From contig JAIQGH010000002.1 in the NCBI GenBank assembly GCA_020072655.1, positions 1-64,000 on the forward strand: 64,000 nucleotides of DNA. Reading direction: 5' to 3'. This document shows positions 1-64,000 of this stretch, piece after piece. This DNA is from Terriglobia bacterium. Lineage in GTDB: Bacteria > Acidobacteriota > Terriglobia > UBA7540. How positions within the stretch are numbered: the stretch's first letter is position 1; each line of letters starts with the position of its first letter. A program made the position numbers and the translations under genes. A model generated the notes under the pieces. It did not search any database. It saw nothing but the letters and a program-made list of their open reading frames with translations, and had not been told where the DNA came from.

Positions 1-82
1 CGAGCGGGTGGAACGGATGACCGCCTGCAGGCCCTCCCGCTCTCGCGGCTGCAGGCGCAAAGGTTCTGTCGAAGTGAACATG
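1..82 (-). CDS. N-terminus of a gene running off the left edge, possibly an IS630-type transposase
   Basis: An open frame on the minus strand starts with ATG at 82 and stays open to base 1, giving 27 residues beginning MFTSTEPLRLQPREREGL. The pattern of a short polar start followed by L-x-x-x-E-R-x-x-L-x-x-hydrophobic-R-S resembles the helix-turn-helix start of IS630-family transposases. This is recognition by eye over very few residues. The gene lies just downstream of ppdK on the same strand and has an inverted repeat in its upstream region, which would suit an insertion-sequence end. It could equally be the start of an unrelated DNA-binding protein. Confidence 0.35.
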
Positions 83-107
83 AGCCCTTATACCATACAT
101 CGGTCCA

Positions 108-129
108 TGTTACACTTATTTATGTAACA
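108..129. repeat. 7-bp inverted repeat TGTTACA / TGTAACA
   Basis: TGTTACA (108-114) and TGTAACA (123-129) form a perfect inverted repeat with an 8-base AT-rich spacer. It lies between the ppdK stop and the partial gene at 1-82. It could be an insertion-sequence terminal repeat, an operator for the partial gene, or a weak terminator of ppdK; the sequence does not decide between these. Confidence 0.5.
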
Positions 130-147
130 GAACACTAGTCACGGCTC

Positions 148-2853
148 TTACGCCGTGGTGTACACCTTGGCGGCGGCCTTCTTCACCGCTGCCTGTGCCG
201 CCGCCAAGCGCGCGATCGGCACGCGGTAAGGCGAGCAGCTTACGTAGTTCAACCCGGCCTCGGCGCAAACCTCGATCGAGGACGGGTCGCCGCCGTGCTC
301 GCCGCAGATACCCACCTTGAGGTTCGAGCGCGTTCCCCTGCCCTCGGAGGTGCCAATCTTCAGCAGCCGTCCCACGCGCTTCGGGTCGAGCTGCGCAAAG
401 GGGTCGGCAGGCCAGATCTTCTGTTTGGTGTAAGCATTGATAATCTTCCCGCAGTCGTCGCGCGACAAGCCAAAGGTGGTTTGCGTCAGGTCGTTGGTCC
501 CGAAACTGAAGAACTCAGCTTCCTGGGCAATCTCGCCTGCCGAAAGCGCCGCCGCCGGCAACTCGATCATCGTGCCCACCAGGTACTCCACTTCCACACC
601 CTTCCTCTTGAAGACTTCCTTAGCGACCCGATTGACGATCTCTTTCTGCAGCGCCAGCTCCCTCACGTCGCCAACCAGCGGAATCATCACCTCCGGCTTG
701 GCCTCGATGCCCTGCTTCTTGCAGTCGCAGGCGGCCTCGAAAATCCCCCGCGCTTGCATCTCGGAAATCTCCGGATACATGATCCCTAGCCGGCAGCCGC
801 GCAATCCGAGCATGGGATTGAATTCATGTAATCCTTCAACTACCGCCAGCACCTTCCTGAGATGATTGAGCTTAGCTCCCTTCTTGCCCTTCACTTCAAG
901 GGTGGCAATCTCCACCATCAGCTCTTCCCGCTTGGGCAGAAACTCGTGCAACGGCGGGTCGAGCGTGCGGATGGTGACCGGAAGGCCGTCCATCGCCTTG
1001 AAGAGCCCGAAGAAATCCTTGCGCTGCATGGGCAGGAGCTTGGCCAGCGCGGCGCGCCGCTCCTTCTCGTACTTCGCCGCTTCCTTCGGGTCCTGAGTGT
1101 CCTTGCACGCCATGATCATGCGCTGCATGTGCGGTAGCCGGTCCTGGGCGAAGAACATGTGCTCGGTCCGGCAAAGCCCGATTCCCTCCGCCCCGAAATT
1201 CCGCGCCACCGTGGCGTCGCGCGGGATATCGGCGTTGGCCCGGACACCCAGGGTGCGGAACTCATCCGCCCACTTCATGAAGTCGGCGAACACGCCCGAG
1301 TGCGGATCGGGCTCCACCAGCCCGGCTTTTCCCAGGATGACGCGGCCCGTCGAGCCGTCGAGACTCAGCCAGTCGCCTTCCTTGACGACGTGTGGGCCGA
1401 TGCGAATCTGCTTCTTCTTCTCATCCACGTCGGCGTCCCCACAGCCCGCAACGCAGGGTTTGCCCATGCCGCGGGTCACGACCGCGGCGTGCGACGTCAT
1501 GCCGCCCCGCGAAGTGAGGATGCCCACGGCCACCTCCATGCCGTGAATGTCATCGGGCACGGTCTCCGCCCGCGCCAGGATAACGGGATGCTTTTTGCCT
1601 TCTACAACCGCTTCGTCCGCCGTGAACACCACGCGTCCGACCGCCGCACCGGGCGAAGCCGGAAGCCCTTTGGCCACCACCTTGAGCGGCTTCGATTCAT
1701 CGAGCACCGGGTGCAGCAACTGATTCAATTGTTCCGGCTCAACGCGCAGTAACGCCTCCTGGGGCGTGAGCAGGCCTTCGTTCGCCATCTCCACGGCGAT
1801 GCGCACGGCGGCTGGGCCCGTCCGCTTGCCATTGCGCGTCTGCAGCATGTAGAGCTTGCCTTCCTGGATGGTGAACTCGAAGTCTTGGACGTCCTTGTAA
1901 TGTTTCTCGAGGCGGGTGGTGATCTCGCGAAGTTGGTGGTAAACGTCGGGCATGATCTTATCGAGTTCTCGGATGGGGACCGGCGTGCGCACTCCGGCCA
2001 CCACGTCCTCGCCTTGCGCGTTCATCAGAAACTCGCCATAGAACTCCTTGGCGCCTGTCGCCGGGTCGCGCGTAAAGCCCACGCCGGTTCCGGAGGTCTC
2101 GCCCATGTTGCCGAAGACCATGGTCTGGACGTTGACGGCGGTTCCCAGATCGTCGGAGATCTTGTTCAGCCGCCGATAGGTCTGCGCCCGAGGGTTGTAC
2201 CAGGAGCGGAACACGGCCTCGATGGCCATTTCAAGTTGTATTTTGGGTTCCTGCGGGAAGTCCTTGCCCGTCTCCTTCTTAACCACCTTCTTGTAATCCG
2301 CAATCACCTGCTTCAGGTCTTCCGCGGTCAGCTCGGTGTCGAGCTTGGCGCCCTTCTTCTTTTTCTGGCCGTCGAAGACGTGCTCGAACTTCGCCTTGGG
2401 GATTTCCATTACGACGTTGCCGAACATCTGGATAAAACGCCGGTAGCTGTCGTAGGCGAAGCGCGGGTTCTGAGTCTTGCGGGCGATGGCCTCCGCCACC
2501 CGGTCATTCATCCCGAGGTTAAGGATGGTATCCATCATGCCGGGCATGGAGAACTTGGCGCCTGAGCGCACCGACACTAGTAGCGTTTTCTCGGCATCGC
2601 CCAGCTTCTGCCCGAGCAGCGCCTCGAGTTTTTCCAGCGCCTGGAAGGCCTCAGCGTTAATGTTCTCCGGCGTCTTGTTGCCGTTCTGGAAGTAGAGCCG
2701 GCACCCTGAGGTGGCAATGGTGAAGCCTGGCGGGACGGGAAGGCCGGCATTGGTCATCTCGGCGAGCCCGGCACCTTTGCCGCCCAGGACATCTTTCATC
2801 TCACCGTGGCCGTCGGCTTTTCCGCCACCGAAGAAATAGACGTACTTTTCCAT
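148..2853 (-). CDS. ppdK: pyruvate, phosphate dikinase
   Basis: Interconverts pyruvate + ATP + Pi with PEP + AMP + PPi in the cytoplasm, linking glycolysis and gluconeogenesis. The 901-residue length is normal for the family. The N-terminal ATP/pyruvate-binding domain starts with a GGKGAGLAEM segment. The central phosphohistidine domain carries GGMTSHAAVV with the swivelling His at residue 455. The C-terminal PEP-binding barrel has GICGEHGGD with the conserved Cys at residue 850. The start is ATG at 2853, preceded by AAAGGAGC as a good ribosome-binding site. It is the last gene of the glyQ-glyS-ppdK run on this strand, separated from glyS by about 200 bases holding a repeat hairpin, so it may have its own promoter. 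Identification is secure. Confidence 0.97.
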   Translation of the reverse strand: MEKYVYFFGGGKADGHGEMKDVLGGKGAGLAEMTNAGLPVPPGFTIATSGCRLYFQNGNKTPENINAEAFQALEKLEALLGQKLGDAEKTLLVSVRSGAKFSMPGMMDTILNLGMNDRVAEAIARKTQNPRFAYDSYRRFIQMFGNVVMEIPKAKFEHVFDGQKKKKGAKLDTELTAEDLKQVIADYKKVVKKETGKDFPQEPKIQLEMAIEAVFRSWYNPRAQTYRRLNKISDDLGTAVNVQTMVFGNMGETSGTGVGFTRDPATGAKEFYGEFLMNAQGEDVVAGVRTPVPIRELDKIMPDVYHQLREITTRLEKHYKDVQDFEFTIQEGKLYMLQTRNGKRTGPAAVRIAVEMANEGLLTPQEALLRVEPEQLNQLLHPVLDESKPLKVVAKGLPASPGAAVGRVVFTADEAVVEGKKHPVILARAETVPDDIHGMEVAVGILTSRGGMTSHAAVVTRGMGKPCVAGCGDADVDEKKKQIRIGPHVVKEGDWLSLDGSTGRVILGKAGLVEPDPHSGVFADFMKWADEFRTLGVRANADIPRDATVARNFGAEGIGLCRTEHMFFAQDRLPHMQRMIMACKDTQDPKEAAKYEKERRAALAKLLPMQRKDFFGLFKAMDGLPVTIRTLDPPLHEFLPKREELMVEIATLEVKGKKGAKLNHLRKVLAVVEGLHEFNPMLGLRGCRLGIMYPEISEMQARGIFEAACDCKKQGIEAKPEVMIPLVGDVRELALQKEIVNRVAKEVFKRKGVEVEYLVGTMIELPAAALSAGEIAQEAEFFSFGTNDLTQTTFGLSRDDCGKIINAYTKQKIWPADPFAQLDPKRVGRLLKIGTSEGRGTRSNLKVGICGEHGGDPSSIEVCAEAGLNYVSCSPYRVPIARLAAAQAAVKKAAAKVYTTA

Positions 2854-2878
2854 AAATGCTCCTTTGTGAATGAGGAAT

Positions 2879-3048
2879 TCAGAAGCCAGAAGTCAGAATC
2901 CAGAATACCGACACGCCAAACGGAGTCTCGGCTGGTTCGGCGCGAAGTTGCTCCCGCTTCGTGCGGCCACCGCATGCCCCAAGCGTCCGCATGGGCGGGG
3001 CGTGTTCACCTTTATTCTGAATTCTGACTTCTGGATTCCGAATTCTGT
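2879..3048. repeat. heptad-repeat hairpin element between glyS and ppdK
   Basis: The left arm (2879-2906) is four tandem copies of the heptamer YCAGAAK. The right arm (3014-3048) is five copies of its reverse complement, such as ATTCTGA and CTTCTGG. About 107 bases lie between them, so the RNA or DNA could fold into a long imperfect stem. A second tandem heptad, ACTCGTT, follows at about 3054-3070 and contains the glyS stop codon. A second element of the same design lies at 11369-11477. This is directly visible; a role as transcript boundary or interspersed repeat is inference. Confidence 0.85.
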
Positions 3049-3058
3049 TTCTCACTCG

Positions 3059-5238
3059 TTACTCGTTACTCCCCGGGGATGTCGACGCGTCGACATGGCC
3101 GGGGATGGTAGCGATCTCGGCGAAAAGCGCGATGCCGGAAAACAGCCCATCCAGCTTCCCCAGCAAGCGCAGCCGGTTCTGCCGAACCGCACGGTCCTCG
3201 GCCATCACCAGCACCTTGTCGAAGAACTTGTCCACCGCCGGCCGCAGGCTGGCGATTGTTTCTAGAGCCTTCCGATACTCCCCGGCGCTATTCAATTGGC
3301 CAACCTGATTGGCGGCCCGCTCGTAGGCGTCCGCGAGCTTGCGCTCCGGCCCGGCATCGAGCAACCCTCGATCCACTTCCCCCGGCGCCCAATCGCTGGC
3401 GGTCGCCGACTTGGCGAGAATGTTCTTGATGCGCTTGGCGGCAGCGCACAAGGCCTCAAAATTATCGCTGCCACGCAACTTCTCGAGCGCCTCCGCCCGG
3501 CGGACGGCGTCCAGCGGAATGTCCCAGCCGGCAGCCAACACGGCGCGTACAGTGTCGTACCGCGCCTTCTGCGCCGACTCCAGATAGAACCGCAGGCGCT
3601 CTTCCAGGAAGCTCACAACCGCGCCGAAAACCTCATGCAAGGGCTTCTTCCAGTCAAGGCGCAAGCTGTTGAGCGCCGACTGCACCAACGGCTTGATAGA
3701 GATCTGGATGGAATGTTCAACCAATACTTTAACTATTCCATTCCCCTGGCGGCGAAGGGCAAAGGGGTCACTCGAACCCGTCGGCTCCTGCCCCGCCGCA
3801 AAACCCCCTGCCACGCTGTCCAGTTTGTCGGCGAGCGAGGCCACCGCGCCGACAAGGCTGCGCGGCGAGCGGTCCTCCAGTCCCTCCGGCCTGTAATGAT
3901 CGTAAATCGCCTCCGCAACCTCGCTTGCCTCCCCCTGCGCGGCGGCATAAAGCCCGCCCACGATTCCCTGCAGTTCCGTGAACTCCTGCACCATCTGCGT
4001 GGTCAAGTCACATTTGGCGAGGTCCACGGCGCGCAACGCGTGGCCGGTATCGGCGGGCGTCAGCCTGCCCTGCCCTTCGAGCGCCGCGCAGATCTCGCGG
4101 GCCAGGGCCCGCGTTCGCTCCACCTTGTCCGCGTAACTGCCCAGCTCGGCCTGAAAGGTTACGCGCGCGAGACGCTCGGCGCGCTCCGCAAGGGGCACCT
4201 TTTGGTCGGAGTCCCAGAAGAATTCTGCGTCCGCGAATCGCGCCGCCAGCACGCGCTCGTGCCCCTGGCGGATCAACCCGCGGGTGTCGCGGTCCAGGTT
4301 GAGGAGGGCGACAAAACGGGGTTGGAGCGAGCCGGCGCGATCCTCGACCGCAAAGTACTTCTGATGGTCGCGCATCACGGTAATCAGGATCTCGCGTGGG
4401 AGGCGTAGGAAGCGCTTGTCGAAGCCGCCACAGATGGCAGTCGGCCACTCGGTGGAATTCACGATCCATCGCTCAAGCCAAGGGTCTTCAACAAGCTTCA
4501 GGCCGCCTTCAAGTAAAACATTAGATTTCTGGCGAACCGTGGCCAAGCGGCGCTGGGGATCAAACTCCACGCGCGCTTGGCGCAACTTCCCCTGATATTC
4601 CTTGAAGCTTCGGACGCGCTGAGGCCGCTGGCCATAAGCCCGATGGCCATAAGTCACGTCAGACGACTTGACGCTGGCTAGCGCGAACGGAACCACTCGC
4701 GCCTTGGGACCTTCCCCCAGGACCGCCACGATCCAGCGAATCGGGCGGACGAACCGGGGCCCGGCCTTGGCCACCCAGTACATGCTCTTCGGGAAGCTGA
4801 GGCCGGTCACCACGCTGGGGACGATTTGCGCGAGCAGGTCAATCGCCTGCCGCCCTCGTTGCGTCTTGCGCACAGCCAGGTATTCACCCTTGGGGGTGGT
4901 CACGCGCACGAGTGCCCGGACCGGCACGTTACCCTTGGCCGCAAAGCTCTCCGCGGCGCGCGTGGGATTCCCCGCGTCGTCGAAGGCGACCCTGACTGGC
5001 GGCCCCACGGTTTCTTTCACTTGGTCCGCCTGGCGTTCAAGGACGCTCGGGACCCAAACCGTCAGCCGCCGCGGCGTCGAATACCACTTCCCCGCTCTGC
5101 CCTGCGGGGGAAGCAGGTGAGCCTCTTCCAGAGCCGCAAGAAGGGCCTTACCCAAATCGTCGCGCGCGCCGTCCAGGAAGCGAGCGGGGATCTCCTCGCA
5201 CCCGATTTCCACCAGAAGCGGCAGCGCTTGCGGCTCTT

Positions 5239-5242
<4 letters not shown>
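3059..5242 (-). CDS. glyS: glycine--tRNA ligase beta subunit
   Basis: Beta subunit of the alpha2-beta2 bacterial glycyl-tRNA synthetase, needed for tRNA-Gly recognition and charging. The protein (727 residues) opens with [15 protein letters not shown], the hallmark start of GlyS, and keeps the long tRNA-binding body with an HD-like central segment and a C-terminal helical anticodon-binding region. The start chosen is GTG at 5242: its GTGA overlaps the glyQ stop by 4 bases, whereas the open frame extends 50 residues further upstream into non-homologous sequence. The last residues (about [12 protein letters not shown]) are encoded by a palindrome and a tandem heptad rather than by typical glyS sequence, so the C-terminus appears to have been rewritten by repeat insertion. 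Confidence 0.95.
3071..3104. repeat. 34-base palindrome at the 3' end of glyS (REP-like)
   Basis: The core ATGTCGACGCGTCGACAT (3079-3096) is a perfect 18-base palindrome. It is flanked by CCCCGG on the left and CCGGGG on the right across a 2-base mismatch on each side. It lies inside the last codons of glyS. A near copy of the core (TGTCGACGCGCCGACA) occurs at 6971-6986 upstream of recO. Recurrence plus palindromy suggests a small interspersed REP-like element that can also fold in the glyS mRNA. Confidence 0.8.
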
Positions 5243-6114
<872 letters not shown>

Positions 6115-6129
6115 CACCAAGAACCGTAA

Positions 6130-6215
6130 GTTGTTCGTTGTTGGTGGTTCGTTGACTACGCGGGGGAGACTCCCACCGAATCAACACCACGAACTCCCGA
6201 CTACCCACAACTGAC
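6130..6215. repeat. GTTG/CAAC-rich inverted repeat between recO and glyQ
   Basis: The left arm (about 6129-6156) is a run of GTTGTTCG / GTTGGTGGTTC units. The right arm (about 6181-6215) reads as an imperfect reverse complement (TCAACACCACGAACT...CCACAACTGACA). The two arms could pair across a 25-base GC-rich loop. The architecture (short-unit array, loop, inverted array) matches the two heptad elements in this window, but with different units. Confidence 0.7.
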
Positions 6216-6220
6216 AAATC

Positions 6221-6964
6221 CTAGACTTCATCGAGGAGCGGCCGGGTCACGAGCTTCCTTTCGAGGTGCGCTTCGATTAGCTCCTCGAAGAAGTGCCGCA
6301 CCTCCCGCAGATCCCCCGCCGACTCTTCTTCCCCGGTCCAGTGGCTGAGAGTCGCCTGGCAGCGCTCGACAACGCGCGCCAGCCGTTCACGTGCCGTGAA
6401 GAGCATGGCCTGCGGGGGCCGACAATCTTCGCAAAGAAGCCCCTCGAAACCTGCCGCGTAATATACCGGAGCATCCGCGAGCCCCCGGCCACAGCTCGTG
6501 CAATGCCCAAAATCTGGCAGGAACCCGCCCAGGCGGAGCAGCCAGTAATCGAAATAAACCAGCGGCCGGTTGGTCTCGCCCGACTGCTTCATGGTGCGCA
6601 GGACGGCGAGTACCAGCCGGAAGGCGCGGTCGTTCACCTCGCGCTCGGGCAGGAACCGGTCGGCCACCTCCGCCACGAACTGCGCGGCGACCTGCAGCCG
6701 GTAATCCTTCTGCATGTCGAAGAAGGACTCGAGCAGTTCGGCGGAGTTGATGCGCAGCAGGTCGCGATTCTCTCGCTCAAAAATCCACAGCCGGATATAG
6801 CTCAGCGGCTCCAGCATTCCGCCGTAGCGGCTCTTAGGCCGCTGCGCCCCCGCCGCCACAGCCCTCAGCCGTCCCAATTGCCGCGTAAAAAGCGACGCGA
6901 TCTTGTCAGCTTCTCCGAGGCGGTAGGTCCGCAGGACGAGCGCTTCTGTTTCCCGCAGGGGCAT
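6221..6964 (-). CDS. recO: DNA repair protein RecO
   Basis: Recombination mediator that works with RecF/RecR to load RecA on SSB-coated gaps and anneals strands. The 247-residue product starts MPLRETEALVLRTYRLGEAD, the usual OB-fold beginning of RecO, followed by KIASLFTRQLGRLRAVAAGAQ. The C-terminal helical domain holds a zinc-binding motif CTSCGR ... CEDC. The length is normal. The start is ATG at 6964. It is the first gene of the recO-glyQ-glyS-ppdK run; the 100 bases to glyQ are mostly a repeat hairpin, so co-transcription through it is uncertain. Confidence 0.95.
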   Translation of the reverse strand: MPLRETEALVLRTYRLGEADKIASLFTRQLGRLRAVAAGAQRPKSRYGGMLEPLSYIRLWIFERENRDLLRINSAELLESFFDMQKDYRLQVAAQFVAEVADRFLPEREVNDRAFRLVLAVLRTMKQSGETNRPLVYFDYWLLRLGGFLPDFGHCTSCGRGLADAPVYYAAGFEGLLCEDCRPPQAMLFTARERLARVVERCQATLSHWTGEEESAGDLREVRHFFEELIEAHLERKLVTRPLLDEV

Positions 6965-7435
6965 GCCCGATGTCGACGCGCCGACAAGTCAAAAACGTTA
7001 ACACAATGATGGCAAAGCGTGAAGTGAAAAGTAGCCCGCCATGATGCACGTCCGCAGCCCGGGACTTCACCGAGGAGGAATGCGCAGAGGCGGGGTCTGC
7101 TCCGCCCGGATTCAGTTCATCGGAGCGCTCGAAGAAGAGGCCCTCCACCGGTGTGCGGTTTCCGAACAAACGCTCGCGTCGGTGCCCGCCGACGCTGTTG
7201 GAAAATCGCAGGGTTTTGTGGAAAACAGGTTATGTTAACAAGCGGTCAACCGGTGGAAAATTATCAGACGCGGCTGTGGAAAGCCCAGCCTTCACTCCGC
7301 ATATCCGCGCCGCCGGGTTCGAAGTGTGTCCCGAGCAGCCCTCAGCTCAGGGTTGAGGACGAGAACGACAAACTAGTTGCAGGCTGAAAGGGGGCGAGTT
7401 AAATTGCCTTTCCGCTTGGGCTGAGGAGTCGGACA
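6965..7435. other. 471-base divergent intergenic region with DnaA-box-like motifs
   Basis: No convincing gene was seen between recO and the PfkB kinase. It contains a second copy of the REP-like palindrome core (6971-6986). It also has a short AT-rich stretch with TGTGGAAAA (7217-7225), which matches the reverse complement of the relaxed DnaA-box consensus TTWTNCACA. Two one-mismatch versions follow at 7252-7260 (GGTGGAAAA) and 7275-7283 (TGTGGAAAG). Both flanking genes point away, so promoters for each are expected here; none is clear enough to place. Confidence 0.5.
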
Positions 7436-8446
7436 TTGCCGCACCAACCCGTTGATGTCGTCGGACTCGGACTGAATGCCACAGACACCGTTCTTACGGT
7501 TCGGAAGTTCCCTTCGCTGGGCGGGAAGGAGCGCATTGTTTCGGTCAGCCAACACGCAGGCGGGCAGACGGCGACGGCTGTCGTGACCTGTCGCCGGCTC
7601 GGTCTGCGGGCTCGCTACATTGGCAAGGTCGGCGACGATGAAGGGGGGGAAATCCAGCTCGCCAGCCTCAAGCGGGAGGGGCTGGACACGCGCTATGTGC
7701 GGGTGGCGCGTGGGACGCCCAATCAGATTGGCCACATCATTGTCGACCAGAGCACCGGCGAGCGAACGGTCTTCTGGGGCCGGGACCCCCACCTCGCTTT
7801 GCGCCCCTCGGAGGTTCCACGGGAAGCGATCTGCTCAGCACGGCTCCTCCACATCGACGGCTGCGATGTCGAGGTGGCATTGCAGGCGGCGCGCTGGGCG
7901 CGGGACGCGGGGATCCCCGTAACTGCCGACCTGGACACGCCCTATAAGAAAATCGAGCGGCTCTTCCCTTACATTGATTTCTTGATCGCCTCGGCCAGCT
8001 TTCTCCCCGCCGTGACGGGCCAGGATGATCCCTTCCGGGCCTTGGAATGCATGGCGGTCGAGTACGGTGTGCACGCCCCGGGCATGACCCTGGGCCGCGA
8101 CGGCGCGCTGGTCTATGCGCAGGGGCAGTTCTACTACTCCCCCGGATTCGTGGTTGAGACCGTGGACACCACAGGCGCGGGAGACGTATTCCATGGAGCC
8201 TTCATTCACGGCCTGCTGGCCGGGTGGGAGATGGATCGGATCCTCGACTTCTCAAACGCCATGGCTGGGCTGAATTGCACGGCGCTGGGCGTGCGGGGTG
8301 GCATCGCCACGCGCGCCGAGGCAGAGCGGCTGATGAAAACCGGCAAACGGCACGTCGAGCGCGCCTACGCGACAGCCGCTCGCGCCAGATCGCGCCAGAA
8401 GAGACTAGGGCGGTTCCCTGCCCTGTCGGGAGGCAAGGCCACGTGA
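7436..8446 (+). CDS. PfkB-family carbohydrate kinase
   Basis: Ribokinase-like (PfkB) sugar or nucleoside kinase, cytoplasmic. The 336-residue protein has the N-terminal PfkB strand (VDVVGLGLNATDTV), the substrate-loop glycine motif HAGGQTATAV, and the C-terminal signature VDTTGAGDVFHGAF with the catalytic Asp at residue 250. The start is TTG at 7436, placed by a GAGGAG ribosome-binding site about 8 bases upstream and by the family start. The substrate cannot be read from sequence. It stands alone, divergent from recO, and 299 bases precede the next gene. Other PfkB activities (ribokinase, fructokinase, sulfofructose kinase-like) are possible. Confidence 0.9.
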   Translation: MPHQPVDVVGLGLNATDTVLTVRKFPSLGGKERIVSVSQHAGGQTATAVVTCRRLGLRARYIGKVGDDEGGEIQLASLKREGLDTRYVRVARGTPNQIGHIIVDQSTGERTVFWGRDPHLALRPSEVPREAICSARLLHIDGCDVEVALQAARWARDAGIPVTADLDTPYKKIERLFPYIDFLIASASFLPAVTGQDDPFRALECMAVEYGVHAPGMTLGRDGALVYAQGQFYYSPGFVVETVDTTGAGDVFHGAFIHGLLAGWEMDRILDFSNAMAGLNCTALGVRGGIATRAEAERLMKTGKRHVERAYATAARARSRQKRLGRFPALSGGKAT

Positions 8447-8535
8447 CGTCGTCCGTTTGCCCCTTGACCAGCCGCGGCAGCGAAGCGTTTCTTTCCGTCG
8501 CGGGAGAAACTTGACGATCTGGCAAGAAATGTAAG

Positions 8536-8569
8536 CTCCATATGTAACGTAGGTGTGGAGTCTACATAT
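8536..8569. repeat. nested inverted repeats upstream of the DUF2207 gene
   Basis: CTCCA (8536-8540) pairs with TGGAG (8556-8560), and ATATGTA (8540-8546) pairs with TACATAT (8563-8569). The two stems interleave, so they are mutually exclusive folds. They lie in the 299-base gap 8447-8745, which otherwise holds no gene. This could be an operator or a switchable leader; function is not known. Confidence 0.4.
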
Positions 8570-8745
8570 CTTGACCTCGGCCAGTCAGACCTGGCACGGC
8601 TCGTCACGGCCCGGCGGGCCCCCGCCCCCTCGCCGTCGCGGCCAGGCGCGCGAAGCGACCGGGGCCTCTTGACGCTCGGCTTATTCTTAGGTGAAGTCTC
8701 GGGAGGATTTCGACTTCCCTCCACTCCAGCCACCGCGAGGGGATC

Positions 8746-10731
8746 ATGCTGCTAAGGGATCACCGGTTATCCATTCTCTCCGGGTTGTTTGTGGCACTTT
8801 TGCTCTTGGTAAGCACTCGTCCCGCCCCACTCCGGGCGCAGGAGGAGGCCGGGAACGACGAAGCGGCGGCCAGCCAGAACGACGAACGCATCCTCAGCTA
8901 TCACAGCGACATCACCGTGAACCCCGACGCCTCGATCGAGGTCCGCGAGACGATCAAGGTGCGCGCCCTGGGCGAGCAAATCAAGCGCGGCATCTACCGG
9001 GACTTCCCTACCCGCTACCGCGACCGCGCTGGCAACCGTTACGTGGTGGGGTTCGAAATCCTGAGCGTAAAACGTGACGGCAACCCCGAGCCTTACCACA
9101 CCGAGGGCCTCGGCAACGGCGTTCGGATTTACATCGGCGAGAAGAGCGTGCTCCTGAACCCCGGCGAATACACTTACGAGCTGGCCTACCGAGCCACGCG
9201 CGAGCTTGGGTTCTTCCCCGACCACGATGAGCTCTATTGGAACGTCACGGGAAACGGCTGGGGATTCGCCATCGACCAGGCCTCCGCCACCGTCGTACTC
9301 CCCGCAGGGATCCACCGCCAAGCGGTCTTGCTGGACGGCTACACGGGCCCGCAGGGGTCGCTCGGGCAGGCATTCGAGACTACATTCGACTCCGCGGGGC
9401 GCCCCAGCTTCACCACCACCAAGCCGCTGGGGCCGGGCGAAGGGCTGACGATCGTGGTCTCGTGGCCCAAGGGGTTCGTCACGCCGCCCACGCGCGAGCA
9501 GGAAATCCGTTGGTTCCTCGAAGACAACCGCAGCACGCTGGTCGGCGCGGCCGGTCTGGTGGTGCTGCTCGGCTACTACCTGGTAGTTTGGGTCTTGGTC
9601 GGGAAGGATCCCGCTCGCGGCGTCATCGTGCCCCTCTACTCTCCCCCCTCCGATTTCTCCCCTGGCGCCGTGCGTTTCGTCACCCAGATGGGTTTTGATC
9701 ACAGGACGTTCGCGGCGGCCGTCATTGATATGGCGGTCAAGCGATATGTAACCCTCAAGGAAGACGAGGGCGTTTACACCGTGGCGCGGGCTCAGGCGGA
9801 TCGCTCGGTTCTCTCGGGCGACGAGAAGACCGTGGCGGACAAGCTCCTCCGCAATGAGACCAGCATCGAGCTCAAGCAGGCGAACCATTCCCGCATCGGC
9901 GAGGCTCTGCAAGCTCTGAAAACGACGCTGCGCCTCAAGCTGGAGAAGGTCTACTTCCTGACCAACCAGCGCTACTTGATCCCCGGACTGATCTTCTCCG
10001 CTTTGGTTCTGTTATTCGTGGCGCTCTCCGCTCCGGGAGAGCAGAAGTTCTTTGCCGGTTTCTTGACCATCTGGCTCACGGGATGGAGCGTCGGAGTTCT
10101 GTTCCTGCTCTCACAGGTTGTCCATGGCTGGCGGGAGGTTCTCGGCGGAAGAGGTCATAAGATCGCGGCGACCGTTTTCGCAGGATTCATCACTCTTTTC
10201 TCTCTTCCTTTCCTGGCCGGTGAAGTGGCGGCTTTGTATTTCCTCGCTGTCGCCACTTCGGCGGCGGTCATCGTCCTGCTCATCTTGATCGCCCTGGTCA
10301 ATTACCTCTTCCACATCTTCCTCAAGGCCCCCACGCGCGCCGGCCGCGCCCTGCTTGACAAGATCGAAGGCTTCAAGATGTTTCTCTCGGCCGTGGAAGG
10401 CGACCGGATGAACGTGCTCTATCCGGCGTCGAAGACGCCCGAGCTCTTCGAGAAATATCTGCCTTTCGCGCTGGCGCTGGATGTCGAGCAGCAGTGGTCG
10501 GAGCAGTTCGCGGAGGTCCTCGCCAAAGCCGGCGAAAAAGGCGCTGGCTATTCGCCAGCATGGTATTCCGGCACAGCCTGGGGCGCGCTGGGAGCGGCCG
10601 GCTTTGCTTCGTCGCTGGGTGGGTCATTCTCGAGCGCCATCTCCTCTTCGTCCACGGCGCCGGGCTCGAGTTCGGGAGGTGGAGGGTCTTCCGGCGGCGG
10701 GGGTGGTGGAGGCGGGGGAGGAGGGTGGTGA
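8746..10731 (+). CDS. DUF2207 domain-containing membrane protein
   Basis: Predicted envelope protein of 661 residues. It has an N-terminal signal-like hydrophobic segment (about 8-24), then a long extracytoplasmic DUF2207 domain (about 40-250: ILSYHSDITVNPDASIEV, IKRGIYRDFPTRY, LNPGEYTYELAYRATREL). A membrane helix lies near 268-288, a cytoplasmic part follows (about 300-400), then several helices between about 410 and 525. The tail is almost pure Gly/Ser ending GGGGW, typical of this family. The start is ATG at 8746 with GAGGGG just upstream. The family's molecular function is not established. The GC-rich Gly tail may be prone to replication slippage. Confidence 0.9.
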   Translation: MLLRDHRLSILSGLFVALLLLVSTRPAPLRAQEEAGNDEAAASQNDERILSYHSDITVNPDASIEVRETIKVRALGEQIKRGIYRDFPTRYRDRAGNRYVVGFEILSVKRDGNPEPYHTEGLGNGVRIYIGEKSVLLNPGEYTYELAYRATRELGFFPDHDELYWNVTGNGWGFAIDQASATVVLPAGIHRQAVLLDGYTGPQGSLGQAFETTFDSAGRPSFTTTKPLGPGEGLTIVVSWPKGFVTPPTREQEIRWFLEDNRSTLVGAAGLVVLLGYYLVVWVLVGKDPARGVIVPLYSPPSDFSPGAVRFVTQMGFDHRTFAAAVIDMAVKRYVTLKEDEGVYTVARAQADRSVLSGDEKTVADKLLRNETSIELKQANHSRIGEALQALKTTLRLKLEKVYFLTNQRYLIPGLIFSALVLLFVALSAPGEQKFFAGFLTIWLTGWSVGVLFLLSQVVHGWREVLGGRGHKIAATVFAGFITLFSLPFLAGEVAALYFLAVATSAAVIVLLILIALVNYLFHIFLKAPTRAGRALLDKIEGFKMFLSAVEGDRMNVLYPASKTPELFEKYLPFALALDVEQQWSEQFAEVLAKAGEKGAGYSPAWYSGTAWGALGAAGFASSLGGSFSSAISSSSTAPGSSSGGGGSSGGGGGGGGGGGW

Positions 10732-10788
10732 CGATCTGGAATCCTGGATCTGCGATTTCAGGTCGAGTTCATGACGCAGCGGTTTGAT

Positions 10789-11346
10789 TCACCTTAGCCC
10801 TTTCAGAAGGCTTTCGAGGATGCCCGCAAGCTTTCCCTGTGCGGCGAGGATGAGCTCAATGGTCTCGCGCACCGCGCCGAGGCCGCCGGGATTGCGCGTC
10901 CAGTAGTGGACGTGGCGGCGAAGTGCGGGATGCCCGTCGCAAACGCCGACCGCCAGGCCTACCCGTTTGAGAATCGGTAAATCCACGATGTCGTCACCGA
11001 TAAAAGCGACTTGCGAATCCGCGCAGCCGGCGGCGCGGAGAATCTTCTCGTAGGGGCCGATCTTGTCGAGGGCGTGCAAATGGACGAAGTCGATGCCAAG
11101 TTCCTTGGCGCGATGCTCCACAGCCGGCGAACTGCGGCCTGAAATGACTCCCGTCTTGAGCCCCGCGGCGTGAGCGAACCGAATCCCCAGCCCGTCCCGG
11201 GAATGAAACGCCTTGGTCTCGAGCAGGCCGCCTTTCGGGTTCGGGACGTAGTAGATGCGGCCATCAGTCATGACGCCGTCCACATCCATCAGCAGCAGCT
11301 TGATCCGGCGGGCGCGGCGGCGTAGATCTCTAAGTGCGAGAGGCAT
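10789..11346 (-). CDS. kdsC: 3-deoxy-D-manno-octulosonate 8-phosphate phosphatase
   Basis: HAD phosphatase that removes phosphate from Kdo-8-P in lipopolysaccharide core synthesis. The 185-residue protein carries the HAD DxD motif in LLMDVDGVMTDGRIYY, a later SGRSSPAVEHRAKELGI segment, and the Mg-binding VAFIGDDIVDLPIL motif. The start at 11346 is chosen because AGGA lies 7 bases upstream; the open frame extends about 66 residues further, but that part reads through the heptad repeat and is not homologous. It sits just downstream of kdsD (repeat element between them), so the two consecutive Kdo steps on either side of KdsA are encoded together. Confidence 0.93.
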   Translation of the reverse strand: MPLALRDLRRRARRIKLLLMDVDGVMTDGRIYYVPNPKGGLLETKAFHSRDGLGIRFAHAAGLKTGVISGRSSPAVEHRAKELGIDFVHLHALDKIGPYEKILRAAGCADSQVAFIGDDIVDLPILKRVGLAVGVCDGHPALRRHVHYWTRNPGGLGAVRETIELILAAQGKLAGILESLLKGLR

Positions 11347-11368
11347 GGCCATTCCTGGAAGACAGGAG

Positions 11369-11477
11369 TCAGAATTCAGAATCCAGAATTCAGAAGTCAG
11401 AATGGAGCCGCAAATAACTCGGCTCCTTCCGCATCCGGTCCTATTCTGACTTCTGGCTTCTGACTCCTGATTTCTGC
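11369..11477. repeat. second heptad-repeat hairpin element, between kdsD and kdsC
   Basis: Five tandem heptads of the form YCAGAAK (11369-11403) face five inverted heptads (11443-11477) across a 39-base loop. The units and layout match the element at 2879-3048, more than 8 kb away. The kdsD stop codon lies 3 bases to the right of the element. Such an element can form a long hairpin in the kdsD-kdsC transcript. The loop sequences of the two elements are unrelated. Confidence 0.88.
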
Positions 11478-11479
11478 TC

Positions 11480-12439
11480 TTAGAACATCTGCGTTCGCCA
11501 CAGGTCGTGGATGTGGACCACGCCGACGAGCCCGGCGTCCGCATCCACGACGGGAAGCGCCGTGATCTTGCGCGCCTCCATCAGGTTCAAGGCCTGGGTG
11601 GCAAGCTCTCTTCGTCCAATGGTGACGGGAAGCCGCGTCATACAATCGGCGGCCGTCATCCCCAGGGCGCGATTCCCTTCCCGCTGAAAGAAGCGGCGCA
11701 AGTCGCCGTCCGAGATGAAGCCCAGCAGACAGTCATTCTCACCGACGACGGTCGTGTGGCCCAGGCCCTTCTTGCTCATCTCGTAGATGACGTCGGGAAT
11801 GGGCGTGGTGGCGCGCACGCGCGGCACCTGGTCGCCCGTGTGCATGACGTTCTCGACGCGGCGCAGGCGGATTCCCAGACCGCCACCCGGATGTAGCGCC
11901 GCATAGTCATCCTCACCGAAGCCGCGCTTTTCGAGCAGGGCCATCGCCAGCGCATCCCCCATCGCCAGCATCGCGGTCGTCGAGGCCGTAGGCGCGAGCC
12001 CGAGCGGGCAGGCCTCCTCCCGGATGCCCACGTCGATCACTACATCGCTCGCTTGCCCGAGCGTCGAGGCGGCATTTCCCGTCAAGGTGATGAGGGGGAT
12101 GGCGAGGCGCTTCAGGGTGTCGAGCAGGCGGAGTAACTCGTCGGTCTCACCGCTGTAGGAGAGGGCGACGACCACGTCGTTAGGAACGAGCCGGCCCAGA
12201 TCGCCGTGCACAGCCTCCGCAGCGTGCAAGAAGAACGACGGCGTTCCCGTGCTCGAAAAGGTGGCCGAAATCTTCTGGCCGATGATGCCGGATTTCCCCA
12301 TGCCCGTCACGACCACACGCCCTCGGCAGGAGAAAAGGATCTCCACGGCGCGGGCGAAGCGCTCGTCCAGCCGCCCGACCAGCTCGCGCAGCGTCTGCGC
12401 CTCGATTTCCAGGACCTTTCGTGCGGTGTTGAGACTCAT
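11480..12439 (-). CDS. kdsD: D-arabinose 5-phosphate isomerase, KpsF/GutQ family
   Basis: Converts ribulose-5-phosphate to arabinose-5-phosphate, the first committed step to Kdo. The 319-residue protein has an N-terminal SIS sugar-isomerase domain (about 35-190; GKSGIIGQKISATFSSTG and ALSYSGETDELL) and two C-terminal CBS domains (about 205-318), the standard full-length architecture. The start is ATG at 12439. It is followed by kdsC; kdsA lies about 4 kb upstream on the same strand, so the pathway is clustered though interrupted by two genes. Confidence 0.94.
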   Translation of the reverse strand: MSLNTARKVLEIEAQTLRELVGRLDERFARAVEILFSCRGRVVVTGMGKSGIIGQKISATFSSTGTPSFFLHAAEAVHGDLGRLVPNDVVVALSYSGETDELLRLLDTLKRLAIPLITLTGNAASTLGQASDVVIDVGIREEACPLGLAPTASTTAMLAMGDALAMALLEKRGFGEDDYAALHPGGGLGIRLRRVENVMHTGDQVPRVRATTPIPDVIYEMSKKGLGHTTVVGENDCLLGFISDGDLRRFFQREGNRALGMTAADCMTRLPVTIGRRELATQALNLMEARKITALPVVDADAGLVGVVHIHDLWRTQMF

Positions 12440-12547
12440 CGGTGCTGATGGAAAGCCATGAATGATAACATAGGAAATCGTAGCGCCGGGTTGTAGCCTG
12501 GCATGGATGTCTTCCGACGATGCCGCCCTGATGGGCGGCGCTGCGCG

Positions 12548-14338
12548 CTACGAGGCGGCCTCTTCCTGCGGGACGTAGAGGGTCGTGCGGTTGCGGCCGG
12601 CGCGCTTGGACTCGTAAAGGGCTTTGTCAGCCGCCTGGAGGATCTCCTCGAGACCCTGACCGTGCTCGGGGTAGACGGCAATGCCGACGCTGACGGTCAG
12701 TTGCGGCAGGGGCTTTTCGGTGCCCGAGGGGATGACCATGCGCTCGACGGTCAGGCGGATGCGCTCCGCCACCAGCAGGCACGCCTGGGCGCCGGTTTCG
12801 GGGAGCACGACGACGAACTCCTCGCCCCCATAGCGGGCCGCCAAGTTGGCCTCCCGGATCGCGCGGCTCGCGGTCTTGGCGAAGTGGCGAAGGATGCGGT
12901 CGCCGGTCTCGTGACCGTATATATCGTTGAACTCCTTGAAATGGTCAAGATCCATCATCAGAATACCCAGCGGCTGAACCTTGCGCCGGGCCATGGCGAG
13001 GAGCTTGCGGGCATATTCCTCCAGGAAGCGGCGATTATAGAGGCCCGTGAGTTCGTCGACGTTCGCCTGCTGTTTGGTCGCTTCCAGCAAGCGCAGGTTG
13101 GAGAGGCCGGTTGCCGCGCCGCTCAAGTAGCTTTCCAGCAGGCTCTCGCGCTCCGGCGTCCAGAAGTCTTTGATTCCCTCCACGCGCACGGCGCCGATGA
13201 TGACGCCGCCGGCAATCAGGGGTCCGCAGTAGTAGCTCCCCTCCGAGGGCGGCACGAACTTCGCCGGGCAGAGCGGCTCAGCAACCACATCGTTGACCCG
13301 GAAGCGGCGTCCCATGCGCACCGCCTTGCAGTTGTGCGGCTCGGGGATCACCGGCCAATCCCGCACTTCCGTAGGCAGGGGCTGGAGCGAGGCAGCCGCC
13401 TCCAGGAAATTCTCCGCGGTGTTGAGGCGAAAGATGATGACCTGCCGCGGCCTGAAGCGCTCGCGAATGTAATAGAGGATGTGTTCGTAGATTTCCGTTT
13501 CCGAGGTGCACTGGGTCACCGCCTCGGAGAATTTATTGAGGGCAGCCAGCTCCTCGCGTTCCTTGCGCAGCGCGGTCGTCATGTGCGAAAAGCTCTGCGA
13601 GAGGACACCGAACTCGTTGTCCGCCGGGGGCGGGAGCAGGAGCTGGAAGTCGCCCCGGCTCACCCGCTCCGAGGCTTCGATCAACTCCCGGATGGGCTGC
13701 TCCAGGAGATGGGTCACTTCCCGACTCACAAAGAAAATCACCACGGCCACGAGGGCGGCCACGCCCAGCGCGACGACGAGCATGCGGCGCATCTGCTGTT
13801 CCATTTCGCGCAGGGCGACGACGTTCCCGGCCCGGTCGGCATCGAGCAGATCGAGCATCCGGCGACGAGTCGGGGCCAACCGCCGGTCACTTTCGGCGAG
13901 AAGCTGGGGAATGTCGGGGGTTCCGCCGCGGGCAAGCGCGCTGATGGCGGGGCTCGCCCATTCGGTCTGCCAGCGGCTGACCTCGTGTTGCAGGGTGTCC
14001 ACGGTGGCCACTTCGTCCGGTCTGTCGGAATGGAGCTCGCGCAGCGTCGCGAATTCGCTCAGGATGGTGGCCGAGTTGTCCTCGTAGGGGCCCAGGGTCG
14101 CCGGGTCGCGGGTAATGAGGTACCCGCGCACCGCCAATCGCATCTCGGTGACGTGCCGCAGGATTTGTTCGCTCTGCGCGACACTCTCCAGGGACCGGCG
14201 CGTTGCACGGTTGGAATGCTCCGCCATCCAGTAGGCGTAGAAGAGCAGCGCGACGGCGCACAATAAAACGAAAAGCGGTGGAAGCGTGACCAGCAGGATC
14301 TGCTGGCGGATGCGCAGATGGTGGATAGAGAAGGCCAT
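12548..14338 (-). CDS. membrane-bound diguanylate cyclase (CHASE3-HAMP-GAF-GGDEF)
   Basis: Likely makes cyclic di-GMP in response to an envelope and a cytosolic signal. The 596-residue protein shows TM1 (about 12-34), a CHASE3-like periplasmic helical domain (about 36-180; RHVTEMRLAVRGYLITRD), TM2 (about 192-212), a HAMP linker (about 213-265), a GAF domain (about 280-415) and a GGDEF domain (about 430-590). The catalytic signature is GGEEF at residues 504-508. No RxxD inhibitory site is visible just before it, so product inhibition at the I-site is probably absent. It lies inside the Kdo gene block, which may reflect co-control of the envelope but is not evidence of it. Confidence 0.92.
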   Translation of the reverse strand: MAFSIHHLRIRQQILLVTLPPLFVLLCAVALLFYAYWMAEHSNRATRRSLESVAQSEQILRHVTEMRLAVRGYLITRDPATLGPYEDNSATILSEFATLRELHSDRPDEVATVDTLQHEVSRWQTEWASPAISALARGGTPDIPQLLAESDRRLAPTRRRMLDLLDADRAGNVVALREMEQQMRRMLVVALGVAALVAVVIFFVSREVTHLLEQPIRELIEASERVSRGDFQLLLPPPADNEFGVLSQSFSHMTTALRKEREELAALNKFSEAVTQCTSETEIYEHILYYIRERFRPRQVIIFRLNTAENFLEAAASLQPLPTEVRDWPVIPEPHNCKAVRMGRRFRVNDVVAEPLCPAKFVPPSEGSYYCGPLIAGGVIIGAVRVEGIKDFWTPERESLLESYLSGAATGLSNLRLLEATKQQANVDELTGLYNRRFLEEYARKLLAMARRKVQPLGILMMDLDHFKEFNDIYGHETGDRILRHFAKTASRAIREANLAARYGGEEFVVVLPETGAQACLLVAERIRLTVERMVIPSGTEKPLPQLTVSVGIAVYPEHGQGLEEILQAADKALYESKRAGRNRTTLYVPQEEAAS

Positions 14339-14428
14339 GGGAGTGCACTCAGCCCGCGCTGCTAGCCTGAACCCTACCGCACTATGGCGCCGTCGTCAAC
14401 TGGGAGGCGAGCAAAGCCGCATGCGCCT

Positions 14429-15919
14429 TCAGTTCGCCGGGACGGTCCGCCCCCGCGCCCATTCTCGCAACTCGTTCACGCGTTCCCTCATCGTTTGCGA
14501 AAGCGGGTGCGTGGCCTCCACTTCCTTCAAGATCAAATCCGTGCTGAGATCCGTCTTCACCGAAAATGCCGAATACAGCGCGGACTTCACGACCTGCTCT
14601 ATCTCGGCACCGCTGAAACCCTCCGTGGCGGCCGCGAGCGTTGCCAGGTCGAACTTGGCGACGGCCTGTTTGCGGCACGCGAGATGAATGCCGAAAATCC
14701 CCTGCCGTTCCTCTGCGCGGGGCAGGTCGACGAAGAAGATCTCATCGAAACGCCCCTTGCGCAGCAACTCGGCGGGGAGGCACGCGATGTCGTTAGACGT
14801 GGCGACGACGAAGACGGGGGCCTTTTTTTCCTGCAGCCAGGTCAGGAAACTCCCGAAGATGCGCATCGAGACGCCTCCGTCAGCCTCTGTCGTCAGACTC
14901 GACCGCGGGAACATCTTTTCGATCTCGTCGATCCACAGGACAGCGGGGGCCACGGCTTCCGCCACTCGCAGGGACTTACGCAGGTTCTTTTCGGATTCGC
15001 CGACGAACTTGTCGAAGAGGCTGCCGCAGTCGAACTTGAGGAGTTGCATATTCCATTCACGCGCCACGGCCTTGGCGCACAAGCTCTTCCCGCAGCCCTG
15101 GACTCCCATGACGAGGATGCCGCGCGGTGGCTCGACGCCGTAGCGCGCCGCCTCGGGAGTCAGGGCGTCGCGGCGCTTGGCCAACCAGTCCTTGAGACGC
15201 TCCACCCCCCCGATGGCATCGAGCCCCGATTCCCAGTTGAGGAATTCCAGTACACCTTGTGCCTTGATAAGCTTGCCTTTGGCGGCCCGAATGCTGCTGA
15301 CGGTTGCCTGGTCGAAGCGCCCGCTTTCCAATACCGACTGAGCCAGGACCCGCCGGGCCTCTTCGCGCGTGAGCCCGGAGAGGCTGCGGACCACTTCCGG
15401 CATCTGTTCGCACGGGAGCTGATTACGTATGCGGTACGTTTCCTCGAGCTCGTGTACGCTCGTTTGGACAAGCTGGGTGAGTTCCGCATCGTCCGGAAAG
15501 CCTAGGGCAAACCGCGCCACATCTTTCTCCAGCTCAATCGGAATATTGACCACCGGCGCAGAGATAATGATCGAGCGTCGCGCCCGCCGGAACTGTTGCG
15601 TCAGATCACGGAGTTTGCGCACGATCACCAGGTCGTCGAGGTGCTTGTGGAAATCCTTCAGTAGGAACAGCCCGTCGGCTTCCATGCCGTTGAGTTCGGC
15701 GAGAACCTGAATGGGTTCACCCGTATTGTAAATTGGCGCGCCGCCCGCGCGCGCCAGGCCGGCAGTGAGGGTCCAGACATAAAACGGCACGAGGAGATCC
15801 TGCGCCACTTGGGCCAGAATTTCCGTGGCGCGGCCTTCCTCCCAGGTTTCCAGGTAGATAATCGGATAGTGGGAATTCACCAGCAGAGCGAGTTCTTTGC
15901 GAGCATCCAGGCCAGCCAT
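14429..15919 (-). CDS. Ycf46-like AAA ATPase
   Basis: AAA-family ATPase of 496 residues. The first 240 residues ([20 protein letters not shown] onward) form a distinct N-terminal domain like that of cyanobacterial/plastid Ycf46 and related bacterial proteins. The AAA module follows with Walker A GVQGCGKS (Lys278), Walker [12 protein letters not shown], sensor/arginine region [15 protein letters not shown], and a C-terminal helical lid ([19 protein letters not shown]). There is no protease or membrane segment, so it is not FtsH. The start is ATG at 15919. Role unknown for most bacteria; it lies between kdsA and the diguanylate cyclase on the same strand. Confidence 0.88.
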
Positions 15920-16041
15920 TCCGAACCCTACAAGTGTCTTGCCGGCCCCGTCATTCCAGTGGCTTGGCTCCGCTCGTCCGAGGGTCCGAGGCCCTTATGG
16001 GTGCACCAGCGCCGGGCAGAACCACAGCCAGCGGCGGAGGA

Positions 16042-16869
16042 TCACGCTAGCTTGCGAATGAATCCTGCCAGATCGCGCAACCCTGCGAGCACCGGCCGGA
16101 AGCGGCGGAGATCGAGGGCGTTGGCGCCATCGGAAAGGGCCTGGGCGCGGTGGTCGTGCACCTCCATGAAAAGGCCGTCCACGCCCGCCCCCACCCCCGC
16201 CCGCGCCAGGGGCTCGATGAACTCCGGCTGCCCTCCGCTGCGAACGCCCTGCCCTCCCGGCAACTGCAGGGAGTGAGTCACATCCAGAACCACCGGATAT
16301 CCGTACTCCTTCAGCACGGCCAATCCACGGATATCCACGACGAGGTTATTATATCCAAAAGACGCTCCCCTCTCAGTGATAATAATCTTATGATTTCCCG
16401 CCCGTGCAACCTTCTCGATCACGTGGCGGATATCCCAGGGCGAGAGGAACTGCCCCTTCTTGATGTTGACCACGGCGCCCGAGCGGCCCGCCTCGACGAG
16501 CAGGTCCGTCTGACGGGAGAGAAAGGCCGGAATCTGAATCACGTCGCAAACCTCCGCAGCGGGAGCGACCTGCCGCACATCATGCACGTCCGTCAACACC
16601 GGGATTCCGAACTTCAGCTTGATGCGCGCCAGAATCTCGAGACCCCGCTCCAGCCCCGGCCCGCGGTAGGAATCGAGCGAGGTGCGGTTGGCCTTGTCGT
16701 AGGAGGCTTTGAAAATGTACGGGACGCCCAGGGCCTTCGCCACCGCGGAAAGCCGGCGGGCCATCTTCGTCGCGTGCTGCTCGCTTTCGATGACGCACGG
16801 CCCTGCGATCAGGAAGAGTGGCTGCCCTCCGCCGATACGGAAGTTCCCGATCCGGATCCGGTGCTGCAT
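16042..16869 (-). CDS. kdsA: 3-deoxy-8-phosphooctulonate synthase
   Basis: Condenses PEP with arabinose-5-phosphate to Kdo-8-phosphate. The 275-residue length fits the family. Motifs include LFLIAGPCVIESEQHA, FKASYDKANRTSLDSYRGPG, VLTDVHD, QIPAFLSRQTDLL and ITERGASFGYNNLVVDIRGL. The ATG at 16869 matches the usual KdsA start; the open frame extends about 137 residues upstream into the 3' end of pyrG in another frame and is not part of the gene. It follows pyrG by 28 bases, a common pairing since CTP is needed to activate Kdo. Confidence 0.96.
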   Translation of the reverse strand: MQHRIRIGNFRIGGGQPLFLIAGPCVIESEQHATKMARRLSAVAKALGVPYIFKASYDKANRTSLDSYRGPGLERGLEILARIKLKFGIPVLTDVHDVRQVAPAAEVCDVIQIPAFLSRQTDLLVEAGRSGAVVNIKKGQFLSPWDIRHVIEKVARAGNHKIIITERGASFGYNNLVVDIRGLAVLKEYGYPVVLDVTHSLQLPGGQGVRSGGQPEFIEPLARAGVGAGVDGLFMEVHDHRAQALSDGANALDLRRFRPVLAGLRDLAGFIRKLA

Positions 16870-16897
16870 GGCTTGGCACGACCTCGCGGAGAAGGTC

Positions 16898-18664
<1,767 letters not shown>

Positions 18665-18748
18665 TCATCGCTTACTCGACGTTCCTGGAAGTCGCGCTTT
18701 TCGGAATGTACCGAAAGAATTGATGCCCGGCAGGATTCGGTACGGGCA

Positions 18749-18777
18749 ATTATCCTTCCCTCCTCGCGGGCTGTCAA
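18749..18777 (-). promoter_or_regulatory. sigma70-type promoter for pyrG-kdsA
   Basis: Read on the minus strand: TTGACA (18777-18772), a 17-base spacer, GATAAT (18754-18749). This is a perfect -35, a one-mismatch -10 and ideal spacing. Transcription would start near 18742, leaving a leader of about 130 bases before pyrG, long enough for attenuation. The rest of the 356-base gap 18611-18966 shows only a possible -10-like TAAAAT (18875-18880) for the VWFA gene. Confidence 0.8.
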
Positions 18778-18966
18778 CCGCATTTTGAATTTCCACTGCC
18801 CGCCGCCGCGCAAGCGAGAATGTAAAAATTCTGTCACCGTGGCTCGGCGCAGGCGAGGACTCCAAGGACTGTGCTAAAATTAGCCGTGGGTGTCTCTGCA
18901 TCTGCGACGAACATAGGGCGCAGCCGCCTCTCAACTGCCCAACGGCTCGCAGGAAGAGGGTCGCCC

Positions 18967-19986
18967 ATGAGATTGCGTCTCCACCGTCCGGCGTTGGGGC
19001 TTGGAGGTAGGACCCTACTTGCTGTGGTGTGCTGCTTCCTGGGGTCCGCGGGGCTCGCGCCGGCGGGCGACGAGAACGCCGCGATACCTGCTCCCCACAA
19101 GGAAGTCCCCCAGGCGACCGTGCGGCAAGGCGCCATCCATCCGGCCCCCATCCAGGTGGACGTGAACATGGTGGTCGTCAATGTCACCGTGACCGACCCC
19201 TACGACCGCATCGTGACGGGCCTCGACCAGACGAACTTCCAGGTTTACGATGAGAAAGTCGAGCAGCAGATTGTTTCTTTTTCCACTGAGGACGCGCCGA
19301 TCTCGGTCGGTCTCATCTTCGACTGCAGCGGGTCCATGGGGGACAAAATCCAGAAGTCCAAGGAAGCAGCCCTGCAGTTCTTCAGGACATCGAACCCTCA
19401 GGACGAGTTCATGCTCGTCAGCTTTAGCGACAGTCCGGACTTGGTCAGCAGCTTCACGTCAAAGTTTGAAAACATCCAGGACCGCCTGCTTACCGTTAAG
19501 TCCAGCGGCAGGACGGCGCTGCTCGACGCGATTTACCTGGGCCTGAGTGAAGCCAAGAGGGCCTCGACGAGCCGTAAGGCGCTCCTCGTCATTTCCGACG
19601 GAGGTGACAACCACAGCCGTTACACGGAAAACGACATTAAGCGTGCGGTGAGGGAATCCGACGTGCAAGTGTACGCCGTGGGAATCTTCGAGCCGCTCAG
19701 CGGGCGGGCCCGCACGCCGGAGGAAGCCCGCGGCCCAAGCCTGCTGTCCGAACTCGCCGACGTTTCCGGGGGAAGGATGTTCAGCGTGGAAGACGCCAGC
19801 GAACTGCCCGACATCACGGAGAAAATCTCGATCGAGCTCCGCAACCAGTACGTCATCGGTTACCGGCCTTCGAACCTCGTGCGGGACGGCCGTTGGCGGC
19901 GCATTCGCGTGAAGCTCAATCCGCCCCGGGGCCTGCCCCCGCTGCAAGTTTATGCACGCACTGGATACTATGCTCCGACCCAGTAG
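18967..19986 (+). CDS. secreted VWFA-domain protein 1
   Basis: Exported protein of 339 residues with a von Willebrand factor A domain. An N-terminal signal peptide (about 1-35, LLAVVCCFLGSAG core, cleavage near LAPAG) is followed by a short beta domain (VDVNMVVVNVTVTD), then the VWA fold with a MIDAS motif DCSGSMGDK and a matching SGRTALLDAIY. The C-terminal segment (ISIELRNQYVIGYRPSN) is the conserved end of the VWFA-related family common in Acidobacteriota. The ATG at 18967 is chosen for its GGAAGAGGG ribosome-binding site. It overlaps the next gene, a paralog. The ligand and function are unknown. Confidence 0.9.
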   Translation: MRLRLHRPALGLGGRTLLAVVCCFLGSAGLAPAGDENAAIPAPHKEVPQATVRQGAIHPAPIQVDVNMVVVNVTVTDPYDRIVTGLDQTNFQVYDEKVEQQIVSFSTEDAPISVGLIFDCSGSMGDKIQKSKEAALQFFRTSNPQDEFMLVSFSDSPDLVSSFTSKFENIQDRLLTVKSSGRTALLDAIYLGLSEAKRASTSRKALLVISDGGDNHSRYTENDIKRAVRESDVQVYAVGIFEPLSGRARTPEEARGPSLLSELADVSGGRMFSVEDASELPDITEKISIELRNQYVIGYRPSNLVRDGRWRRIRVKLNPPRGLPPLQVYARTGYYAPTQ

Positions 19987-21010
19987 ACGAACGTCCCCAA
20001 GGAACTTCCCGCGGCTGGCGATGGTCGCCTGGCTGATCATCGCGCCGGCCGCTTGGGGCGCTCAGGACCCGCCCGCCCCCTCCCCGGCCCCCTCCGCAGA
20101 GCAGAAACCTCGCGAGTACACGATCAATGTGGACGTCAACATGGTGGTCCTCCACGCCACGGTGCTCGACAAGCGAGGGCGCCAGGTGGAAGATCTCCGC
20201 CAGGACAATTTCCGGGTTTACGAGGACGGCGTGCCGCAAAAGCTCGCCGTTTTCTCGCACGCCGACATCCCGGTCACGATGGGCATCGTGATCGACGACA
20301 GCGGAAGCATGCGCGAGAAGCGGACGGCGGTGAACGCCGCGGCGCTGGCGTTCGTCCGGACGTCGAACCCGCAAGACCAGGTCTTCGTCGTCAACTTCAA
20401 CGACGTGTACTACCTCGATACACCGGGCGACTTCGCTGCCAACCTGGAGGAACTCAAGTCCGCCCTCGATAAGATTGACTCGCGCGGGGGCACGGCTCTC
20501 TACGACGCCGTTTACGCCTCGCTCGACCACCTCAAGCTCGGCAACCGCGACAAGAAGGTGCTGCTCGTCATTACCGACGGGGAAGACAACGCCAGCCGCT
20601 ACACCCTCGAGGAGCTCTTCCGCTACGCGCAGAAATCCAATGCCGTCGTCTACACAATCGGCCTGCTGGGTTCGGAGGAGCCGGGCGGCTTGTTCAAGAT
20701 CAAAGGAGGGTCCCCTCACCGTGCCGCGAAAATCCTCCAGAAGCTGGCGGAAGTCACGGGTGGGCAGGCCTACTTGCCAAAATCCTTGGACGAAGTGGAA
20801 ACGACCTGTGTGGGTATCGCGCGCGATATCCGCGACCAGTACACGCTGGCCTATTATCCGAGCAATCCCAAGAAGGACGGCACCTATCGGACGGTGCGCG
20901 TGGATGCCACGTCGCCGCGCTCCCGCGACCGCCTGCAGGTCCGCACGCGCACGGGGTATTACGCGCCCCGGGCTCCCGCCTCGACTGCGCCGCCTTCAAG
21001 CGGCCAGTGA
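19970..21010 (+). CDS. secreted VWFA-domain protein 2 (paralog of the preceding gene)
   Basis: 346-residue paralog of the gene just upstream, sharing VDVNMVVLHATVLD, the MIDAS motif DDSGSMREK, RTSNPQDQVF, the SRGGTALYDAVYASL segment and the ending DIRDQYTLAYYPSNPKKDG. The signal peptide is MLRPSRR... with a hydrophobic core MVAWLIIAPAAWGA. Start ATG 19970 overlaps the upstream gene by 17 bases, implying translational coupling; ATG 19952 and ATG 20021 are alternatives. The pair probably arose by tandem duplication and is made as one unit. Convergent with the PAP2 gene, 30 bases away. Confidence 0.88.
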   Translation: MLRPSRRTSPRNFPRLAMVAWLIIAPAAWGAQDPPAPSPAPSAEQKPREYTINVDVNMVVLHATVLDKRGRQVEDLRQDNFRVYEDGVPQKLAVFSHADIPVTMGIVIDDSGSMREKRTAVNAAALAFVRTSNPQDQVFVVNFNDVYYLDTPGDFAANLEELKSALDKIDSRGGTALYDAVYASLDHLKLGNRDKKVLLVITDGEDNASRYTLEELFRYAQKSNAVVYTIGLLGSEEPGGLFKIKGGSPHRAAKILQKLAEVTGGQAYLPKSLDEVETTCVGIARDIRDQYTLAYYPSNPKKDGTYRTVRVDATSPRSRDRLQVRTRTGYYAPRAPASTAPPSSGQ

Positions 21011-21040
21011 TAATTTCCCAGACATCGCCTTGACTCGGGC

Positions 21041-21934
21041 TCAGCGCCGCGCCAGGACCACGTCGTGACTCAACACGTAACCGAGCACGGCGCCCGCGAA
21101 GACGTCCGACGGGAAATGCGACTGCAGCGGAACGCGCGAGAATCCCACCAGGCCCGCCAACCCATAAGCCGCCCAAGGAACCCAGCGATGCTGACGGTAA
21201 CGGTTGGCAAAAACCGTGGCGACTGAAAAGGCGGCGATCGTGTGCCCGGAGGGAAAAGATCCGCGGCCGCTCAGAAAGCGCCCCTTCGACTTGAACCAGG
21301 TGTGCGCGAAGTCGCCGTCGGGAGGAATGTCGTAAGGCCGCAGGCGCCGGTCGACATTCTTCATCACCAAGGTGAGAATTTCCGCGTCCGCCACCGCCTC
21401 TCCGACGAGCAGCGCCGTCTGCTGCACGTAGGAGTCGCGACGCGCGAGGCCTACCGCGTAGAACGAAAGTGGAACCACGGCGGTGGCAAGCGCCGTGTTG
21501 CGTCCGCTGAACGTGCGGTTGAAGCCGTCGAAACTGGTCGTGCGGCGGAAATAAGGAGTATCGTGCGGGTCCAGCGCCACCAACCCCGCCGTGGCGAGAA
21601 TGAAAGCCAGCGTGGGCTTGGTGTGTTGTCCCTCTGCCGCGTGCAGTGGGAATAGCCAGACGGGCTTCTGATCGTGAAGGATGTTGGGAACGAGAAGCTT
21701 CCAGGAAACCGCGCGCCCGGCATCGGGCGCAGGTTGAGCGTTGGACGTGGGGACGGCGGCGGCAGGAGTTGGGCTAGGCTCCTGGGCGCGCGCCGGCCCG
21801 GCGCCCAAGAGCAACGCCGCGATCAGGAGCGCCCGGCGAAGAGCCGCAGGGCCGCGCCTCGCGATCGCGCCTGCGCGTGGGAAGGTGATCCGACCCGCTA
21901 CCGCCGATCTCCCCCTGTGCCGAAACCGGATCAC
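21041..21934 (-). CDS. PAP2-family membrane-associated phosphatase
   Basis: Acid phosphatase/lipid phosphatase-type protein, 297 residues. An N-terminal signal or anchor (ALLIAALLLGAGPARAQ, about 34-50) is followed by the PAP2 core with all three motifs: KNVDRRLRP (K-x6-RP), GSFPSGH, and SRVPLQSHFPSD (SR-x5-H-x3-D). Likely acts in the periplasm on lipid-linked or soluble phosphate esters, for example undecaprenyl pyrophosphate. The start is GTG at 21934, 7 bases after the stop of the DUF2911 gene, so the two are an operon. The extended N-terminal region suggests a secreted form rather than a bare six-helix PAP2. Confidence 0.9.
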   Translation of the reverse strand: MIRFRHRGRSAVAGRITFPRAGAIARRGPAALRRALLIAALLLGAGPARAQEPSPTPAAAVPTSNAQPAPDAGRAVSWKLLVPNILHDQKPVWLFPLHAAEGQHTKPTLAFILATAGLVALDPHDTPYFRRTTSFDGFNRTFSGRNTALATAVVPLSFYAVGLARRDSYVQQTALLVGEAVADAEILTLVMKNVDRRLRPYDIPPDGDFAHTWFKSKGRFLSGRGSFPSGHTIAAFSVATVFANRYRQHRWVPWAAYGLAGLVGFSRVPLQSHFPSDVFAGAVLGYVLSHDVVLARR

Positions 21935-21941
21935 GCAGGGC

Positions 21942-22466
21942 TCACTTGGGAGCGAATTTCGTGGCGAGCACCATTTCGCCCCACTGGATGATGATCCCCC
22001 CTCCGCTTCCCTCTTTCTCCAGCGAGATCGTGACCTGCTCGGCGCTCTTATCAGCCTTGGCCTCCGTCAGGGGCGTAGCAGCGAGGTCTTGCGCGGGATC
22101 GTGCTGGGTGCCCCACTGGCCATGCTGCTTGTTGAAAACCAGGCTCCAACCTCCGCCCGCCTCCCTGCGCGCCCAGAGGCTATACTCCCCTTTCGGGACG
22201 GTCACGTCACCAAAGGCCAGATCGAGGCCTGTCGAGAAAGTTGTAGATTTATTCGAGCCCAGCCGCCAGAAGTCACCGGGCTTCAGCTCGCCGATCAATT
22301 GCTGCACGGTGCGTCCATTAAGCGCCGGCCGCCCGTACTCCACCGAGACGGTCTGCCCGTTCAACTCCAGCTTGGCCGTTCCGCGAGCCTGACCCTGTGC
22401 GCACGCCAGCGCGGCCGAAAGGGCGAGCATCGCCGTCAACCCGAAAACGCAAGACAGTCGCTTCAT
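21942..22466 (-). CDS. DUF2911 domain-containing secreted protein
   Basis: 174-residue exported protein of the DUF2911 family. It has a signal peptide MKRLSCVFGLTAMLALSAAL, followed by VSVEYGRPALNGRTV, a GDFWRLGSNKSTTFST segment and VPKGEYSLWARR, which are typical of the family. The ATG at 22466 has a textbook AGGAGG site 7 bases upstream, so upstream in-frame codons are rejected. Function is unknown; co-transcribed with the PAP2 gene. Confidence 0.9.
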   Translation of the reverse strand: MKRLSCVFGLTAMLALSAALACAQGQARGTAKLELNGQTVSVEYGRPALNGRTVQQLIGELKPGDFWRLGSNKSTTFSTGLDLAFGDVTVPKGEYSLWARREAGGGWSLVFNKQHGQWGTQHDPAQDLAATPLTEAKADKSAEQVTISLEKEGSGGGIIIQWGEMVLATKFAPK

Positions 22467-23019
22467 CGTCGCCTCCTGAGATTTTGAAGATTCCTCTGCC
22501 GCCGGCACCTGACGTATGCCGCGTCGGTACGAGGCCTGATTCGAAGACTGCTCCTAATGTGTCCGGTTTCGAAAGCCCGTGCCCCACTGAGGGGCAATGT
22601 CCAAAACAAATGCCACGGCGCGGCCCTCGCCGAATGTCCGGACAACAATTGCCAGATCGCCCGTCCGCCTGACCGTGGCCACGACCTTGCCGCTCTTATT
22701 CGGAGCGATGCGATTATAACCGTGAAGGATGGGATTTGGCGACTATTCGATTCCCCGCATGAGCGGACGCTTCGACTGTTTCACTCACACCGTGGCACCC
22801 TCGGGCGCGCCGTGCCAATCTCCGGCATCGCGCCGGCCCGAAAACGTCGCATAGTCGCTGATCATTGCCAACGGCCCGCCCTCGCATAATGGCTCGCCAG
22901 CCGACTCAAGACATTGCAGACCCATCGGTGCGCCCGGTAAACCTGTTGACACGGAGTTATCGAGCAGTAGCATATACTCGGGGTGTTTGTCAGCACGAAA
23001 ACATCATGGAGTGAAGGTC
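22467..23019. other. 553-base divergent intergenic region
   Basis: No gene was recognised between the DUF2911 gene and the FtsH-like gene. Near the right end is a perfect -35 hexamer TTGACA (22946-22951), with TAGCAT (22968-22973, 16-base spacer) or the better TATACT (22973-22978, 21-base spacer) as -10 candidates for the plus-strand gene. Open frames here have no familiar residues and are likely chance. Confidence 0.45.
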
Positions 23020-23490
23020 ATGGCCTCACGCCGTCCTGCAAGACAACCGATCTTCTGGATCGTGCTCGTAGGGTTTGCTTTGCTCATGTGGGCTGTCGTC
23101 AGATCGAACACCCGCGAGCGAACCCGAGATGTCACTCTCACCCAGTTCATGGACGAACTCGAAGGTGACAACATTCGCCAGGTCACTTTGACAGCGAGCA
23201 ATGGTTCGGGAATGCTCGATGCGCTTGGGATCCTTAGGAAGAACAATGAGCTCGTCCGTTCCACAGTGCCCTCGGATTATCCCGACCTGTACAGGACCCT
23301 TCGGGAGAAAAAGGTTGAGGTGATTCTGGATGCGGACTCTGGTCGCACTTGGCAGGCGTGGTTTATCTACTACTTGCCTTTTGTTCTTCTCTTAGGCATG
23401 TGGGTTTATTTCATGCGGCAGTTACGGGAAGGACTCCGGGGATACAGGCCACCGCCTGGGCCACTGGCTGCTGGCCCTCCCGAGAAGTGA
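23020..23490 (+). CDS. stand-alone FtsH N-terminal domain protein (no AAA, no protease)
   Basis: 156-residue inner-membrane protein that looks like only the first quarter of FtsH. A cytoplasmic start is followed by TM1 (PIFWIVLVGFALLMWAVV, about 10-28), an FtsH-extracellular-type periplasmic domain (about 35-105; LTQFMDELEGDNIRQVTL, then LYRTLREKKVEVI), TM2 (about 108-127; YYLPFVLLLGMWVYFM), then a short Pro-rich tail LREGLRGYRPPPGP. In FtsH, the FMRQ after TM2 leads to the AAA domain; here the protein ends 24 residues later with a normal stop. The ATG at 23020 has GGAG 8 bases upstream. It may be a modulator that joins FtsH hexamers, or a degenerate duplicate. Confidence 0.75.
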   Translation: MASRRPARQPIFWIVLVGFALLMWAVVRSNTRERTRDVTLTQFMDELEGDNIRQVTLTASNGSGMLDALGILRKNNELVRSTVPSDYPDLYRTLREKKVEVILDADSGRTWQAWFIYYLPFVLLLGMWVYFMRQLREGLRGYRPPPGPLAAGPPEK

Positions 23491-23497
23491 GGCGCTC

Positions 23498-24442
23498 TCA
23501 CCAATCCGCTTGCGCCAAGTGCTTCGCGAACTCGTCCAGCTCGACCGGTAGGGGAGCCCTCACTTCAATTATTTCTCCCTTCGTTGGGTGGCGGAATTCG
23601 AGGGTGGCCGCATGGAGGAAGGTTCGTGTGAGCGTCGGCAGTTCCCGGCCTCCAAAGCATAGTTTGCCAGGAGCGCCATAGAGCGTGTCGCCGACGATCG
23701 GATGGCCGAGGGATGCGAAGTGCACGCGAATCTGGTGCGTGCGTCCGGTGCGCGGCGCAGCTTCGAGCAAGGTGAAGTGCGGGAAGCGGCGCTGGACCCG
23801 ATAGCGTGTCAGCGCCTCGCGCGGCCGGATGCCTCCCACCTTCATGCGCGTGCGGCGAACGGGGTCTCGGCCCACGGGCTTAGAAATCTCGCCGGCGTCC
23901 TGCGCGACGCGGCCGTGGACGAGAACCAGGTAGGTCTTGCGCACTTCCCTTCCCTTGAATTGCGAGGCCAGCGCGCGGTGGGTGAAATCGTTCTTCGCGA
24001 CAACCACCAGACCGGAGGTCAGGCGGTCCAAGCGATGCACAATACCGGGCCGCAATTCTCCGCTGACTTTGGAGAGCGTCCGGATGTGATGAAGAAGCGC
24101 GTTGACGAGCGTTCCGCTCCTGACGCCTGCGCCGACGTGCACGACCATGCCGGCGGGCTTGTTAACCACCACGAGGTCGTCATCCTCGTAAATGATCTCG
24201 AGCGGAAGCGCCTCGGGCGTGGCGCGCAATTCTTCGCGTTCGATTTCGACCCGGAGACAATCACCTGACACCACGGCTTCGCCCGGCTTGCGGACCACTC
24301 TGCCGCCCGTCGTTACCAAGCCCGAACGAATCAGACGCTGAATCTGGCTGCGGCTGATCTCAGGGATCAGGCCTGCCAGATACACGTCGCAACGCGCTCC
24401 AGCGTCCTCTTCAGCAACGATAAATTCGCGCACTTCGTGCAT
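23498..24442 (-). CDS. rluD: RluA/RluD-family 23S rRNA pseudouridine synthase
   Basis: Isomerises uridines in rRNA. The 314-residue protein has an N-terminal S4 RNA-binding domain (about 18-75; SRSQIQRLIRSGLVTTGG) and the catalytic domain with PGIVHRLDRLTSGLVVVAK, whose Asp in HRLD is the nucleophile, then RTGRTHQIRVHFASLGHPI. The ATG at 24442 is preferred over an upstream frame extension with no homology. The family assignment is firm; whether it modifies the RluD or another site is not certain. It follows lspA (72 bases) in an ileS-lspA-rluD run, a frequent arrangement. Confidence 0.93.
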   Translation of the reverse strand: MHEVREFIVAEEDAGARCDVYLAGLIPEISRSQIQRLIRSGLVTTGGRVVRKPGEAVVSGDCLRVEIEREELRATPEALPLEIIYEDDDLVVVNKPAGMVVHVGAGVRSGTLVNALLHHIRTLSKVSGELRPGIVHRLDRLTSGLVVVAKNDFTHRALASQFKGREVRKTYLVLVHGRVAQDAGEISKPVGRDPVRRTRMKVGGIRPREALTRYRVQRRFPHFTLLEAAPRTGRTHQIRVHFASLGHPIVGDTLYGAPGKLCFGGRELPTLTRTFLHAATLEFRHPTKGEIIEVRAPLPVELDEFAKHLAQADW

Positions 24443-24514
24443 ACTCGTCCGCTCGCCACGAACACACCAACCCTCTGGCCATGCAGCAGCGGGCATGGCG
24501 TCGCTCGCCTAGGC

Positions 24515-25015
24515 CTATTCCGACGAAATCAGATGAAAAATCAAAAAGCCGGCGCCAGCCACGATGGCGCTATCCGCCAAGTTGAAGGAAGGCCAGTGAT
24601 AGCTCCCAATGTAAGCGTCAATGAAATCCAGAACCTGTCCGAAGCGGATGCGGTCGGCGAGATTGCTCACCGCCCCGCCCAGAATCAGCGCCACGCCCAC
24701 GCCCGACTGCCAGGCCAGCGGCTTCGATTTCCAGACGAGCGAAACGACAAAAACCAACAGCGCGATCGAGGCCACCACGAGCAAAGCTGTCTTCCACCGG
24801 GCCGGTGAATCGGAAAAGAGTCCGAACGCTGCCCCGGGATTCCGACTGTAAACGAGGTTCAGGAAATGGGGAATGACGGGGATGACCGTGTGTGATGGGA
24901 CCGAGCGTTCTACCAGTGCTTTGGTGGCTTGATCGCCAGCGAGAATCGCCAGAGCGAGAGATCCGTATAAAGCCTTCGAGGACTTCCGGACTCGCGCGGC
25001 AAGGTTCTGCGACAT
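24515..25015 (-). CDS. lspA: lipoprotein signal peptidase (signal peptidase II)
   Basis: Inner-membrane aspartyl protease that removes signal peptides from prolipoproteins. The 166-residue protein has four predicted membrane helices and the family motifs: DQATKALVE, NLVYSRNPGAAFGLF, GGAVSNLADRIRFGQVLDFID (first catalytic Asp in the NLADR segment) and FNLADSAIVAG (second Asp). The start is ATG at 25015. It follows ileS by 33 bases, the classic ileS-lspA pairing. Confidence 0.96.
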   Translation of the reverse strand: MSQNLAARVRKSSKALYGSLALAILAGDQATKALVERSVPSHTVIPVIPHFLNLVYSRNPGAAFGLFSDSPARWKTALLVVASIALLVFVVSLVWKSKPLAWQSGVGVALILGGAVSNLADRIRFGQVLDFIDAYIGSYHWPSFNLADSAIVAGAGFLIFHLISSE

Positions 25016-25048
25016 ATCAGCATCCGGGGAGCGGGCGCAGAGAGCGGA

Positions 25049-27895
25049 TCAGTGACCCATCTCCTTCAACGCTGCCGAACAACGCTCGCAGACGGTAGGA
25101 TAGCGGGCATCTTCGCCGACTCGTTCCGAATAGTTCCAGCAGCGCTCGCACTTGCGCCCCGCCGCCTTCTCGACGCGCACCCCAAGCTCGGGGAGTTCAG
25201 TGGGCGAAGCGTCGGCGTGGGACGGAGCAAGTTCCACCTGCGAGACGATGAACAGGGTGGGCAGGAACGCCCGGTACTGGCTCAGAAGGGTCGCGAGACC
25301 GCCCGAGGCCGCGAGCACGATTTTGGCCTCCAGTGAGCCTCCGATGAACTTGCTTTGGCGCGCCGCTTCGAGGGCCTTGAGGACTTCGCTGCGGACGGCG
25401 ATGAGTTGCGGCCAATTCCCCAGCGAGCTCAGATGCGCATTCGGAATCGCCTCACGCAGTCGCTGGGGAGGGACAAAGGTCGAAAAGTGGACGCTCGGCT
25501 CGCGCCGGCCACTCTCTCCAGAGGGCGGCAACTGACACCAGACCTCTTCCGCCGTGAAGCACATCAGCGGCGCGAGCGCCCGCACGAGCGCATCCGCGAT
25601 CCGATAGATCGTCGATTGCGCCGCGCGCCGTCGGGGCGAAGCGGTGGGGGCCGTGTAAAGCCGGTCCTTCAAAATGTCAAAGTAAAAAGCGCTCAGATCC
25701 ACGGTCGCGAAGTCACAGACCGCGCGGTACACCTTGTGAAAAGCGTACTCCTCGTACGCCCCCTTGACTCGTTCGAGCACTTCCGCGGTCTTCGCAAGCG
25801 CCCAGGAATCGATTTCCTGAAGCTGGTCACCCCGAACCATGTCGCGTTTGGGATTGAAATCGTAAAGATTCGCCAGGCAGTAGCGGAAGGTGTTGCGCAG
25901 CTTGCGATACGCTTCGGAAAGCCGGACGAGCATCTCCTCGGAGATGCCGGCGTCCTCACCAAGGACCAACGAGGCGGCCCAGAGGCGCAGCACTTCGGCG
26001 CCATGCGTCTTGATGATTTCCGTCGGCTCGATGACGTTGCCGAGCGACTTCGACATGGCGCGCCCCTGCGCGTCGAGAACCCATCCGTGCGTCAGCACCT
26101 GACGATACGGGGCGGCGTCGTGGGTGCAGATGCCCACCAGAAGCGAGCTGTGAAACCAGCCGCGGTACTGGTCGCCCGCCTCCAGGTAGACGTCGGCGGG
26201 CCAAGGAAGATCTGGGCGGTGTCCCAGCACGGCATGGTGGCTTGCTCCAGAATCGAACCAGACGTCAAGGATGTCGGTCTCCTTGCGGAGGTTGTTCCCG
26301 CCGCAGGAGGGACATTGTGTCCCCGGCGGCAGGAGATCCGCGATGGCGTGCGTGTACCAGGCGTCGGCGCCCTCTTGGCGGAACAAGTCGATCGCCGGCC
26401 GGGCCAGCCGGGCGCCGAGTTCGGGGGGGTCGACCAGGGGTTTCCGGCAGGTTTCACAATGAAAGACCGTGATGGGCACGCCCCACACCCGCTGCCGCGA
26501 GATGCACCAATCGGGCCGCGTAGCAATCATATTGGAGATGCGCTCTTCACCCCACTCGGGCAGCCAACGCACTTTCTTGATCTCTTCCAGCGCGCGTTGC
26601 CTTAACCGGCGGTGATCGATATTCACGAACCACTGCTCGTTGGCGCGGAAGATGACAGGATTGTGGCATCGCCAGCAGTGCGGGTAAGAGTGCGACAACC
26701 AGCCCAGCGATCCCACGAGCGCGCCGCGAGCCTTGAGCAATTCCGTGATTGGCTCGTTCGCCTCGAAAACCGTCTTGCCGTTGAATTCGGGCAGGCCCTC
26801 CGTAAATTCGCCCGCGTCGCCGACGGGACTGTAGACCTCGAGCCCGTACTTTATCCCCGTCTCGTAGTCCTCGCGACCGTGGCCGGGAGCGGTATGGACG
26901 CACCCCGTTCCGTCCTCGGCGGTGACGTAGTCGGCGAGAACTCCCAGCACCTTTCGCTCCAGGAAGGGATGCTGCATCTCGCTGCGGTCAAAGCGTCTGC
27001 CGGGAATTCGGGCGAGGATTGATGTTGCCTTAAGACCGGTCTCATGGAGCGTCGGCTCATAGCGGCGGCTCTCGAGGATGTAGACATCACCGTGATCGTC
27101 AGCGGCCGCCACGTATTCAAAGTCCGGGTGAAACGCCACCGCCATGCTGGCTGGGAGGGTCCACGGGGTGGTCGTCCAGATAACGACCCAGACTTTTCGG
27201 CCGGCGAGGGCGGGATCCAAACGGCCAGGATCGCTTAGCAGTGCATAGCGAACGTAGATGGAGGGGCTGCGGTGGTCTTCGTACTCCACCTCGGCCTCGG
27301 CCAGCGCTGTCTTGTCCTTGATGCACCAATAAACCGGCTTGCGCCCGCGATAGACGTAACCCTGTTCGAGGTACTGGAGAAAGGCCTCGGCAATCACCGC
27401 CTCGTACTCATAATCCATCGTCAGGTAAGGCCGCTCCCATTCCCCGAGGACGCCCAGCCGCCGGAAATCCTCGCGCTGGATCTCGACGAACTTTTCCGCG
27501 TAGCGCCGACACTCCTGGCGGACCTCCACGACGCTCATCGTCGCTTTGCGCGGGCCTAGTTCTTTGTCAATGTTGATTTCAATGGGCAGCCCATGGCAAT
27601 CCCATCCGGGCAGGTAAGGAGCGTTGAAGCCCATAAGCGTCCGGGACTTAACAATGAAGTCCTTGAGAATCTTGTTGAGAGCGGTCCCCAGGTGAATCCT
27701 GCCGTTGGCGTACGGTGGCCCGTCGTGGAGGGTGAAAATCGGGGCCTCGCGTCGCGCCCTCCGGATTTGTCCGTAGAGATCCTCCTTTACCCACTTCTCA
27801 AGCCATTTGGGCTCGTTTTGCGGCAGGTTTGCTTTCATCGGAAAACTGGTTTGCGGCAGGTTGAGTGTGCTCTTCAGGTCCAGCGCCTTCTGCAT
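25049..27895 (-). CDS. ileS: isoleucine--tRNA ligase
   Basis: Charges tRNA-Ile. The 948-residue class I synthetase has its HIGH-type motif in PPYANGRIHLG (residues 60-70), a CP1 editing domain (TTPWTLPASMAVAFHPDFEY), the KMSKS-type loop MSKS at 614-617 (Lys616), an anticodon-binding domain, and a C-terminal zinc finger with Cys916, Cys919, Cys936 and Cys939. The zinc finger marks it as the standard bacterial IleS type. The start is ATG at 27895 with GGAGGA just upstream. A strong promoter lies 30-60 bases upstream and the leader is too short for a T-box riboswitch. Confidence 0.97.
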   Translation of the reverse strand: MQKALDLKSTLNLPQTSFPMKANLPQNEPKWLEKWVKEDLYGQIRRARREAPIFTLHDGPPYANGRIHLGTALNKILKDFIVKSRTLMGFNAPYLPGWDCHGLPIEINIDKELGPRKATMSVVEVRQECRRYAEKFVEIQREDFRRLGVLGEWERPYLTMDYEYEAVIAEAFLQYLEQGYVYRGRKPVYWCIKDKTALAEAEVEYEDHRSPSIYVRYALLSDPGRLDPALAGRKVWVVIWTTTPWTLPASMAVAFHPDFEYVAAADDHGDVYILESRRYEPTLHETGLKATSILARIPGRRFDRSEMQHPFLERKVLGVLADYVTAEDGTGCVHTAPGHGREDYETGIKYGLEVYSPVGDAGEFTEGLPEFNGKTVFEANEPITELLKARGALVGSLGWLSHSYPHCWRCHNPVIFRANEQWFVNIDHRRLRQRALEEIKKVRWLPEWGEERISNMIATRPDWCISRQRVWGVPITVFHCETCRKPLVDPPELGARLARPAIDLFRQEGADAWYTHAIADLLPPGTQCPSCGGNNLRKETDILDVWFDSGASHHAVLGHRPDLPWPADVYLEAGDQYRGWFHSSLLVGICTHDAAPYRQVLTHGWVLDAQGRAMSKSLGNVIEPTEIIKTHGAEVLRLWAASLVLGEDAGISEEMLVRLSEAYRKLRNTFRYCLANLYDFNPKRDMVRGDQLQEIDSWALAKTAEVLERVKGAYEEYAFHKVYRAVCDFATVDLSAFYFDILKDRLYTAPTASPRRRAAQSTIYRIADALVRALAPLMCFTAEEVWCQLPPSGESGRREPSVHFSTFVPPQRLREAIPNAHLSSLGNWPQLIAVRSEVLKALEAARQSKFIGGSLEAKIVLAASGGLATLLSQYRAFLPTLFIVSQVELAPSHADASPTELPELGVRVEKAAGRKCERCWNYSERVGEDARYPTVCERCSAALKEMGH

Positions 27896-27924
27896 GAATC
27901 CTCCGGAGGAAGTTAAAACAACGC

Positions 27925-27954
27925 ATTATAGAGAACAATCCGCAGGGGTGTCCA
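27925..27954 (-). promoter_or_regulatory. sigma70-type promoter for ileS-lspA-rluD
   Basis: On the minus strand: TGGACA (27954-27949, one mismatch to TTGACA), an 18-base spacer, and a perfect TATAAT (27930-27925). Transcription would start near 27918, about 23 bases before the ileS ATG, leaving room only for the GGAGGA ribosome-binding site. The remaining 343 bases up to 28297 hold no recognisable gene. They contain an 8-base T run (28032-28039) and a short GCGGCGAA/TTCGCC hairpin (28121-28135) upstream of the tonB-like gene. Confidence 0.8.
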
Positions 27955-28297
27955 GTAAGCCATCCGGGCCAATCTGGCCGCCCGGCAAGCTACCGCTCAG
28001 CGAGCGGGGGGACCAGGCGGGAGAAGACGGCCTTTTTTTTCGCAACTTCGAAGACTTTCGGCGCGTCAAATGAATAAGGAAGCATCTGACGGTGGGCAAG
28101 GAGCGAACGGATTTTGACCTTATGCGGCGAACTTCGCCTGTGGTAGACTGAAGCAAGTTCGGCGCAGCAAGGACCGACGGGGCGGAAAAGCCCGTTTGCG
28201 TTCCAAGGCAACTCTGTGCAAGGAACGCACATCTGCATTAAGGGTAGGCACAAACTTGGCTGCGGTGAGGCTGCCGTGAGACCAAGAAAGATACGGC

Positions 28298-29581
28298 ATG
28301 GAAATCAAAGAAATGCGTGCGGGTATTGGGTTGGAAGAACCGTTGGCGACCGAGGCTAGGCGGAAAGAGCCTGAATATCAGTTCACCTTTGTCGAATCGC
28401 CGAATCTTCTTGTCTCGGTGCTGAGGCAGATTCGCGCGACGCTGCGCGAGCCCAAGATTACGGTGCCGCGGCAATACTATCGCGGTGAGGCAAGGCTGCC
28501 CATCAGCGAAATGCGTCCCTGGTATCGGGACCTGCCGAATCAGCTCCGGATACTCTTCGAGAAGCCGACGCATCCCATCGACATTTACAATAGCCGGCAG
28601 AATAGCAAACGGGCGACCTGCGCCGCCGTAGCAGGAGTCGTGGGCGCGGTGGCAGGATGGATCCTGATCACCCATCCGGCGGGCGTACTGCTGGCTAGCC
28701 TCGCCGGCATCGTCGTGGGCGAATTGATTGGGGTGGCCCTTTTCAAGAAGCGCGAATACCCCCCGGACATCTGGGGGGACTACCGACCGCAAAAAGCTTC
28801 GTGGGTGAATTCCCTGCTCGTCCACGCCCTGATGATCGCCGCCATGGTGTTGCCTTTCGTCATTGGCCGGATGACGACGCCGGTCAAGGCTGCGGCGAAG
28901 TACGAAATCACGGACATTTCTCCCTATCTGGCGCAGATCGAGGGACCCTACAAGAAGATGGGCGGTGGTGGGGGCGGCGGCGATCGGTCACCGACGCCAG
29001 CATCAAAGGGCGCGATACCCAAGTTCTCCAAGACGCAATTCACACCTCCCATGGCGGTGCTTCCTAACCTGACGCCCAAGCTCCCCATGCCGCCGAGCCT
29101 GCTCGGACCGCCCGAGCTGAAGCTCCCCCAGATGGCGATGAACATGCCTTGGGGCGATCCGCAGGGCGTGAATGGGCCGCCCTCCAACGGGCCGGGCTTT
29201 GGCGGCGGCATCGGCAGCGGTGAGGGAACCGGCATCGGCTCCGGCCGGGGCGGGGGCCTTGGACCGGGCGAAGGCGGCGGCTTTGGCGGTGGCGCCTATA
29301 GCGTCGGCGGCAACGTCAGCGCGCCGATACCCATCTATAAGCCCGAGCCTCCCTACTCCGAAGAAGCGCGCAAGGCCAAATATCAGGGTACGGTGGTCCT
29401 TTGGATCGTTGTGGATGCGGCGGGAAACGTGACCGACGAGCGCGTTGTGAAGCCTCTGGGCCTCGGCCTGGATGAGAAAGCCCTCGAGACCGTGCGCACG
29501 TGGAAGTTCAAGCCCGGCCTGCGCAATGGTACTCCTGTGCCTGTGCGCGTGATGGTGGAAGTCAGCTTCCGGCTCTTCTGA
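28298..29581 (+). CDS. TonB-family energy-transducing protein
   Basis: 427-residue envelope protein. It has a cytoplasmic N-terminal part (1-105), hydrophobic segments (about 107-150, with VAGVVGAVAGWILITHPAGV; and 170-190, SLLVHALMIAAMVLPFVIG), then a Pro/Gly-rich periplasmic stretch (about 225-345). A C-terminal TonB domain (about 350-427) carries PYSEEARKAKYQGTVVLWIV, the Y/P-x-A-R-x-x-x-x-x-G-x-V signature. It would couple proton-motive force to outer-membrane receptors, perhaps the receptor at 50673-54236. Unlike classical TonB it has several N-terminal helices rather than one. The start is ATG at 28298. Confidence 0.88.
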   Translation: MEIKEMRAGIGLEEPLATEARRKEPEYQFTFVESPNLLVSVLRQIRATLREPKITVPRQYYRGEARLPISEMRPWYRDLPNQLRILFEKPTHPIDIYNSRQNSKRATCAAVAGVVGAVAGWILITHPAGVLLASLAGIVVGELIGVALFKKREYPPDIWGDYRPQKASWVNSLLVHALMIAAMVLPFVIGRMTTPVKAAAKYEITDISPYLAQIEGPYKKMGGGGGGGDRSPTPASKGAIPKFSKTQFTPPMAVLPNLTPKLPMPPSLLGPPELKLPQMAMNMPWGDPQGVNGPPSNGPGFGGGIGSGEGTGIGSGRGGGLGPGEGGGFGGGAYSVGGNVSAPIPIYKPEPPYSEEARKAKYQGTVVLWIVVDAAGNVTDERVVKPLGLGLDEKALETVRTWKFKPGLRNGTPVPVRVMVEVSFRLF

Positions 29582-29633
29582 CTTTGCCCGCAATCCCTGT
29601 GCGCCCAGCGCACGCCATCAAGAAAACAAACCC

Positions 29634-29662
29634 TTGACAGGTCGGCGCCCGTCCAGTTTACT
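29634..29662 (+). promoter_or_regulatory. promoter of tRNA-Gln
   Basis: A perfect -35 TTGACA (29634-29639), a 17-base spacer and TTTACT (29657-29662) as a -10 precede the tRNA by 12 bases. The spacing and position fit a strong stable-RNA promoter. Confidence 0.7.
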
Positions 29663-29674
29663 AAGCTCTACTGC

Positions 29675-29748
29675 TGGGAGGTCGTCTAACGGTAGGACTG
29701 CAGACTCTGGATCTGCGTATCGGGGTTCGAATCCCTGCCTCCCAGCCA
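29675..29748 (+). tRNA. tRNA-Gln (anticodon CUG) with encoded CCA
   Basis: The acceptor stem TGGGAGG pairs with CCTCCCA. The D-arm is GTC...GAC, the anticodon stem GCAGA/TCTGC with loop CTCTGGA gives anticodon CTG, the variable loop is GTAT, and the T-arm is CGGGG/CCCTG with loop TTCGAAT. The U1-A72 pair and G73 discriminator are typical of bacterial tRNA-Gln. The 3' CCA is encoded. Bases 29709-29751 are duplicated at 56171-56213, marking this tRNA as the probable integration site of the 26.5 kb island to its right. Confidence 0.96.
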
Positions 29749-29751
29749 ACA
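29709..29751 (+). repeat. attL-like core: 3' part of the intact tRNA-Gln
   Basis: This 43-base stretch runs from the anticodon loop to just past CCA. It matches 56171-56213 in the same orientation except for one base (T at 29727, G at 56189), which falls at the conserved TpsiC uridine of the T-loop. Confidence 0.75.
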
Positions 29752-29787
29752 TTCATGCGGCTTCCATCACAGACACCCCGCGAAAAA

Positions 29788-29844
29788 GGTAGCATGTAGG
29801 ACCCTGGGTGCTACCGGAAATCCGAAAAGCGACCCCGTGCTACC
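29788..29844. repeat. three copies of the 7-mer TGCTACC next to tRNA-Gln
   Basis: GGTAGCA (29788-29794) and TGCTACC (29809-29815) form a perfect inverted pair, and a third copy TGCTACC lies at 29838-29844. All are within 100 bases of the tRNA 3' end, inside the proposed island. Integrase arm-type sites or a tRNA terminator hairpin are possible readings. The remainder of the 741-base gap 29749-30489 holds no gene I can support; one long minus-strand open frame (29811-30491) has no recognisable protein features. Confidence 0.55.
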
Positions 29845-30412
29845 GCTCTTCCCTGCAAAAGGAGGGCTTCCGTGTTAAATGATTTGCCTTTGCACATCGC
29901 GCCAAAGCTCCAGCGAAAGGTTTGAGGGAAATCATCCGAAGCGACTTTTGTTGTGACCGTGCACGATTTATAAGAGAGATGCAGGATACTTGAGAAAATC
30001 CCTCCGGTTAGGCGCGTGAAGATCTTCCTCGCCTGGAGCAACAAGAGATGAACTCGGATTCCCGGCGCAATTGCAGAGTTCAGTCCCGAGCGATCGAAAT
30101 CGTGTGCGCAATTCCCCACGACTGTTTTTGGAACACCGCTAAGAATCACAGATCTCATCAACTTCCCAACGGGATCCTGCGGGTGGGCGAAAAGGGAATC
30201 TCTTCGGCTCAGTTTCCGAAAAGCCGACTTTTCGTTCCCGATCCATTTTGTGTGCGCCCAGCACCCGCAATGCGCATAGGAGCCCCTGGGGAAAACTTGG
30301 TCTGCTGCCGGGACCACTTTGCGGTCGATCCAGCACGGAGAGGTGTTGCTGCAGACGGCGCTTCTACGAACCCTCTCCCCTCCTTGAACCCCTCCCGTTA
30401 GACCTGCGGTCG

Positions 30413-30441
30413 TTGACTTATCGATATACGGGGCGTACGCT
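30413..30441 (+). promoter_or_regulatory. possible promoter upstream of the kinase remnant
   Basis: TTGACT (30413-30418), a 17-base spacer and TACGCT (30436-30441) precede the kinase start by about 50 bases. The -35 is good; the -10 is only a moderate match. The same -10 hexamer is seen in the putative receptor promoter at 54454-54483. Confidence 0.35.
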
Positions 30442-30489
30442 GGCGTCATTCCAGAGTTCACCTGCATCTTGCTGTGAGGCAATCGCCTC

Positions 30490-30600
30490 ATGATTGGCCA
30501 GACGGTTTCCCATTACCGCATTTTGGAGAAACTCGGGGGCGGTGGCATGGGCGTCGTGTACAAGGCCGAGGATCCCCTCCTCGATCGCCCGCGCGGTCAT
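30490..30600 (+). pseudogene. remnant of a Ser/Thr protein kinase N-terminus
   Basis: The ATG at 30490 begins [19 protein letters not shown], followed by MGVVYKAED. This is the standard start and glycine-rich ATP loop of acidobacterial PknB-type kinases. After about 29 residues the sequence loses all kinase features: the catalytic AxK lysine strand, HRD and DFG motifs are absent, and the frame soon runs into the surE-like gene. It is therefore a 5' fragment left by deletion or insertion, near the left end of the proposed island. No other part of the kinase is visible in the window. Confidence 0.75.
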
Positions 30601-30710
30601 GGCCGAAGTCTCTGGGCTCCTCGATGGCGCGAGGGCCGGCATTGCGGAATATCGCAGGCAAATGATCTGCTGACGCTACCTGCGGTATGTCCACGCTTAG
30701 GGAGGGCACT

Positions 30711-31568
30711 ATGAAAAAATATGGGCGAACGCTGCTTCTCGTGTTGAGCGCGCTTTGGTGTGCCACCTCGCTGAGTGCTCAGGCACCTTCGGCTCGTTTT
30801 ACGATCTTGCTGTCCAATGACGACGGCTACGACGCGCCGGGTCTGAAGGCGCTGATCACCGCGCTGCAGCCAGTGGGTGAGATCATCGTGGCTGCTCCGG
30901 CCACCGAGCAGAGCGGCATCGGTCATGCGCTCATTCTCCGCGCCCCCATCATGGTGAATGAAAGGAAGCAGCCCAACGGAACCGTCTGGTATGCCATCGA
31001 AGGCCCGCCGGCAACTTGCGTACGGCTGGCGCTGGAATCGCTGTCGACTCACCGGCCCGATCTGGTTATCAGCGGGATTAACCGCGGAGACAATCTCGGT
31101 ACGACCGTTTACCACGCAGGGACTTTAGGAGCGGCGCGCGAGGCGGCTCTGGTGGGGGTGCCGGCGATCGCCGTGTCGCTGCGAGGCGATGATCAAAAGG
31201 ACTACGCAGCGGCGGCGGCCTACATTCGACAGGCTGTTGAAGAGCTCCGCACGGCACGCCTTCTGAAGCCTGGATTCTTCCTCAACGTGAACTTTCCGGG
31301 GGGCGAATGGAAGGGTTTGCGCATAACGCGCCTGAGCATGACTCCGCGCCCCGAGAGCTTTGAGCGTCGAGTCAGCCCGGGAGGCCGTCTCTACTTCTGG
31401 CCGGTGTGGGAACAACTGAAGGATGACGATGAAGGCACCGACGTCTGGGCGCTGGTGCGCGGATATATCACGCTGACGCCGATGGTGCTTGATGTCACTG
31501 CCACGCAAGCAATGGAAGCTCTGAAGCGCTTGGATCTTCAGCCCGCGGCCACGTCCGCTGTCGAGTAG
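30711..31568 (+). CDS. exported SurE-like 5'/3'-nucleotidase
   Basis: 285-residue member of the SurE survival-protein phosphatase family. It has the metal-binding start [14 protein letters not shown], the [12 protein letters not shown] segment, and [25 protein letters not shown]. Unusually, it begins with a signal peptide ([24 protein letters not shown]), so it should act in the periplasm rather than the cytoplasm, on nucleotides or other phosphate esters. The ATG at 30711 has AGGGAGGG upstream and is preferred over a start 8 codons earlier. It is the first intact gene of the proposed island. Confidence 0.88.
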
Positions 31569-31808
31569 GTCGGTACAGGAAGCGGCACGGGTATTTGACC
31601 GACCTCTCTGGTCAGGACCCGCCGTACCGGGGGCGTTTATAGGATCTGACAACCCAGTCGGAAGCTGACTGTCCGACTTCAGCGAAAATGAGACCGTTGA
31701 GAGAGGTTGGCTAAGCTATAGTTTTTGCCCTGGCTCACCTCCTAACCTGCGGTTCTGATCCCTCCTGCGCCGCGGGAATTTCCCGCCGTAAGGTCGCCCG
31801 GGGCTTGT

Positions 31809-32807
31809 TCATCGTGTATGGCTGTCACGCTCGGGTGGCGCGATGAATCGAAGCCGCTTGTCCAACCACTGGGCCTCGTCCTCAAAGCCCTCTTGCCGGT
31901 TGAAGTGCAAAAGGCGTCGGTAGCGCTTGACCACATCAAACCCAATACTCCATTGAAGCTTGCGCAGATCCACTGGGCAGAGGTGCAGCGGTCTGGCATC
32001 AGATTCGGCGAGGTGATTCGACCCGTTCATCAGGCACCGAAACCAGACGCAGTGGTCGATGCCGAACATGTGACCGGTCTCGTGGGCCAGGACTTTGCAG
32101 CTGCGCCGGAGCATCAGCTTGTGGGAGCGCGCCGATAGCGCCTCCCCATAGAATCTCGGATCGTAACGGGCAAAGCTGTACACACCCACGCGATCGCGTG
32201 GCGACGCTTGGCCGAAGACGAAGTTGCAACTTGGGTCGGGATAGAGATCGCTCATCGTTATGCCCAGCAGGGCAAAGGCGTCTTCGGGCACCTGAGTCAC
32301 AAGCAGCTTAAGGATGTCGCTGGTGAGTAATTGAATCTGGCCCGTGTAGGGGTTCCGCCGACTCGTAAGGTGATGCTGGGCCTGGCCGGAGGGCGGCAGG
32401 ACAACAACCTCCATCATGAAGAAGGCGGCCGTGAAGCGGCGCATTTGCTCGAGTGAAGCGCCCTCACCTTCATCAAAACTGCCAAGCGGCTGGAGATAGA
32501 TCTTACTTCGGTGCTTATCCGGCCGGTTGGGCCGGGAGCGGACGAACCGGTCAAAGGTCTGCCCGGCCTCCGGATGGTTCGCCAGCCAGTCACTGGGTCC
32601 GGGCTCGGCCATGGGCTGAAAATCGTCTCGAGGCTCGAGTGCCCGGCGAAGCGCCTCCGGCAGCCCGGCCGTCGGGCCGATGGCAGCAAGACGCTGGGCG
32701 GGGGTCGGAGCCGTATATCGCATGCTCTTTCCCGGTACCAGCAGAATAGTTCCGAGCAGGATCGACATCAATAAGGCGTTCGAAGCTTTTCGCATGAGCC
32801 AAAGCAT
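31809..32807 (-). CDS. archaemetzincin-type zinc metalloprotease, exported
   Basis: 332 residues with an N-terminal hydrophobic signal or anchor (ASNALLMSILLGTILLVPG). The catalytic site is HETGHMFGIDHC, with His242, Glu243, His246 and His252 arranged as in archaemetzincins (HExxHxxGxxHC). It continues C-L-M-N-G-S-N-H-L, then ARPLHLCPVDLRKLQ, strongly like the AMZ family zinc site. Cys253, Cys258 and Cys277 are kept, but the fourth Cys of the structural zinc site is Asp280. The export signal and changed fourth ligand are unusual. Weak Shine-Dalgarno; ATG 32795 is an alternative start. Substrate unknown. Confidence 0.82.
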   Translation of the reverse strand: MLWLMRKASNALLMSILLGTILLVPGKSMRYTAPTPAQRLAAIGPTAGLPEALRRALEPRDDFQPMAEPGPSDWLANHPEAGQTFDRFVRSRPNRPDKHRSKIYLQPLGSFDEGEGASLEQMRRFTAAFFMMEVVVLPPSGQAQHHLTSRRNPYTGQIQLLTSDILKLLVTQVPEDAFALLGITMSDLYPDPSCNFVFGQASPRDRVGVYSFARYDPRFYGEALSARSHKLMLRRSCKVLAHETGHMFGIDHCVWFRCLMNGSNHLAESDARPLHLCPVDLRKLQWSIGFDVVKRYRRLLHFNRQEGFEDEAQWLDKRLRFIAPPERDSHTR

Positions 32808-33180
32808 AATCCCAATTTGCTTGCACTCGATATGACGAAGCCGTTAGCACAAGATTGGGGAGACCGTCGGATGTGAAGACTGGGCTTCGGAGCGCGGTGA
32901 ACGAGGCATTCGGCACAGCCAACGCTCGCGGAGGAGCTCAAGCAACAAGTAGATCGATCAACAAGGGTGTAACGCGAGAGTGGCACCTGAGAAATCGCTT
33001 CGAGCAGAGGCAAGTTCGGGCTTTCGGAGTTCTCGGGAGGCGAGGTTCGAGCCTTTTCCGGGACCAAAATGAACGCCCTGGACTCAAAACCAGGTGGGAA
33101 CCGTCCGAAGCGAAAAAGTGTGGTGTACACTTGGAGGTAGCAAAGGTCGAAAACGCAAATCCTGCTTCAGGAGGCGGACG
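32808..33180. other. 373-base intergenic region between the metalloprotease and a radical SAM gene
   Basis: The flanking genes diverge, so promoters for both are expected. No confident promoter or gene is seen. A short stretch near 33080-33100 (CTGGACTCAAAACCAGG) resembles a tRNA-Leu anticodon arm but lacks the rest of a tRNA. Confidence 0.4.
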
Positions 33181-34602
33181 GTGAAGATCACCATCATCTT
33201 CCCCGGAAGAAGCATTGAGACCGCGAGGCCGGCGGGCGCTGTCATGCCGTTGGCTCCGTGCCTCTTGGCGGCCCTGACGCCCAAGGAACACGACGTTTCC
33301 TTGGTTGACATGTTCCTGGGCGACCGGGTGGATTACGAATCGGATGCTGATGTCGTCGCCATCACCGTGCGGACACCCCTGGCAACAGTGGCCTACGAAA
33401 TTGCCGACAATTTTCTCCAGCGTGGCAAGAAGGTCGTCCTGGGAGGGCCGCACATCTTCGCCTTTCCCCAAGAGGCCAAGCGGCACGCCACCGCGGTTGC
33501 CATCGGCGAAGGTGAGGATCTCTGGCCGCGAATCCTCGAGGACATCCAGCGGAACGATCTGAGGCAGTTCTATCTCTGCGGGCCGTTGGCGGCCCAGAAC
33601 TTGCCCGGCACGGTCCACCACGTTAAGCAGCGGCCCACGTTAGAAAAGCTCCCCATCATGAGACGTGACCTGTTGCCTCGCGGGCGCTACATGATGGACT
33701 CTATTTTCACCACACGCGGCTGCCCCAACCATTGCCGGTTCTGCCCGGTCACCGACATCTTCGGAGCCAAGATTCGGCATCGACCGATTGACGACGTGGT
33801 CGCCGAGGTCTCCAGCCTCGGTCCGCGTTACTACAACGTCGATGACAGCGTATTCGGCCATCCGCAGATCGTCGATCGGCCCGAGGAGAATCAATACTAT
33901 GTCGACCTCTACCGCGAACTGGCTGGTTTACGTCCGAAGCGTCTCTGGAGCGGCGCGGGCGGGCTGTCCGCGGTGAACTACAAGGATGGAAGGAGGATCC
34001 TGGAGCTCGCGGCCGAGAGCGGCCTTTGCAGCATCGCCGCGGGCCTGGAATCCATATCCCCGCAGGGACAGAAACAATCCGGCGCCTGGAGGAAGCTGCA
34101 CTATACTTCGCCCGATTGCTTCGACATCCAGAAGATGAAGGAGAATATCCATACAATCCAGAGCCTAGGAATCGAGGTGCGAGGGTTCTTTGTTATTGGG
34201 TGGGACGAGGACACTCGGGAGACATATCGCAGGACCCTGGACTTCTGCGACGAAGGCGGCATCACGCCGTTCATCTTCACCCTGACCCCCATGCCCGGCA
34301 GTCAAATCTATCGAGAGTACCTGGACCAAGGACGGATCCTTTTGGATCGATCTTGGGATTACTACGGTACCGGGCGTATTGTCTACCGGCATCCCAACAT
34401 GTCCGCGGAGGAGATGTTCGACCTGAATGGCGAGGTCATGAGAAATGGTTACAGCATGGGTCGGATTCTCAAGCGGGCGATTCAAGCCTTCAGATATCGT
34501 CCGTCCCTGGATGTTATAGAGGACTCGTTTTTCACTCAGTTGGGAGTGAGGAAAGCCTATCGCCAACTCTACGAACAGATCCCGAGGCCAAGTAGAGCTT
34601 GA
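33181..34602 (+). CDS. B12-binding-domain radical SAM enzyme
   Basis: 473-residue radical SAM protein. An N-terminal B12-binding-like Rossmann domain (about 1-140; PLAPCLLAALTPKEHDVSLVD, VVLGGPHIFAFP) is followed by the 4Fe-4S site RGCPNHCRFC with Cys181, Cys185 and Cys188. An IGWDEDTRETYRRTLDFC segment and a C-terminal extension (about 400-473) follow. The GTG at 33181 is chosen because AGGAGG lies about 7 bases upstream and the Rossmann strand VKITIIFPG begins there. Members of this class do methylations, ring contractions or lipid modifications; the substrate is not evident. It lies in a cluster with two more radical SAM genes and a SufBC-like pair. Confidence 0.88.
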   Translation: MKITIIFPGRSIETARPAGAVMPLAPCLLAALTPKEHDVSLVDMFLGDRVDYESDADVVAITVRTPLATVAYEIADNFLQRGKKVVLGGPHIFAFPQEAKRHATAVAIGEGEDLWPRILEDIQRNDLRQFYLCGPLAAQNLPGTVHHVKQRPTLEKLPIMRRDLLPRGRYMMDSIFTTRGCPNHCRFCPVTDIFGAKIRHRPIDDVVAEVSSLGPRYYNVDDSVFGHPQIVDRPEENQYYVDLYRELAGLRPKRLWSGAGGLSAVNYKDGRRILELAAESGLCSIAAGLESISPQGQKQSGAWRKLHYTSPDCFDIQKMKENIHTIQSLGIEVRGFFVIGWDEDTRETYRRTLDFCDEGGITPFIFTLTPMPGSQIYREYLDQGRILLDRSWDYYGTGRIVYRHPNMSAEEMFDLNGEVMRNGYSMGRILKRAIQAFRYRPSLDVIEDSFFTQLGVRKAYRQLYEQIPRPSRA

Positions 34603-34632
34603 GCGCCGTCGTCGCCAAGCGTGACCCCGGTG

Positions 34633-35112
34633 TCAAGCAGCGTCTGGGCTCGCCTGATCCGGCCCTCGACTTCCCTCTTTCTCGAAATGTAGTTTGACGT
34701 TTCGGAGGGATTTCTCGAGACGTCGAGCCCACCCCGGCCGCATGAGATGAAAGTCCAGCAGGGGACCCAGCACCGGCACGGGGAGGCTGTACTCGAGAAT
34801 GTAGGTGAGTCGCGTCGTGTAACCGACGGCCTCAAAAACCCACTGGGTCCTGTGCGGGGGGCCCTTGGTCGCCACGCCCCTCCAGCCGGCGTTCTCAACG
34901 AAGTCGTGGATCTCCGTCTCGAGATTTAGCGTCAGGCCTGCCACCCAGGCCTTGTAGGCGTATCGTGTACCGTTGCCTCGCGTAACCTGGGTCGTCGGCC
35001 TGAAAGCGGAGACCCCTTCCCACCAGTCCTCCCATTGCCGCCAGTCCGATGCAAATGCGAACACATCCGCGAGCGGCGCATCGATGTCCACGCTTGCTTC
35101 AACCCTCGTCAT
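34633..35112 (-). CDS. SRPBCC (START/polyketide cyclase-like) family protein
   Basis: 159-residue small ligand-binding protein. The start TRVEASVDIDAPLADVFAFASDW is typical of the SRPBCC fold (first strand, then helix containing the D-x-F motif), with a later YILEYSLPVPVLGPLLDF and a C-terminal helix (RRLEKSLRNVKLHFE). It probably binds or processes a hydrophobic small molecule. It is the only minus-strand gene in this stretch, convergent with the radical SAM gene to its left. No catalytic residue can be named. Confidence 0.8.
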   Translation of the reverse strand: MTRVEASVDIDAPLADVFAFASDWRQWEDWWEGVSAFRPTTQVTRGNGTRYAYKAWVAGLTLNLETEIHDFVENAGWRGVATKGPPHRTQWVFEAVGYTTRLTYILEYSLPVPVLGPLLDFHLMRPGWARRLEKSLRNVKLHFEKEGSRGPDQASPDAA

Positions 35113-35233
35113 GGCAGTAACCTCCCCTCGATCGTTCGTGCCGGAGCAGGAGCCTGAGCCTTACATGGGCTCAGCGGATCAATCTTGTCCCGGCCCGGCT
35201 GCGGGTGAATCATAGCTGACACAGGACCATGGT

Positions 35234-36088
35234 GTGAAGAAAGCCCGCACAGCTCGTGAGCTCGAGATCGCAGCAGCGGCGGCCCGGCCGCCGAGGCCCC
35301 AGAAAGCACTCCTGCCCTGCGGGGATGCGATGGCCATGCTGGCTCGCCGGGGATTACGTCCGGGCAAGGCCCGACTCGACGTGCCCTTCCGAGAGAATCT
35401 CGAAGAGGAGACCGCCGAGCGACTTACGGCACTGCTTGGCCATTATCCCTTCCGCCTCTTTCTACGCGGAGCTATCCTGCATCCTGAAGGGTTTGCTCCG
35501 GAGGAGGCGACGCAATACTTGAAGCGAGCTCAGTCAAGGGCTTATGCGGAGTCACTGGTCAACCTTGGTCTCGCCGAACGGACCGCGCGAGGCCGCTACC
35601 GATTGCTCTGTACTGCGAAGAGCTTTGGTGGAACGCTGGAGTGGTACGTGGCACGTGAACTGGGTCGGCGGTTTGCTTTCGACGTGGCGGCAGGGGTCCG
35701 GTTCCACGCTCGGGGCGTAGGCGGCGACCTTGATGTAGTCGCTGCGGCGGAAGGTAAACTGGCCTATCTCGAGTTGAAGTCGTCTCCACCCAAGAACCTT
35801 GAGGTCCGCGAGGTGGTCGCCTTCTTCGACCGGGTGTGCATGCTCCGCCCCGATGTGACTCTCTTTGTCGTGGACACCGCGCTGCGCCTCAGCGACAAAG
35901 TTTTACCCATGCTCGTGGCAGAGCTGGAAAACCGCCGGGGCAGAACCGGGGTCGTCCCGCGCCGCATCGAACGGGAGCTTTGGGCGCTGACAGCCCATCT
36001 CTACGCGGTGAATGGAAAGGTGGATCTCATGGCCAATATCGGCCGGGCCCTGGCGGAAGGTCTATCCGCCCTTTCTCCGGCGCTCTGA
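35234..36088 (+). CDS. uncharacterised protein with a PD-(D/E)XK nuclease-like core
   Basis: 284 residues, no close family recognised. The middle part (about 60-140) looks like a winged-helix segment (ESLVNLGLAERTARGRYRL). It is followed by GGDLDVVAAAEGKLAYLELKSS, which fits the PD-(D/E)XK pattern: Asp165/Asp167 on one strand and Glu180-x-Lys182 on the next. The GTG at 35234 has AGGA 7 bases upstream. It could be a restriction-like or repair nuclease, or a DNA-binding pseudo-enzyme. It ends 28 bases before a radical SAM gene on the same strand, so they are likely co-expressed. Assignment is by motif only. Confidence 0.6.
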   Translation: MKKARTARELEIAAAAARPPRPQKALLPCGDAMAMLARRGLRPGKARLDVPFRENLEEETAERLTALLGHYPFRLFLRGAILHPEGFAPEEATQYLKRAQSRAYAESLVNLGLAERTARGRYRLLCTAKSFGGTLEWYVARELGRRFAFDVAAGVRFHARGVGGDLDVVAAAEGKLAYLELKSSPPKNLEVREVVAFFDRVCMLRPDVTLFVVDTALRLSDKVLPMLVAELENRRGRTGVVPRRIERELWALTAHLYAVNGKVDLMANIGRALAEGLSALSPAL

Positions 36089-36116
36089 CCACGGTGCGTA
36101 TGGAGGACGAAGTTTC

Positions 36117-37211
36117 TTGAACGCGAACTCTGACTTGCGCCCTCCTGATCAAGTGTGCGCAGTTTGCGGGCGTAGGTCGCTTCTGATCAGTGCCACTTTG
36201 GGAGTGTGTCGCGAGTGCATCCGCACTTGTCCCGGCAAGGCGATTAGCATTACCTCGGCACTTCATGGTGAGGCGCGCAAGGCCTTCGACCTGCCTGTAT
36301 CCCCTCCCCGCGCGCCTGAGGGTGTGCGATGCACCTTGTGCGTTCGAGAGTGCATGATCGGGGAAGGTGAACGTGGATATTGCGGTTTGAGGACTGCACG
36401 GCAAGGTCGGCTGGCACATCTTGCGGGTACTCCGCAACGCGGCGTCCTGGAATGGTACCGCGATCCTCTGCCGACCAACTGCGTGGCTGACTGGGTCTGT
36501 GTGGGCAGCCGGCGGGCGGGCTATCACAATCTGGCTGTCTTCTATTCCAGTTGCACACTCGATTGCCTGTTCTGCCAAAACTGGCACTTTCGTGATATTT
36601 CTCCACCGGCCGCCAATGGCACAAGCGCAGCTCAACTTGCCGACGCCGCTAACCCACGGACTTTTTGCGTTTGTTTTTTCGGTGGCGACCCGGCTTCTCA
36701 AATGCTTCACGCTGTCGCAGCAGCCTCGAAGTTGGCCAAGAAAGGTGTTGTCATCTGTTGGGAGACGGCCGGGACGTCGAATCCCAAGTTGCTTGACTGC
36801 GCGGTGGCTCTCTCACTCGAGACGGGCGGCTGCATCAAATTCGACCTCAAGGCTTACGACGAGGCTCTGCATGTTGCCCTGACGGGTGCCTCCAATCAGC
36901 GCACGCTGGAGAATTTCGCGCGCGCAGCGCGGCGGTTTAGCGAGCGTCCAGACCCACCGCTGGTCATCGCCAGTACCCTCCTAGTGCCTGGATACGTGGA
37001 CCCTCCTGAGGTCGCCCTGATCGCCAGATTCATCGCCAGCATCAATCCGAACATCCCCTACGCGCTGCTAGGATTCGGGCCACACTTTTACATGCAGGAC
37101 CTGCCTCGGACCTCGGTTGGCCATGCACAAGCTGCGGAGGAAGCGGCCCGCGCGGCTGGCCTCGCTAACGTCCGCATCGGCAACCGCCACCTGTTGTCGC
37201 GCGACTATTGA
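36117..37211 (+). CDS. radical SAM enzyme, AmmeMemoRadiSam/PflA-like (copy 1)
   Basis: 364-residue radical SAM protein. An N-terminal zinc-ribbon-like region (CAVCG ... CRECIRTC; Cys14, 17, 31, 34) and CTLCVRECMIGEGERGYCGLR precede the radical SAM site SCTLDCLFCQNW (Cys146, Cys150, Cys153). FFGGDPASQ and CIKFDLKAYDEALH follow, typical of the pyruvate-formate-lyase-activase-like group. The start is set at TTG 36117, behind GGAGGA, because the longer frame overlaps the previous gene. A paralog lies 227 bases downstream. The AmmeMemoRadiSam family usually occurs with AMMECR1 and MEMO proteins, but neither is seen here. The reaction is unknown. Confidence 0.82.
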   Translation: MNANSDLRPPDQVCAVCGRRSLLISATLGVCRECIRTCPGKAISITSALHGEARKAFDLPVSPPRAPEGVRCTLCVRECMIGEGERGYCGLRTARQGRLAHLAGTPQRGVLEWYRDPLPTNCVADWVCVGSRRAGYHNLAVFYSSCTLDCLFCQNWHFRDISPPAANGTSAAQLADAANPRTFCVCFFGGDPASQMLHAVAAASKLAKKGVVICWETAGTSNPKLLDCAVALSLETGGCIKFDLKAYDEALHVALTGASNQRTLENFARAARRFSERPDPPLVIASTLLVPGYVDPPEVALIARFIASINPNIPYALLGFGPHFYMQDLPRTSVGHAQAAEEAARAAGLANVRIGNRHLLSRDY

Positions 37212-37438
37212 GGGAGTCGGACTCCTGGATGAAGAAACGCCCGGTGAATCGGACCACGAACGGGGAGATGGAGCACCGGGCACAGGGCCAGCGCGAGACG
37301 TCCGTTAGCGGACGACGCACCGCTGAACCCATGGCACGATGACTTGGTGGCGCAGCGCTTCAAGCAGAGCCTCTCGCTTTACCGCGAACTCGCCAAGGGC
37401 TTCCACGTGCCCTGTGCGCTTGCTGGGAAGGTATACTC

Positions 37439-38569
37439 GTGCAAGAAAACCAGATTGAGAGGGCTAAGGCCTTGTCAGAGCCGGGTGCAGCACGCTCTTG
37501 GTCAGGAGAAGTCGAGAGCATTTTCGTGCGTGAGGCGCTCCTGCAAGAGGTAACGGGCGGCAAAGTCCGCTGCCATGCCTGCGAGCGCCGGTGCACGCTC
37601 ATTCCGGGCGGTTTGGGTTGGTGCCGAACGCGTCAGAACCGCGATGGAAAATTAGTCACCCTGATTTACGGTTCGGTCTCCTCGCTCGCGGTGAATCCGA
37701 TTGAGAAAAAGCCTTTCTACCACTTTCATCCGGGTACCAAGGCGCTCACCGCAGGCAGTTGGTCATGCAACTTCGGTTGCCCGTGGTGCCAGAATTGGGA
37801 CATCAGCAAGTCGCCCCCGCCCGCAAAAGGCGATTATGTTTCTCCGCAGCGCTTCGTTGACTTGGTGGAGAAGAGCGGTTGCCAGGGAACATCCATTTCC
37901 TTCAATGAACCTACGCTGTCTCTGGAGTGGTCGGCGGATGTATTTCGCCTGGCCAAGCAGCACGGGTTCTACAACACCTTTGTCACCAACGGCTATATGA
38001 CGCCCGCGGCGCTCGCCCTGGCGATTGAATCGGGCCTGGAGGCGATGAACGTCGATCTCAAAGGTGATGGCGCGTCCGTGAAGAAGTTCTGCAAGATGGT
38101 CGACGTCGAGAAGGTCTGGGCTGCCTCGAAGCTTGCACGCTCGCGCGGCGTGCATCTCGAAATCACCACGCTGGTGATTCCCACCGTGAACGATTCCGAC
38201 TCAGTCCTCCACGAAATCGCAGCGCGGATTGCAGGAGATTTGGGCTGCGAGGTGCCCTGGCACGTTACCAGCTACTCTCCCGCGTACCGGTTCACTGCGC
38301 TGCCGACCCCGATTCGAACCTTGGAGCGCGCCTGGCAAATGGGCAAGGAGGCAGGACTGGAATTCGTTTACATGGGTAACGAGCCTAGCCATCGGCATAA
38401 CAATACGTATTGCCCGGTGTGCGGCACGTTGCTGATTCGCCGATGGGGCTTCGATGTAGTGGAGTACAGGCTGGACGCCGGGAAGTGTCCTCAATGTCGG
38501 CGGCCGGTCGCCGGTGTGTGGGGAGAGCGCAGAGGACGAATCGCTCAGGGAACCTCACATGGTGCATAA
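37439..38569 (+). CDS. AmmeMemoRadiSam-system radical SAM enzyme (copy 2)
   Basis: 376 residues. The N-terminal cysteine region CHACERRCTLIPGGLGWCRTR is followed by YGSVSSLAVNPIEKKPFYHF, a family hallmark, the radical SAM site SCNFGCPWCQNW (Cys110, Cys114, Cys117), and the segments FNEPTLSLEW and AMNVDLKGDG. It ends with a zinc-ribbon-like CPVCG ... CPQCRR tail. The start is GTG at 37439 with GGGAAGG about 7 bases upstream. Paralogous to the gene at 36117 but better matched to the family. Probably an activase or modifying enzyme of unknown target. Confidence 0.88.
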   Translation: MQENQIERAKALSEPGAARSWSGEVESIFVREALLQEVTGGKVRCHACERRCTLIPGGLGWCRTRQNRDGKLVTLIYGSVSSLAVNPIEKKPFYHFHPGTKALTAGSWSCNFGCPWCQNWDISKSPPPAKGDYVSPQRFVDLVEKSGCQGTSISFNEPTLSLEWSADVFRLAKQHGFYNTFVTNGYMTPAALALAIESGLEAMNVDLKGDGASVKKFCKMVDVEKVWAASKLARSRGVHLEITTLVIPTVNDSDSVLHEIAARIAGDLGCEVPWHVTSYSPAYRFTALPTPIRTLERAWQMGKEAGLEFVYMGNEPSHRHNNTYCPVCGTLLIRRWGFDVVEYRLDAGKCPQCRRPVAGVWGERRGRIAQGTSHGA

Positions 38570-38620
38570 GGCCTAACAAGGACAGGTCAAAGGGCAGTCG
38601 CGCCGAAGCAGGATTATGAC

Positions 38621-38986
38621 CTAGCAAGTCAAGTGTAAAGCCGCCGCCACTTTCCTGACGCCTTTCAACTGGTTGTATTTCTCGCACGCCTGTCGGGTCG
38701 GCTCGGCGCACAGTTCAATCCCCGCGTCCTTGAGAAACTCCCTCGTTTCTGTCGGAACTTCCATGCGGCCATAGTAGCCCGTCCCCACCACAAGCACCTC
38801 AGGCTTCACGTTCACTACGTCATCCAGGTCCGTTCTGTCCAGTCGGTGGCCTTCCTTGCGCCACCAGCCTCCATCTACCCGACCACCACCACGGGAACTC
38901 TCTGGATAGATCATTACGTCGCTGTGATACTCCTTTCCATCAATGCGCAACACCCCAAAGTCATAGCTCTCGATTATCACCGCCAT
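38621..38986 (-). CDS. Mth938-like domain protein (DUF498 fold)
   Basis: 121-residue single-domain protein. It starts IIESYDFGVLRIDGKEYHSDV and has the central VVNVKPEVLVVGTGYYGRM segment, then a tail in which TRQACEKYNQLKGVRKVAAAL matches the Mth938-like (NDUFAF3/AAMDC-type) fold. Homologs in archaea and bacteria have no firm function. The two eukaryotic relatives act in complex I assembly and adipogenesis, which does not transfer directly. Transcribed toward the radical SAM genes, 72 bases after the SmsB-like gene, so likely in one unit with smsC-smsB. Confidence 0.85.
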   Translation of the reverse strand: MAVIIESYDFGVLRIDGKEYHSDVMIYPESSRGGGRVDGGWWRKEGHRLDRTDLDDVVNVKPEVLVVGTGYYGRMEVPTETREFLKDAGIELCAEPTRQACEKYNQLKGVRKVAAALHLTC

Positions 38987-39058
38987 CCCCCCTCCATCCG
39001 GGTCTGACGAATGGTCATGATGCTCGGGAGCCCGGAAGTGCTGTAGGGCTCAGCTTCA

Positions 39059-40009
39059 CTAGCCGAGCATTCCTTTCACCACGACATCCACGGCCTTCTC
39101 TTCCGTCAGTCCGCGAGCCATGAGCGTCTCGACCTGCTTCTTGTCCACGCTTCCAATGGCGGCCTCGTGCGTCAATTTAGCCCGCTCGTCAATTACCAGA
39201 AGCCTGGGGACAGCACTGGCCCGGGCATCCTTGCCGCGAATAATTTCGACACAATCCACGTGTCCTCGAGAGTTCGGTGCGTTGCCAACCGCCTCTCCAA
39301 TGACTTCGCTCGTGCAATGGTCGGAGGCAACGATACGGCTCCTGGCCAACCCTCGTGCGTTCTCGCCGCTCAAGATGATGGATTCCTTGACCACGATCTT
39401 ATCCTGCTTCTTTCCGTAAATTTTGGCGTTCAGTTCGCCAACCGCGTCCTTTTTCAGGTCGGCAAAGTAATCCAGATGGACTTCGCCGGCAGCACCTTTT
39501 ATCAGTTTGAATTCATTCTTGAAAATACCACCTTCCTCCACCACAACCTTGGCCACCGGAAGGACCTCAACTCCGCCGACTTCGCCGTGATAATGCGTCT
39601 CCGAGTAAGTCATCTCCGCATCTTTGCCCACGTGAATCTTGGCATCCATTACGTGCTTCACCTTGACAGCGTTGGGGAAGAAGCAATGGGCGACGAACTT
39701 CACCTTTGCTCGCTCGCCGATTTCAAAGTCGGAGACGATTTCCTGGAGTCCCTCTTGAGGGATGACGCCGAAACACAGATGCACAGGGTCCTTTACAATG
39801 GCGCCTGCCTCGACACTGATTTTCGCCCTGGCGCCGGTCGACGTCTCTGCACCTTCGATATGTACCCCCGGAGCATTGTTTCTGAAGAGGATTCGGTTGT
39901 GACTGACAACCAGCCCCGCGAAATTCTTATTGCAGAGCGCAGCAGGGTCGCCCCCGGCCGATTCATACGCTTCCGTGATGACAACAAGCTCTTTTGAGGA
40001 ATCAAGCAT
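39059..40009 (-). CDS. short SufB/SufD-type Fe-S scaffold subunit (SmsB-like)
   Basis: 316-residue SufB-family protein, much shorter than proteobacterial SufB and close in size to the stand-alone archaeal type. It has the parallel beta-helix core (VHIEGAETSTGARAKISVEAG, KVVVEEGGIFKNEF) and the C-terminal THEAAIG followed by a segment equivalent to the conserved end of SufB (LMARGLTEEKAVDVVVKGML). The His-Glu pair next to the cluster site is present. By eye, the position of the key SufB cysteine appears not to be Cys. It overlaps the smsC-like gene by 8 bases. Together they would make a minimal SufBC (SMS-type) Fe-S assembly machine. Confidence 0.85.
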   Translation of the reverse strand: MLDSSKELVVITEAYESAGGDPAALCNKNFAGLVVSHNRILFRNNAPGVHIEGAETSTGARAKISVEAGAIVKDPVHLCFGVIPQEGLQEIVSDFEIGERAKVKFVAHCFFPNAVKVKHVMDAKIHVGKDAEMTYSETHYHGEVGGVEVLPVAKVVVEEGGIFKNEFKLIKGAAGEVHLDYFADLKKDAVGELNAKIYGKKQDKIVVKESIILSGENARGLARSRIVASDHCTSEVIGEAVGNAPNSRGHVDCVEIIRGKDARASAVPRLLVIDERAKLTHEAAIGSVDKKQVETLMARGLTEEKAVDVVVKGMLG

Positions 40010-40742
40010 TATTGAGTTCCTTCCCGATCGGCTCGTTTACATGGAGACACTCTTGGCAGTAGTCGCGGAAAAAGCGCGTGATCATCAAGGGATTACCGGT
40101 TTTCAGGATGGTGCCGCCACACAGCGCCGATGCCCGGTCGGCGATAGCGGCGACCTCTCCATGATGCGTAATCAGCAGCACGGCCGCCCCCCGGCGGGAG
40201 AGTGTGCGGATGACGTCGACGATATTGTCGATCGACGGGGGATCGATGCCAGAATCAGGTTCATCGAGAATGGCAAGCCTCGGACTCATGCCCAGCACTG
40301 CGGCGAGTTCGATTCGTCGCCGCTCGCCGCCGCTTAACGTGGTATCCACCGCGCGGTTCAGATACATCTGGGGACGGAGCCCGACTTTTCCCAAGCATTC
40401 CTGCGGGGTCAGCGGACTGCTCCGCGCGACCTGACGTCCGGTCTCAAGGTATTCGGCCACGGTCAACCCTTCAAACCGTGCCGGCTCTTGCCAGGCAAGC
40501 GTTATACCTCGTTGTGCTCGTTCGGAAATGGAAAGCGCGGTGATATCTTCTTCACAAAAGAAGACTCTCCCGGCAGTCGGCGCATATCCATTCAAGCCCA
40601 TGATGACGGAGGCCAGGGTCGACTTTCCGGTTCCGTTCATCCCGATAATGCTGTGGACTTCGCTTTCGCCTAGCTCCAGGTCCACGTCATGCAGGATCTT
40701 CCTGCTGCCCAAAACGAGTTCGATGTCGGTTAATTGCAGCAT
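40002..40742 (-). CDS. SufC-type Fe-S assembly ATPase (SmsC-like)
   Basis: 246-residue ABC ATPase of the SufC group. It has Walker A in GMNGTGKST, the SufC-typical LAWQEPARFEGLTVAEYL, the ABC signature LSGGERRRIELA, Walker B RLAILDEPDSGID, and an H-loop LITHHG. It powers Fe-S cluster assembly with the adjacent SufB-like subunit (8-base overlap, coupled translation). No SufS, SufE, SufU or SufA gene follows, which is characteristic of minimal two-gene systems. It may supply clusters for the three radical SAM enzymes nearby; that is inference. Confidence 0.9.
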   Translation of the reverse strand: MLQLTDIELVLGSRKILHDVDLELGESEVHSIIGMNGTGKSTLASVIMGLNGYAPTAGRVFFCEEDITALSISERAQRGITLAWQEPARFEGLTVAEYLETGRQVARSSPLTPQECLGKVGLRPQMYLNRAVDTTLSGGERRRIELAAVLGMSPRLAILDEPDSGIDPPSIDNIVDVIRTLSRRGAAVLLITHHGEVAAIADRASALCGGTILKTGNPLMITRFFRDYCQECLHVNEPIGKELNNA

Positions 40743-41248
40743 TCACGCACCGTTGCGTCACGATCTTCCGACCGGTCATGCCCGCTCTCTTGCCTTACCT
40801 TCTCCCGACTGGCAGAGACCCCTCATGGGAGATTTCCCAGCAACTCTCGAATAGAAAAGGCTCCTCCCTCTTTGAAACCAGGGCTCGAAGGACCCCCCTT
40901 TCGTCTCAACATTGATACGGCCGGAGACCGTTGTCAACTTTAAGGATGTGCACCTACGACATCGGCCCAACCGCCTCGTCGAGGGCCGGGCAGACATGAC
41001 ACTCGGTCACTGACATCATCCTCTGCCTCTGCGCCCAAGAGTGGACCTCGTCTTCGCCAAGAGGCCGAATAGCGAGCACCATTTCGATACCACTTGCATG
41101 AATCCCAAGTGGTCGAGGGCCAGACCTCGCAAGTCCTTCCAGCTAACTCATTGTCGATTTGAAACCGACGTGTAGATGCTGAGAGCCCTTCCTCGAAAAA
41201 CCGCCTTGCGGGGCCCTCGGCTGTTGTCGGTGCGGGCATGAGCGCGCC
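40743..41248. other. 506-base intergenic region upstream of smsC-smsB
   Basis: No gene recognised. On the minus strand a perfect TTGACA (40937-40932) faces TATCAA (40917-40912) at only 14 bases, so it is a poor promoter pair for smsC. Open frames here show no protein features. The far end borders the stop of the GH31 gene. Confidence 0.4.
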
Positions 41249-43750
41249 CTAGCGGCCGACGACTTCCAGGATACGTTCGTCGGGGACGATCCACACTACG
41301 GCCCCCTCGTGGCTGAAGTGTTGCGCGGCGTCGTCCCAGTGCAACTGCGTGACGCGGCTTTCTCCCTTTTCGTAGGCGTGGGTCTTGCCGTCATCGCGGT
41401 AAAGGGTGAAGTCGCCATTCGCCCCAGCATAAACACGCACTTTGGCGACCTCCTGGACTTGCTGGGTGCTCTCGATCGGCTCGCCAAGCGGCAGGATGGA
41501 GCCGGCGCGAACGAAGAGCGGTAGCGTGTCGATAGGCGCATCGACTTCGATCGTCTGTCCTCCGCGCACGCGCTCGTTGGTCCAATAGTTGTACCAATCC
41601 ACACCGGCGGGGAGGTAAACGGTGCGGTGCGTGGCTCCCTGGTCGGTGACCGGGGCCACCAGGAACGCCGGGCCGAACATGTATTCATCGCGGAGATCGG
41701 CCACCTTCGGGTCGTGAGGAAAATCCATGAACAGCGCGCGCATGAAGGGCGCGCCGGTGAGGTAGGTGTTGTAGCCGAGCGAGTATATGTAGTGTAACAA
41801 CTCGTAACGGAGTTTGAGGTACTTGGTCAGAATCGGTTCGGCCTGCCTGCCGTAGGACCATACCTCGTTGTACTTGCGGCTGCCGTGGGCCCGGAAGACG
41901 GGCGTAAACGCGGCGTACTCGAACCAGCGGGTGTAAAGCTCCGGGTAGTCGTCGTACCCCCCGACATTATCGCGCGCGTCCGAGGGATCGAGCAGCGGGG
42001 GGTGGGCGGGATGATGCTCTTCCGGCAGATACTGCCAGCCGCCGATGTCGTTACTCCAGTAAGCCATGCCGGAAGCGGTGAAGTTGAGCCCCGTCGGAAC
42101 CTGGCGCTTCAGCGTATCCCAAGTGGGATAGATGTCCGAGGACCAGAACATCGTGCCGTTGCGCTGTGCGCCGAGGTAAGCGTCCCGCGAGAGGATCAGC
42201 GCGCGATGGGCGAGGTCGCGCCGGAACCCCTCGTAGAGGGCCGCGGTGTGCAGCAAGGGGTAAACGTTGAAATAGCGCGTGCCGGGCCCGATCTGGAAGT
42301 AGCTGCCATTGGGCGGCAGGTCGGGTTCGGTTTCGTCCGCCCACAGGGCATCAAAGCCCTTGCTCAGCAGGTTGTCGCGGATGACGTTCCAGAACCAGCG
42401 CGCCGCTTCGGGGTTGGTGGTGTCGATGTCGGAGCCGGCGCGATCATAAGGCAAGCCGTCCGTGGGCGTGCCGTCGGCGAGGTGCTCGAACCAGCCCTTT
42501 TGAAGAAGGAAGTCGTAGTAGCGCGAGCCGGGCACGAAGCGCGGCCAAACGCTGATCATGGTCTCAAAGCCCATCTCGTGAAGCTGGCGGTTCATGGCGG
42601 CCGGGTCAGGCCATTTCGCGGGGTCCATATCCATCTGGCCCATCTTGGTGTAGTAGAACCAATCAACCACGAGCACGTCAGCCGGGAGGTGCCGCTCGCG
42701 ATAGCCACGGGCGACGGCGAGCACCTCATCCTGTGTGGCATAGCGCTGCTTACATTGAATGTAGCCATAAGCCGCTTTGGGCAGCAGTGGCGTGACCCCG
42801 GTCAGGTGGCGATAGCCGGAGTAGATCTCGTCGCTGGTGGCGCCGCCGATGACGAAGAAGGAGACGCGGTCCCCCACCTCCGACGTCCACCGGGTCTGCT
42901 CGTTGAATCCCGGCTCGAAGGTCGTCTTGGAGGGATTGTCCCAGATCAGGCCGTAGCCTCGGTTAGTGATCACAAAGGGCACGCCGACACTGGGCCCGCC
43001 CGCGGCGTCGTAGTTGTGCCAGCACTCGACGACGCGGCCACGCAGGTCGAGGAAGCCTTGCTGATTCTGACCCAGACCGTAGTAGTGTTCATCATCGGGC
43101 GAGGTGAAGGTCGCGCCGACCTGGTAGAAGGGTGCATCCGTCGGACGCCTGTCGTTCAGGATGCCCGCATTGCCATCCTTGTGATTGGGAACGGACATGG
43201 ACCAACCGGTTAGCTCCAAGAGAGTCCTGCCCTGGGGCGTGCCGATGGTGATGTGTGCGCCGGGCGTGGAACCACTGAAGAACTTCGCAATGTCCACTTG
43301 CGTCGGCAGCGGCTTGCCAGGGCGCTCCTTCGCGACCCTAACGACCAAACGCGAAGAGCGATAGATATCGCCTTCGTCGCTCCGCTCCTGCGTCCAGCCC
43401 TCAACGGACGGGGTGGCAATGAAGCCGTAGCCCGGCGGCGAGGTGGCCTGGTCTTTGAGTAGGCTCAGACTGACGCGGATGATGTTGGGGGCGTACGGCT
43501 CAAGCGCGATCTGGCTGCCCGCTCGATCCAGAACGACCCGTGGTTCTTCCGTTGCATGGGCGACACCGGCGCAAAGGACTTCAACAGCCAGCGCGACCGC
43601 CAAGCCGAGCCGCCCCAACGTCCCCGCCGCTGCCGCAGCCTCGCGTGAGACCCATCGCGCCGTGACTCTCCGTACGAATGCGCGGACATGCCACCTCTGC
43701 TCGCTGCTTCGCAATCCGGCCCTCGGAATCAACCGTCGTAGATTCATCAT
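41249..43750 (-). CDS. glycoside hydrolase family 31 enzyme (copy 1), exported
   Basis: 833-residue GH31 enzyme (alpha-glucosidase/alpha-xylosidase class). A long basic N-terminus with a hydrophobic stretch near AVALAVEVLCAGVAHA (about 50-65) suggests export. The catalytic barrel has LWADETEPD with the nucleophile Asp472, and FWSSDIYPTWDTL with the acid/base Asp539, a spacing like that of characterised GH31 enzymes. An ASGMAYWSNDIGGW segment follows, then beta-rich C-terminal domains. The start is ATG at 43750, with AGAGGA upstream. It is the last gene of the receptor-TPR-GH31 block, and a paralog precedes it. Substrate specificity (xyloglucan, isomaltose or starch fragments) cannot be read. 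Confidence 0.9.
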   Translation of the reverse strand: MMNLRRLIPRAGLRSSEQRWHVRAFVRRVTARWVSREAAAAAGTLGRLGLAVALAVEVLCAGVAHATEEPRVVLDRAGSQIALEPYAPNIIRVSLSLLKDQATSPPGYGFIATPSVEGWTQERSDEGDIYRSSRLVVRVAKERPGKPLPTQVDIAKFFSGSTPGAHITIGTPQGRTLLELTGWSMSVPNHKDGNAGILNDRRPTDAPFYQVGATFTSPDDEHYYGLGQNQQGFLDLRGRVVECWHNYDAAGGPSVGVPFVITNRGYGLIWDNPSKTTFEPGFNEQTRWTSEVGDRVSFFVIGGATSDEIYSGYRHLTGVTPLLPKAAYGYIQCKQRYATQDEVLAVARGYRERHLPADVLVVDWFYYTKMGQMDMDPAKWPDPAAMNRQLHEMGFETMISVWPRFVPGSRYYDFLLQKGWFEHLADGTPTDGLPYDRAGSDIDTTNPEAARWFWNVIRDNLLSKGFDALWADETEPDLPPNGSYFQIGPGTRYFNVYPLLHTAALYEGFRRDLAHRALILSRDAYLGAQRNGTMFWSSDIYPTWDTLKRQVPTGLNFTASGMAYWSNDIGGWQYLPEEHHPAHPPLLDPSDARDNVGGYDDYPELYTRWFEYAAFTPVFRAHGSRKYNEVWSYGRQAEPILTKYLKLRYELLHYIYSLGYNTYLTGAPFMRALFMDFPHDPKVADLRDEYMFGPAFLVAPVTDQGATHRTVYLPAGVDWYNYWTNERVRGGQTIEVDAPIDTLPLFVRAGSILPLGEPIESTQQVQEVAKVRVYAGANGDFTLYRDDGKTHAYEKGESRVTQLHWDDAAQHFSHEGAVVWIVPDERILEVVGR

Positions 43751-44011
43751 GTCCAATCCTCTGACAATCAATTTCGCGCCTCTGTCAGAGTTCCCATTTT
43801 CAGTTCTGCCTTGGCCAGAAATCATAGGCAACTTCCACTCAAGTCTCTGCCTCAGGTCGCCACACTCCCTTTGGGGTGCCATCCCGCCCGATTTGACCGT
43901 TGGGCGTTTCTCGGAAGCAGGAATTGCTTGTCTCCCCAAGCCAGGATGGCTGCGGGCGTGAGCACCACGCGATATTCTGTCCGCCCGCAGCTCCTAAGGG
44001 GTCCGGAGGGG

Positions 44012-46375
44012 TCACGGCGCTGGCACTTCAACCGCCGCGCCATTGTAAGACACGGTTGCGTCGCCAGTCTTTTCTTCCGGGACGCCGACACCTTTGCCCT
44101 CACGCACCCAGACCACGTGAAACTCACGCTCCTTCGGCATTCCCGGGTACGCGCCCTTGCGCGCCCCCACCTTGAGTTTTCCCATCGCTTCGCTCCAAGT
44201 GATTGGAATCTCCGCATACTCGCCCCTCTCGTAGTTGTAGTCATCGCCAGCATCCTCATAGAGCGTAAAAGTGCTGTCCTTGCCGCGGTAGACTCGCAGT
44301 TCCATAGGCGCGGCCTGGGACTCCATTGCGTACTTGACCTCGGGCCCCATCGGCAAAATCGTCCCTGCCTTGATGAAAATTGGCATCGTGTCGAGGGGCG
44401 CCATGGCGTCGATCGTCCGACCGCCCGGGACCAACCGCCCGGTCCAGAAATCGTACCAGTCCCCTCCGGCGGGCAAGTACACCTTCCGAGTCGTGGTGCC
44501 GGGAGTCACCACAGGATTCACGAGCATCGCCCGACCGAACATGAACTGATCTGACACTTTGACCGCCTGTGCGTCAGTTCGAAAATCCATCACTAGTGGT
44601 CGCATCATGGTGTCACGGACAGTCGTCACCTGCCAGGCGACCGAATAGACATAAGGCAGCAGACGGTAGCGAAGCCGATCGAACTTCACAAGGATTGCCT
44701 CTGTCTCGGGGCCAAAGCGCCACATTTCTTTTGGGGGTCCCGTGCCATGGACACGAAACATTGGGCAGAAGGCGCCGAATTGGAACCAGCGGGTGAACAG
44801 CTCGCGATACTTTGGGTCGTCCGGCGATCCGCCAAAAAAGCCGCCGATATCCGTGTTCCAGTACGGAATGCCGCTGAGGGAAAAATTCAAACCCGCCGGA
44901 AGTTGTTTCTGGAATGTGGCCCAATCGCCACGGATATCGCCCGACCAGGAAACGGCGGCGTTCCGCTGCTGGCCGGCATAGGCGGAGCGCGTGAGGATGA
45001 ACACGCGCTTCGCGGACGACTCAGCTCTCTCGCCCTGGTATACGGCGGTAGTCGTCATCAAGGGGAAGGCATTCGCCACTAGCGCCCCGCTCCCGTCGGC
45101 GGTCCTGAGGTCACGCATTTCTCCCCATTGGCCGCTGAGTTCGGGCTCCGTCGCGTCGAGCCACCAGCCATCGATGCCGATTTTGAACAGCGTATCCGAA
45201 ATCTGCTGCCAGTAGATCTGACGGGCCTTGGGATTGAAGGGGTCGTACCACTTGCCCTTTCCTTCCGGGAATACGTTCGGGAAGACCGGGTCGAAGAGTC
45301 CGTTGACCGCCTCCAGTTGCCTGTAGTGCTCGCTGCCCACCTCGAACCTGGGCCAGACCGAGATGATAAGGTGGAAATTCTCCCCATGGAGCTGCTTGAC
45401 CATGCCCGCCGGGTCAGGGTATCGGCTCGGGTCAAAAGCGTGGGAACCCCAGGGCTCGGGCGACCAGTATTGCCAGTCTTGAATAATGCCGTCGATGGGT
45501 ATTTGGAGTCGGCGATATTCGTCAGCAACACCGAGCAACTCCTCCTGGGTTTTGTAGCGCTCGCGGCACTGCCAGAACCCAAAGGCCCATTTGCCAAACA
45601 TCGGCGCCTCCCCCGTTAACTGTCGGTAGTCGGCCACGACGTCGTCCATGCTGGGTCCAGCCAGGAAGTAGTAGTCAATTGCCCGGCCAGCTTCCGACGT
45701 CCAGGCGAGCACGTTCTCTTTTCCGCCGACGCCAACTTCGACGTCCGTGATCGCAGGGTTGTCCCACAGCAGGCCGTAGCCACGGCTGGAGATCAAGACG
45801 GGAATTGCGATATTCATGTTTGATTGCATCAAATGCACAGTGCTTCCCCGGTAGTCCCACGCGCCGCTCTGATGCTGTCCGAGGCCAAAGATGGATTCAC
45901 TCGGTGCGAGCTTGAACTCCTGACGCACCTGATACGCGGCCAGATTCTTGACAGGGGTCGGCCCGAAGCTCTTCCCGCCCCCTTCCACTTCAGCCAGGTA
46001 GGGATCGCCGGAGGCGTCATAGAACGCGACAGCGCCTGTCCTGCGGTCGACGCGCGCTCGGATCGCGGCGGTCACCAAAGCAAAGTCATCGGAAGTTTCC
46101 TGGAATGTCCAGTGCACTGTGCCAGGCTTGGCGATGACACTCAGGCTCGTCGTCTCGGGGAGCGTTGTGCCTGGGGCGCACACAACGCGAATGATGCGGT
46201 CAGAGTAGACCTGCAATTTCGTGACGGTACTGGCAAACTGGAACACAACGCCATCTGCTTGCTTGCGCGCTGTTGCCGCCGGCGCCTCGGCGGCGCCTGT
46301 GAAGCGCGGCACAAGGGTCGCCAAGCTCAACGTGCAGAGGACCAGAATTACGCGAATTCTTGAAATGCGCGCCAT
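44012..46375 (-). CDS. glycoside hydrolase family 31 enzyme (copy 2), exported
   Basis: 787-residue GH31 enzyme with signal peptide (MARISRIRVILVLCTLSLAT). It has an N-terminal beta domain, GLGQHQSGAWDYRGSTVHLM, and the barrel with GWWLDATEPEL (nucleophile Asp407) and WSGDIRGDW (acid/base Asp480), followed by LSGIPYWNTDIGGFF. The C-terminal domains resemble alpha-xylosidases. The ATG at 46375 is chosen for GGAG upstream and for the signal peptide; the open frame extends 31 codons further. It is a distant paralog of the gene at 41249, 261 bases downstream of its stop. Together they suggest sequential removal of alpha-linked side chains. Confidence 0.92.
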   Translation of the reverse strand: MARISRIRVILVLCTLSLATLVPRFTGAAEAPAATARKQADGVVFQFASTVTKLQVYSDRIIRVVCAPGTTLPETTSLSVIAKPGTVHWTFQETSDDFALVTAAIRARVDRRTGAVAFYDASGDPYLAEVEGGGKSFGPTPVKNLAAYQVRQEFKLAPSESIFGLGQHQSGAWDYRGSTVHLMQSNMNIAIPVLISSRGYGLLWDNPAITDVEVGVGGKENVLAWTSEAGRAIDYYFLAGPSMDDVVADYRQLTGEAPMFGKWAFGFWQCRERYKTQEELLGVADEYRRLQIPIDGIIQDWQYWSPEPWGSHAFDPSRYPDPAGMVKQLHGENFHLIISVWPRFEVGSEHYRQLEAVNGLFDPVFPNVFPEGKGKWYDPFNPKARQIYWQQISDTLFKIGIDGWWLDATEPELSGQWGEMRDLRTADGSGALVANAFPLMTTTAVYQGERAESSAKRVFILTRSAYAGQQRNAAVSWSGDIRGDWATFQKQLPAGLNFSLSGIPYWNTDIGGFFGGSPDDPKYRELFTRWFQFGAFCPMFRVHGTGPPKEMWRFGPETEAILVKFDRLRYRLLPYVYSVAWQVTTVRDTMMRPLVMDFRTDAQAVKVSDQFMFGRAMLVNPVVTPGTTTRKVYLPAGGDWYDFWTGRLVPGGRTIDAMAPLDTMPIFIKAGTILPMGPEVKYAMESQAAPMELRVYRGKDSTFTLYEDAGDDYNYERGEYAEIPITWSEAMGKLKVGARKGAYPGMPKEREFHVVWVREGKGVGVPEEKTGDATVSYNGAAVEVPAP

Positions 46376-46464
46376 AAGGAGCTCTCCTTCGCTGTGGTTC
46401 GGAAATAGGCCGCCCGGCATCAGGGCTATCGCCCTGCGCGATGCGGATTCCCTCCGATCGAAAG

Positions 46465-48468
46465 TCACGGGTGGCGACCCGAGCTCTGTTTAGAGAGCTC
46501 AGTTGCACGCTCGAGCCGCTGCTCATGCAGGCGGCGCTCGCCAGCCCGTAATCTCTCAGACTCAGCCAGCATATGGTCAGCAAGGTCTGGCTTGTTCTGC
46601 TTCCTGTAAAGCAGAGACAACTGATAGTGGATATCACCATACCGGTCCATGGGCATTGCTCGCGTAAGTTCGGCGATGGCCTCCTCCGTCTTGCCAAGCG
46701 CGGCGAAGGCTTTGCCGAGGTCAGCATGGACAGCGAGCAGACCGCTGCGACTCTTTTGAAGATAAGCGACCGCCTCTTCGAAGCGGTGCTCGCGGACGTT
46801 GATGTCACCCAGTACGAAATTCGCCAGAGAGTTGTCGGGCTGGAGCGTCAGCACCCGCTCGAGCTGCGCCCGCGCTTCCTGGTTCTGGCCGGTCTCCCAG
46901 TAAATGGTGGCCAGCCCGAGGAAGGGGGCCGGGCTGTCGCGCTTGAGACGGGCAGCCTCCTGATAATGAGACTTGGCGAAGTCCCACTGCTTGCGCTGGC
47001 GATAAAGGTCTCCTGTCAGGACTTGACCCTGCCAGGAATTCGGATTCAGCGTGACGGCGCGCTGAAAGGAGGCTCGCGCCATGTTCCTGGCAGCTTCTGC
47101 CTGCCAGTAAAGTGCTGCCACGTTTTGCGGCTCAGCACGAACGATGCGTCGGGCGGCCTCGAAACCTACCAGAAGGCTCCCGGAAAGACAAGCGCAACGA
47201 GCCAACAGCAGTGTGTCTTCCACCTTTAGAGTCGGTGTCTGCTGCAACCTTTGTGCGCACTCATGGTATCTTCCCTGCCTGTTGGCATCCCGGGCCCCCT
47301 CGATCGTCGGTGCACCTGCCAGGGGTGGATGCGTTGGAGTTCTTGCCGCTCGCTCGAAAAAATTCGCTGGCCCCCCGGCCGACTGTGGCGAGTGTAGTTC
47401 TTGCTGAAGCAGCTTGAAAGCCCGGCTGCAGCTTTCCGAAGGCGCAAATCTGCCCCCGCTCTCGCTCGCCTTCGCTTGCGCCGTTTCACTCAAAGACGCA
47501 ATGAGAAAGCCGAGTCGGGAGATGTAATAGCCCGGATCGGTTTCAAAGACAGCGCACAGGTGCTTGGCCCCGGTCGCAGAATCGCGCTCCTCCAAAGCCA
47601 CAGCCGCCAGACCGAGCTTTGCCTCCTGGCTGCCCGGATAGCGCCGCAACTCCGATTCGAATTCACTTCGCGCTTGAGAAATCTCTTTGAGGCGCAAGAG
47701 AGCAAATCCTAGCGAGGCATGCAACCCTTCCATGCCCTGCGGCGCCAACGCCAGAGCTCGGCGGAAGGCTTCCTCCGCGTCAATTCCCGATCCCTGCTCG
47801 GTGAGAAATTCGCCCACTAACCTGTGGTAGTAAGCGGAGGCTTCGCCCGTCTTCGCCAGCAGGCGCGAGGTGTCCTCCGCAATGTTCTCAAAACAAAGAC
47901 CCATGCCATACCACGCGTCAGCATCTGTGGGGCGAGCCCCAACCTCATTTTGATAGGCTTCGGCCGCCTTCTCGTATTCTTCCAGCCCGAAGTAGGCGCC
48001 CGCCAAGGCCAAGAGTGCGTCGCGATTGGTTGGGTCTTGTCGTAGCACACGTCGCAACGGAGGGATGGCCATCTGCGGCTTCAGCAGCTTCACCAGATCA
48101 ATGCCGAGTACCAGATTGGCGGGCAGTAGGTCGGGGTTGAGATTCAGAGCCTTTTCCAGAGTCGCGATCGCTTCTCGCGTGCGCCCCTGAAAATGATAGC
48201 AAATCCCCAGATTGCTCAGGGCCTCCGGCGAATTTGGCCGGAGTGCCAGAACCCGTTCGTACTTCGTCGCCGCTGCCGCATAATCGCCTTTCACAAAATC
48301 GCTTTGGGCCTGCCGGGAAAAGCTCTCAACCTCGTCTTTTGGTCCAGGAGACTGATTGGCCGATGCGATGCCGGCGATGACATTATTAGAAATCGATAAT
48401 GCCATGCCAACAAGAAGGGCCAACAGGCATTTCGGGATTCGAGGTCGCGGTCCCATCGAACGTCTCAT
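46465..48468 (-). CDS. exported TPR-repeat protein (copy 1)
   Basis: 667 residues. A signal or anchor segment (CLLALLVGMALSISNNVIAG, about 14-33) precedes many tetratricopeptide repeats in two blocks (about 50-320 and 420-655), e.g. AAATKYERVLALRPNSPEAL, with a Ser/Pro-rich linker between. It is a likely periplasmic scaffold or outer-membrane-associated partner. Its ATG overlaps the stop of the upstream TPR gene (ATGA), so the two are translationally coupled. The two TPR proteins share the same layout and are paralogs. No enzymatic motif seen. Confidence 0.85.
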   Translation of the reverse strand: MRRSMGPRPRIPKCLLALLVGMALSISNNVIAGIASANQSPGPKDEVESFSRQAQSDFVKGDYAAAATKYERVLALRPNSPEALSNLGICYHFQGRTREAIATLEKALNLNPDLLPANLVLGIDLVKLLKPQMAIPPLRRVLRQDPTNRDALLALAGAYFGLEEYEKAAEAYQNEVGARPTDADAWYGMGLCFENIAEDTSRLLAKTGEASAYYHRLVGEFLTEQGSGIDAEEAFRRALALAPQGMEGLHASLGFALLRLKEISQARSEFESELRRYPGSQEAKLGLAAVALEERDSATGAKHLCAVFETDPGYYISRLGFLIASLSETAQAKASESGGRFAPSESCSRAFKLLQQELHSPQSAGGPANFFERAARTPTHPPLAGAPTIEGARDANRQGRYHECAQRLQQTPTLKVEDTLLLARCACLSGSLLVGFEAARRIVRAEPQNVAALYWQAEAARNMARASFQRAVTLNPNSWQGQVLTGDLYRQRKQWDFAKSHYQEAARLKRDSPAPFLGLATIYWETGQNQEARAQLERVLTLQPDNSLANFVLGDINVREHRFEEAVAYLQKSRSGLLAVHADLGKAFAALGKTEEAIAELTRAMPMDRYGDIHYQLSLLYRKQNKPDLADHMLAESERLRAGERRLHEQRLERATELSKQSSGRHP

Positions 48469-50462
48469 TGTGCTACGGATGCCGGCGAAGGAAGCGGGCC
48501 AAGTACCCTCGCCGCCCCTTCAGCTTGTCTTTGTCTTCTGATGTTTTCTGATTGTTCCAGGGCCGCTGCGGCAGCTTTGTGATCGCCGAGCTTCCTGTAA
48601 AGCTGGTAAAGCTGGTAATGATAGCTTCCGTCGCTGTCACCCTGTAAGGATTCTTTCAACTCTGCGACCGCTTCCGCAGTCCGTCCCTGCGCGGCATAGA
48701 CCTTGCCGAGCAAGGCGTGGACGCGGGCCAGGCTGGCCGCCTGCCCATTGAGTGCCCGGCTGAGATAGTGGAAGGCCTCTTCGGATTGGTGCCTGTCCAC
48801 CAGAATCTCCCCCATCATGTAGTTCGCCTCAGGATCCTTCGAGTTCAGCCGGAGGGCCGTCCGAAGCTCTGGAAGAGCATCATCAAACTCGAAGGCCTGA
48901 AAGAAAGTGGTCGCCAACCCCAGGCGAGCAGCGAAGCTCTCCGGGTCGAGTTGGAGCGCCTTCCGGTATTCCTGCTCAGCCTCTTTATAGTTCTGCTGCG
49001 CGCGAAATGCGTCGCCCAACAGCAGGTGGACTCTCACGGAGTTCGGATCGGCTTGTCCTGCGCGTGTCAGCGCGATCACGGCCAGTCTCGCGCTGGATCG
49101 GGCCCGCCAGTATAGCGCCTCGGGGTCGCGGGGATGGACTTTCAGCCAGCGCCCGCTGGCCAAGTAAGTTGCCCGATAGTCTCCCGAGTAGTAAGCACAT
49201 CGGGCCAGGAGTGAGAGGTCTTTAACAACCAATCGCGGGAGCGTAGGCTGCAGCCTCTCCGCGCACTGGCTATAGCGCCCTCGCCGAAAAAGCTGCCTCG
49301 GGTCGCCCGCGGGCCCTGCCGTCAACCGGGAAGAGGGGTTTTCGCTGGCTGGACCGGTGCCGGGTTGGTCCCCCTGCCGGGGCAACCCACTGGTCGGGCC
49401 CTGCTGCCAGGTTTCGAGGGCGCTGGTCAGGAATTTGCCTAATGCTGATTCTTCATTGCCCTCCCCGGTCGCAAACTGCTGCGCTTGCGCTCCTAGCTCG
49501 TGGACTCTCTCCGGCTGGAGGCCCGCCAGAAAGCAGGCTAGGTTGGCTTGCACAAAGTTGCGGTCTGCCTTCCAGGACTCTCGCAGTTGATCCAGCGCTT
49601 CACCGGTCTTTCCCCGTTCAACGGCAACATGCGCGAGCCCCAGTCGAGCCAGCATGCAGCCAGAGTTGTTATCGATCTCGGTCCGGAATTCGGTTTCGGC
49701 GGCGGCCAGTGCGGCTTGACGGATGTAGGCGAAGCCAAGAGCCGCGTGCCCGCACTCCAGGGTAGGATTTGAGGCCAGGACTTTTTCGTAGAGCCTGATT
49801 GCGTCCAAAGTGCGGTCCTGTCCTTCCAACGATTCGGCCAGAAGGGTGTCGGCATATGGAGAATTCGGTCCCACCTTGCGAAGTCGCTCCGCCGCCGACC
49901 TCTCGAGAGCCAGATACGTCAATCCCAGTCCATACCAAGCCTCCGAACTTGTCGGGGTGATCTCACTAGCGAGACGATACCAGTCATTGGCTTGCTCGGA
50001 TTCCTGCAACGCAACATACGCTTGGCCCAAAGCCAACGCCGCTTGGGCATCGCGCGGATTCAGTCGCTGCGCACGCTGGAGATAACGGAGGGCGCGTTGT
50101 GGCCGCTGCAGTCGCAGCAAGTCGAGGCCAAGAAATAGGTTGGGGACAAAGAGCTGGGGGTTGACTCGAAGTGCGGCCTCAAAACCCTGGATGGCTTGCT
50201 CGTATTCCCCCAGGAGATGGCGCATGAGGCCGAGATTGGCCTGCGCCTCAGCAAGGCCTGGTCGGAGCCTCAAAATCTCCTCATAGATGCCGGCAGACCT
50301 TTGGAAATCGCCGCGCCTTTGAGCTTCCCGGGCTTGCACGAAGAGGTCCTGTAGTTTCGCCTCGGAAGTGGAGCTCGGCGGGACTCGTCCGGTGGCACGC
50401 GAGAAGACCGCTGTGAGCACAAGCGGAAGAAGAAGCCCCGCAAGCCTTGACTGAAAAAACAT
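48465..50462 (-). CDS. exported TPR-repeat protein (copy 2)
   Basis: 665-residue paralog of the next gene. A signal segment (LAGLLLPLVLTAVFSRA) is followed by TPR blocks (about 40-330 and 400-650), including LVQAREAQRRGDFQRSAGIY-like and AALRVNPQLFVPNLFLGLDL repeats, with a Gly/Pro/Ser-rich linker at about 350-390. The ATG at 50462 has AAGGA 8 bases upstream; other in-frame starts upstream are possible. It sits downstream of the TonB-dependent receptor, beyond a strong hairpin, so it is likely expressed at a lower level than the receptor. Confidence 0.84.
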   Translation of the reverse strand: MFFQSRLAGLLLPLVLTAVFSRATGRVPPSSTSEAKLQDLFVQAREAQRRGDFQRSAGIYEEILRLRPGLAEAQANLGLMRHLLGEYEQAIQGFEAALRVNPQLFVPNLFLGLDLLRLQRPQRALRYLQRAQRLNPRDAQAALALGQAYVALQESEQANDWYRLASEITPTSSEAWYGLGLTYLALERSAAERLRKVGPNSPYADTLLAESLEGQDRTLDAIRLYEKVLASNPTLECGHAALGFAYIRQAALAAAETEFRTEIDNNSGCMLARLGLAHVAVERGKTGEALDQLRESWKADRNFVQANLACFLAGLQPERVHELGAQAQQFATGEGNEESALGKFLTSALETWQQGPTSGLPRQGDQPGTGPASENPSSRLTAGPAGDPRQLFRRGRYSQCAERLQPTLPRLVVKDLSLLARCAYYSGDYRATYLASGRWLKVHPRDPEALYWRARSSARLAVIALTRAGQADPNSVRVHLLLGDAFRAQQNYKEAEQEYRKALQLDPESFAARLGLATTFFQAFEFDDALPELRTALRLNSKDPEANYMMGEILVDRHQSEEAFHYLSRALNGQAASLARVHALLGKVYAAQGRTAEAVAELKESLQGDSDGSYHYQLYQLYRKLGDHKAAAAALEQSENIRRQRQAEGAARVLGPLPSPASVAQ

Positions 50463-50601
50463 TGCAGAAGTCCTTCTCTCTTGCCCCATCATAGGTCCGG
50501 CCTTCTCTTGCCTCTTGCCTGGCCTTGAGGCCCGCACGGGAGTCGCTCAAGACTGCCGTGGAGGCCTTAGCGGATTCGCCGGGCCGGATCCAGTCAAAGG
50601 A

Positions 50602-50645
50602 GAAACAGCCTTGCGGCCCCAACAGGAGAGCCGCAAGGCTGTTTC
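50602..50645 (-). terminator. 16-bp perfect hairpin after the TonB receptor gene
   Basis: GAAACAGCCTTGCGGC (50602-50617) and its exact reverse complement (50630-50645) form a 16-bp stem with a 12-base loop, 27 bases past the receptor stop at 50673. Read on the minus strand, the stem is followed by TCCTTTG, only a weak U tract. It probably works as a partial terminator or RNA-stabilising structure, giving more receptor than downstream TPR/GH31 product. Confidence 0.75.
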
Positions 50646-50672
50646 AGGGTGCAGGCCTGGGCCCGAGGCAGA

Positions 50673-53600
50673 TCACCAGTAGATCTTCAGGCCTATCTGG
50701 ATGCTTCGCGCGGGAAGTGCACCCGTGATTCTGCCGAAGCTTGGATCCCCGAACGTCTGGTTAGGCGCGTAGAAGTTAGCGTGGTTAAAGGTGTTGTACG
50801 TCTCAGCCCGAAACTGAACCCGAAGCCGCTCTTTGGGTGCAGTCCACCACTTCTGGAGGGCCAAGTCCCAGTTGTTAATGCCCGGGGCGCGCAAGTTGGG
50901 CATCTCGCGGGGGGTGTCGCCGAACGTAAAGGCGGGCGGCTGCGCGAACGCTGCCGTGTTGAACCACTCATCCACGGTCGGATTGGAAAGCTTCGGGTCG
51001 GCGACGATGTTGGGACGTTGGCCTCCGCCGAGCGAGTTGGTGTTATTGCTGGCCGCAACGATGGACAAGGGAAAGCCTTTCTTGAACGTGGTTACGCCGG
51101 AGACTTGCCATCCACCAATAACGGCATCCACCGGGCCGCTCATGCTGCCTCCCCAACGTTTGCCGCGGCCGATCGGCAGCTCGTAAAGGTAGTTCAACAC
51201 AAGGGCCTGAGGAATGTCGTTGGGATTGAGCGATTTTTCGGCGGCCAGGTTGTGGTAGTCCCTCATTGTGGCCGAATTACCGGCAGCCCAAGACTCGTTC
51301 CCTTCTCCGCCGGACAAGTACTTGGAGATGGTGTAGGAGGCGAGGAAGTGGAGCCCATTACTCCAGCGGTGGGTGACCGAGAGCGTCACCCCGTTGTAAT
51401 AGGAGGAAGCTCCGAGGGATTGTGGGTCCGTGACATCGCAGAACTCGGGGTATGGGCGTAGCAACTGGCCCCGAGGCACGGTGGGTTGGTCGAGGCCACA
51501 GCTACTGGCCGTAATATGCCCATAGAACGGGTTCGGAACCGGGTCCAGCAGCGCACTTCCTATCGCGAGATCGGCGGTGGGCAGCACATTCCTCTGAACG
51601 GACGAGTACGACAGCTTCACCCCATGATTCCCCACATAGGTAACATCGAAGTTCATGTTAGGGGTGAGCTCGTACTGCAGGCCCAGCGTCCACTGTTCCA
51701 CGTAAGGGGTCGGCTTTTGGGACGGTATTGCGTTCGTGCTTAGGCCGACTTGGGTCAAAGTACCCTTAGCGTTTCCCACGGGGACGAGCAACCCGTTCGG
51801 AAAAGGATCGCTCAACAGGTTGTTGGGCGTAATGCCATCGATGGTCCCCACGTATGGCGTCGATTGCGAGAACCCATACATCTGAAGCCCTTGGTAGTCA
51901 CCGAATTCCATGGTCGGGGTGTAGAACATCCCGAATCCGGCTCGCATTACCATCCGGTGCGTCGCACTATAGGTTAAACCCAGGCGCGGCGCAAAGTTGG
52001 TGAACTGTGGTTCATAGACGCCTCGCCGGTGTCCGTTGCCGACGTAAACCAGTTCGCCCTTGACGGGATACCCCGCCGCGTCACCAACCGGATTGGCTGC
52101 GTTATAGTCAAAATAGGAAAGCCGATTGAAGCGGTCCGTGGGGGCGGTCTGGAAATCGTAGCGCAGGCCAAGGTTGAGCGTGAGCTTTCGGGATGCTTTC
52201 CAGTCGTCCTGGAAGTACCAGCCGTAGAGTCCCTTTTGATACGCGGTACGGGCTGCATTGTTGAGGTTCCCGTCATGACCGGCGCCCAGAAGGAAAGAGG
52301 CAAAGCCCAGGCCTGTCGCGGGCAGAGCCGCGGTGGGGTCGGGCCCCTGCGTCATGCTTTTGGTGAAGTTTATGCGCACAGGATCGGTATATTGCGCTCT
52401 CAACTGATGATCGATCATCATGAACCCCATCGTCATCGTATGTGGACCTTTGATCTTGGTGAAGTCCACGGCGTAGGTTCGGACCTCCCGCGGCTGTGAG
52501 TTGTTGGTCCCGGTGCCGCCCGTGAAGCCAGCACCCGCCAAGCCGACGGTGCCATCGTCAAAGCCGATGGGCGGGAAGGCGGGAGCAACCGCATCAAGAA
52601 ATGCGGGCAGGCCCAAGGTGGAGGGCTTGAAGGGGAAATTCTGGACAGCCCGACCCTCCACCCACCGATTCCATCCCCACGTCAAGCTCATCAGGAAGGT
52701 GGGACTGAACGAACGGTTGTAGTTGAAGCCGTAATCCCAGCGGTTGTTGGGATTCTTCGTGCGGGGTCCCGCGGGGTCGCTCTCGCCGAAGTACGGGCCG
52801 ACCAGTTGCTTGTACTGGCGTTGCTGCGACCAGCGCACGAACATGCGCGCCTTATCACTGATATTGTGATCGACGCGGATCGAGTACTTGTCCAGGGCGG
52901 TCGGGAGGCCTCCCGTCGCGGCAAAGTTATTCACCAGCGCTGAGTTGGTGGGTTTGGGCCAATACGAGCCTGAGGCAATGTTCTTGGCCACAGGATCGAT
53001 TGCGGAGGAGATCATGTTCCCCGGAAAGGGATCGCGAATGAACCCGGTTTGCGTCGCCATGAGTCCCGTGACTGCATCCTCCTGTCCCGCCGTGATCTTT
53101 CGCGTGCTGACCGGATCATAAAGCTGCCCCGAAAGAATGGGCCGGCCTAAAGCGTCAATCCCGATCTGAGGGCCGAGCAAGGCAGAGAAGTTGCCAGTGC
53201 GGAAGTCGCTCGTAGGTGTGGTAGCAATGAGAGTGGCCGGGGTTTTCTGCCGCAGGCCCTCGTAGTAGCCGAAGATGAAGGTCTTGTCCCGCTGACGGTA
53301 GATCTTGGGAAAATACAGCGGACCGCCGGCCGAGAAACCGAACTGGTTTCGCTTGAAGTCGGGTTTCGTCAAGCCATTGCGATTGTTGAAGAAGTTGTTG
53401 GCGTCCAGATTGTCGTTGCGCAGAAACTCGAATACGTCACCATGGAAACTGCGAGTCCCCGATTTGGTGATGGCATTCAGGACGTTGCCCATGCTCCACC
53501 CGTACTGGGCGGTAAAGGCGTTCGTCTGAATCTTGAACTCGCCCAACTCGTCGACGCCCGGCACGTAGATGACCCCGTCCCAATCGCCGCTGCCATCCCA

Positions 53601-54236
53601 GTGGCCATCCAAGAGGAAGGCCGTGGTTCCGAAAACGCTGCCACCGAAGTTGAAGAAAGCGATGTCTTGGTCAACATTTCCCTGAGTCCCAGGAGGATTC
53701 AAGGCTTGGTTCTGTACGTTGTTGTTGACGCTGGAATTGAGCAGCACCAGTCCATACACGTTGCGCCAGTTGAGCGGCAGGTCAACCGCCTGCCTCTGGG
53801 TAACGTCCGACCCGACGTTCGCGTTGCCGGTATTCAGAATGGCCGCCTGGGCCCTGACGGTCACCTCCTGCGTGACTTGGCCAAGTTCCAGCGTGACGTC
53901 CTGGTTGGCCGATTGGCCCACCGCCAACACAATTCCCACTTGCGTATAGGGCCGGAAGCCAGCGTGCTCCACCTTAAGGGTGTAGGTGCCGGGAGGCACC
54001 AGCGTGAACACGTAGCTGCCATCGTTTGAACTGGTAAAGGCATTGCTGAAGCCCTTGTCCGGGTTCGACAGGGTAATAGTAGCTCCGGGCACGGTGGCCC
54101 CGGTGTGGTCGTAGATTGTGCCTCGCAGCGAAGCGCTAAAAACCTGCGATTGCGCTTGGAGCGTGGCGTGGGGCCAGCAAATTGCCAAGGAAAGCAGCAG
54201 GAAAGACACTGAAAGCCTTAGCCATCCATTGCGCAT
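50673..54236 (-). CDS. large TonB-dependent receptor with carboxypeptidase-regulatory N-terminal domain
   Basis: 1187-residue outer-membrane protein of the Oar-like group common in Acidobacteriota. A signal peptide (LRLSVSFLLLSLAICWPHATLQAQ) is followed by a carboxypeptidase-regulatory-like beta domain (about 33-115; LRGTIYDHTGATVPGATITL), a plug (about 125-260; AQYGWSMGNVLNAITKSGT) and a very long beta-barrel ending with the aromatic RSIQIGLKIYW. It likely imports oligosaccharides, powered by a TonB protein such as the one at 28298. The start is ATG at 54236 with GGAGG 7-8 bases upstream. It heads the receptor-TPR-TPR-GH31-GH31 block. No Sus-like SusD partner is present. Confidence 0.92.
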   Translation of the reverse strand: MRNGWLRLSVSFLLLSLAICWPHATLQAQSQVFSASLRGTIYDHTGATVPGATITLSNPDKGFSNAFTSSNDGSYVFTLVPPGTYTLKVEHAGFRPYTQVGIVLAVGQSANQDVTLELGQVTQEVTVRAQAAILNTGNANVGSDVTQRQAVDLPLNWRNVYGLVLLNSSVNNNVQNQALNPPGTQGNVDQDIAFFNFGGSVFGTTAFLLDGHWDGSGDWDGVIYVPGVDELGEFKIQTNAFTAQYGWSMGNVLNAITKSGTRSFHGDVFEFLRNDNLDANNFFNNRNGLTKPDFKRNQFGFSAGGPLYFPKIYRQRDKTFIFGYYEGLRQKTPATLIATTPTSDFRTGNFSALLGPQIGIDALGRPILSGQLYDPVSTRKITAGQEDAVTGLMATQTGFIRDPFPGNMISSAIDPVAKNIASGSYWPKPTNSALVNNFAATGGLPTALDKYSIRVDHNISDKARMFVRWSQQRQYKQLVGPYFGESDPAGPRTKNPNNRWDYGFNYNRSFSPTFLMSLTWGWNRWVEGRAVQNFPFKPSTLGLPAFLDAVAPAFPPIGFDDGTVGLAGAGFTGGTGTNNSQPREVRTYAVDFTKIKGPHTMTMGFMMIDHQLRAQYTDPVRINFTKSMTQGPDPTAALPATGLGFASFLLGAGHDGNLNNAARTAYQKGLYGWYFQDDWKASRKLTLNLGLRYDFQTAPTDRFNRLSYFDYNAANPVGDAAGYPVKGELVYVGNGHRRGVYEPQFTNFAPRLGLTYSATHRMVMRAGFGMFYTPTMEFGDYQGLQMYGFSQSTPYVGTIDGITPNNLLSDPFPNGLLVPVGNAKGTLTQVGLSTNAIPSQKPTPYVEQWTLGLQYELTPNMNFDVTYVGNHGVKLSYSSVQRNVLPTADLAIGSALLDPVPNPFYGHITASSCGLDQPTVPRGQLLRPYPEFCDVTDPQSLGASSYYNGVTLSVTHRWSNGLHFLASYTISKYLSGGEGNESWAAGNSATMRDYHNLAAEKSLNPNDIPQALVLNYLYELPIGRGKRWGGSMSGPVDAVIGGWQVSGVTTFKKGFPLSIVAASNNTNSLGGGQRPNIVADPKLSNPTVDEWFNTAAFAQPPAFTFGDTPREMPNLRAPGINNWDLALQKWWTAPKERLRVQFRAETYNTFNHANFYAPNQTFGDPSFGRITGALPARSIQIGLKIYW

Positions 54237-54615
54237 GTTGAAACCTCCAAGATCGAAGAATTCCCTCTACCCGACGCTCGGACCCGGGCGTGCTGTCCGC
54301 CGACCCTATGTTTCGGGTCCTGGGGTGCGCGCGTAACCAAGAAAAACGCCTGGGAGGGTGGGGTGGTATGGGCATAGGGACTGATCCCCGCTGATCTGTA
54401 AGCCAGGATGGCCTGCCTCCCAGGTCGCTCAGGAGTACTAGAGCATGGGGCACAGCGTAGGAAGGCCGCTTGCGACTTGTCAACGTAGGTTTCGGTGTGA
54501 TACAGTAAAGCCCTACCGGTTCCGGTCCAAGATGTTGACCTCTACCCTGTGAGCGGGCATAGAGTGGGGGTCAGCGGGCAGGCGTTATTCCCAGGAAGGG
54601 ACTATTTGGCGCCGC
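54237..54615. promoter_or_regulatory. 379-base divergent control region with a receptor promoter
   Basis: On the minus strand, TTGACA (54483-54478), an 18-base spacer and TACGCT (54459-54454) form a plausible promoter about 210 bases before the receptor ATG. The region between two divergent genes, one of them a regulator-like protein, is a natural place for an operator, but no clear inverted repeat is seen. No small gene recognised. Confidence 0.5.
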
Positions 54616-55971
54616 GTGGCAGTCCGTGGCGCGCATTTGTCGGAAGGGTCGAGCCGTGGCAGTGAGGTAAGGGCCGTGGACGTGGGGCTTGGATCAAGCG
54701 AGTTCCCCGGTTCCCACCGAGAGACCGCATCCCTCAGCGAACCTCAAAGAGCGTCAATCCTGCGCGAGCTGGAAAACATCCTGAATAGTCACGCCTTTAA
54801 GGCCAGTAGGCGGTCTCAGCAGTTCCTTTCCCATGTCGTCATGCGGACTCTTGAAGGACACGGTGGGCTTCTGAAAGAGCGAAGCATTGGCGTGGAGCTG
54901 TTTCATCGTCCCGCTAGCTACTCGACTGGGGATGACGGAGTGGTGCGAGTCCAAGCCGGGGAGGTGCGCAGGAGGCTGGAACAGTACTATCACCAGCAAA
55001 CCGATTCCTCACCCGTTCGGATCGGCCTTCCGGTAGGCTCCTATGTGCCGGAGTTTCATCACTATCCAACGGCGCCTTCGATTGGTCCGAAGACTTCTCG
55101 CATCGGCGTATATCGCAGCATGGTCGGATTAGTGACGGTGGCGGTGGTCGGACTCGGCGTTCTGCTTGCCTTACTACTGCCGAGGACTCGCGGCCCCTCA
55201 GCAAGGCCCCCGGAGTCCGCTCTCGACCAATTCTGGTCCCCGGTCTTTGCCACTTCGCAGCCTATCCTGATCTGTCTGGCAAAACCGGTGGTCTATCGTC
55301 CCTCGCTGAACCTCTACCGGAGGTTTTCAAAGAGCCATCCAGCGACGTTCCAGAGCGAGGTCGAGAGAAACAACAGGCCGCTCCCCCTGGATCCCAAGGA
55401 GATGGTGCCGTGGGGGGACCTGGTTCAATACCCTGAGTTCGGTGTGGCCATGGGGGACGTCTACGTGGCGGCACGGCTTTCTACCCTGTTCGCTCGGATT
55501 AACAAACCGAGCCAGGTCAGGATCGGGAACGATTACTCATTTGAGGACCTTCGCAACTCTCCCGCCGTGCTGGTGGGCGCCTTCAATAACCGTTGGACAC
55601 TGCAAATGACCTCCAATCTCCGTTTCGTATTTGCTGAAGAGGATGGGCGCTTCCGGATCGAAGATCGAAGCTCCCCGGGAAGGGTCTGGTCGGTGCGTCT
55701 GGGCCCGCAAGGCGAGGTCATGGAAGACTATGGAGTCGTCACCCGGCTGCTGGACTCCAAAACCGGCCAAGTCCTGATCGCTGCGGCTGGAATCTACGCG
55801 AATGGCACCCGAGCGGCAGGAGAGTTCATTTCCAGCAAGGACTACCTAGCAGAGTGCCTGCGGGCCGCTCCCCCGGACTGGCATAAGAAGGACTTGCAGG
55901 TGCTCGTACAGACCACGGTGACCGATGCAGTGGCCGGCCCCCCGCGCGTCGTGGCAACGTACTTCTGGTAG
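54616..55971 (+). CDS. membrane-anchored regulator-like protein of acidobacterial type
   Basis: 451 residues. The cytoplasmic N-terminal domain (about 45-145; ILNSHAFKASRRSQQFLSHV, LLKERSIGVELFHRPASYST, DDGVVRVQAGEVRRRLEQYY) is a recurrent acidobacterial module found at the start of membrane sensors. A single TM helix (about 163-183; MVGLVTVAVVGLGVLLALLL) is followed by an extracytoplasmic domain (about 190-451). It may sense a glycan or envelope signal and control the divergent receptor operon; that link is inferred from position. The GTG start at 54616 is uncertain and the first 30 residues may not be translated. Confidence 0.7.
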   Translation: MAVRGAHLSEGSSRGSEVRAVDVGLGSSEFPGSHRETASLSEPQRASILRELENILNSHAFKASRRSQQFLSHVVMRTLEGHGGLLKERSIGVELFHRPASYSTGDDGVVRVQAGEVRRRLEQYYHQQTDSSPVRIGLPVGSYVPEFHHYPTAPSIGPKTSRIGVYRSMVGLVTVAVVGLGVLLALLLPRTRGPSARPPESALDQFWSPVFATSQPILICLAKPVVYRPSLNLYRRFSKSHPATFQSEVERNNRPLPLDPKEMVPWGDLVQYPEFGVAMGDVYVAARLSTLFARINKPSQVRIGNDYSFEDLRNSPAVLVGAFNNRWTLQMTSNLRFVFAEEDGRFRIEDRSSPGRVWSVRLGPQGEVMEDYGVVTRLLDSKTGQVLIAAAGIYANGTRAAGEFISSKDYLAECLRAAPPDWHKKDLQVLVQTTVTDAVAGPPRVVATYFW

Positions 55972-56122
55972 TCTACGCAGTACGAGATCGACTCGCCGGA
56001 GGGAACGAGGAATTTCCGCAGAAGGTCTCTCCGCAATCTCGCTGTCTCCTGCCCGCACTTCTCGCGAGGATTCTTCCAAAGACATCTTGCATAAATAATC
56101 CCATTTCCAATAGATATTAACT

Positions 56123-56141
56123 TATATACACCTCTATATAC
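56123..56141. repeat. AT-rich direct repeat TATATAC just inside the right end of the island
   Basis: Two copies of TATATAC (56123-56129 and 56135-56141) are spaced by 12 bases, roughly one helical turn. They lie 30-48 bases left of the tRNA 3' fragment, in the only AT-rich patch nearby. Spacing and location fit protein-binding arm sites, but this is a small motif. Confidence 0.4.
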
Positions 56142-56170
56142 GACGGGAAAAGGTGTTGACGTCCTTCTCA

Positions 56171-56213
56171 GGATCTGCGTATCGGGGTGCGAATCCCTGC
56201 CTCCCAGCCAACA
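56171..56213 (+). repeat. attR-like core: 3' fragment of tRNA-Gln
   Basis: 42 of 43 bases match 29709-29751, covering the anticodon loop through CCA and three more bases. The 5' half of the tRNA is absent, so it is not a functional gene. The single change alters the T-loop, consistent with loss of selection. This is the right boundary of the proposed island. The rest of the 359-base gap 55972-56330 has no gene. Confidence 0.75.
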
Positions 56214-56231
56214 CTCGGCCTCCTTGTCCTG

Positions 56232-56268
56232 CGGAGATCCTTCGCTTCGCTCAGGATGACATCCTCCG
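56232..56268. repeat. REP-like hairpin beside the tRNA fragment
   Basis: CGGAG (56232-56236) pairs with CTCCG (56264-56268), and inside it ATCCT (56237-56241) pairs with AGGAT (56253-56257), around the loop TCGCTTCGCTC. From memory, this TCGCTTCGCTCAGGAT-containing sequence recurs in many soil-bacterial genomes as an interspersed repeat; a genome search is needed to confirm. It may also serve as a transcript end between ackA and the island. Confidence 0.55.
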
Positions 56269-56330
56269 AAGGCTTTTTCATCAAGCTGTTAATTCAATGC
56301 CGTTGTTTCAGCGCTGGATTCACCTTGCGC

Positions 56331-57569
56331 TTACAGAGCGAAGCCTTGCGGCGCGGCCTTTTTGGCCAGCTTCCAGCATTCCCGGGCGATGGCCCAGTCC
56401 TCCTGAGCGCGAACTACCAAGACGCGGACGGTCGAATCGGACGTGGCGATGTCCCGATCTCCGAGCCGTTGGACATTCTTGTCGGGGTCGAGCTTCAGGC
56501 CCAGATAACCAAAGCCAGCGCACACCGCGCTCCGCACATCCGGCGAGTTCTCGCCGATGCCCGCCGTAAACACTAGAACATCCATGCCATCGAGGGCCGC
56601 CACCATGGCCCCCACGAGGGAACGAGCTCGGTGGACGAACATCTCGAAAGCGAGCTTCGCCCTCGCGTTGCCACTCGCCAAGGCCGCCAGGACCTCTCGC
56701 ATGTCACTGGAAACGCCCGAGATTCCCAGCAGGCCCGACTTCTTGTTGAGCAGCTCGTCGAGCTCATCCGCGCTCAGGTTGTTCTGCCGAAGGAGGTGAG
56801 TGAGAATGCCGGGATCCACCGAGCCTGAACGGCTACCCATCATGAGCCCATCCAACGGAGTGAAGCCCATGGTGGTATTGACGCTCCAGCCGCCGCGAAT
56901 CGCAGCCAAGGAACAGCCGTTGCCCAGGTGGCAAGTGACCAATCGCAGTGACTTGAGGTCCCTCGCGAGGAGCTGCGCCGTGCGCTCGGCACAGTACTGG
57001 TGATTGATGCCGTGAAATCCGTACCGGCGAATCCCCTGCTCCAGCCATTCGTAAGGTCCCGGATACGCGGCGGCGGGCAACGGCAGGCGACTGTGGAATG
57101 CCGTGTCGAAAACCGCCACCTGCGGGATGGAACCGACGACCCGCTCCACGGTCTCAATCCCTTCGACCTCCGCGGGGTTGTGAAGCGGAGCGAAGACCGC
57201 GAGTCGGGAAATGGCAGCCCTCACCTGCGGGGTGACGACCGTCGGCTGGGTGTGCTCCTGGCCGCCGTGCACAACCCGGTGACCCGCAATATCGATCTCT
57301 TTGGGTCCCGCGACAACGCGCGCGCGGCCCTCCCAGAGGGTTGCGAGCAGGCGCTCCGTCGCCGCCCGGCGGGAATCAATCTTGTGATGGTCCTCGACGA
57401 CGATCCCGAGAGCATTCCTGACCCGCAGTTCCGAGGGCGCGTCCGGCTTCGTCCACTCCATCTCCGCTTGCCAGATGGGCGCCGGCGGATGCTCGGGAAG
57501 CGTATCTCCAACCTCATAGAGGCAGCTTTTCTGGCTACTCGAACCGGAATTGAGTACAAGGATTTTCAT
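56331..57569 (-). CDS. ackA: acetate kinase
   Basis: Interconverts acetyl phosphate + ADP with acetate + ATP. The 412-residue protein begins MKILVLNSGSSSQKS, the N-terminal ASKHA signature, and has HRVVHGGQEHT, VAVFDTAFHSRLP, the LGNGCSLAAIRGG phosphate loop, MGSRSGSVDPGIL, and FTAGIGENSPDVR near the C-terminus. The ATG at 57569 matches the family start; the frame runs 18 codons upstream without homology. No pta neighbour is visible. It is the first gene beyond the right island boundary, transcribed toward it. Confidence 0.95.
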   Translation of the reverse strand: MKILVLNSGSSSQKSCLYEVGDTLPEHPPAPIWQAEMEWTKPDAPSELRVRNALGIVVEDHHKIDSRRAATERLLATLWEGRARVVAGPKEIDIAGHRVVHGGQEHTQPTVVTPQVRAAISRLAVFAPLHNPAEVEGIETVERVVGSIPQVAVFDTAFHSRLPLPAAAYPGPYEWLEQGIRRYGFHGINHQYCAERTAQLLARDLKSLRLVTCHLGNGCSLAAIRGGWSVNTTMGFTPLDGLMMGSRSGSVDPGILTHLLRQNNLSADELDELLNKKSGLLGISGVSSDMREVLAALASGNARAKLAFEMFVHRARSLVGAMVAALDGMDVLVFTAGIGENSPDVRSAVCAGFGYLGLKLDPDKNVQRLGDRDIATSDSTVRVLVVRAQEDWAIARECWKLAKKAAPQGFAL

Positions 57570-57831
57570 GGCCTCATTAGACCATTCCCCATCGCGAAGT
57601 TCCAGGTAGTGGGTCAATTTCACGTAGAGGCGGCTTCACGCCGCCATTGGGCGAGGTAAACTCGCCGGTACAACGTCAAACAGAGACACTACCAAGTTCC
57701 ACCGAGGCTTGCTTTTCGCGCGCGCGGAATGCCATAGTTACGCGGCCGGGAATCATAACCGCCGCGCAGTAAGGAGGAAGTGAATTGGTTTGCTTCTCCC
57801 GTAGGACGCAGGTCCGGGTGGGCCCCGAGGC

Positions 57832-60114
57832 ATGACCAGCGAAGTCGACTCCATTTCCAGCCCTTCGCCTTCTTCCCCTTCCATCTTTCGCTCAGGAGCT
57901 GAGCTGTTCCTGGCCAGCGTACTGATTCTCTTTCTCGAACTTGCCTCCATCCGCTGGTTTCCCGCTCACGTCCTCTTCCTGACTTTTTTTACGAATACGG
58001 TTCTGTTGGCCAGCTTTCTCGGCATGTCGGTCGGGTGCCTGGCCGCGGCGCGCAAATGGAACTTCATCCACTGGACGCCCCCGCTTCTCATCGTCGCCAT
58101 GATTGCCGCGCACCTGATCGAGCATATGCGGACAGACCTTGAGAGGCTCGTGCGAGTCGGCAATCCCGCCACCCCGCAACTGGTCTTCTTCGGAACCGAA
58201 TACGTCACGCCCGACCCCGCCGGCTTCTTCGTCCCGGTCGAGGTCTTGGGTGGCTTCTTTTTCCTTATCCTGGCGCTGGCTCTGGTGGGACCTGGCCAGG
58301 AACTCGGCCGGGCATTCCAGAAGATCCCCAACCGCGTACGGGCCTATAGCCTGAACATTCTGGGGAGCATCGTCGGCATTGCCATGTTCGCCGCCTGCTC
58401 GTGGTGGGAGCTGACACCGCTGTGGTGGTTCCTGCCGGTGGCGGCGGGCCTTGCCTATTTCATTCGTGTGCGCAGTTCGGGGCGACGGCCTGCGGTACGT
58501 TGGCTGCTGCGCGGAGTCCTCGCGGTCCCTCTCCTGGCCTCGGTTTACCTGGCGGCCTTGACCTCGGACGGCTACTCCATCTATGGCCTGCCGACTGGAA
58601 TGCACCTGTGGTCGCCATACTACCGGATCGACTATGACTGCCTGCGCCGGTCCATTACCGTCAATCTCATCACGCATCAGGACATGGTCTCCCGCTACAA
58701 CAATTCGCTGCCCTCCCATGCCTATCCGCTGCCCTACATTTTGAACCGCGATGCCGGCGGCGCGCTGTTCCAGGACGTCCTGATCATCGGCGCGGGAACC
58801 GGCAACGATGTAAGCCGCGCGTTGCAGTGGGGCGCCCAGCACGTGGATGCGGTGGAGATTGATCCCGTGATACTGCGGCTGGGGAAAGCCTTCCATTACG
58901 ATGGCCCTTACGCCGACTCGCGCACGACTGCCTATGTGGACGACGGGCGGAACTTCCTTCACTCCACGAATCGGAAATACGACCTGATCATCTACGCGCT
59001 CGTCGACTCGTTGGTCCTGCACAGCAGCTACAGCAACATTCGGCTGGAAAGTTACCTCTTCACGCGCCAAGCCTTCCAGGATGTCCACCGCTGCCTGAAG
59101 CCCGAAGGGCAATTTGTGGTTTACAACTTTTTCCGCCAGGGCTGGATCGTGGCGCGCATTTTCCGCGGGCTCGAGGACGTCTTCGGCGGACCGCCCCTGG
59201 TCTTGACCCTTCCTCCTCGGCCCGTCGTCGAACCGGGAAGCGCGGGTGGTTTCACGGTCTTTTTCGCCGGCAACATCCAACGGCTGAGAAGCGCGTTTGA
59301 GCGCAATCCGGAATTTTGGCTGCGCGACGACGAAGCGGCTTCGCCGGGATCATCGAATGGTTTCACCGTCCATCCTCCTCCCGACGAACTCAGCCATTGG
59401 AAGAGGTTCACGCTCTCGCGTGTCGATCTTCCCGCCGACATCCAGATGGCGACCGATGACTGGCCGTTCCTCTACCTCCGGCGGGCTTTCATCCCTGCCC
59501 TCAGTCTGCGGGGGATGGTGGTCATGGGCGGGCTGGCCGTGCTGCTGGTTCTCCTTTTCCTGCCACGCACGGCGGAGAGCACCCACCGGTTTCGACTTTC
59601 GGGTCGGATGCTGTTTCTAGGCGCGGGATTCATGCTGATTGAGACCAAGGCCGTGGTTCATATGGCGCTGCTCTTCGGCAGCACGTGGATGGTCAACTCG
59701 GTGGTCTTCTTTGCCGTACTGGTGATGATTCTCGGCTCGAACTTGTTCGTTCTGAAGTGGCCCCCGCGGAATTTGCGCTTCCACTACGCGGCTTTGCTGG
59801 TCGCGCTGGGCTTGAACGTCATCGTCCCGCTGGATTTCTTCCTGGGCATGAACCGCGTGGCACAAATCGTGGGGTCATGCCTGCTGGTCTTCGCGCCGAT
59901 CTTCTTTGCCGGGATTGTCTTTGCCGCGTCCTTCCGCGGCAGCCCGGAGCCGGATCGCGATTTCGGCGCGAACACCATCGGCGCCATGCTGGGAGGCCTC
60001 GCCGAGAACAGCTCGATGCTGCTCGGCTTTCAACACCTGATGCTCGCGGCCATGGCATTCTATCTGCTCTCCGCCATGACGGGCCGGGCGGCGAGAGACG
60101 GCTCTCCCCAATAA
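57832..60114 (+). CDS. polytopic membrane protein with a spermidine-synthase-like domain
   Basis: 760 residues. The N-terminal half has about six to eight membrane helices (e.g. ELFLASVLILFLELASIRWF, LTFFTNTVLLASFLGMSVG). It is followed by a Rossmann domain with the SAM/dcSAM-binding motif VLIIGAGTGNDVSRAL (near residue 315), DAVEIDPVI and YDLIIYALVDSLVL, then a second set of helices (about 560-760). It thus resembles spermidine-synthase-like proteins fused into a transporter-like membrane frame. Known soluble spermidine synthases have no membrane part, so polyamine synthesis is uncertain; it may instead act on a lipid or exported substrate. The start is ATG at 57832. Confidence 0.82.
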   Translation: MTSEVDSISSPSPSSPSIFRSGAELFLASVLILFLELASIRWFPAHVLFLTFFTNTVLLASFLGMSVGCLAAARKWNFIHWTPPLLIVAMIAAHLIEHMRTDLERLVRVGNPATPQLVFFGTEYVTPDPAGFFVPVEVLGGFFFLILALALVGPGQELGRAFQKIPNRVRAYSLNILGSIVGIAMFAACSWWELTPLWWFLPVAAGLAYFIRVRSSGRRPAVRWLLRGVLAVPLLASVYLAALTSDGYSIYGLPTGMHLWSPYYRIDYDCLRRSITVNLITHQDMVSRYNNSLPSHAYPLPYILNRDAGGALFQDVLIIGAGTGNDVSRALQWGAQHVDAVEIDPVILRLGKAFHYDGPYADSRTTAYVDDGRNFLHSTNRKYDLIIYALVDSLVLHSSYSNIRLESYLFTRQAFQDVHRCLKPEGQFVVYNFFRQGWIVARIFRGLEDVFGGPPLVLTLPPRPVVEPGSAGGFTVFFAGNIQRLRSAFERNPEFWLRDDEAASPGSSNGFTVHPPPDELSHWKRFTLSRVDLPADIQMATDDWPFLYLRRAFIPALSLRGMVVMGGLAVLLVLLFLPRTAESTHRFRLSGRMLFLGAGFMLIETKAVVHMALLFGSTWMVNSVVFFAVLVMILGSNLFVLKWPPRNLRFHYAALLVALGLNVIVPLDFFLGMNRVAQIVGSCLLVFAPIFFAGIVFAASFRGSPEPDRDFGANTIGAMLGGLAENSSMLLGFQHLMLAAMAFYLLSAMTGRAARDGSPQ

Positions 60115-60192
60115 CCTGAACCGCGACTTGGTCTGGCTACGGAGCTTGGCATCGCGTTGCGCCTGTGTTACGGTGTCCCTGCCTTTTCGCTG

Positions 60193-62727
60193 ATGGAAAC
60201 CCACGCCAATCCTAAACCTCTCGTTCGCGAGCAGGCCCTCGCCCCTCGCGCCTTTGACCGCTCGGACATCGGGCCTTTGCTTCTCCTCGTCGGCTGCGTA
60301 CTGGCCATGTTTTGGAGGGCGGTGTTCACTCCCGCCATGTTCTTTTATCGGGATGTCTTCAACTACAGCTATCCGCACGCGCGATTTATCCAGCAGGCCT
60401 GCCGGCAGGGATTCCTTCCTTATTGGAACCCTTATCTGAACTTCGGCGAGCCCGTTCTGGCCAATCCCAACTTCCTCTTCTTCTATCCTTCTACCCTGTT
60501 GCTGATTGCACTGCCGATCGACTTGGGTTATGTCCTGCATTACGTCCTGCACTACATGCTCGCCGCCGTGGGCGCCTACGGACTGGCGCGCCGCTGGGGC
60601 CTCAGCCGCGCCGCGGCTTTCTTTGCCGGGTTCATCTTCGCCTTCAACGGCCCCATGCTCTCGCTCGGCAACCTTTACAACCACATGGCTGCCGCCGCCT
60701 GGATTCCCTGGGCGCTGTTGCTGACGGATAAGGCAGTGCGGAGCTCATCGCGGCGCCCGTGGATTCTTCTTGCGGTGGTTTTCGCTTTGCAGTTCCTCGC
60801 CGCCGAGCCCTTTACGCTGATCGCCACCTTCGCCCTCTCGCTCGCTTACGCGCTTTTCCAGGACGCAGCCACGCCGACGCGCAGTGTCCGGCGCGTCTTG
60901 GTTGCCTTCTTTTTCGTGGGAGTCTTGATGGTGGCGCTGGCCGCGGTTCAGTTGCTTCCTTCCCTAAGCCTCTTGAGCACGTCGCGCCGCGGGATTGAGG
61001 GCCTTCCCTTCAATGAAACCACGAGCTGGTCGTTCCACCCGTTGCACATGCTGGAAATGGTCATCCCGAACTTTTTTGGCTCGCCTATCAGCTCGGCAAC
61101 CATCTGGTCCCTGGTTCTCAGCAACCGCAACATGCCGTACTACGCGTCCCTCTTTGTAGGCTTTATTCCGCTGTTTTTGGCGCTGGCGGGATGGGCCCTC
61201 GGCAAGGATCGTCGGCGCACCTTCGCGGGAGTCGCCGCGCTCGTGCTGCTCGTTCTCTCCTTTGGACGGTTTACTCCTGTCTTCGCGTTTGTTTATCTGC
61301 TGCTCCCGCCGCTGGCACTCGTGCGCTTTCCGGCCAAGCTGCTGATTCCCATGCTGCTCCTCGTATCCCTTCTGGCAGGCATGGGACTGGATATTCTGCG
61401 AGGTCCTGCGCCGGCGTGGAAGGATTTGCGGCGGCGGATGGTGCGCCCGCTCGCGGTGTTGCTCGGGTGCGTGGTCATCGCTTGGCTTGCGGCCTTGCTC
61501 GTGCCGGGTTTGCTCGATCCGCCGACGCAATGGATGCTTATCAAAACCAACAAGATGTTTGTCCGGACCCCGGCCGGGGAACTTACTTCCGCGCAGGCGG
61601 CGGAAGCCGCGGCCTACTTCCTCAACATGCTGCGGATCATGCTTCCCGGACTTTGCGGCTTCGCGCTGGGTGCGCTGCTCTGGCTCGGAGCACTCGAACG
61701 CGAATCGCGACGGGCGCAGCGGATACTTCCGGCAATCGTGGCGCTCGCGCTCGGGCAGATGGCGCTCGCCAACTACCCGACGAACCCCACAGTTCCCAAA
61801 AGCTTTTACACCTATCGTCCTCCCGTCCTCGACCACTTCGAGCCCTCGCACAAGCCTTATCGCTTTGCTTACATTTTCCGGGAAGCCCAAGCCCCAGTCA
61901 CGACCCCGGACGTGCAAGGATTCCTCAACTTCGAATCCATTCCCCAGGCGGCCGACTATTCGCCCGCAGCTCAAATCGCTCTTCGCGACCGTCTGATCCT
62001 TTCGCGCGGCTCGATGCTGCTGGACATCGAGGGGGCCACCAACATTGATGTGGAAGGATCGTATCCCCCCTATCTCTTCGCGTTCTGGGTCTATGCCATT
62101 CGCAACCTTCCTGATCCCGCTCTCACGGCGTGCCTGCTGGGGCGAGCCAATGTTCGTTACATGATCCAGCGTTCCCGGGAAGCGACTTCAACGCTGCGTG
62201 AAGTCGCGCCCATCTTCAACGGCTCCTCGGCGCCCAACTACTTGTACGAAGACCTCTGCCTTGTCCCGCGCGCCTTTGCCGCGGGGGGTGCCGTCCGCTT
62301 CGACAGCGTGGCCGATTCGCTGAGACTGCTCGCCGACCCGGCTTTTGACGCCACAGGCGAGGTCTTTCTCTCTCCCGACTCGGCCGGCGCGCCCACCGCG
62401 TCACCCGCGGGGCCAGCAGGCACCGTGCAGATTGCCGTCTACAGGCCCAACGAGGTGACGTTGAGCGCCCGGCTTTCCCGAGCGGGATATGTGACCTTAC
62501 TCGACCGATTCGATCCCGGCTGGCACGCCCGTATCGATGGCCAGGAAGTCCGCGTATTCCGTGTGCATCAGCTTTTTCGTGCGGTGTACTGCCGGGAAGG
62601 AGAGCATGTCGTTCGCTTCTATTACCAACAACCGGGCTTGCGGGCAGGCCTGATTCTTTCGATTGTCACGCTGGCCGGTTTGGCGGCTGCTTACGTCGCC
62701 GCACCTCGGGGGCACTCTCAGGGGTGA
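60193..62727 (+). CDS. YfhO/GT-C-like polytopic membrane protein (copy 1)
   Basis: 844-residue integral membrane protein with about 11-13 helices and a C-terminal periplasmic domain (about 590-800). The first loop (about 55-95) carries FYRDVFNYSYPHARF, PYWNPYLNFGEPVLANP and FYPSTLLL, as in YfhO-type, dolichol-phosphate-mannose-like GT-C glycosyltransferases. The region after residue 740 (VTLLDRFDPGWHARIDGQEV) matches the YfhO tail. It probably transfers sugars from a lipid carrier at the outer face of the inner membrane. The ATG at 60193 is preferred over an upstream in-frame start. Followed by a close paralog. Confidence 0.85.
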   Translation: METHANPKPLVREQALAPRAFDRSDIGPLLLLVGCVLAMFWRAVFTPAMFFYRDVFNYSYPHARFIQQACRQGFLPYWNPYLNFGEPVLANPNFLFFYPSTLLLIALPIDLGYVLHYVLHYMLAAVGAYGLARRWGLSRAAAFFAGFIFAFNGPMLSLGNLYNHMAAAAWIPWALLLTDKAVRSSSRRPWILLAVVFALQFLAAEPFTLIATFALSLAYALFQDAATPTRSVRRVLVAFFFVGVLMVALAAVQLLPSLSLLSTSRRGIEGLPFNETTSWSFHPLHMLEMVIPNFFGSPISSATIWSLVLSNRNMPYYASLFVGFIPLFLALAGWALGKDRRRTFAGVAALVLLVLSFGRFTPVFAFVYLLLPPLALVRFPAKLLIPMLLLVSLLAGMGLDILRGPAPAWKDLRRRMVRPLAVLLGCVVIAWLAALLVPGLLDPPTQWMLIKTNKMFVRTPAGELTSAQAAEAAAYFLNMLRIMLPGLCGFALGALLWLGALERESRRAQRILPAIVALALGQMALANYPTNPTVPKSFYTYRPPVLDHFEPSHKPYRFAYIFREAQAPVTTPDVQGFLNFESIPQAADYSPAAQIALRDRLILSRGSMLLDIEGATNIDVEGSYPPYLFAFWVYAIRNLPDPALTACLLGRANVRYMIQRSREATSTLREVAPIFNGSSAPNYLYEDLCLVPRAFAAGGAVRFDSVADSLRLLADPAFDATGEVFLSPDSAGAPTASPAGPAGTVQIAVYRPNEVTLSARLSRAGYVTLLDRFDPGWHARIDGQEVRVFRVHQLFRAVYCREGEHVVRFYYQQPGLRAGLILSIVTLAGLAAAYVAAPRGHSQG

Positions 62728-62737
62728 GCGCAGGTCC

Positions 62738-64000
62738 ATGACTGAGGCTGCTAGTTCGCTGTTCCAAGAAAGGACTGCGCGTCCACCGGATGCGGGACCT
62801 GAGTCGAGACCTGACCGTGTCGATGCCACTCTAATGGCTGTCCTGTTGGCTTGCCTCGCAGGCATGTTCTGGAAGGTGATTTTCACCTCCCAAATGTTTT
62901 TCTACCGCGACGTCTTCAATTATTCCTACCCTCACGCCCGATTTATCCACGAAATGTGTCGGCGGGGCCAACTTCCTTATTGGAATCCCTACCTGAACTA
63001 CGGGCAGGCCGTGCTGGCCAATCCCAACTTCCTGTTCTTCTATCCCGACACACTGCTATTGGTGGTGCTTCCGACCGATGTTGCCTACACCTTGCACTAT
63101 CTCGCCCACTTCGCGCTCGCGGGGGTCGGGACCTACTTCCTCGCCAGGTGCTGGACGCAGACGCGCACGGCGGCTTTTCTCTCGGCATTCTTCTTCACCT
63201 TCAGCGGGCCGGTTTTGTCTCTCGGAAATTTCTACAACCACGTCGCGGCTGCGGCCTGGATTCCCTGGGCCCTCTTGGCCACAGACCGCGCCCTGGGGTC
63301 ACGCTCCGGACGTCCCTGGGCTGCGCTCACACTCATCCTTGCTCTCCAATTCCTGGCCGGTGAACCCTTCACCCTGATCGCGACCTTCGGTTTGGCCCTG
63401 GCCTATGCGTTCTACCGGCACGGAAGCCTGCAGCGACTCTTCTCGACCGAAAACCGGCGGATCGTGACGGCTTTCGCGCTGGTGGGGGTCCTCATGGTGG
63501 CACTCTCTGCAATGCAGTTGCTGCCCGCCATCGACCTGCTGGCGAATTCCCGCCGTGGCACTCAAGGGCTCCCTTTCAAGGAAACCGCGTTTTGGTCATT
63601 CCACCCCCTTTCGCTATTGGAAGTCGTGATGCCGGACTTTTACGGAAGAGGGCTGGAAGCGGCCTCTCCCTGGACCTGGGCGCTCAGCGGGGTACACGGG
63701 CCATACTTTCCGTCGGTCTTCATCGGCTTCGTCCCCTTGTTCCTGGCCTTAGCGGGCTGGGCCTTTGCCCCAGACCGACGCAGGGTGTTCGCTGCCGCTG
63801 CTGCTCTGATTTTGTTGCTCCTTGCCTTTGGGAAATTTTCCCCGATCTTCCCGCTCGCTTATCTTCTCAACCCCTTGCTGGGGCTCGTGCGTTTTCCCGT
63901 CAAGCTCCTGGTTCCGGTCGCCCTGCTTTGTGCGCTCCTAGCGGGGTGGGGTTATGACGCGCTGCGCCAGGCGCGCGCCCCATTTTCAGAGCACCGGGAG
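62738..64000 (+). CDS. YfhO/GT-C-like polytopic membrane protein (copy 2), cut by the window edge
   Basis: The ATG at 62738 opens a frame that runs without stop to base 64000, giving 421 residues of a longer protein. It repeats the first gene's features: FYRDVFNYSYPHARFI, PYWNPYLNYGQAVLANP, SLGNFYNHVAAAAWIPWALL and GLPFKETAFWSFHPLSLLE. Its N-terminal 30 residues are different and hydrophilic. It starts 10 bases after the preceding stop, so they are a tandem duplicate in one operon. Confidence 0.88.
   Translation, partial: MTEAASSLFQERTARPPDAGPESRPDRVDATLMAVLLACLAGMFWKVIFTSQMFFYRDVFNYSYPHARFIHEMCRRGQLPYWNPYLNYGQAVLANPNFLFFYPDTLLLVVLPTDVAYTLHYLAHFALAGVGTYFLARCWTQTRTAAFLSAFFFTFSGPVLSLGNFYNHVAAAAWIPWALLATDRALGSRSGRPWAALTLILALQFLAGEPFTLIATFGLALAYAFYRHGSLQRLFSTENRRIVTAFALVGVLMVALSAMQLLPAIDLLANSRRGTQGLPFKETAFWSFHPLSLLEVVMPDFYGRGLEAASPWTWALSGVHGPYFPSVFIGFVPLFLALAGWAFAPDRRRVFAAAAALILLLLAFGKFSPIFPLAYLLNPLLGLVRFPVKLLVPVALLCALLAGWGYDALRQARAPFSEHRE

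Follow-up and report, generated by a model that had tools for sequence, protein, structure and literature searches.

Do the radical SAM genes and the two-gene Fe-S assembly unit that lie side by side in this acidobacterial genome form a single pathway, or did they arrive separately? Within the window (the whole stretch of 64,000 nucleotides that was analyzed), a preliminary description had reported eight genes in 7.6 kb, with an 8-base overlap between the SmsC and SmsB genes, and had interpreted them as a self-sufficient modification pathway that moved as a unit and carried a private SufBC machinery. Open reading frame and family checks confirmed the coordinates and families of all eight genes, as well as the overlap (Table 1); an archaemetzincin gene adjoining the B12-type radical SAM gene had been overlooked. 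Homologue searches covered Acidobacteriota, together with a narrow pattern scan of GTDB. The reading we favor, with a probability of about 0.6, is that the region is a mosaic in which two independently acquired units meet tail to tail. The first would be a protein-modification module around the paired PflA/AmmeMemo-type enzymes rSAM3 and rSAM2, which here would additionally hold the archaemetzincin-like protease, the B12-type enzyme and the PD-(D/E)XK-like protein. The second would be SmsC-SmsB(-Mth938), a complete SUF-like minimal system that came in from a different acidobacterial lineage.

Table 1. Genes of the locus and the evidence for their assignment
Feature	Position	Strand	Evidence
Archaemetzincin-like zinc protease (peptidase M54), long form	31809..32807	-	PF07998 47.9 bits, cut-off 24.4
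B12-type radical SAM enzyme	33181..34602	+	Radical_SAM 41 bits; RGCPNHCRFC motif
SRPBCC (Polyketide_cyc2) protein	34633..35112	-	Polyketide_cyc2 domain; lone opposite-strand gene
Putative PD-(D/E)XK nuclease-like protein	35234..36088	+	GGDLDV...LELKSS motif; no Pfam family
rSAM2, PflA/AmmeMemo-like radical SAM enzyme	36117..37211	+	TIGR04337 71 bits, cut-off 220
rSAM3, AmmeMemoRadiSam-type radical SAM enzyme	37439..38569	+	TIGR04337 266 bits, cut-off 220 (passed)
Mth938/DUF498 protein	38621..38986	-	PF04430 84.8 bits, cut-off 33
SmsB scaffold subunit, 316 aa	39059..40009	-	phmmer E 1.4e-68 to MJ0034 (PDB 9h78), full length
SmsC ATPase and cluster-binding subunit	40002..40742	-	TIGR01978 152 bits, below cut-off 213

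The 4.36 Mb genome yielded 40 Radical_SAM matches, and on its contig 193 five such genes lie inside 10 kb. From the genome-wide number, approximately 0.07 matches would be expected in 7.6 kb; three were observed, a clear local excess over chance. The radical SAM genes (forward strand) and SmsC-SmsB-Mth938 (reverse strand) converge tail to tail, which implies at least two transcription units. Across the whole block, GC3 was reduced and codon bias was weaker relative to most of the window, and every gene in it was patchily distributed within the bacterial family. Insertion of an island at the tRNA-Gln gene (29675-29748) was unsupported, since a direct repeat of the tRNA end was absent near the block. 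A role in anti-phage defence was also considered and set aside: PADLOC returned only weak partial matches for the radical SAM and PD-(D/E)XK proteins, and generic ATPase matches for SmsC.

Evidence for a conserved module came from rSAM2 and rSAM3. Orthologues of rSAM2 were found in six genomes (G390, G066, G093, G105, G117 and G008). Five of these lie outside the window's bacterial family, and in every one of the five rSAM2 occurred together with rSAM3, either adjacent (G390, G066, G093 and G105) or with one open reading frame between them (G117). In phylogenetic trees the two proteins formed parallel clades, in each of which the window sequence grouped with G390 (support 100/100). rSAM3-rSAM2 is a real conserved pair with congruent tree positions. 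Gene order is reversed in the window, where rSAM2 precedes rSAM3, unlike the tandem in other genomes. In G008, rSAM2 adjoins a canonical AmmeMemo cluster without an rSAM3 orthologue alongside, and the plasmid collection contained no rSAM2 orthologue. rSAM2 has an N-terminal four-Cys knuckle and many additional invariant Cys residues, and rSAM3 a CxxC..CxxC knuckle at its C-terminus. The start of rSAM2 was placed at a TTG (36117) preceded by ggagga, with an ATG at 36012 as a possible alternative. Selenocysteine was considered for rSAM3 relatives with an internal TGA; the one seen sits at the extreme C-terminal end and looks like an ordinary stop.

A second conserved arrangement was observed in one sister genus (G017), where the B12-type radical SAM, PD-(D/E)XK-like and rSAM3 genes recur as a block at 84-89% identity (85%, 89% and 84%, respectively; rSAM3 is 57% identical to that of G390), so that more than two of these genes are kept together outside this strain. 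The G017 contig ends within rSAM3, and no rSAM2 orthologue was found in that genome. The SRPBCC gene lies outside the conserved block, because G017 has no such gene at the corresponding place. For the B12-type enzyme, whose B12-binding score (29.9 bits) was slightly under the Pfam cut-off of 32.1, no characterised equivalog was found. Among relatives, homologues were found only in G017 and G009 (90%), and a search of 395 further Acidobacteriota gave no match at E<=1e-60. The PD-(D/E)XK-like protein was detected in G017 and G029 (80%) and in none of 58 other relatives. Its GGDLDV...LELKSS motif was retained in three homologues and it gave weak DUF4143 and Csx1-nuclease matches; the predicted fold model was poor (pLDDT 41.5) and lent no structural support to this identity. 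A GTDB-wide scan with two N-terminal PD-(D/E)XK patterns returned only the G017 and G029 homologues, and no homologue was found in the plasmid collection. Within the searches made, this putative nuclease-like family was found only in the window's bacterial family.

What could the pair do? In three of the five pair-carrying genomes outside the family (G066, G093 and G105), the gene order was rSAM3-rSAM2-archaemetzincin-DUF72, an adjacency that represents two families, as G093 and G105 share one genus; archaemetzincin and DUF72 were not found beside the other rSAM3-like loci examined. The window archaemetzincin is divergent (about 32-36% identity to the operon-linked proteins) and has an N-terminal extension. 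Compared with the AMZ-tk family of peptidase M54 (full motif HExxHxxGx3Cx4CxMx17CxxC; PMC4681839), it shares HExxHxxGx3Cx4CxM, retained here as HETGHMFGIDHCx4CLM, but its second zinc site has the final Cys replaced. That paper does not mention a genomic link of archaemetzincin to radical SAM genes, and we found no literature on such a link or on AmmeMemo function. By analogy with characterized families, rSAM2 and rSAM3 would use a [4Fe-4S] cluster on CX3CX2C to cleave SAM, and the resulting 5'-deoxyadenosyl radical would abstract hydrogen from a residue in what may be a polypeptide substrate. Since archaemetzincin and DUF72 lie in the same apparent operon in related lineages, the chemistry may be one in which a protein or peptide is modified by a radical reaction and then undergoes proteolysis or proteolytic proof-reading. 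Neither a small precursor peptide nor a glycyl radical enzyme was identified as a substrate gene. We offer only as a guess, and a rather doubtful one, that rSAM3-rSAM2-archaemetzincin-DUF72, more loosely joined by Mth938, may be an undescribed conserved protein-modification system in which two co-evolving AmmeMemo-type enzymes modify a polypeptide that archaemetzincin then cleaves.

An alternative is that a tolerant insertion spot gathered unrelated foreign genes, and that the radical SAM genes and the protease do not act together. Mosaic origins, the lone SRPBCC gene, low codon adaptation and patchy distribution would all fit such a coincidence, but chance would not be expected to produce the recurrence of rSAM3-rSAM2, with congruent trees, in five genomes from other families, nor the block of three genes kept in G017, which makes this alternative unlikely. 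The claim that the genes are grouped beyond chance is thus upheld by these two arrangements, although it does not extend to one self-sufficient unit.

With regard to the second unit, SmsC and SmsB belong to the SmsCB family and appear to be a true SUF-like minimal system. SufD, desulfurase and carrier genes were absent among the open reading frames of the block, as in the two-gene smsCB of the SMS system SmsC2B2 of M. jannaschii (MJ0034 and its SmsC; PMC12192291, PMC12442378, PMC12584684), to which SmsB is closely similar (Table 1). The cluster ligands of M. jannaschii SmsC are C218, C239 and C242 (PMC12192291), and the window SmsC has C-terminal C-x20-C-x2-C cysteines at the same spacing, which are kept in five other aligned SmsC proteins and absent from housekeeping SufC. 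SmsC2B2 would be expected, from what is known of its family, to build a [4Fe-4S] cluster on these cysteines. Unlike the M. jannaschii system, the window unit is bacterial, is followed by Mth938 and coexists with a complete housekeeping SUF operon (contig 21), with which it would be redundant. Its nearest kin (63-69% identity; SmsB 69% to G338) were found in another acidobacterial family, and SmsB grouped with family f37 (95/100), whose loci contain SmsCB without these radical SAM genes. An SmsCB was also seen on a plasmid in Sulfuricella. Archaeal affinity, which the preliminary description had suggested checking with trees, was unsupported for SmsB, rSAM2 and rSAM3, all of which had other Acidobacteriota as the nearest kin found in searches of that phylum. 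The window Mth938, the first gene after SmsB (gap of 72 bp), is of a foreign, non-native type: identity was about 50% to copies from other lineages, compared with 34% to the genome's native Mth938 (contig 6). Across the phylum, this type was present in 16 of 21 genomes with SmsB versus 18 of 374 others.

Could SmsCB nevertheless be the dedicated cluster supplier of the three radical SAM enzymes, in a set that moved together? The genes are adjacent, all three enzymes require [4Fe-4S] clusters, the low GC3 and weak codon bias are common to both parts, and Mth938 touches both units (next to SmsB here, and overlapped by archaemetzincin by 4 bp in G117), but the two gene sets lie on opposite strands and differ in nearest kin. 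A search of 60 relatives, among them G017, found SmsCB in none, and wherever flanks were read elsewhere in the phylum it was never beside these radical SAM genes. Of the five genomes that carry the radical SAM pair, G066 alone has SmsB, on a separate contig, and the short SmsB was not found in G390, with which rSAM2 and rSAM3 both group. Given also the complete SUF operon, a single pathway is very improbable; SmsCB could feed the radical enzymes, but dedication to them, like transfer of the whole set as a unit, is unsupported. It is equally hard to believe that rSAM2 and rSAM3 are activases each acting on an unlinked glycyl radical enzyme encoded elsewhere: PFL/NrdG-type activases are their closest described functions and the PFL-activating enzyme the closest solved structure (3c8f, E 4.5e-8 for the predicted rSAM2 model, with the same fold and CX3CX2C motif), but every activase model scored far below its cut-off (best, 53 bits versus 430) and the pair has Cys knuckles in addition. 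Neither the block nor the surroundings of any orthologue pair read contained a recognisable glycyl radical enzyme, and no member of the AmmeMemo branch is, to our knowledge, a proven activase.

The locus also differs from the AmmeMemoRadiSam system (TIGR04335/TIGR04336/TIGR04337). rSAM3 passes TIGR04337 and rSAM2 is a distant relative, and the pair forms two separate clades that are linked to archaemetzincin instead. AMMECR1 and MEMO are missing at the locus, as first described, but not from the genome: a full AMMECR1-MEMO-radical SAM system, comprising an A-B fusion and its own radical SAM enzyme (376 bits) with DUF362, is encoded on contig 84.

Both archaemetzincins and the AmmeMemo-type group of radical SAM enzymes occur widely, yet the literature searched gave no established role for either. 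If the proposed system is real, a conserved operon uniting the radical SAM pair with archaemetzincin would make both testable together and would provide the first pathway for these widespread proteases. On the other side of the locus, SmsCB is, as far as its sequence can tell, an ancient two-protein Fe-S assembly machine acquired separately by this acidobacterial genome. A bacterium that has a full SUF system and has captured a complete SmsCB would be a natural test of the ancestral two-protein system working beside the modern SUF.

The eight genes of the preliminary description were all present in the window (contig 121 of a 4.36 Mb draft genome in 209 contigs, phylum Acidobacteriota), and their strands were confirmed. 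The genes for the B12-type radical SAM enzyme, the PD-(D/E)XK-like protein (a putative, motif-based assignment) and the two PflA/AmmeMemo-like radical SAM enzymes, rSAM2 and rSAM3, occupy the forward strand. SmsC-SmsB-Mth938 lie on the reverse strand and run towards them, and thus the two sets cannot form a single operon. The grouping was beyond chance, and the radical SAM gene cluster was conserved in parts. The most interesting feature, which extends partly beyond the region first described, was the conserved pairing of rSAM3 with rSAM2, accompanied by an archaemetzincin. In the window an archaemetzincin-like protease gene adjoins the eight genes on the left and should be considered with them. 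Features are listed in the table below.

Features of the window and of related loci
Feature	Sequence	Coordinates	Observation
Archaemetzincin-like protease	window	31809-32807	PF07998 match; adjoins the B12-type radical SAM-to-SmsC block on the left
Possible insertion scar	window	29749-30686	after tRNA-Gln; GC somewhat lower, only low-scoring ORFs
MEMO-AMMECR1 fusion set	contig 84 (L105)	8510-12086	adjoins own radical SAM enzyme and DUF362
Dense radical SAM cluster	contig 193, same genome	17186-27036	five Radical_SAM hits in a 10 kb span
SmsB homologue	G443 contig 54 (L093/L114)	7370-8014	in-frame stops; apparently a pseudogene
SmsCB	Sulfuricella denitrificans plasmid pSCD (L205)	5228-6876	annotated 'SufD family'
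Small Cys-containing protein	L106	12193-12642	adjoins two-cluster ferredoxin and SmsCB; no family in Pfam scan
Small Cys-containing protein	L110	5324-5686	same neighbours, distant family
PflX-like gene, broken	G029 (L103)	7366-8112	CX3CX2C segment lost
Nitroreductase	L039	3466-4230	64% identity to L140 copy
Nitroreductase	L140	5635-6318	

With the AmmeMemoRadiSam model (cut-off 220 bits), rSAM3 passed (266 bits) and rSAM2 failed (71 bits), and the two fell into separate clades in a tree of 50 relatives. Five genomes (G390, G117, G066, G093 and G105) were common to both clades, with G177 additionally in that of rSAM3; the window paired with G390 in both (100/100), and the two genes were neighbours in all five. 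In G066, G093 and G105 the run continued with an archaemetzincin and then a DUF72 protein, a linkage that counts as two independent families since G093 and G105 are of one genus; neither gene was found beside the other rSAM3-like loci examined, most of which had short flanks only. At its N terminus rSAM2 has a four-Cys knuckle, and several of its other Cys are invariant as well; its predicted structure (moderate confidence) was nearest to pyruvate formate-lyase activating enzyme. The nitroreductase adjoined rSAM2 in G008 and a PflX-like/B12 radical SAM pair in G009.

Other parts of the locus recurred as well. In G017, from a different genus of the same family, the order B12-type enzyme, PD-(D/E)XK, rSAM3 was kept at 84-89% identity with no SRPBCC or rSAM2 gene in between, the contig stopping inside rSAM3. 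The B12 enzyme of G009 (90%) was followed by a different radical SAM gene, PflX-like, a broken copy of which followed the PD-(D/E)XK gene in G029, also a member of the window's family; copies were intact in G009, G066, G093 and G081, adjoining Mth938 in the last three. Archaemetzincin and Mth938 overlapped by 4 bp in G117. These pairwise links form a connected web of radical SAM, PflX-like, PD-(D/E)XK, Mth938 and archaemetzincin genes, with SmsCB outside it. The Mth938 protein of the window is of a non-native type (identity about 50% with other acidobacterial lineages but 34% with the native copy). In the phylum sample this type occurred in 16 of 21 genomes with SmsB versus 18 of 374 without (by family, 7/8 versus 8/about 84-92, the total being estimated). 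Where read, the two genes were apart on the chromosome, and a shared anaerobic life-style may underlie their co-occurrence.

SmsB was homologous to MJ0034 over its full length (E 1.4e-68), and SmsC ends in Cys-x20-Cys-x2-Cys, the same spacing as C218, C239 and C242, which hold the cluster in Methanocaldococcus jannaschii SmsC2B2 (PMC12192291). These Cys were kept in all SmsC compared and absent from the housekeeping SufC; by every feature that could be examined, SmsCB is a member of the SMS (SUF-like minimal system) family. In whole-genome searches confined to Acidobacteriota (fragmented drafts), short SmsB was found in 21 of 395 other genomes and in 0 of 60 relatives; the nearest came from three f37 genomes (63-69% identity), and the tree placed the window within the f37 group (95/100), with the archaeal protein outside. 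SmsCB was joined to the radical SAM genes on one assembled contig only, and in the stretches read from families f37, f17, f64, f51 and f58 these genes were absent around it. Its neighbours in some of these families, as on the Sulfuricella plasmid, were ferredoxin, thioredoxin-like proteins and permeases. Thioredoxin, CcdA, TauE, FmdE and RND/CDF efflux genes surround it on pSCD. Similar neighbours were read at L106 and L110, a sign that SmsCB in bacteria may frequently be located in thiol or metal islands. Kinship with f37 and different neighbours elsewhere indicate that SmsCB was most likely acquired separately, from inside the phylum. No repeat was found for the possible insertion scar in the window.

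A private assembly unit travelling with the radical SAM genes, as first proposed, was therefore not supported: SmsCB has kin without them, and it is not the sole cluster supplier of the cell because a full SUF operon, recognised from ORF reading, lies on contig 21 (SufB, SufC, SufD and SufS, together with a SufT-like protein and an Rrf2 regulator). AMMECR1 and MEMO, described as missing, are so at the locus but not in the genome, whose canonical AmmeMemoRadiSam system is the complete set on contig 84.

Radical SAM enzymes bind a [4Fe-4S] cluster via CX3CX2C and make a 5'-deoxyadenosyl radical. Each such enzyme of the locus would do likewise, and a polypeptide is a candidate substrate, given the PflA-like fold and the protease that recurs nearby. 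SmsCB would assemble [4Fe-4S] clusters; SmsC would be the subunit that binds them, and the sulfur could come from sulfide (PMC12192291). SmsCB may supply the radical SAM enzymes of the locus in the same way as any other enzymes.
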